This document shows positions 1 through 29,409 of a stretch of DNA of 29,409 nt, in pieces (the stretch's first letter is position 1; every line of letters starts with the position of its first letter). The stretch is from a virus: IMG/VR virus record IMGVR_UViG_3300038353_000016, positions 1 through 29,409 of that record, one strand, 5' to 3'. A model generated the notes under the pieces. That model was not told the origin of the DNA. It worked only from the letters and a program-made list of their open reading frames with translations, and searched no databases. Position numbers and translations under genes: made by a program.

Positions 1-2
1 AG

Positions 3-3000
3 ATTGGTATAGTAAACTTTACTGATAACAATACCGCATTTGATAGTAGTTTCCCTGCTAATGAACAGGTTAATAACTATGTGATTCCTTATGATAATTT
101 AACTGGTACATTCCAAGAGAATGAATATATCCGTAACTATAAGGTTGATTATGGTAATAATAATGGTGACTTTACTGCAACAGAAGGTGCTAGAATCAGA
201 AAACTAACAATCACTGATAGAATAGGTGATGGTATATTCCAAACTGGTCAAGTTATAAGATCTAGAGATAGTAAAGCAGAAGTTGTTGGTTATAACCAAG
301 CAAGAAATACAATCTATCTTGGTAAGATTGGTAGATCACAACGTGGTGGATTAGACTTCAACCCTCCAACATGGTATGGTGAAGCACAGATTGATACATC
401 AACTAAAAAGTTTGGTCAAGGATCATTATTATTAGGTAGAGCAAATCATACTCATACATTTGTAAGTGGTGTTGCTAACGCAATCCAAGCATCAAATGGT
501 GCTACATCTACTCACACTGCACAGGCAGGAACATCATATGATCCTGAGACAGGAACATTAGTTATCAATATTGGAACTCACAGTTTAACAACAAGTAATA
601 AAGTTACTATTGCTGATGGAGGTTTGACATTTACATGTACTGCTGATAGTAATACAACAAATCATCCATATCCAAGATCTACTGACCCTGCATCTGGACA
701 GGCATTAGACATCACTGCAGTAACCTCAGACACTATTACTGTTAGTGTTGGTGTTGCACAGGTTACATTAGATTACTTGAATGTAGATTCATCTAGTGAT
801 TTTGCATGGGGAACTGCTGCATTTACTATTGAACTTTATGTTAAGGCAGCAGCAGCGTCTATATCTGGTGTAGCAACTTTACTTGACTTTAGAACAACAG
901 CAAATGATGTAGCAGGTCGTTTATACTTAAATGGTGGACAAGTTCGTTATAATGTCAATAACTCTGATCTAGTAACATCTGGTGCTACTGTTCTTGCTAC
1001 AGATACTTGGACACATGTTGTTGTACAGAAAACTTCTACCACTGTTAAAATATTCTTAAATGGTGTTGAGAGAGGAACTGGTACAGATAGTCAAAACTAT
1101 GCTGCCAAACCACTAAGAGTTGGTGCAGATTATGCAGGAGCAAATGCATTCTTCGGACATATTGATGAACTAAGATTGAGTGCAGAAAGTCGTTATTCTA
1201 CAATACCATTCACTCCTCAGAATGGAATGTTCCAAGGTGATGCTAATACAAAATTATTATGGCATTTTGATGGTGCTGATAAACAGGTATTCCTAGAAGA
1301 CTGGTCTGGTGCACCTGACTTTACTATCGATGAATATGTTAATAATGATGCTATCAGAGCAACTGCTAGATTAATCGGTGGTGTACATACATTTGTTTCT
1401 GCAACAACTAATGCAATCACTGTAACTGGATCAAGTAGTTTCACTCCAACTGCAGTTGATTATGATGCAACTACAGGTTTGATGGAAATCAATATTGGAT
1501 CTCATAGTTATACAACATCTGATACTATTACGATTGCTGCAAACTCATTAACATTCACATGTACAAAAGATAATAACGCAACAAATCATTCTTATCCAAG
1601 AGTGACAGATCCTTCTTATGGTAAAACCCTTGCTATCACTGCTGTTACAGGAGATACAATCACAGTTAATGTAGGTGTTGCAAGTAGAGGATTTAATCAG
1701 AAAACACACAGATATATTAACGCTGCAGATAATATAATATTAAACTACGATTACATTGCTAGAGAGGCAGTGTATATCATGAAGGAACGTTATCCATTCT
1801 TCACTGTTATTGGTGGAGCAGTTAACTGTGAAGATGATGTAAGAGATATTCTTAAAGCAATGGTTGAAGATCTTAGAAATGGATCTAACAGTCATACATG
1901 GGATGCTTCTGCATTATATGTCGATAGAACTACTAATCCTATCACATTGTTACATGTTTCAGATGACTTGAAAGAATCACTATACACATATGATATAGTA
2001 GAGAAGTTAGTAAGATTTGTTATTAATAATGAACCATGGTCTACATTAGGTGATCATGGATTGACTCAGAAGTTTGATACCACTATTACTGAATCAAACT
2101 ATCTTACACAGTCTGTAACTCAGTTTACTCCATCAACTGCAACTTACAACCCTGCTACTGGTGACATGGTTGTTACTAGCACTGGACATGGATTAACAAG
2201 TGATACAAATCTCACTGCATCTAATGCAACTTATGATGCTGCTACTGGTATTTTAAATATTACCTCTAACAGTCATAATCTTGCAACTGGTGATAAGATT
2301 CAACTTGCTGATAACTCATTGACATTTACATGTTCAATGGACAGCAATGCTACAAACCATACCTATCCAAGAGCAAAAGACCCTGCTGCTCAAGGTTGGC
2401 AAGAAGTTACAAGAGTTGATGCTAATAACTTTACTATTGATGTTGGTAAGTCACCAATAGTAAATTATCAACCAGGAGCAGGGACAACTTATGATCCTGC
2501 AACTGGACTTCTTAAGATGTTCATTGGTGATCATAACTTAGCAGTTGGCACAAACATTAAGTTGACTGCTAATTCCTTAACATTTACTTGTGATTATAAT
2601 GGTGATGGTCAGACAACTCAGAAGACATATCCAAGAGCAAGTGGTGAAGATGGAACTGCAGGTGGAGCAAGTAATAATACTGGAACTCCTGACGCTGCAT
2701 ACAATACAGCATTAGCAATAGTTGCTGATGGTGTATCATCTACTGCTACAGGTGCATCTTATAATCCTGCTGATGGCGTTTTAGTTATTACTCATGGATT
2801 TGTTGTAGGTGACAAGATCAGGATTGCTGATAACTCACTATCCTTTACTTGTACTAAAGATGGCAACCATGAAACTAAATCTTATCCTCGTTCAACAGAT
2901 CCTTTCTCTGGCAGATGGTTAAGGATTACAGCGAAGACAGACAATACATTCACAGTTAATGTTGGTCCTTCTTCTGCTGCTGATCAATATGTTCATACAT

Positions 3001-6000
3001 TCGTATCTGCTTCAGCAAACGGTATTATCAAGCGAGATAATTCTATCACTGTCAATGTCGGCACCTCTTCGGACACTTCGACACACACATTCGTTTCTGC
3101 AACTTCAAATGCAATAATAACAGGAGGTAACTACACACATGCATTCGTTTCTGCTACCACTAATGGCATCACTGTCTCTGGTGATTCTGTATTCCTTGCG
3201 GATGGTGCTGTCTCATTCACTTGCTCCAAGGATGGTAATCAAAAGATTACAGCATATCCAAGAAAATCTGACCCTGCGTCTAAGCAAGTTCTTAAAATCT
3301 CTGCCCATACGAACGACACGTTCACGATCAACGTCGGCAAGTCTTCTGCTGATGACCAGTACTCTCACACATTCTCTAGTGCGGTAACTAATGGTATAAC
3401 AAAATCTGAATACTCAACACAAGATTGTCAAGATGTACAATCAACAGTAGCAAACCTATTTGATATCATTACTGATACATTGACATTTGCATCACAATCA
3501 CCTGCTGTAGATCATCTTGCAACTGTAACTAAATCAGAACCTGCATATGAGTTTGTTGGTGCAACAATAAATGCGTTCTCTGAAGTTCCATTAACAGTTG
3601 ATTATCATAATGGCACAAATGATGTAATATACACAAATCAAATAGATACCGATGCTCGTGGTAGATTCCGTGATGCTGCTAACTTAATTCGTGCAAATAG
3701 AAGAGTTATCGTTGATAAGGCAGCATATGATATGTTACAAAGATATCCTGCTCTTGCATTGGATATGCCTAGAAATGCTAATGGTACATCTACAGATGGT
3801 ACATTACGTTGTAAGACTGACTTAGGATTAATATTGGATGGATTGGCACAAGATATTGAAGACGGTGGTAATGATGGAATACTTACTGCTGTAGGTTTCT
3901 ACATTGGTAACAATAGTGAGTTACGTTATATCCGTTTACAGGTTCATCAGTCTGCTTATGCACATGAAAGATTAGCATTCTATGCTAAACAAGCAGTTAC
4001 AGGAGATCTAACTTATGATAATACTGATGGTATTATAGTTGGTGATTGGGGTATAACAAATGACGCAGGTGGATGTGCTAACGTCAAGACTGCAATCGAT
4101 ACTCTTATTACATTACTGAATGATATTATTGCTCCTACTTCTGCTGATTTTAATACTGCTGCTGACAGATTATACTTTAACAGAGAGTATATTAGAGAAG
4201 AGATAACTGGTCTAATGACCACAGAGTTTACATATCTGTTGAACAATGTACAGTTCCAAGCATTCCAGTTTCCAGGTGGTGCATTAGGTGAATCAGCATT
4301 CCAACAATCTCTTGAAGATATAATCATTGGTGGAATATCTGACTTACAAACTGGTGGTAATGATAGTATTATTTTAGAGATTGAAAAGTTCCTTACTGCT
4401 GCTTTAGAATACAACTATAGCACTAGTGGAGTTGAGCAGTTATTATTAGCAACAGTTTATGGTGTTGAACAACTTGAAACTATTGGATTGAAAGCAATAG
4501 ATAATTTACTATATGGAACTAATGAAGACACAGGTAGCACAGCAGGTGCATACAGTGCATTACATACACAGAAAACTGGAGTTCGTGATTCATTATCACT
4601 AAGTGATGCTACATCAGTTAAAAATAGATGGAAAGAATTGATAGAGTTTGCAGTCAATATCCTTTCACCTGCTAGAAAAGTTGGTAGAAGTGCTTCTAAG
4701 AATATTCTTTATAATCAGAACTACTATCTACAAGAAATACAAACACAAACTGTTGCTCAGTTTGGTGCAGGTTCATGGACTTATGATTCATTTGTAACTG
4801 ATATCGTTGAGGATGTTATACATGATCTTCAAACAACAAATATTAGAGATAATACAACTGCATACCAAATCACTATTCAAAGTGTAAGTGCAACTGATTT
4901 CCAAGTTGGAGAAGTTGTTAGATCTAATGTTGGAGGATATGCATCTGTATTAGAGTTTGATCCTGATACTAACTTCTTCGTTGTAGGTCCGTTTACAGGA
5001 ACTGCATGGGTTGCAGGTAATACATTGACAGGTAAGACATCTGGTGCAACTGCTACTATTTCTAGTGGTGGAGTTGGTTCTGCATATACTTGGTATCTTA
5101 ATGTTGGAAATACAAGAACTCTTGCTAATGCTAGAACAATAACATCTACAGTTGCAGGTCAGGTTGCAGGTACAAACCTCTGGACAAATCCAGAAGCATA
5201 TGCAATCAACTGGACACCTACAACTAACGTAACAATAACAGATAACGTTTCAACTCTTGCTCCTGATGAATCGCAAACTGCAGAAGATGTAACACCTAAT
5301 AATGGTCAGAATGGTCAGCATGAAATCAATAGAGATTATAGTCTAACTGCGTTTGAGACATTTGACTCTGGTACAACTACATTCGATAATAACACAGAAA
5401 CATTCGATACTGGTGCTGTTGGATTAGATGAAACTCAAACATTTACATTCTCAGCATTTGTTAAAGAATCTGGGTCACAAGGAATCAGATTCCAAATGCA
5501 ACTTGATCCAGGTGGTACAGGTGAACAAAATGTATTCTTTGATCTTAATCTTACAAATGGTACTACAAGCACAGTCTTTACACCTCAAGGTGGTATTACT
5601 GCTCAAGCATTTGGTGCAATACCTCTTGGAAACGGTTGGTTTAGATGCTTCATTACTGCAACATTCTCCTTTGGATTTACAACTCTAAGATCCAAGTTCA
5701 TTATTAAGAGTGGAACTGGAAGTAGTGTTTGGACTGGTGATGGTTCTACTGGTATTCTTGTTTGGGGTGCTAAACTTACTAAGAATGATCTTGATCCATA
5801 TCAAGCACAGAGTGGTAAATTATTCTACGCTGATACTGGATTTAACACTAAGAACTTTATTCTTGACTTGCTAGAAACATATATGTTGGCATCTCTTGAT
5901 GGTACACTCACATCTCCTGCTACAAACTCTGGTTTCTATTCATTCTATAGTAGCACTGCTGCATCAGACTACACTAAAGATTCTGTTGCTGCAGTCGTCA

Positions 6001-8078
6001 GATACTTGATAGGCATTATTAGAACTCAGTTTACAGATGATACATCATACATACAACTTACAACAAATAGAAATATACAACTCCCAACTAAGGTATTCAC
6101 TACTGGAAGAACTATACCAGTTGCTATCAAAGGTGGAGCAAATAATGCTGATTATGTTTATGGTTTATTAAGTAACTCATATGCCGAGATTGAGAATATA
6201 ACTGTAAATGAAGGTTTAGTTGTTCAAGTTTACTCAAGATTTAGAATAGATGGTAACATCACAGATGGTCCATATACCATGAATGAAACTGTTGCGAAAC
6301 AGGGTGCTCCATCTGTAACTGGTGTTGTTTACGGATTCTTTGAAGATGAAAACTTCAAGTATCTTGATGTTAAAGTTACAGCAGGTCCATGGGCAATATC
6401 AGACAATGTTGTTGGTGCAACTAACTCTACTACTGCTCAGATTAGTGCTATTGAAACTCGTGTTCATATCATTGATCTTAAGGGTGACTTTGTTGCTGAC
6501 ATTCCATTCAGAGGTTATACATCTGGTGCAACTGCACAACCAACATCATTCTTGAAAGCACAAGCAGCAGTTACCGATAACACAGGTGGTAAACTTACTG
6601 TTGATACTGAATCACTACTAGGAACATTTGAAACTACTGCTGTCGTATATCCAGAATCTTCTAGACAATACATTGTAGTAAGTAAGTATGCAGGTCTTGA
6701 TATTGGTGTTGGTGATAGAATTGCATCAAGAGGATATAAGAGATTTGGTATTAATATTATCAGTAATCTTAATAACTTCTCAGTTGGTAATAGACTTTAT
6801 AAGGTTGTATCTGGTGTTCAAGATTCTGCCACATACGGTATCATTACTGATGTAGACATTCCAAATAACTATGTCTACATGATTGAGTATCAAGGAACAT
6901 TTACTCAGGGTGATCAAATAGGTGATTATGGTTTAGCAGCATCATTCCCAGTTGGATATGCTTCGATATCAACTATAGTTACAACTGCAGGTCAAGGTGC
7001 TGCTCTTGTACAAGACGTTCGTGTTGATGGTATTAACAAGCGTCTATACTTAAGTGATGTTACAGGATCATTTGGTATCAGAGATGCTATCAAAGGACCT
7101 GATTCATACGGTGCTGTAATATTCTCGCAAGTTGATCTTAAGGCAAGAGTTAAGAGATCATTTAAAGGATTTGATGGAACTACAACAACGTTCCCACTCA
7201 CTATTACAAACGGTACTACATACCTCCCAGATCCCGCAGGACACCTCTTAATATTCATTAATGGTATATTACAACCACCAGGTGCAAGTAACGCATATAC
7301 AGCGTTCTCCAACCAGATTCAGTTTACTGAACCACCAGATTTGGGTGCATCATTTACTGGATTCTATATTGGTAAACTAAGACAGTTAGATGATATCTCA
7401 TTCGAGTTTGACTCATTGAGACAATCATTCAACTTGAAACGTAATGATGTGTTCTACTCCTTGACACTGACTGATGGTGTACAGTCTAGTGTGATAAGAC
7501 CTGAGAACAATATTATTTGTTCACTCAACGGTGTTATCCAAGAACCTGGAGTTGGTTTTGAGATTGTTGGTTCTAGAATCATCTTCTCTGAAGTTCCTAG
7601 ATTTGGATCAACATTCGTTGCCTTCTCATATGTTGGTTCTGAAGCAGACGTTGACGCTGCTGAAGTTGTACCACCAATCGAGCCAGGTGACTTTATTGAT
7701 ATACAAGGTGAAACATCAGATAGAGAAGTTGCTGTTATTGAATCATCAAACTCTCTAATCACATTTGATTATCTTGGATCTGTATTTGGTCAGAAAGCAA
7801 CTGCAACTGCAGTTTTGACATCTGGATTTATTGATCAGGTTCAAGTTACTAACGGTGGTTCTGGATATACAACTAGACCAACTGTTAGAATAGACTCCAT
7901 CTCAGGATTCGATGGAAACATCCGTGCACTAGTTGGTGTTGCAGGTGTTGAACTCAGTGCAACTGGTACTGGATATAAGAATCCTACTATCAATGTTGAG
8001 ACTACCGTACCTGATGACTGGACTGCTCCAGACATATCAACTTACGGAGAGGAGTTGGTAGACCCCGAAACCCCATAA
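3..8078 (+). CDS. Giant multidomain virion fibre/adhesin-like protein (5' partial)
   Basis: The frame is open to the left edge and continues in sense upstream of the GTG at 81, so that GTG is not the start and the true N-terminus lies outside the window; at least 2691 residues are visible. In order I see: a LamG/concanavalin-like domain (about 786-1180, with ELYVK, DTWTHVVVQK and GHIDELRLS); six copies of a beta repeat with a central FTC motif (531-3350); at least four alpha-helical modules of the type AAD-L--N--YI--E (about 1708-2060, 3655-4010, 4136-4500, 4665-4850); a carbohydrate-binding-like jelly roll (about 5175-5810, with GNGWFRCFITATF and LVWGAKL); TSGA-type modules; two beta modules containing NGILQPPG and NGVIQEPG (7150-7640); and a GGSGY module near the end. 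LamG and CBM-like folds suggest glycan or surface binding. The role as a host-contact fibre or baseplate appendage is inferred; the exact gene is not recognised. Confidence 0.85.
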   Translation: MGIVNFTDNNTAFDSSFPANEQVNNYVIPYDNLTGTFQENEYIRNYKVDYGNNNGDFTATEGARIRKLTITDRIGDGIFQTGQVIRSRDSKAEVVGYNQARNTIYLGKIGRSQRGGLDFNPPTWYGEAQIDTSTKKFGQGSLLLGRANHTHTFVSGVANAIQASNGATSTHTAQAGTSYDPETGTLVINIGTHSLTTSNKVTIADGGLTFTCTADSNTTNHPYPRSTDPASGQALDITAVTSDTITVSVGVAQVTLDYLNVDSSSDFAWGTAAFTIELYVKAAAASISGVATLLDFRTTANDVAGRLYLNGGQVRYNVNNSDLVTSGATVLATDTWTHVVVQKTSTTVKIFLNGVERGTGTDSQNYAAKPLRVGADYAGANAFFGHIDELRLSAESRYSTIPFTPQNGMFQGDANTKLLWHFDGADKQVFLEDWSGAPDFTIDEYVNNDAIRATARLIGGVHTFVSATTNAITVTGSSSFTPTAVDYDATTGLMEINIGSHSYTTSDTITIAANSLTFTCTKDNNATNHSYPRVTDPSYGKTLAITAVTGDTITVNVGVASRGFNQKTHRYINAADNIILNYDYIAREAVYIMKERYPFFTVIGGAVNCEDDVRDILKAMVEDLRNGSNSHTWDASALYVDRTTNPITLLHVSDDLKESLYTYDIVEKLVRFVINNEPWSTLGDHGLTQKFDTTITESNYLTQSVTQFTPSTATYNPATGDMVVTSTGHGLTSDTNLTASNATYDAATGILNITSNSHNLATGDKIQLADNSLTFTCSMDSNATNHTYPRAKDPAAQGWQEVTRVDANNFTIDVGKSPIVNYQPGAGTTYDPATGLLKMFIGDHNLAVGTNIKLTANSLTFTCDYNGDGQTTQKTYPRASGEDGTAGGASNNTGTPDAAYNTALAIVADGVSSTATGASYNPADGVLVITHGFVVGDKIRIADNSLSFTCTKDGNHETKSYPRSTDPFSGRWLRITAKTDNTFTVNVGPSSAADQYVHTFVSASANGIIKRDNSITVNVGTSSDTSTHTFVSATSNAIITGGNYTHAFVSATTNGITVSGDSVFLADGAVSFTCSKDGNQKITAYPRKSDPASKQVLKISAHTNDTFTINVGKSSADDQYSHTFSSAVTNGITKSEYSTQDCQDVQSTVANLFDIITDTLTFASQSPAVDHLATVTKSEPAYEFVGATINAFSEVPLTVDYHNGTNDVIYTNQIDTDARGRFRDAANLIRANRRVIVDKAAYDMLQRYPALALDMPRNANGTSTDGTLRCKTDLGLILDGLAQDIEDGGNDGILTAVGFYIGNNSELRYIRLQVHQSAYAHERLAFYAKQAVTGDLTYDNTDGIIVGDWGITNDAGGCANVKTAIDTLITLLNDIIAPTSADFNTAADRLYFNREYIREEITGLMTTEFTYLLNNVQFQAFQFPGGALGESAFQQSLEDIIIGGISDLQTGGNDSIILEIEKFLTAALEYNYSTSGVEQLLLATVYGVEQLETIGLKAIDNLLYGTNEDTGSTAGAYSALHTQKTGVRDSLSLSDATSVKNRWKELIEFAVNILSPARKVGRSASKNILYNQNYYLQEIQTQTVAQFGAGSWTYDSFVTDIVEDVIHDLQTTNIRDNTTAYQITIQSVSATDFQVGEVVRSNVGGYASVLEFDPDTNFFVVGPFTGTAWVAGNTLTGKTSGATATISSGGVGSAYTWYLNVGNTRTLANARTITSTVAGQVAGTNLWTNPEAYAINWTPTTNVTITDNVSTLAPDESQTAEDVTPNNGQNGQHEINRDYSLTAFETFDSGTTTFDNNTETFDTGAVGLDETQTFTFSAFVKESGSQGIRFQMQLDPGGTGEQNVFFDLNLTNGTTSTVFTPQGGITAQAFGAIPLGNGWFRCFITATFSFGFTTLRSKFIIKSGTGSSVWTGDGSTGILVWGAKLTKNDLDPYQAQSGKLFYADTGFNTKNFILDLLETYMLASLDGTLTSPATNSGFYSFYSSTAASDYTKDSVAAVVRYLIGIIRTQFTDDTSYIQLTTNRNIQLPTKVFTTGRTIPVAIKGGANNADYVYGLLSNSYAEIENITVNEGLVVQVYSRFRIDGNITDGPYTMNETVAKQGAPSVTGVVYGFFEDENFKYLDVKVTAGPWAISDNVVGATNSTTAQISAIETRVHIIDLKGDFVADIPFRGYTSGATAQPTSFLKAQAAVTDNTGGKLTVDTESLLGTFETTAVVYPESSRQYIVVSKYAGLDIGVGDRIASRGYKRFGINIISNLNNFSVGNRLYKVVSGVQDSATYGIITDVDIPNNYVYMIEYQGTFTQGDQIGDYGLAASFPVGYASISTIVTTAGQGAALVQDVRVDGINKRLYLSDVTGSFGIRDAIKGPDSYGAVIFSQVDLKARVKRSFKGFDGTTTTFPLTITNGTTYLPDPAGHLLIFINGILQPPGASNAYTAFSNQIQFTEPPDLGASFTGFYIGKLRQLDDISFEFDSLRQSFNLKRNDVFYSLTLTDGVQSSVIRPENNIICSLNGVIQEPGVGFEIVGSRIIFSEVPRFGSTFVAFSYVGSEADVDAAEVVPPIEPGDFIDIQGETSDREVAVIESSNSLITFDYLGSVFGQKATATAVLTSGFIDQVQVTNGGSGYTTRPTVRIDSISGFDGNIRALVGVAGVELSATGTGYKNPTINVETTVPDDWTAPDISTYGEELVDPETP
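531..3350 (+). repeat. Six-copy FTC beta-repeat array inside the giant gene
   Basis: Six diverged copies of a unit of about 75-85 codons begin near 531, 1455, 2223, 2484, 2754 and 3150. Each has the pattern Y-(D/N)-P-A-(T/D)-G at its start (absent or very weak in copy 6), a central S-(L/V)-(T/S)-F-T-C, then YPR, and ends TxTVNVG. Copies 3-5 are nearly tandem; copies 1 and 2 are separated by the LamG domain and other sequence. HTFVSA-type linkers occur between units. The single conserved Cys per unit is unusual for a phage fibre repeat. Confidence 0.8.
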
Positions 8079-8081
8079 ATA
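8074..8081 (+). promoter_or_regulatory. T4-type late promoter motif before gene 2
   Basis: CATAAATA overlaps the stop codon of the giant upstream gene (TAA 8076-8078) and lies about 20 nt before the ATG at 8101. It matches the T4-like late -10 element TATAAATA except at the first base. The same motif followed by A and C recurs in the other two real intergenic gaps. Transcription from here is inferred. Confidence 0.6.
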
Positions 8082-8100
8082 ACTAAAAATTGTATCAGCG

Positions 8101-9369
8101 ATGGCCAAGCAAACGATAGGTCTTGGATCTGCTGCTAACGACAACACGGGTGATACCCTGAGAGTCGGAGGCGATAAGGTCAATGACAACTTTAATGAAA
8201 TATATACTGCCCTAGGAAATGGTACGACACTTACTGTCGATACCACAAACCCTGCTGTGGGACAAGTATTAAGATATAACGGTGCCACATTCCTGCCTTC
8301 AGATTACACTAACCTGACTGCAGCATTAGATGTAAATGGAAACTCTATAGTTTCTTCAAGTAATGGTAATATAGCGGTAGCAACAAATGGATCAGGAGAT
8401 TTAACATTATCAGCAGGTGGCGTAACATCAATATTCAAAGGTACAAAGGCAGCACCAAACGCTGCAGAAAGTGGAACAATTATATTCCCAACATCAATAA
8501 CATACGATAATGAATATAGCACACTAGCAGGAGCACCTGCAGTTGGAACTTATAGAGGTTACTTCTTTACAGTCAGTGGTGATGATAATCCATATGTAAA
8601 TATGAATATCACTGCAGGTGGTGTAGGTAACTCTCAAGTAAAACTATTAACTGAAAGATCAAGCATTAATATGCTGTTTGACGTTGATACAACTACAACA
8701 CCTCCTAATAATGATCAAGTTTTAAAGTGGAACTCTAGTAGTAGCAAATGGTTACCTGCTGATGATGCTGCAGGTATTGGTAGTATAAACGTATTCGCAT
8801 CTGTTGCAGGTGACACAGGATCTACAACTGCCAACAGTCAGACAGATACACTGACTATTGCAGGTGGTACTAATATTACTACTGCAGTTTCTGGAGACAC
8901 TGTAACGGTGAACTTCTCTGGAACTTTGACAACAACACTCGCTGCTCTAACTGATACAAATACAGCAGGTCTAACTCAAGGTGATATGTTGTATTGGTCA
9001 GGATCTGAGTGGATTCCTACTCCTACAACTGGACCTATCATATGGTATGAGATAGGTGCACCTGTAGAGAATGCTAGTAATGACTTCTTGATCAATGGAC
9101 CTGGTCTTCCTGCAGGGGAAAACCGTGACCCAACATTATATGTGCATAGAGGATTTACTTATGCATTTGACAATAGTGTTGAAGGGGGTGGACACCCATT
9201 TAGGATTCAATCAACACAGGGTTTATCTGGCACACCATATACTACAGGACAAACTGGTAGTATAAGTTCAATCTTATATTGGACTGTACCTTTTGATGCT
9301 CCATCAACTCTTTATTATCAGTGTACACTCCATGCTGCAATGCAAGGAACTATTAACGTAGTATCATAA
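8101..9369 (+). CDS. Virion structural protein with C-terminal cupredoxin-like domain
   Basis: A 422-residue protein. The N-terminus (MAKQTIGLGSAANDNTGDTL) is a motif I associate with large phage structural and fibre proteins of marine T4-like phages. The middle is Thr/Gly/Asn-rich beta sequence containing the repeated pattern NDQVLKWN/GDMLYWSG. The last 110 or so residues look like a cupredoxin: GGHPFRI with H365, then LYYQCTLHAAM with C408, H411 and M414, in the order His...Cys-x2-His-x2-Met of type 1 copper sites. No signal peptide is visible, so this is a virion protein and not a free plastocyanin. It is 22 nt after the giant gene, behind a late promoter motif, and 4 nt before the next gene, which carries related domains. 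Copper binding is inferred from ligand order only. Confidence 0.75.
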   Translation: MAKQTIGLGSAANDNTGDTLRVGGDKVNDNFNEIYTALGNGTTLTVDTTNPAVGQVLRYNGATFLPSDYTNLTAALDVNGNSIVSSSNGNIAVATNGSGDLTLSAGGVTSIFKGTKAAPNAAESGTIIFPTSITYDNEYSTLAGAPAVGTYRGYFFTVSGDDNPYVNMNITAGGVGNSQVKLLTERSSINMLFDVDTTTTPPNNDQVLKWNSSSSKWLPADDAAGIGSINVFASVAGDTGSTTANSQTDTLTIAGGTNITTAVSGDTVTVNFSGTLTTTLAALTDTNTAGLTQGDMLYWSGSEWIPTPTTGPIIWYEIGAPVENASNDFLINGPGLPAGENRDPTLYVHRGFTYAFDNSVEGGGHPFRIQSTQGLSGTPYTTGQTGSISSILYWTVPFDAPSTLYYQCTLHAAMQGTINVVS

Positions 9370-9373
9370 CTAA

Positions 9374-12300
9374 ATGGCAAGAGACGTTCCAGGAACAGGC
9401 GCAGTCATTGAACCAATCTTTGATGAAGTATTTGGAGTTCGTGCTGTAAAAGTATTAAATGGAGGATCAGGTTATAACCAATCTGATCCACCTAGACTTA
9501 CTGTGACTGGATGTGGTACACCTGATGTAGAGGCATTATTATATCCAATCATTGATGATGGTGCAGGGCAGATCATCCATGTAAGAGTTTTAAATAGAGG
9601 AAGAGGATATGATCCGTTACGTTTGCAGATCATTCCTGAGCAAGAAACACCAAACGTAGTAGATTCATTTGATTTTAATAGAATATGGCAAGGTCATCCT
9701 AACTCACCAACAACAGGAACCTTTGCTACATCTGGTACAGTAAAGACTGACAGATTAACAATAGTATCTGATAATCATCCTAAACCATCTCAAATATTCC
9801 CAACTGAGTATCAACCAGGTGGAGCAACTACAATTCTTGATAGAACTTTTAATCAAGAGTTTGTATTTCGTGGTGGTAAAGATGTTCCAAATCCAGGTAC
9901 AAGACAGTTTTCAACTAATCAAGCAGTTGGTATATTAGCAAATGGTGGTCTATTACACACTGCTGATTGGGGTACAGCAGGTGGTGCACCTACAAACTTA
10001 CCTATTGATGTTATAAAATATAACTACATCAAAAATACAAACCTATATGATGCAATATTAGATAATCAAGTATATTATTATCATACAAGTAAAACTCTAG
10101 AAGAGTTCAAACTTACAAATGGTGTATTTGAATGGGGACTTCAAGAACAGTTTACATGGACTGTTAAGACTGAACTTGATAATGTAATGTTACTAGTTGA
10201 TTCTGTAGATGAAACTTTAGGTAATGTAGAAGTAGGTAGAATAGTAGATGAGGTGGCAGGGACTGCAAGAGGAACTATTGCAAAGGTTGTCAGAAATAAT
10301 TTAAATGTTATAACTAGAGTATACTTGAGAGACACAAGTGGCGGTGCTTTTCAAGATCAAGATCTATGTCTAGGTTCAAATGGATTTAAGTTTCGAGTGG
10401 CAAGTGATCCTATCACTTTCCCTAATGGTCTGTTTTATATCGAGTTTGGTGCTGATGCATCAGAGTTTGGTAATTTTACGCCAGGTCAATACTACCTTGC
10501 TCCAGAAAATATTAAAGTTAAGAAAAACTACCTCATAATATGGAATCAAGCAGATAGTTCAAATAGTTCACATCCTATGCAGTTCTCTACAACTGCTGAT
10601 GGTACACTAAATGGCGGAACATTATATTACAATAGTACAGGTTCTTCTGCTACTACATCTACTGTTAATATTGCAGTAACGATAGGTGTAGATAGTGTTG
10701 CAGGACAATCTACGGGTGTATATTATTTTGATGGCGTTGAAAAACCTGCCAACTATGCTCTAGTAAGAGGTTCAACTTATATCTTTGATCAGTCAGATAA
10801 TAGTAACGAAGTATATGGTGGTGCAAATCATCCGTTAATGTTTAGTGTCGGATCAGGTGGAGATCATGGTGGTCATGGTCATTATATGAATGGTGTTACT
10901 TATAAGTTAGATGGTATTGTTGTTTCTATGGCAGCATATGTTAGCGGATTTAATGCTGCTACAAGTCGTACAGTTACATGGACTGTGCCTACCAGTGCAC
11001 CTGCGACATTATATTATTGGTGTCATTATCATACAGGACAAGGTAATAGTTTTACTGTTACTTCTCCTCCTGCCCATGCTGCAGATTATGAAAATTCATT
11101 AAGACCAATATTCATAATGAATGCTGATGAGACACAAAAAATATATTATTATTGTGGTAATCATCGTTATATGTCAGGATATTCTGGTGATGAAGGTTAT
11201 ATGATCTTGGATACCTCAACTGACGATGATGATGACGTTAATATGAATACATACTATGTCGAGGATTTTTATGGTACTGCAAATGCAGGAACATTAGATT
11301 ATTCTAGACATACTGATGGTCACTCCAAGATTATTGGGATGTCCTTTGATGGATATCCAATATACGGACCATGGGGATATAATTCTTCTGGCACAGCAGC
11401 AAGGGAAACTTCTAGTTATAGATTAAGAACCACTGCTGAGTTACAAGGTGCTAGACCGATTGTAAACACTGCAGGTACAGAAACTTATACAGTTACTATT
11501 GCAGGTGGTCAGTTTACATTCAATGGATCATCACCTGAGTTTTTGAATCTGAAAAGAGGAAGAACGTATATATTCAACCAAGACGACGCAAGTAATACAG
11601 GGTCGAATCATATACTTATTTCTACGCAAACAGATGGTTGGCATTCAAATAATCCAGTAGTTATTGGTTTAGAATCAGTCTTGTATTCGGGTCAAGGCAT
11701 ATCATATCAGATCAATGGCAGTAACGTTACATATCAACAATATCTGAGTTTATTTAATGGAGCAACAACCAGAGGCATAACATTTACAGTTCCTGTAGAT
11801 GCACCTAGCGTCCTATATCTTTTCGGATACATTTCCTCAGGTCATGGTCTAAGACTTGTTAACGATGGTTATATTCTTGGAGACCTCACATCAGATTACA
11901 TTTATGATTCTAGTGTAGGAACTTTAGATGAATATAATGGTAAGTTTGGAGTAACGCCAGAGTATCCTAATGGAACTTATGCATACTTTATGACAGAGAA
12001 TGCTATGGGTATGCCTACATATCCATATGCCATAGGTCCCAAGTATTATGGCGTTCCTTTGTTTGAAGGTAATACCGTCCCTGCACAACCTACTGTATTC
12101 CCATCACTAGCAACAGGTGATGTTGTATTAAACCCTAACGGATCAGTATCTTATGTTAAGATGACTGTAAAGGGTGATAACTATTTTGGTCCTGCAAAAG
12201 CAAAAATTCTTGGTGGAGAAGGATCTGGTGCATTAGGAACTCCTACAGTTCAAACTGTTACTGGTCTATCTCTACTCAATCAAGGTAGAAGTTATGCAAC

Positions 12301-13960
12301 TCCTCCAACACTCATCTTTGAAGGTGGTGGTGGACAGGGTGCACAAGGTGCTGCTGAGATTGATACACTTGGTAAGGTAACATCTGTCAATATTGTAAAT
12401 CCAGGTGAGTTTTATCAAGAAGAACCTTATATTCTTATATCTGGTGGTGGAGGTATAGGTGCAAAAGCAGAGGCAACTATATCACAGGGTGCTATCACAG
12501 GTATTAATATCACTGATCCAGGTGAAGGATACACCTCAGTTCCAAACATTATATTCACAAAACTTGTAAATCTTAAACGTAAGACTAGAGCAAGACAGGC
12601 ATTTAACTCATCTGCGGTATACCTCACAGGTCTTGTCAAAGATGTTACCGCAAATGATGCAAACATATATGTTGACTCTACAGATGCATATCCTGGATCT
12701 GGTCAAGTAATAATTAATAAAGAAACTATAACTTATACCTCCAAAACAGCAGGTAGATTTAGTGGTCTAACTCGTGGTGTTAACTTCAACTATGATCAAA
12801 GAGTCATACTTGATTCTAACCAAAACGATACTACTACTGGGATATCAAACTATAAGTTCAATGTTGGTGACAGAGTTATACGTCGTGTTGAGAGTGCAAA
12901 TAATAAAGTTGCTAAAGTATATGACTGGAACTCTTCAACCAGAGAACTTCTTGTTACATTTGAAGTTGATGAACTAGCATTTATCGATGGTGGTAGAGCA
13001 GCGACTGAGGATGCTATTGTTCAGTTTGATGCGGGTGTTGCTGCGTCTTCTGGTGCAGGTATTTTACCACACGTTGTTATTGATTCTGTAGGAAATAGTA
13101 TTACAACATTGACAGATCCTATCGGAACGTTAACAGATAAAGATTTTGAAGATGATGATGAAAACTCTGGAGCAGGAGATGGTATACCTGATCTAGTCAA
13201 TACTAATACAGACTTTGCTGGCCAGATTAGTCTTGATGGTGGTATATACAGTTCACTTTATGGTATTGAAGAAACTCAAGGTGGTACAAACACAACTCTA
13301 TTCCAAGTTGGTGATAGTATCAAAGATGGTGACATACCATTTAAGTATGCAACAGTCACCTCTGCAGGTGGATTGAGTGATGGTGCAGCACACAGTGCAG
13401 TGCTAAATATCACATTAGACGTATCAGCAGGTGCAACTACAAACTATCAAACGAATGAAGTTGTAACTGGTGCTATTTCTGGAGTTCAAGCAACTGTTGT
13501 TTCGTGGAATAATCAAACTGGTGTATTACAAGTCAAAGATATAGTTCCATATAACACAAATAATGTTAACATTGGTATCGGTGGATTACTCTATGAGTTC
13601 TCCCAAAATAGCAGTGTGATTGATTTCATTATTGCAAATCCTGGAACTAACTATACTGGAGTCCCAACAATAGCAATAGAAAATACAGGAGATATACAGG
13701 CAACTGGTACTGTAGTTATGACGACTGCAGGAGACCAAGTTGCATCAATCACCATTAATAATGGAGGGTATGGAATCCCTCAAACAGTAGATGGCACCTA
13801 CGCTTTACACCCAACTGTAACATTTACAAATGCTAGTGGAGATACTACAGGTGCAAATGCTGCAGCACAAGCAGTATTAGGTGGAGAGAATCTTGTAGGT
13901 AACGGTGGAGCAACTTACAGGATTAAGAGCATTGAATATCTTACAACTGTTCGCTCGTAA
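9374..13960 (+). CDS. Giant structural protein with nested cupredoxin-like and YHYH domains
   Basis: 1528 residues, starting 4 nt after the preceding stop. The N-terminus has two GxGY modules (NGGSGY near residue 35, NRGRGY near 75). A TSGA-type module lies near 290-335. A first cupredoxin half carries H400 (SSHPMQF). A complete second cupredoxin follows, with H486, C550, H553 and Q556 ([10 protein letters not shown]) and a His-rich loop (HGGHGH). Then comes [10 protein letters not shown] with C594, H597 and M600, which looks like the second half of the first domain. A YHYH-type segment ([17 protein letters not shown]650-G665) is followed by a third, ligand-poor cupredoxin (H746; G818 in place of Cys) and then the YHYH remainder ([17 protein letters not shown] from 851; YAYF 869-872). 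GxGY repeats fill about 926-1069, an EIxxYT module about 1088-1143, and further GxGY-like repeats the C-terminus. Role in the virion is inferred; metal binding is untested. Confidence 0.8.
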
Positions 13961-13964
13961 CTAC

Positions 13965-13972
13965 GATAAATA
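13965..13972 (+). promoter_or_regulatory. T4-type late promoter motif before gp8
   Basis: GATAAATA lies 5 nt after the preceding stop codon and 26 nt before the gp8 ATG. It is followed by AAC, as at the other two intergenic sites. It matches the T4-like late element at seven of eight positions, so gp8 probably starts a new late transcript. Confidence 0.6.
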
Positions 13973-13975
13973 AAC

Positions 13976-13981
13976 AGGAGG
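13976..13981 (+). promoter_or_regulatory. Strong Shine-Dalgarno AGGAGG upstream of gp8
   Basis: A perfect AGGAGG lies 16 nt before the ATG at 13998. This is longer than the usual 5-9 nt spacing. An in-frame TAG at 13986-13988 rules out an earlier start in this frame. Most other genes here have no comparable SD. Either the spacing is tolerated or the leader folds to shorten it. Confidence 0.5.
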
Positions 13982-13997
13982 ACAATAGTACCTAACA

Positions 13998-15530
13998 ATG
14001 GCAGCCTTATTAACGGATCAGTTTAGAATTTTTTCTGCGAAAAAGTTTATTAAAGCATTAGAAGGTCCTGACTCAACTCAATCTGACACAGTTGCAGGTG
14101 CAACGAGAGATCGTTTGTATCTGTTTATTGGTAGACCACAACCGTGGGATAATGAAAACTCACCGCCTCAAGCGGTAGACTCATTCTCTGAGTTCTCAGG
14201 TTCATATGACGACATGGTATCGATGAAGCGTGTACTTGCTTCTGATACTGTGCAAGTTTGTCGTAGAATTGACTGGGTATCCCCAGAACAAACTACTGGT
14301 GGACTTGGTTTCACTTACGACATGTACAGACATGATTATAGTCCCTCCAAAACTGCTGCCTCTGGTGCGACTAAACTTTATGATTCTGACTTCTATGTTG
14401 TAAACTCTCAATATCAAGTATACAAATGCATCTATAATGGAACATCTCCGTCCGATCCAAATGGTAAACCTTCTACTGTCGAGCCTACTGGTACTAGTAC
14501 TAGCATCATTACTACTGGTGATGGGTATCGTTGGAAGTACATGTACACTATTCCAGTTGCAAGCGTTCTTAAGTTTTTCTCGAACGATTACATGCCAGTA
14601 TTCACCAACACTGCTGTTCAAACAAACGCAGTATCAGGTGAAGTCGATACTGTTGTTATTAACGCTGCAGGGTCTGGGTACAACAATGGTACTTACGACA
14701 ACGTAGCGATTAACGGTGACGGAACTGGTGGTCGTGTATCAATCGTTGTAGACGGTGGTAAAGTTATCTCTGCTACTGTTACATCTGGTGGTACTGGATA
14801 CACATTTGGTAAAATTACTGTTGACAACATCACTGGTATTGGTACTGGTAGTGGTGGACAAGTTGACGTTATCATGCCTCCTCCTGGTGGTCATGGTGCT
14901 GATGCTGTTACAGAAATCGGTGCATTTAGGGTCATGATCAACGCTAAACTCTCATATGATGAGGGTGCAGGTGACTTCCCTGTTGATAACGACTATCGTC
15001 GTATAGGTCTTATCACAAACCCACTTAAGTTTGGTACATCGGAACTTATCTCTGACTTGACGATATCTGCTGCTAAAGCGGTTATCTTCTCTCCTACATT
15101 CCAAGGTAACTATGTTCCAGATGAAATTATTACACAATCACGAGTCGTTGGTGGTACAACAGTTACTGCTAGAGGTCGTGTTATATCATGGAATGCTACA
15201 ACAAAAGTTTTGAAATATTATCAGAACTCAGTTGATGGTATATTTCCAGAAGTTACAGGTACACAGAATGAGTTTGATGGTTCTAACGTAGTCAGTGGTG
15301 CAACCTCTGGTGCTGCGGGACAACCTGATGTAAACTTCCCTGCTGTTCCAAACTCTTCTTCTAGAACTATTAACAACACAGAATATGACTTAGGTATGAA
15401 GTTTAACAATGGTTATGCAAAACCAGAAGTTGCTTCAAACTCTGGTGACGTTGTGTACATAGATAATAGAAGATCAATCAGTCGTGCAAACGACCAAGTA
15501 GAAGACATCAAAATCGTAATCGAGTTCTAA
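13998..15530 (+). CDS. 8: Baseplate wedge subunit gp8 homologue, enlarged by two insertions
   Basis: 510 residues, against about 334 for T4 gp8. Landmarks recalled from T4 gp8 are present in order: LYLFIGRPQPW (about 40-49; T4 has a similar FGRSEPW), CRRIDW (88-93; T4 PRRDW), GDGYRWKYMYTIP (from 174; T4 GDGYVWEYLFEIP), YRRIGLITNPL (from 333; T4 FRQISIITNPL) and the C-terminal GDVVYIDNRR...DQVEDIKIVIEF (from 483; T4 GEMIYMENRP...DQTEEINILFTF). In T4, gp8 is a dimer in each of the six baseplate wedges. Residues about 216-307 are a GxGY-repeat insertion (AGSGYNNG, GGTGYTFG) and about 370-445 a TSGA-type insertion, both related to modules in neighbouring genes. The stop overlaps the next start by one base (TAATG), suggesting coupled translation. 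Confidence 0.85.
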   Translation: MAALLTDQFRIFSAKKFIKALEGPDSTQSDTVAGATRDRLYLFIGRPQPWDNENSPPQAVDSFSEFSGSYDDMVSMKRVLASDTVQVCRRIDWVSPEQTTGGLGFTYDMYRHDYSPSKTAASGATKLYDSDFYVVNSQYQVYKCIYNGTSPSDPNGKPSTVEPTGTSTSIITTGDGYRWKYMYTIPVASVLKFFSNDYMPVFTNTAVQTNAVSGEVDTVVINAAGSGYNNGTYDNVAINGDGTGGRVSIVVDGGKVISATVTSGGTGYTFGKITVDNITGIGTGSGGQVDVIMPPPGGHGADAVTEIGAFRVMINAKLSYDEGAGDFPVDNDYRRIGLITNPLKFGTSELISDLTISAAKAVIFSPTFQGNYVPDEIITQSRVVGGTTVTARGRVISWNATTKVLKYYQNSVDGIFPEVTGTQNEFDGSNVVSGATSGAAGQPDVNFPAVPNSSSRTINNTEYDLGMKFNNGYAKPEVASNSGDVVYIDNRRSISRANDQVEDIKIVIEF

Positions 15531-18500
15531 TGGCACAAAATACCAACCTAAACGTCACACCATATTACGACGACTATGATAAAACGAAAAACTTTTATCG
15601 AGTGCTATTTCGTCCTGGATTCCCAATCCAAGCGAGAGAACTTACTACCATGCAGTCTATACTGCAGAATCAGGTAGAGAATGTTGGATCACATCTGTTC
15701 AAAGATGGATCAATGGTCATTCCTGGTCAGGTTGGTTATGATCTAAATGTTGATGCTATCCAGTTACAAGAATCATTTTTGGGTGCTGATGTAGAGAACT
15801 ATCGTGCTCAGTTAAATGATAAGATCATTACTGGTCTTACATCTGGTGTAAAGGCAAAAGTATTATTCAGTATATCAGCAACAGAATCAAATAAAGGTTA
15901 TATCACACTTTACGTTAAGTATATTGAATCAGGTGGTGCACAAAATAATCAAGAAACATTTTCAAATAATGAACAGTTAATAACAGATACAGAAATAACA
16001 TTTGGTACAACTTTGATTGAAGTTGGATCACCATTTGCACAACTACTTCCTACTTCTGCGTTACAACAAGGTTCTGTAGCATACATACAGGACGGTGTTT
16101 ATTTTATCAGAGGATTCTTTGTTGATGTACAATATCAATACTTATTATTAGATCAGTATGGAAGCAACCCCTCCTATCGTATCGGACTTGATATTCAAGA
16201 ATCCATTATTACTCCAGAGGATGACCTTAGTCTCAACGATAACGCTGCAGGAACATCTAACTATGCTGCTCCTGGTTCTCATAGATTTAGAATCACCACA
16301 AGACTAGTTAAGAAACTACTCACAGACGATGCTGATAAAGACTTCCTAGAACTATTAAGAATCAATAATAGTAAAGTTGAAAAACTTGTTGATAGAAGTG
16401 CATATGATGAACTAGAAAGAACAATAGCAATCAGAACATTTGAAGAGTCTGGTGATTATGTTGTAAAAGATTTTGCTATCACAATGAGAGAAAATCTTGA
16501 TGATGGTTTTAATAATGGTGTATATGAAGCAGGTACTACAACTTCAAGTGGTGATACTGCTGCAGAGAGATTATATTCAGTAGAGTTCGGACCTGGTACT
16601 GCATATGTAAGAGGATATAGAGTTAAGACATTATCACCAACATATGTTGACTTAGAAAAACCAAGAGATACACAGTCAGCACAAAATACTATCATACCAT
16701 TTGAGATGGGTAATGATATTATTGTAACTAACGTTTATGGTTTTCCTAATGCAACTGGATCTACATTAACAAATGCATATCAAACTATCGAACTAAGAGA
16801 TGATTTTACATCATCTGGTGGTAGTCAGGCAGGTAACCTTGTAGGTTTTGCAAGAGTTGCTGCTATGGAGCATACATCAGACGGTGACGATACAACCTTT
16901 GGTAATGCTGATGACACATATAGAATGAATCTATTTGATGTACAGATGTTTACTGTCATTGAGTTAGCAACTGCACAGACTATAGATTTAGGATCACTAT
17001 TGGTTGGTCAAACATCTGGTGCTAGAGGATATCTTGTAAATGCTTTGAGTTCTTCTGATCACGCTACATTATATGGTGTAGAGGGAACATTTGTTGTTGG
17101 TGAAATGATAATAGTTGATGGTTTAAACAAAGATACTATTGAAGTTGTACATTCATATTCTTTCTCAGATACAAGACAACTTTTAGCAAGAGATGAAAGT
17201 TCAAACACTGTAGAATTTACTTCTGACATTATACTTAATGATAATGTAGGAGTTCAAGGTTCACAGTTTACTTACGATGCTACAAGTAGTAATGAAAAAA
17301 TTACTGGTTTACAATCAAACTTTGCTTTAGATCTAAAACCTGGTGACAAAATATTATTCAGTGCAACTAAGTTTGTTACTGTAGATAAAGTTAACCCTGC
17401 TAGTTTGACTGGTAGTCAAAACTCTACTATCTTTGATTATGCTGCACAAACAGTAAATGTAACTCCTGGCGCAGGAAGTGCTGCTCCATCTGCAGGAGAT
17501 TATACTGCGTTACTAAGACAACGTGCTAAGTTGAATAATCTTGATAATGCTGATCTTCTTAGTGCAATGCCTAAGAAATATATTAAGAGTATATCTGATG
17601 AATCTATGATTGTCAGAAGAACATTTGATGCTAGATCAGTTGCTTCAAACTCAATATCAATCACTCTTCCTGCTAACGAGCAGTTCCAATCTATCTCTGA
17701 TGAAAACTACACAATCACAGTTCTTGCAGGTTCAAACTCTACTCATCCAGTTGGAGATCAAATCACTATCAATACTACCAATAGTGGTGCTATTGGTTAT
17801 ACCACGTTCACCTCTGCTGATAGAACTACTATCCAGATTGAGAACTTAACAAGTATTACTTCTGTTAAAGTTACTGCGACAATATCTAAGAACGTTACAA
17901 CTAAGAAAACAAAAGCAGGACAACAGATGTTTGTTATCAAGGTTAACAAAACAATCGAGAACCTTGATAAGCAAAACTATGGTTTAGTATATTCAAACTT
18001 ATATGGAACTAGAGTACAAGATAGAGATTTATCTCTCGGACTTGTAGATTCATATAGATTACACGCAGTCTATGAATCACTTGATGATAATGATCCAGTA
18101 ATACCAAGTGTAACTTTGGTAGAACCTACCTTCTTCGCTACAGGAACTATCGTAACAGGTAGAACTTCTAAAGCAAGAGCAAAAGTAGTTGCCTTCAGTT
18201 CTGGAACATTGAAGTTAAGTCTTGTTTATATTAGTGGTACATTATTAGCAGGTGAAACTATTGATGGATTTGATAGTACAAACACTGCGATCAGTGCTAT
18301 TATTAATGACTCTGCAGGATCTGTTATTGCAGGATCAAAAGTTATTACTGACAACTACTTCCTAGAAGTTGCACAAACAAACTTCATGTACGATCAGTCA
18401 AAAATTGTTCGTAAGAAAGGTGTATCAACACCAATCAGAAAACTATTGATGGTTGTTGATTATTATACACACTCTGCAACTGGTGATTACTTTGGTGGTC

Positions 18501-21500
18501 AATCATATCTTGATACATCTTATGGTGATATCCCATTCTTCGGTGTAAAATATCTTGCAGATTATCTAGACTTTAGACCATCATGTAAAAATCTTTTCAG
18601 TGGAACTGGATCTGTTGCATCTCCTGCATTTGTAAACTGCTCAACATTTGACTTTAAATCAAGAGTATTCAATGTATCAGGTACACCAAATGCTACTGTA
18701 TTTGATATACCAAAACTTAATAGTAACTTCCGTGCAGACTTTGATTGGTTCCTACCTAGAATCGATAAAGCATTCTTGACACCTGCAGGTGAGTTCCAAT
18801 TAGTTAAAGGTAAATCATCTGAGTCACCTCAAGAACCTGATGATTTAAAAGATGGTATGCTTTTAGCAACCATGTCACATAAACCATATGGTTTTGATGC
18901 AGAATCTGATGTAGTTATTACTAGATCTGATAACAAACGTTATACCATGAGAGATATCGGTGGTATTGAACGTAGATTGGATCAGGTTGAATACTATACA
19001 TCACTCAATATGCTTGAGTCTGATACTTTTAACACTAAAATTATTGACGTTGATGGTAAAGACAGACTTAAAAATGGATTTATAGTTGATGATTTTACTG
19101 ATCATAGTAAGTCTCAGACATCACATGAAGATTTCTCTGCTGCATTATCATTTGCAGACGGTCAATGTCATCCTTCTCACTATACAACTAACGTTCCATT
19201 ACAAGTTAATACAACAGTATCTCAAAACTATCAGCAAACAGGTCCTTGTATAACTCTACCATATTCTGAGTTAACAATCATTGAACAACCATATGCTTCT
19301 AGAGTTGAGAACATCAACCCATTCAACGTATTTACTTACATTGGACGTGTTGATCTTACTCCTGCATCTGATGACTGGTTAGAGACACAACGTTTACCTG
19401 CACAGGTACAACAAGTAGAAGGTGATTTCCAAGCAGTATCATCTGAACTTAGAGTTGACCAGAATGGTTTTGCTCCTATCCAATGGGGTGCATGGAGAGA
19501 TCAGTGGACAACATCTAGAGTTGTTGCAAGTACAACTACAAGAAATACTTTCTGGTTAGCAGAAGATATCGGTAGATCACCCAGACCTGATGTATGGAGT
19601 GGTCGTGGTATGCGTCGTGTCAACAGAGAAGAAACTATTGCAACTACAACTAGACAAACAAGAAGTGGTGTTAGATCAAGAGTTATTCCTAGAATTGATA
19701 GACAGTCACTAGGAGATAGTATTATATCTGCTACACAGATTCCATGGATCAGATCTAGAAACGTTAAAGTTAATGTTGAAAGACTAAAACCAAGAACTCG
19801 TTTTTATTCATTCTTTGATGGTAGAAAAGTTAGTGATTATCACACACCAAAACTAATCGAACTTATCAAAAACCCATCTACTGATGCCCGTACAAACTCT
19901 ACTCCATTCATTCCAGGTGAGACTGTAAGAGGTCAAACTAGTGGATGTGTTCTAAAGGTAGCAGCACCTAATGATTTGTATGAGTTCAATCCATATGATG
20001 ATACAACAATGCCTACATCATATGCTTCAACTACAGCAATCTTAAATATCGATACTGATGATCTTGCTACACAAGCAGTCGGTTCGTTCTATGGTAATGT
20101 TCAAGTTGGTGAAGTATTAGTTGCTGACTCTGGTGCTCGTGCTGTTGTTAAAGATCGTAGATTAATATCTGACCGTTTCGGTAAGATGGGTGCATCATTC
20201 TTTATACCTCCTGCATCTGTAGACACTAACCCACGTTGGGCAACTGGAACTAGAACTCTTAGATACTCAACATCTGATAGTGATTCTAGAATAGGTGGTG
20301 CAGTATCATCATCTGCTGAAGCAGAATATGAAGCAAGAGGTACATTGAACAGAGTTCGTGAAAACATTCTTGCTGTTAGAAATGCTGAAGTTGTTCGTGA
20401 TACAGTTACACAAGAAAGAAACTTCAATACAATCAGAACTGAGACTAGACAGATTGGTTGGTATGACCCTCTTGCACAGTCATTTATTTCTGATGAAGAA
20501 GGTGGTGTGTTTATTACATCTGTAGAAGTTTACTTCAAAACTAAGGATGCTAACATTCCTGTTTCTATGCAGATTAGAACTATGGAAAATGGTTATCCAA
20601 CAACAAGTATTCTACCATTCTCTGATGTAACTAAAGAACCTGCTGATATTCAGTTATCTGAGACTGCTGCAGTTGCAACTAAATTTACATTCAAAGCACC
20701 TGTTTATATTCCACAATCTATTGAACATTGTTTTGTTCTTCTATCTGACTCTAACACATATACGATTTGGATATCAAGAATGGGTGAGATTGATATTACT
20801 GGTGACAGAACTATATCTGAGCAACCATATGCAGGTGTTCTATTCAAATCACAGAACGCATCTACATGGACTGCAGACCAGTATGAAGATCTTAAGTTCA
20901 AAGTTAATAGAGCAGAATTTGTAAACACTGCTAGTTCTATAGTAACTTTAAATAATGCTCCTCTTGATATTGGTAATGGTGGTAAACTAACTCTAGCACA
21001 AGATCCAGTACAAACATTTTTACCAGAACAAGATTTACTTCTAAACTCAACTACTCTACCTTACACAGTTGGAGCAAGAATATATCAGAAGACAACTCTT
21101 GCACAAGGTACTATTGCTAAGAGAACTGATAATGCAGGTGGTGTAATATTAACAGTAAAAGATATTACTGGATCATTCCAAGCAGGTTCTAGCACTGGTG
21201 GTGTTATTACTCAAAGAATCGTCTCATCTAAAACAACTGCAACTATGGTTGTAAGTGGTGCATCTGGTGACTTTACAGTTGGAGAAACAATCACTGGTAA
21301 CTCTGCTACTGCTCCTACTGCTGAAGTTGTAACATGGACATCTGGTACAAATACACTAACACTAAGATATGTTTCTACAGACTTTACTGCCTCGACTGAA
21401 ACAATCACTGGTGGAACATCAACCGTGACTGCAACTGTAAGTTCTATAACTTATGCAGGTGACGCTGTTGAAGGGGGTGCAGTATCTGATTCATTCCCAA

Positions 21501-22756
21501 CTGCAACTCCAACATTCTCATCAAGTCAGAGAAAAGTAAGAATAGCACATAGTAATCACTGTATGCATAGTGCTTCAAACAATGTCATCATTACTGGTGT
21601 AACATCAGAAGTATCTCCAACATACTTGACTGCTGCTATATCAGCAACTGATACTACTGTAAACGTTAACGATGCTTCTGCATTCCACACAACTATTAAT
21701 GGTAACGTAATCAGTTCAACTGTAAAAGGTTATGCAAGAATTATTAGTGATGCAGGAACTGAGATTGTATCTTACACAGCAATATCAAGTGACTTCAAAA
21801 CTATAACTGTATCAGAGAGAGGATTAGATGGAACGACTGCAGTATCACACGTTGATGAATCAGTTGTTGAATGTTATAACCTTGATGGTATACCACTAAT
21901 CGAGATTAACAAAACTCATACTGGTATATTAAATCCAACATTAGATAGTTACGAGATCGCTACAAGTTCTATTGCTAAACTTGGTATTAGATCTGGTGGA
22001 ATAGGTGTTGTGGCAACACAGAATATTCAGTATGATATCTTAGTTCCTCAGATTGAAAGAATGCTATTACCACAAACAAATGTGACTGCAAGAATCAATG
22101 GTATAAGTGGTACATCAATCAATGATGGTGCAACAAGATTACAAGAATCATTTGCAAATGATGGTATATTCTCTGATATAATATTGAGTGAGGATAACGC
22201 ATTACTATCACCTCAACTTATATGTTCAACGATTAATGAATCATCAGAACTATCTGGTGAAAAATCATTTAGATTGGATCTTACAATGACTAGTCTTAAG
22301 ACTAATGTATCTCCAGTTCTTGATACAGATAGAATGTCAATGACAACTGTTATGAATAGGATTAATAATCCATCTGATCCTAACACTGCGAAACTATCTA
22401 CTGGTGATTTACATGATGCTGTTTATATTACTCGTGCTGCAGATCTTTCAAATCCCTCTGGTGCTATAAAGGTATTGTTCGCAGGGTATCGCCCAAGAGA
22501 CAGTTTCATAAAGGTACTATATAGAGTACGACCTACTGGATCTACAGATTCTATCGAAACATTCGGATTTGAGTTCTTCCCAGATTCCTCAGCATCCGTA
22601 CCTGCAACTACAGAAAACATAGTTTTCAGAGACTATGAATATGAAGTTTCTGGATTGAGTTTCGACCAGTATCAAATCAAGATTGTATTTGTTTCACCAA
22701 ATCAATCTGCTACACCTATTATTGAAGACTTCAGAGCAATCGCTCTTGCTGTATAA
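15530..22756 (+). CDS. Giant DUF4815-type baseplate-associated structural protein
   Basis: 2408 residues, starting on the last base of the gp8 stop codon. The N-terminus (YRVLFRPGFPIQARELTTMQ, then NQVENVGSHLFKDGSMVIPG) is the signature I know as DUF4815 in giant structural proteins of T4-like cyanophages. The N-terminal region continues to about residue 600 with GTAYVRGYRVKT. The body contains several TSGA-type modules (ITGLTSGVKAKV, LVGQTSGARGYL, VTGRTSKARAKV, VRGQTSGCVLKV), a long region of lower repeat content, and a His/Cys cluster HSNHCMH near nt 21550. An EIVSYT-type module (about 21626-21870) precedes NKTHTGI. The C-terminus ends IIEDFRAIALAV. Its place after gp8 suggests a baseplate-periphery role comparable to gp9/gp10, but I cannot show homology to either. 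Intact, with no internal frame break. Confidence 0.8.
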   Translation: MAQNTNLNVTPYYDDYDKTKNFYRVLFRPGFPIQARELTTMQSILQNQVENVGSHLFKDGSMVIPGQVGYDLNVDAIQLQESFLGADVENYRAQLNDKIITGLTSGVKAKVLFSISATESNKGYITLYVKYIESGGAQNNQETFSNNEQLITDTEITFGTTLIEVGSPFAQLLPTSALQQGSVAYIQDGVYFIRGFFVDVQYQYLLLDQYGSNPSYRIGLDIQESIITPEDDLSLNDNAAGTSNYAAPGSHRFRITTRLVKKLLTDDADKDFLELLRINNSKVEKLVDRSAYDELERTIAIRTFEESGDYVVKDFAITMRENLDDGFNNGVYEAGTTTSSGDTAAERLYSVEFGPGTAYVRGYRVKTLSPTYVDLEKPRDTQSAQNTIIPFEMGNDIIVTNVYGFPNATGSTLTNAYQTIELRDDFTSSGGSQAGNLVGFARVAAMEHTSDGDDTTFGNADDTYRMNLFDVQMFTVIELATAQTIDLGSLLVGQTSGARGYLVNALSSSDHATLYGVEGTFVVGEMIIVDGLNKDTIEVVHSYSFSDTRQLLARDESSNTVEFTSDIILNDNVGVQGSQFTYDATSSNEKITGLQSNFALDLKPGDKILFSATKFVTVDKVNPASLTGSQNSTIFDYAAQTVNVTPGAGSAAPSAGDYTALLRQRAKLNNLDNADLLSAMPKKYIKSISDESMIVRRTFDARSVASNSISITLPANEQFQSISDENYTITVLAGSNSTHPVGDQITINTTNSGAIGYTTFTSADRTTIQIENLTSITSVKVTATISKNVTTKKTKAGQQMFVIKVNKTIENLDKQNYGLVYSNLYGTRVQDRDLSLGLVDSYRLHAVYESLDDNDPVIPSVTLVEPTFFATGTIVTGRTSKARAKVVAFSSGTLKLSLVYISGTLLAGETIDGFDSTNTAISAIINDSAGSVIAGSKVITDNYFLEVAQTNFMYDQSKIVRKKGVSTPIRKLLMVVDYYTHSATGDYFGGQSYLDTSYGDIPFFGVKYLADYLDFRPSCKNLFSGTGSVASPAFVNCSTFDFKSRVFNVSGTPNATVFDIPKLNSNFRADFDWFLPRIDKAFLTPAGEFQLVKGKSSESPQEPDDLKDGMLLATMSHKPYGFDAESDVVITRSDNKRYTMRDIGGIERRLDQVEYYTSLNMLESDTFNTKIIDVDGKDRLKNGFIVDDFTDHSKSQTSHEDFSAALSFADGQCHPSHYTTNVPLQVNTTVSQNYQQTGPCITLPYSELTIIEQPYASRVENINPFNVFTYIGRVDLTPASDDWLETQRLPAQVQQVEGDFQAVSSELRVDQNGFAPIQWGAWRDQWTTSRVVASTTTRNTFWLAEDIGRSPRPDVWSGRGMRRVNREETIATTTRQTRSGVRSRVIPRIDRQSLGDSIISATQIPWIRSRNVKVNVERLKPRTRFYSFFDGRKVSDYHTPKLIELIKNPSTDARTNSTPFIPGETVRGQTSGCVLKVAAPNDLYEFNPYDDTTMPTSYASTTAILNIDTDDLATQAVGSFYGNVQVGEVLVADSGARAVVKDRRLISDRFGKMGASFFIPPASVDTNPRWATGTRTLRYSTSDSDSRIGGAVSSSAEAEYEARGTLNRVRENILAVRNAEVVRDTVTQERNFNTIRTETRQIGWYDPLAQSFISDEEGGVFITSVEVYFKTKDANIPVSMQIRTMENGYPTTSILPFSDVTKEPADIQLSETAAVATKFTFKAPVYIPQSIEHCFVLLSDSNTYTIWISRMGEIDITGDRTISEQPYAGVLFKSQNASTWTADQYEDLKFKVNRAEFVNTASSIVTLNNAPLDIGNGGKLTLAQDPVQTFLPEQDLLLNSTTLPYTVGARIYQKTTLAQGTIAKRTDNAGGVILTVKDITGSFQAGSSTGGVITQRIVSSKTTATMVVSGASGDFTVGETITGNSATAPTAEVVTWTSGTNTLTLRYVSTDFTASTETITGGTSTVTATVSSITYAGDAVEGGAVSDSFPTATPTFSSSQRKVRIAHSNHCMHSASNNVIITGVTSEVSPTYLTAAISATDTTVNVNDASAFHTTINGNVISSTVKGYARIISDAGTEIVSYTAISSDFKTITVSERGLDGTTAVSHVDESVVECYNLDGIPLIEINKTHTGILNPTLDSYEIATSSIAKLGIRSGGIGVVATQNIQYDILVPQIERMLLPQTNVTARINGISGTSINDGATRLQESFANDGIFSDIILSEDNALLSPQLICSTINESSELSGEKSFRLDLTMTSLKTNVSPVLDTDRMSMTTVMNRINNPSDPNTAKLSTGDLHDAVYITRAADLSNPSGAIKVLFAGYRPRDSFIKVLYRVRPTGSTDSIETFGFEFFPDSSASVPATTENIVFRDYEYEVSGLSFDQYQIKIVFVSPNQSATPIIEDFRAIALAV

Positions 22757-22980
22757 TGTATCAACCTGTAAAAGGAAAAGAGAATTGGTTTCGTGATTCA
22801 CAAAGTGGATCATTTGACTGTGCTGATCAAGATACTTACACAAAGTATATGAGAGCACATGCAGCAAAGAAAAAAGCAGAAAAAGATTTTTCTACTTTAC
22901 AAAAGGAAGTTGATGGGTTAAAATCAGATATGAGTGAAATAAAATCTCTCTTACTAACGTTAGTACAAAAAACATCATGA
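22756..22980 (+). CDS. Small coiled-coil protein, function unknown
   Basis: 74 residues; the ATG overlaps the stop of the giant gene before it by one base (TAATG). The N-terminus has ENWFRDSQSGSFDCAD followed by Tyr-containing helix; small phage proteins with a similar NWxRDxxSGA start are familiar to me but of unknown function. From about residue 34 to 72 the sequence is Lys/Glu/Leu-rich with heptad spacing, consistent with a coiled coil. The tight overlap on both sides, and its conserved-looking N-terminus, argue for a real gene. It may be a structural or assembly accessory of the flanking giant proteins; that is inference from context only. Confidence 0.7.
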   Translation: MYQPVKGKENWFRDSQSGSFDCADQDTYTKYMRAHAAKKKAEKDFSTLQKEVDGLKSDMSEIKSLLLTLVQKTS

Positions 22981-23216
22981 CAACATCAGCACCTACAGAA
23001 ACACCTGTAGAAAAAGTCTCACAAGATGAGATGCTTAAACAGTTCAAAGATCGATACGCATCATTGATTAAAGAGAATCAAGATTTATCAGCAAAGATCA
23101 AAGAAAACGAAGTGACTGCTTTAAAATTACAAGGAGCAATCGAAACTCTAGAGTATTATGGAGCAGCAACACCAGAACCAGAAACAGTACCAGAAACTCC
23201 AGAAATTACAGATTAG
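22977..23216 (+). CDS. Small coiled-coil protein with acidic Pro-rich tail
   Basis: 79 residues; the ATG overlaps the previous stop in an ATGA arrangement, so translation is probably coupled. Residues about 17-60 form a likely coiled coil (FKDRYASLIKENQDLSAKI, then LQGAIETLEYYG). The tail is Pro/Glu/Thr-rich (PEPETVPETPEITD), low-complexity and acidic. There are no Cys residues and no signal peptide. It is the last gene before a terminator-like hairpin, so it closes the gp8 transcription unit. Function is not recognised. It might pair with the preceding coiled-coil protein, or act in fibre assembly in the way T4 uses small coiled-coil chaperones, but no homology supports this. Confidence 0.7.
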   Translation: MTTSAPTETPVEKVSQDEMLKQFKDRYASLIKENQDLSAKIKENEVTALKLQGAIETLEYYGAATPEPETVPETPEITD

Positions 23217-23218
23217 TT

Positions 23219-23246
23219 GAAGGGGGGTCTAGAACCCCCTTCTTTC
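23219..23246 (+). terminator. Rho-independent terminator-like hairpin
   Basis: GAAGGGGG (23219-23226) pairs perfectly with CCCCCTTC (23235-23242) around an 8-nt loop, followed by TTTC and a pyrimidine-rich run. It starts 3 nt after the stop of the second small gene and ends just before a late promoter motif, as expected at a transcription-unit boundary. The T tract is short, so termination may be partial. Confidence 0.7.
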
Positions 23247-23249
23247 TAT

Positions 23250-23257
23250 CATAAATA
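23250..23257 (+). promoter_or_regulatory. T4-type late promoter motif before the tail-fibre gene
   Basis: CATAAATA followed by AC, identical in its core to the site before gene 2, lies directly after the terminator hairpin and 38 nt before the fibre gene ATG. It is likely the late promoter for the fibre gene. Confidence 0.6.
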
Positions 23258-23295
23258 ACTTGGAAGTGTAATCCCTATAGAGTTATAACTCAAAA

Positions 23296-24393
23296 ATGGC
23301 AAATAGAATTCAGTTAAGAAGAGGTGGTGCTCAGGAGTGGGCAAACTCTAACCCAACCCTTGCACAGGGTGAACTTGGCATCGAACTTGATACTGGAAGG
23401 TTCAAGATTGGTGACGGTGTAACCGCGTGGAATACTTTAACTTATGAGAGACCTGTTGAATCTACATCTAATACTGCAAATACATTAGTACAAAGGGATG
23501 CTGATGGTAACTTTGCAGCAGGTACGATTACTGCAACTGTCATAGGTAACGCTTCTACTTCTTCACGTCTTGCTTCTACTCGTCAAGTCCAACTTTCTAG
23601 TGATGTACTAGGAACTGGTGTATTTGATGGATCACAAAACTTAAACTTAGTTTCTTCATTAGCACTTCAATCAACATTACCTCACTATGATGGTTCTGCA
23701 TCTGCTACAGGAACCTATACTAAGGTAACAGTCGATGCTAAAGGTAGAATAATAAATGCTGAAAACCCAACAACACTTGCTGCATATGGATTGAATGGAA
23801 CTGTAGAAGGTTCATCTGCACAACCATATGACTTAGACCTTGTTGCAATCGCAGGTCTTACTACTACAGGTTTAATATCAAGAACCTCTGGTGGTGCAAT
23901 GTCAACCAGAACTATTGCGGGAACGTCTGGAAATATATCGGTAAACGACGGTGGTGGTATCAATGGTAACCCAACTATTGATATTATCACAACTGCTGTT
24001 ACAGCAGGTAACTATAATACGGAATCCCTGACATCTGTATCAGGTGCAGGTGGAAGTGGCGAACCCTTTGGTACACCTACGGTTAACGCTGTTAAGTTCA
24101 CTGTAGATGACCGTGGTAGACTAACAAGTGCCACAAACGTACCAATCGCTACTGCTGCCGAGGGTAGTAAGTATGCTACCTATAGTGCAGGTACAACTTA
24201 CGTTAGATATGACATCATTGCTAACGCATCAAAGGAATCGCAGCAGGTAGTGGTGCTCCCACTCATACTAGCGGTGACTCTGGCGGGTGGCGATATCTCG
24301 CTGCCGAGGCAACAGAGCAGAAAGGATTGGCTTCATTTGCACAGGAAGATTTCGACGTTGACAGCAACGGGCACGTCACGATCTCCGCCTTAG
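23296..24393 (+). CDS. Giant tail-fibre protein, N-terminal frame (Mtd-type N-terminus)
   Basis: The N-terminus (MANRIQLRRGGAQEWANSNP, then AQGELGIELDTGRFKIGDG and AWNTL) is the short domain found at the start of many phage fibres and of the major tropism determinant (Mtd N-terminal family), probably for attachment or trimerisation. It is followed by fibre modules: QRDADGNFAAGTITATVIGN and FDGSQNLNLVSSL. This frame makes sense up to ASK at residues 311-313 (nt 24226-24234). After that it reads as unrelated sequence for 52 residues and stops at 24391-24393. The real continuation is in the -1 frame from 24225 to the right edge of the window. I therefore treat this as the first part of one broken or frameshifted gene of at least about 2040 residues, not as a 365-residue protein. 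Confidence 0.8.
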   Translation: MANRIQLRRGGAQEWANSNPTLAQGELGIELDTGRFKIGDGVTAWNTLTYERPVESTSNTANTLVQRDADGNFAAGTITATVIGNASTSSRLASTRQVQLSSDVLGTGVFDGSQNLNLVSSLALQSTLPHYDGSASATGTYTKVTVDAKGRIINAENPTTLAAYGLNGTVEGSSAQPYDLDLVAIAGLTTTGLISRTSGGAMSTRTIAGTSGNISVNDGGGINGNPTIDIITTAVTAGNYNTESLTSVSGAGGSGEPFGTPTVNAVKFTVDDRGRLTSATNVPIATAAEGSKYATYSAGTTYVRYDIIANASKESQQVVVLPLILAVTLAGGDISLPRQQSRKDWLHLHRKISTLTATGTSRSPP

Positions 24394-27300
24394 GAGTAGA
24401 TAACACACAACTCCAAAACAACAGAATTAGTTTTGCAGACGGAAATACTAAAGAAGATTTTGAGTTAGATCAAGAACTAACCTCAAGCACAGGTTACCGA
24501 GGATTTAACTATCTTAACTACGTTAAAGTAAATAATACATCGGGTAGTCTTCTTTTTGGTGCTAATAATACAGGAGATAGTGGCAATGGTGAAGTAGATA
24601 TAAATGTAAAAACATTATTCAGTGATCCAGATTTTATCTTAGATGGTGCTACAGCACAACAGATTGATAAAACTGGTGATGGTGATCTTAACATTGAACT
24701 AACACAGAATAGTTCATCAGCGAGAAACTTCACTGTTGCTTCTACCAACTCAGGATCTGGTACTAGTACACTAACTCTTACTGCAGAAGACGTTGTTGAT
24801 ATTGATGCATCTGCTGCTACTGGTAAAGTTCACATTGAAAATGTAAGAGTTCAAACAAATTATATTGGATCAACAGATTCAACCATGCACCTTGACCCAG
24901 GTGATGATAGAGCGATTACAGGGTTAGTACGAGTTCACGGAGATTTACAAGTAGATGGTACGACGACGACAGTTAATTCAACGGTTACAACAGTGGATGA
25001 TCCCATCATCACTCTTGGTGGCGATACTGCTCCTGCTAGTGATGACAATAAAGATCGTGGTGTTGAGTTCAGATATTACGATAATCAAGCAAGAGTTGGT
25101 TTCTTTGGATACGATGACTCATACACCGACCTCGGAGGACACGTCGGAGGATTCACATTTTTACACAACGCCACAAATACTTCAGAGGTCTTTAGTGGAA
25201 CAGCGTCAGGTATAACTGCAGGTAACTTAAAACTTACAACAAATACAAACTCAACATCTAATACTACTGGAGATTTGGTAGTTGCAGGTGGTGCAGGTAT
25301 AGGAGATGATGTTAATATTGGTGGTCTACTAGATGTTGATGGTACATTCAGAGCAAATAGCACATCTAGATTTGATGATAATATTGTTATTCAAGGTGCT
25401 TCTAAAACAGTTCAAATCAATAATGGATCTGGAACTACTAAGATTGAGTTCCAATCTACAACTGGTAACGCATCTATTGGTGGTGTAACTGATGTCACAG
25501 GTAACTTCAACGTTAATACTAACAAGTTCAATGTTGTTGCTGCTTCTGGTAACACAACTATTGCAGGTACACTTGGTGTTACAAACATTGCTACCTTCTC
25601 TAATAATATTGATGCTAACGGTGACGTTGCAATCTCAGGAGATGTACATCTAGAAAGCACAAACGATATTACTACTGCCAAGAACGGAACTACTGGTGCT
25701 TGGGAGATTCAATCAAATGATTATGGTGCACTTAGACTTGATGGTGGTGCATACATTGCAGGATCTGCTCTGATTGATGGTACATTACACGTTAATGGTC
25801 CTCTTGAGATTAAGGATAGTGCAACAGAAACTGAATCTAGATTGAACTGGTTGAGAGTTAGATACAGAGGTCGTTTTGGTGACAGTTATCAAGCATCTCC
25901 ATCTTATGCATCTCATAACTTCTCTACCTTAAAGGCACATGGTGGTGCAGGTATTATGAAATCCCTGTACGTTGGTGCTACTGGATCTAACGAAAGATTT
26001 GCTGTTGGTAAACTCAATAGTGGTGATACTGAGAAGTTCACTGTTATTGGTGCAACTGGTAACACAACTATTCAAGGTACATTACTTGTTGAAGATAATG
26101 TAAACTTCAATGGCACTCTCGATGTTGACGCAGACTTTGCAGTCAGAAATGGAACGACTGATAAGTTCTTCGTTGATAACGTAACTGGTAATACTAATAT
26201 TGAAGGTACGCTGACTGCTGATGGTCACACAGAATTAAATAGCACTCTTAATGTTGATAGTAATACAACTCTTGGTGGTACACTGACTGTTGCTAACAAC
26301 ACAGAAATCAATGGCACCTTAGATGTTGATGCAAACTTTGCAGTCAGATCAGGTACAACTGATAAGATGACTGTTGCTTCTTCTACAGGTAACATAGCAA
26401 CTGATGGTACACTAACAGTTCAAGGTGAAACACAGATCATTGACTCTCTTATTATCAATGCATCTAACGAAGAGTTTGCAGTCCAAAATGGTTCTGGAGT
26501 AGACAAGTTTACAGTTGATACTGATAACGGTAATACAATAATCCAAGGTCAAGTAACTGTAGCAGGTGCTACTCAAATCAATAATTCTCTAGGAACGACT
26601 GGTGTAAATACGCTAACTAATAATGCAGATCAAACACTGACAGGATCTTATAGTGCTGATGGTGCTGTAAGACTTACTGGTGGTGCAGGTATCGGTAAGA
26701 ACCTTGCTGTAGGGCAAGGATTAAGAGTCTATGGTGGCACTGAACTTACAGGTGCACTAGATCTTAATAACAATGCTGACATATCAGGAACATTAACAGT
26801 CTCTGATCAAACCATTGTTAAGGCAGATAACAAGTTCTTCAAAGTTCAAACTGCTGCAGGTGTTGACAAGTTTACAGTTGACACTGATAATGGTAATGTC
26901 GTATCACAAGGTGAACTAACTGTAGCAGGTGATGCTGCACTTCAGTCTGACCTTGTAGTCACAGGTAACTTAACAGTCAATGGAACAACAACAACAGTTA
27001 ACAGCACAGTCACTACTATCGATGACCCTATTATTACTGTTGGTGGTGACACAGCACCCGCGTCTAACGATGGTAAGGATAGGGGTGTGGAGTTTCGCTA
27101 CTACGACGGTTCTGCTAAAATTGGTTTCTTTGGTTTTGACAGATCCTCACAAGAATTCTCGTTCCTAACTAGCGCAAGTAATAACTCAGAGGTATTAAGT
27201 GGTACTGACGGTGCATTAAGAGTCGGTTCTATTCGTGTTACAGGTGCAGGTACATCTGTTGACATTGATAATAACTTAAATGTTGATGGTACAGCAACAG

Positions 27301-29409
27301 TAGATGGACAGATTATATCTCAGGTATCATCTGGACCTGCTCTTGTTATTCCTACAACTGATAAGATTAATAATCTAAACGCAGATTTACTAGATGGTAT
27401 GACAACTGCGACTGCTGCAACAGTCTCTACAGTTGTAAATCGTGACTCATCTGGTGACTTTGCTGCTAATCAAATCACTGCTGCTAGTGGCACAGGATCT
27501 GGTGCAGGTTTCTTAGGTAACGCATCTACTGCTGATGCATGGAAGACTGCTAGAACATTCACCCTTGCAGGTGTTGTTCAAGGTTCTGTATCTGTAGATG
27601 GTAGTTCTGCTCCAACTATTAACACAACATTTGTTGATGCTGATAGCACTGGTCTTGCTGCTATGTCTGGAACTGGTTATGTTGTAAGAACAGGAACTGG
27701 AACTTATGCACAAAGAACATTTGCTGTTACAGCGTCGTCAGGTATTACACTAACAAATGCTGACGGTGTTTCTGGAAATACTACAATCAACGTTGCTTCT
27801 GCTGCAAGTAACTCTGCTAATAACCTAGTTTTAAGAGATGCATCTGGTAACTTTGCTGCAGGAACTATTACTGCAAACCTTACTGGTCAGGTATCTGACA
27901 TCTCAAATCATGACACTGGTGATCTTGCTGAAGGATCTAACCTTTACTTCACTAACGAAAGAGTAGATGATAGAATCAATGCTCTTATCACAGCAAGCAC
28001 TGGTATTACTAAAGTTTATGATGACACTGCTAATACATATACACTATCCGTAACACAGTCAGATATTAATACTGACAATGTAACTGAGGGATCTTCAAAT
28101 CTCTTCACTACTGCTGCAAGAACCAGAACTCATTTCACATATGGTAATGGTATTGCACTCGCAGGATCTGGTGAACTATCTGTAACTCAGTCTCAAATCA
28201 GTACTGATAATGTAACAGAGGGATCAACTAATCTGTTCACCACTGCTGCAAGAACAAGGACACACTTTACTTACGGAACTGGTATCACACATAGTTCTGG
28301 AACTCTATCAGTTACACAGAGTGACATTAATACAGATAACGTAACTGAAGGATCAACAAATCTCTTTACCACTCCTGCTAGAACAAGGTCTCACTTCACT
28401 TATGGACAAGGTATAGGAATCAATTCTGCCTCAGGAACTATCGGTATTGACTTTGCTGAGTTTGATACAGATGATCTTGTAGAAGGTACAAGTAAACTAT
28501 TCTTTACTAATACTCGTGCTGATAATCGCATTGCACTCCAAGTTGGTGCAAACTTAGATCTATCCAGTAAATCTACAACAAATCTATCTGAAGGTACAAA
28601 TCAATACTATACGGAAGCAAGAGTTCAAGCAAAACTCGACAATGCATTTGAACAGTTAAGTGCAATGTTAAACAACCTTGCTTCAGCAACTACACTTACA
28701 CTAGGACTTAGTGGAGATCCAACACCAGGTGCAGTTGTTACAACAGGAGTTAGTGTTGGTGGTGGCGGGGGATTCACAGGAGCAACAGCAGTTGCTACCT
28801 CTGGAGGAACTGGATCTGGATTGACTGTTAATACTACAGTTGATTCTGATGGAAATATTACTGCTGCAGCAGTAAACGCAGGTGGTTCTGACTATTTGAT
28901 TACCGATACTGTTACAATCACTAATGCTAATGCAGGTAAAGTTCTTACATTGAACTTAGCAACATTATCTGGTGGAACAGGTTATACATCTGCAACTGGA
29001 GTCGCAGTTACTGGAGGATCTGGTTCTTCTGCGACTGTTGACATTACTGCATCTGGAGGTGCTATCACTAACGTAACAGTTAATAATGGTGGAACTGATT
29101 TTGTTGCAGGTGAGACTATAACCATTACTAATGCTAACGCATCTGGTATTAAGACTGTAGGAAACTTTGGTGCAACTGATTCATCAAGAACTGCAGGAAC
29201 TTACACCTTAGGCACATCTGATTATAGCACTCAAAACTCTGGTGCTAATGCAACATTCACTATTGTAATCGGCACTGGTGGAACTGTTGATTCTGTTAGC
29301 GTCACAGATGATGGTAGTGGATTCATTGCCAATGAGACTGTCACAGTTGCTGATGCTCAACTTGGCGGTGGTGGTGGAGCTGCTCTTACATTCGATGTAA
29401 CAGCGATCC
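24225..29409 (+). CDS. Giant tail-fibre protein, continuation in the -1 frame (3' partial)
   Basis: This frame is open from 24225 to the window end with no stop, about 1728 codons, so the gene runs on to the right. Its first in-frame ATG is only at 24885 and no start signal is visible, so it is not a separate gene. It reads as classic fibre sequence: KGIAAGSGAPTHTSGDSGGW, then DDPIITLGGDTAPAS domains (two copies), many repeats of TGNTxIxGTLxV and FAVRNGTTDKF, LNADLLDGM, RDSSGDFAANQI, an array of DNVTEGSxNLFTT repeats, and glycine-rich GxGY modules at the end. It shares its module style with the N-terminal frame (DADGNFAAGTI against DASGNFAAGTI). The role as a trimeric host-contact fibre is inferred from these repeats. 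Confidence 0.8.
24226..24240 (+). other. Frame-break site in the tail-fibre gene
   Basis: Here GCA TCA AAG GAA (N-terminal frame) must become ATC AAA GGA ATC (downstream frame). Adding one A to the AAA run would give GCA TCA AAA GGA ATC GCA and fuse both parts without loss (NASKGIAAGSG). Alternatively, a lysyl-tRNA could slip back one base from AAG to AAA. Upstream of 24225 the downstream frame is closed by stops at 24183, 24204, 24210 and 24222, so the switch must happen between 24225 and about 24240. Confidence 0.75.
24951..25116 (+). repeat. Fibre domain duplication, copy 1
   Basis: Encodes a segment with DGTTTTVNSTVTTVDDPIIT, then GGDTAPASDDNKDRGVEFRYY and VGFFGYD. A closely similar protein segment recurs 2025 bp (675 codons) downstream. 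Many codons differ synonymously between the copies. Confidence 0.8.
26109..26367 (+). repeat. 201-bp fibre repeat pair
   Basis: NGTLDVDADFAVRNGTTDK (from 26109) recurs as NGTLDVDANFAVRSGTTDK (from 26310), a period of 201 bp or 67 codons, with high DNA similarity. Related units (TGNTTIQGTL, DKFTVDTDNGN) recur through 25540-26900. Confidence 0.75.
26976..27141 (+). repeat. Fibre domain duplication, copy 2
   Basis: Encodes NGTTTTVNSTVTTIDDPIIT, then GGDTAPASNDGKDRGVEFRYY and IGFFGFD. It matches the copy at 24951 closely in protein but much less in DNA, so the duplication is old or the protein sequence is under strong constraint. Confidence 0.8.
27915..28620 (+). repeat. Array of DNVTEGSxNLFT fibre repeats
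   Basis: Six units carry the core (D/N)-(V/L)-x-E-G-(S/T)-x-x-(L/Y)-(F/Y)-(T/F)-T. They begin near 27915, 28071, 28203, 28332, 28467 and 28576, with periods of 156, 132, 129, 135 and 109 bp. The middle three are closest, with TARTRTHFTYG-type sequence and an SVTQSDINT linker. Such units are typical of trimeric beta-structured phage fibre shafts. Confidence 0.8.

Follow-up and report, generated by a model that had tools for sequence, protein, structure and literature searches.

Among the cupredoxins (plastocyanin, amicyanin, rusticyanin, auracyanin, CuNIR and the domains of laccases), amicyanin has its ligands in the order His..Cys-x2-His-x2-Met, and stellacyanin has a Gln at the axial position. 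Domain insertion has been described in 20% of multidomain proteins, with nesting of the A1-B1-C-B2-A2 type that reaches six levels in cyanobacterial RNA polymerase, in a study (PMC13114784) whose main text contains neither the word cupredoxin nor the word phage. The YHYH domains of phage tails have been predicted to be Zn hydrolases (PMC7824862) and are named among host-recognition domains (PMC7029224). For cyanophage virions, 41 proteins have been reported from S-SM1 (PMC3037559), and the virion proteins of S-CREM2 include a large 'baseplate wedge protein, intermediate' (PMC10665884).

The window analyzed here, a stretch of 29,409 bases (positions 1 to 29,409 of IMG/VR record IMGVR_UViG_3300038353_000016), comes from an ocean virus related to cyanobacterial phages, whose record has 65,854 bases. 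The 1528-aa protein encoded in it belongs to the same gene, GC399, and contains the same A domain as the Kyanoviridae proteins of P-SSM4, S-SSM5, S-RIM2 and Syn9, and with P-SSM4, S-SSM5 and S-RIM2 the window also shares the C domain, the YHYH parts and the gene order. The S-SSM4-type GC399, 1154 aa in length, is collinear and has a YHYH domain with an inserted C like that of the window, but is without the X and A domains. Compared with known cupredoxins, the A domain of the window is split by a paralogue, and its B domain has the axial Gln of stellacyanin. Compared with the nesting described in PMC13114784, the insert here belongs to the same family as its direct host and is polymorphic among relatives. 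The first-pass annotation, made from the letters of the window, had said that a domain-in-domain copper-protein stack on a phage tail would be a new architecture; this is right in part only, as insertion and six-level nesting are already published (PMC13114784). Among the open-licence papers listed, most of them by title and abstract, there was neither a cupredoxin on a phage tail nor a cupredoxin inside a cupredoxin. The reading that we favor, and regard as probable rather than certain, is that of a YHYH chassis carrying cupredoxin-fold modules, with B nested in A and a metal putatively held in A, in B and in the C-terminal domain of the neighboring gp9-like protein (gp9C). The sequence comparisons described below show that the domains are nested and related, that their ligands are conserved and that the gene is a mosaic, whereas the metal would be a deduction. 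The features are as follows, in coordinates of the window.

8101..9369, plus strand: gp9-like baseplate wedge tail-fibre connector, 422 aa (PF07880 E=5.6e-10; phrog_677 E=7.6e-189)
9055..9366, plus strand: cupredoxin-like C-terminal domain of the gp9-like protein (gp9C), H365/C408/H411/M414 (hhalign to B and A5)
9374..13960, plus strand: T4-GC399 / phrog_708 'baseplate wedge subunit', 1528 aa (ORF; PHROG 708 E=0)
9761..10117, plus strand: YHYH first piece, about aa 130-248 (collinear with S-SSM4 up to its aa 242; borders approximate)
10121..10486, plus strand: domain X, about aa 250-371, inserted together with A (missing from S-SSM4)
10493..10651, plus strand: cupredoxin-like domain A, N-terminal half, aa 374-426, H400 (B-family HMM match at aa 374-420)
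10652..11071, plus strand: cupredoxin-like domain B, aa 427-566, H486/C550/H553/Q556, inserted in A (presence or absence of 140 codons; family alignment)
11072..11215, plus strand: cupredoxin-like domain A, C-terminal half, aa 567-614, C594/H597/M600 (contiguous with aa 374-426 in B-less rows)
11291..11479, plus strand: YHYH second piece, aa 640-702, GHS H650 and FDG D659 (PF14240 86-144 at aa 644-702)
11480..11872, plus strand: cupredoxin-like domain C, aa 703-833, ligands lost in the window's clade (profile match 11456-11848, E=2.6e-21)
11873..12043, plus strand: YHYH third piece, aa 834-890 (PF14240 141-185 at aa 834-878)
13998..15530, plus strand: gp8 baseplate wedge, as context (PF09215 E=1.2e-17)
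15530-22756: large ORF at the place of VrlC (gene order)

The 1528-aa protein scored 2407.9 bits against the phrog_708 profile and its gene lies between those for gp9 and gp8; the order gp9 - GC399 - gp8 - VrlC is annotated likewise in P-SSM4 and S-SSM5, and profile and gene order together identify it as GC399. A tblastn search with the protein matched 428 phage records, in 278 of which a single place covered at least 80% of the query. By organism name, the matched records were Synechococcus, Cyanophage, Prochlorococcus and Marine, with Actinomycetia in one record. Annotations under these matches include 'hypothetical protein', 'baseplate wedge subunit' and 'gp7 baseplate wedge initiator', and the name 'baseplate wedge subunit' for GC399 is taken from NC_ records of related phages. 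By annotation and gene order alone, the modules of GC399 would be situated on the baseplate.

Profiles of the four cupredoxin-like domains were compared with each other by hhalign, which gave probabilities of 97.9% for A-B, 99.8% for B-C and 98.0% for B-gp9C, followed by 89.1% for A-C, 89.2% for A-gp9C and 89.4% for C-gp9C, and at most 1.5% for every pair with the controls (X, the C-terminal part of YHYH and the N-terminal part of gp9). With other choices of rows, A-B gave 98.1% and A-gp9C only 62.7%. Both halves of A take part in the match to B (A 3-92 against B 37-135 in the first comparison, 14-112 against 22-135 in the repeat with other rows). By these profile comparisons A, B, C and gp9C make up one related family.

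The connection to known cupredoxins leads through gp9C to a set of 26 relatives (A5) of a domain in the 1842-aa ORF of P-HM1, whose members were fetched with patterns that include the Cys/His motif, so that ligand conservation within A5 proves nothing by itself. gp9C matched A5 at 98.7%, and A5 matched PDB chains of CuNIR (4.3e-6), plastocyanin (1b3i, 1.9e-5) and amicyanin (6e-5). Against the Pfam family Copper-bind, 17 of the 26 A5 members had E <= 0.01 (the first member scoring 20 against a cut-off of 21.2), a result that is not exclusive because the PPC family (7/26) and an Ig-like family (12/26) were also matched, with E up to 0.01. Of 10 members of gp9C itself, every one matched a plant At5g54830-like domain (best 1.6e-4, the first member below the cut-off) and one matched Copper-bind (0.073); amicyanin and CuNIR chains of the PDB were reached at E 0.02-0.66 only. 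The shortcut from A to A5, in which the His, Cys, His and Met positions line up, reached 48.0%, and that from B to A5 only 10.4%; values for A, B, C and gp9C against cyanophage plastocyanins were 0.6-7.6%, from an unreliable set of five rows in which L205 lies on the wrong strand with stops. Sequence searches of the PDB with the whole protein, B, aa 130-905, X and B-less A found no cupredoxin, the weak matches of B-less A being antibody chains, and Pfam scans of B, C, A with B inside it and 23 B-less A domains found no cupredoxin family. Support for a relation of A, B and C to known cupredoxins thus takes the form of an indirect chain, first to gp9C and then to A5.

An AlphaFold model of aa 130-905 was built from 41 alignment rows and had a mean pLDDT of 60. 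From this alignment, and from that of the second model described below, B fragments were excluded because MAFFT placed them on C or A. Values ranged over 66-81 and 68-91 for the halves of A and 42-83 for B, with about 85 for C and mostly below 50 for the YHYH pieces; domain X had a pLDDT of about 92 over aa 260-379 and matched 5iv5_BJ, a T4 baseplate chain, in a VIA search (Z 7.6, 74 residues aligned). In the same search, B (model residues 297-438, aa 426-567) matched laccase domains, rusticyanin and CuNIR at Z 7.4-8.0 with 107-120 residues aligned, and C matched auracyanin A at Z 7.4 with 104 of 123 residues aligned; these values are close to the Z of 8 under which, by the tool's own warning, a match may be background. 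A Greek-key beta sandwich is moderately supported for B by this prediction, and for C it is supported with a Z near background. None of the VIA rows was centered on A, and contacts between the two halves of A could not be read from the model (aa 130-905) at its low confidence. All 50 matches listed by Foldseek for the model were blue-copper proteins (laccases, CuNIR, bilirubin oxidase, ascorbate oxidase and their kin), with query TM-scores of 0.10-0.12 and rmsd of 20-36 A, scores that are low because the matches span several domains. A match in a viral library, C7F4C6 (112 residues, target TM-score 0.91), has the same length as a stand-alone ORF of PSS2. A second model, of aa 352-624 from 44 rows, had a mean pLDDT of 54, too poor to inform; the 50 matches listed for it all had Z <5 and included galectins and carbohydrate-binding modules but no cupredoxin. 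It was set aside for its pLDDT and not counted against the nesting.

Ligand conservation was examined in an alignment of 85 rows, made up of the window, four phage records (L083-L086) and the top 80 of 164 relatives among IMG/VR loci, with S-SSM5 counted twice (L034 and L084). The patterns that fetched the IMG/VR rows contain none of the ligands of A. C594, H597 and M600 of A are present in 85 of 85 rows and H400 in 84, the other row having a gap, so that the full set is found in all 84 rows that cover the four positions; since 31 of the 101 columns of A are invariant, four invariant ligand columns alone are not decisive. Among ten named cyanophages and L073, the two His and the Cys of A are retained in 11 of 11 and the Met in 10, the loss being in S-RIM4. 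The 1528-aa protein has cysteines at 47, 332, 550 and 594, with C550 alone in B and C594 alone in A, and exactly one Cys occurs within A in 85/85 sequences. For B, H486, H503, C550, H551, H553 and Q556 are invariant in 22 aligned members and H498 is kept in at least 90%. In gp9C, H365, C408, H411 and M414 are retained in 98 of 98 distinct sequences (phmmer E <= 1e-30), and C408 is the only Cys of the window's gp9. The Cys/His ligand pair has gone from domain C in the window's clade, is intact in the C of S-SSM4 (H..C-x2-H-x2-M), and the stand-alone PSS2 protein has no Cys at all. The first-pass annotation had placed the ligand motifs correctly in the 1528-residue ORF (H400 in SSHPMQF, C594/H597/M600, H486, C550/H553/Q556), and their arrangement goes beyond chance. 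Its cupredoxin-like fold is supported by the indirect homology chain and by the predicted-fold matches of B and C, and went undetected in direct searches with A, B and C; its third cupredoxin-like domain, C, is supported in family and predicted fold and is without its Cys/His pair in this clade.

Because the ligand set of A and gp9C is that of amicyanin, copper is the natural guess for both, and we infer a metal, most likely copper, in A and gp9C and probably also in B, where Gln replaces the Met. If so, T4-like viruses of Prochlorococcus and Synechococcus would have conserved sites of the copper type on the machinery with which they contact the host. The strongest competitor, which we consider possible though rather unlikely, accepts the nesting and takes the cupredoxin-like domains for metal-free Ig-like scaffolds in which Cys, His and Met are kept for packing or were simply inherited. 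Beta-sandwich domains are common on phage tails, and the lost ligands of C in the window's clade, the lost Met of A in S-RIM4 and the PSS2 protein without Cys all fit such scaffolds. However, packing or inheritance sits poorly with full sets in 84/84 rows of A and 98/98 sequences of gp9C, the sole Cys of A (85/85) and of the window's gp9 allows no disulfide within the domain, and the case of C itself shows that the fold tolerates loss of the ligands when they are not needed. A metal in A and gp9C remains our preference. Going further, gp9 and GC399 might have working blue-copper sites, with B adding a differently tuned one, and a copper-charged, redox-active baseplate might sense the host surface or exchange electrons with it, the cassette being swapped to retune it; we regard this as improbable. 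More improbable again is a redox or copper switch, in which T1-like sites on the baseplate would change state once the host is reached and take part in triggering the tail: two adjacent baseplate proteins do have complete T1-like ligand sets, but the ligands are lost in C, S-SSM4-type phages do without A, and no electron-transfer partner was identified.

Domain B is present in 14 of the 85 rows, a share that is too high because some of the peptide patterns with which the IMG/VR rows were collected lie in B, and the same 140 residues are missing from the other 71; clustering at 95% reduced the 85 rows to 41, of which five contain B. Both flanks of A are covered in 70 of the 71 B-less rows, the exception being L033, which starts at aa 417. 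In the DNA of the B-less L013 the flanks join in frame, GGTTCCTCTGCT running directly into GCTCATGCTGCAGAT, and in the window B lies between near-identical flanks. An HMM of the B family matched both halves of A in 47 of the 71 B-less rows, the first half only in 20 and no part of A in four; in the B-less L073 it covers aa 364-458 with an iE of 3.8e-10. In the window and 12 of the 13 other B-bearing rows the same HMM matched, beside B, the first half of A only, and in L018 it matched B only. B is inserted after the His-ligand stretch of A and before the stretch toward the Cys strand. The A-B profile alignment pairs the ADYEN stretch of A, just after the insertion point, with the AAYV stretch of B, near which the model of aa 130-905 has a predicted short helix (model residues 390-396); together, the profile match, the alignment at the insertion point and the helix nearby place B, in all likelihood, in a loop of its own relative.

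The B-less form of A was found in 216 records of the phage collection, with at least 80% of the query covered in 212 of them, and the 40 rows listed for these records all show A unbroken; the cultured phages S-SM1, Syn9 and P-SSM4 carry it. B was absent from the four aligned phage records (L083-L086), and a B-like match of at least 60% occurred in two of 255 phage records, the one listed being P-RSM6, in a different protein. The nesting of B inside A, as proposed in the first-pass annotation, is supported by these empty sites in relatives, with B present or absent at one and the same site among the 85 sequences. With filled and empty sites among relatives, this would be a clear natural case of a domain that entered another of its own family and has since travelled as a cassette. 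Sequential, self-contained folds were the outcome that the first-pass annotation had named as contrary to its proposal, and in neither model are the two halves of A seen to pack against each other. That the segments are such folds and the pairing of ligands across B a coincidence is nevertheless very improbable, since the empty site, at which A is one contiguous domain, largely refutes it and the A-B profile match spans both halves. Least probable of all is an artefact of metagenome assembly, for although the window and the other B-bearing copies come from uncultured contigs, with none among the phage rows listed, B occupies this site in 13 further IMG/VR loci and is joined in frame, it is 78-96% identical among the six of 14 B-bearing rows that were compared, and clustering at 95% leaves five sequences that contain it.

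The B of L018 has 95.2% nucleotide identity with that of L004 (90% at third positions), and its A halves have only 70.4% and 70.8% (57% and 50% at third positions), being closer in DNA to those of the B-less L025 (88.0% and 85.4%) and L024 (88.9% and 88.2%). Downstream of A (aa 615-833) L018 is again closer to L004, at 92-93%, and the gene therefore recombines at several places. Between the window and L011, the halves of A are 94-96% identical in protein and B only 77.9%. Since L018 is a mosaic, with a B like that of L004 and an A like that of B-less rows, these identities show B moving between phages as one cassette. B-family domains also occur in other proteins, for example a 2538-aa protein of P-RSM6 (63.7%, phrog_697 'structural protein'), and in loci among L120-L156.

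The YHYH family PF14240 matched the 1528-aa protein at 64.6 bits (cut-off 25) in two pieces that cover profile positions 86-185 and lie around domain C. A third piece is indicated by the S-SSM4 homologue of 1154 aa, in which aa 1-242 correspond to 1-248 of L073 and aa 242-1147 to 485-1381. L073 249-484, which holds X and A (about aa 250-625 of the window), is unmatched in S-SSM4, and X+A is therefore an insert relative to S-SSM4, in agreement with the MAFFT alignment for L093 and L099. Beside an S-SSM4-type gene, a separate and contiguous YHYH protein (L091, ORF 3-1784) matches PF14240 10-184 in one stretch at 148.8 bits and aligns to S-SSM4 aa 109-304 and 462-517. From the collinearity with S-SSM4 and this contiguous protein it follows that the YHYH domain of the window probably extends from about aa 130 to 890 and holds both X+A(B) and C, so that a split into three is supported for what is one stretch in L091. 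The first-pass annotation had seen FDGYPIYG from aa 658 and a further YHYH part from aa 851, both as found here, on either side of C; the split by C holds, with PF14240 in two pieces, and the two-part picture gives way to one in which X+A(B) splits the domain again upstream.

Its identification of a YHYH domain is likewise sustained by a Pfam match over the cut-off, even though the motif that gives the domain its name is mostly lost. In the signature CGGHxxxxGxYHYH, the three His positions are F, L and Q in S-SSM4. Across 83 rows of GC399 the first His of YHYH (position 235) is Tyr or Phe in all 83 and the second (position 237) is Q in 36, H in 31 and S, K or G in 16; the name motif, or predicted Zn triad, is thus not kept in GC399, the window included. 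H650 (85/85) and D659 (84/84) are retained. Since the signature is not retained, we consider a hydrolase role for the YHYH domain of GC399 unlikely.

In the YHYH chassis reading, an old YHYH domain of GC399, its name motif lost, would have taken up cupredoxin-fold modules in its loops: module C would have split it ahead of its last piece and module X+A closer to its start, and later, in some phages, the mobile cupredoxin B would have slotted into a loop of A. Every insert would fold as a separate sandwich on the exterior of the baseplate, and the metal, most likely copper, in A, gp9C and perhaps B may stabilize or tune the module. The modules would then be exchangeable parts for surface contact and not enzymes.

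Pfam scans of the extra segments in S-RIM2, P-SSM4, L173 and L169 found no family above its cut-off. The YHYH domain looks like a general landing platform for inserts. Near aa 848 there are about 319 extra residues in S-RIM2 and 50 in P-SSM4, and before the second YHYH piece L169 and L173 have 143 and 134 extra residues, respectively.

The cupredoxin-like domain is found in the window outside GC399, the T4-GC399-type baseplate wedge subunit, as well as within it: the stretch at 9055-9366 encodes such a domain, which forms the end of the gp9-like tail-fibre connector. The His-Cys-His-Met ligand set of this C-terminal domain was conserved in all 98 of the 98 distinct homologues, and a connector domain with a kept ligand set may perhaps outweigh the nesting of domains in GC399 in importance.

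In phage PSS2 (L090:2998-3336) a member of the same family exists as a stand-alone protein of 112 amino acids, with no Cys, and its gene immediately follows the tape-measure gene. P-HM1 (L209) and the loci L212-L293 represent a large viral family with a motif of the TYYYQCSNHxxM type that reached Pfam Copper-bind. A single scan of genome contigs yielded two cellular relatives of this family, in gammaproteobacterial and Chloroflexi MAGs.

Within GC399, the best-predicted part of the modelled protein was the following domain:

Window 10121-10486: domain X, pLDDT about 92

The predicted domain X matched residues 765-844 of T4 baseplate chain 5iv5_BJ (Z 7.6), which, judging by chain length, we take to be gp7. 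Other inserts occur in the YHYH domain of relatives. S-RIM2 (L085:5098-6120) carries about 319 additional residues within the YHYH C-part, near window residue 848, containing GDGYGDGDIDAQE (EF-hand-like by eye) and EHVFHTLHMH; a Pfam search with this segment gave no hit above cut-off. Two further relatives (L169:3275-3742 and L173:3305-3742) have a different insert of 134-143 residues, which precedes the second YHYH piece.

At window 23296-29408, a 365 aa ORF overlaps a 1694 aa ORF with an open end. The former matched phrog_697 over the start of that family alone (1-317), whose match in P-RSM6 is a single 2538-aa protein, and the arrangement represents either a frameshift or a true split. GC399 is annotated as two CDS separated by a gap in metaG-MbCM1 (L083:6001-10170), perhaps reflecting a frameshift in that record.
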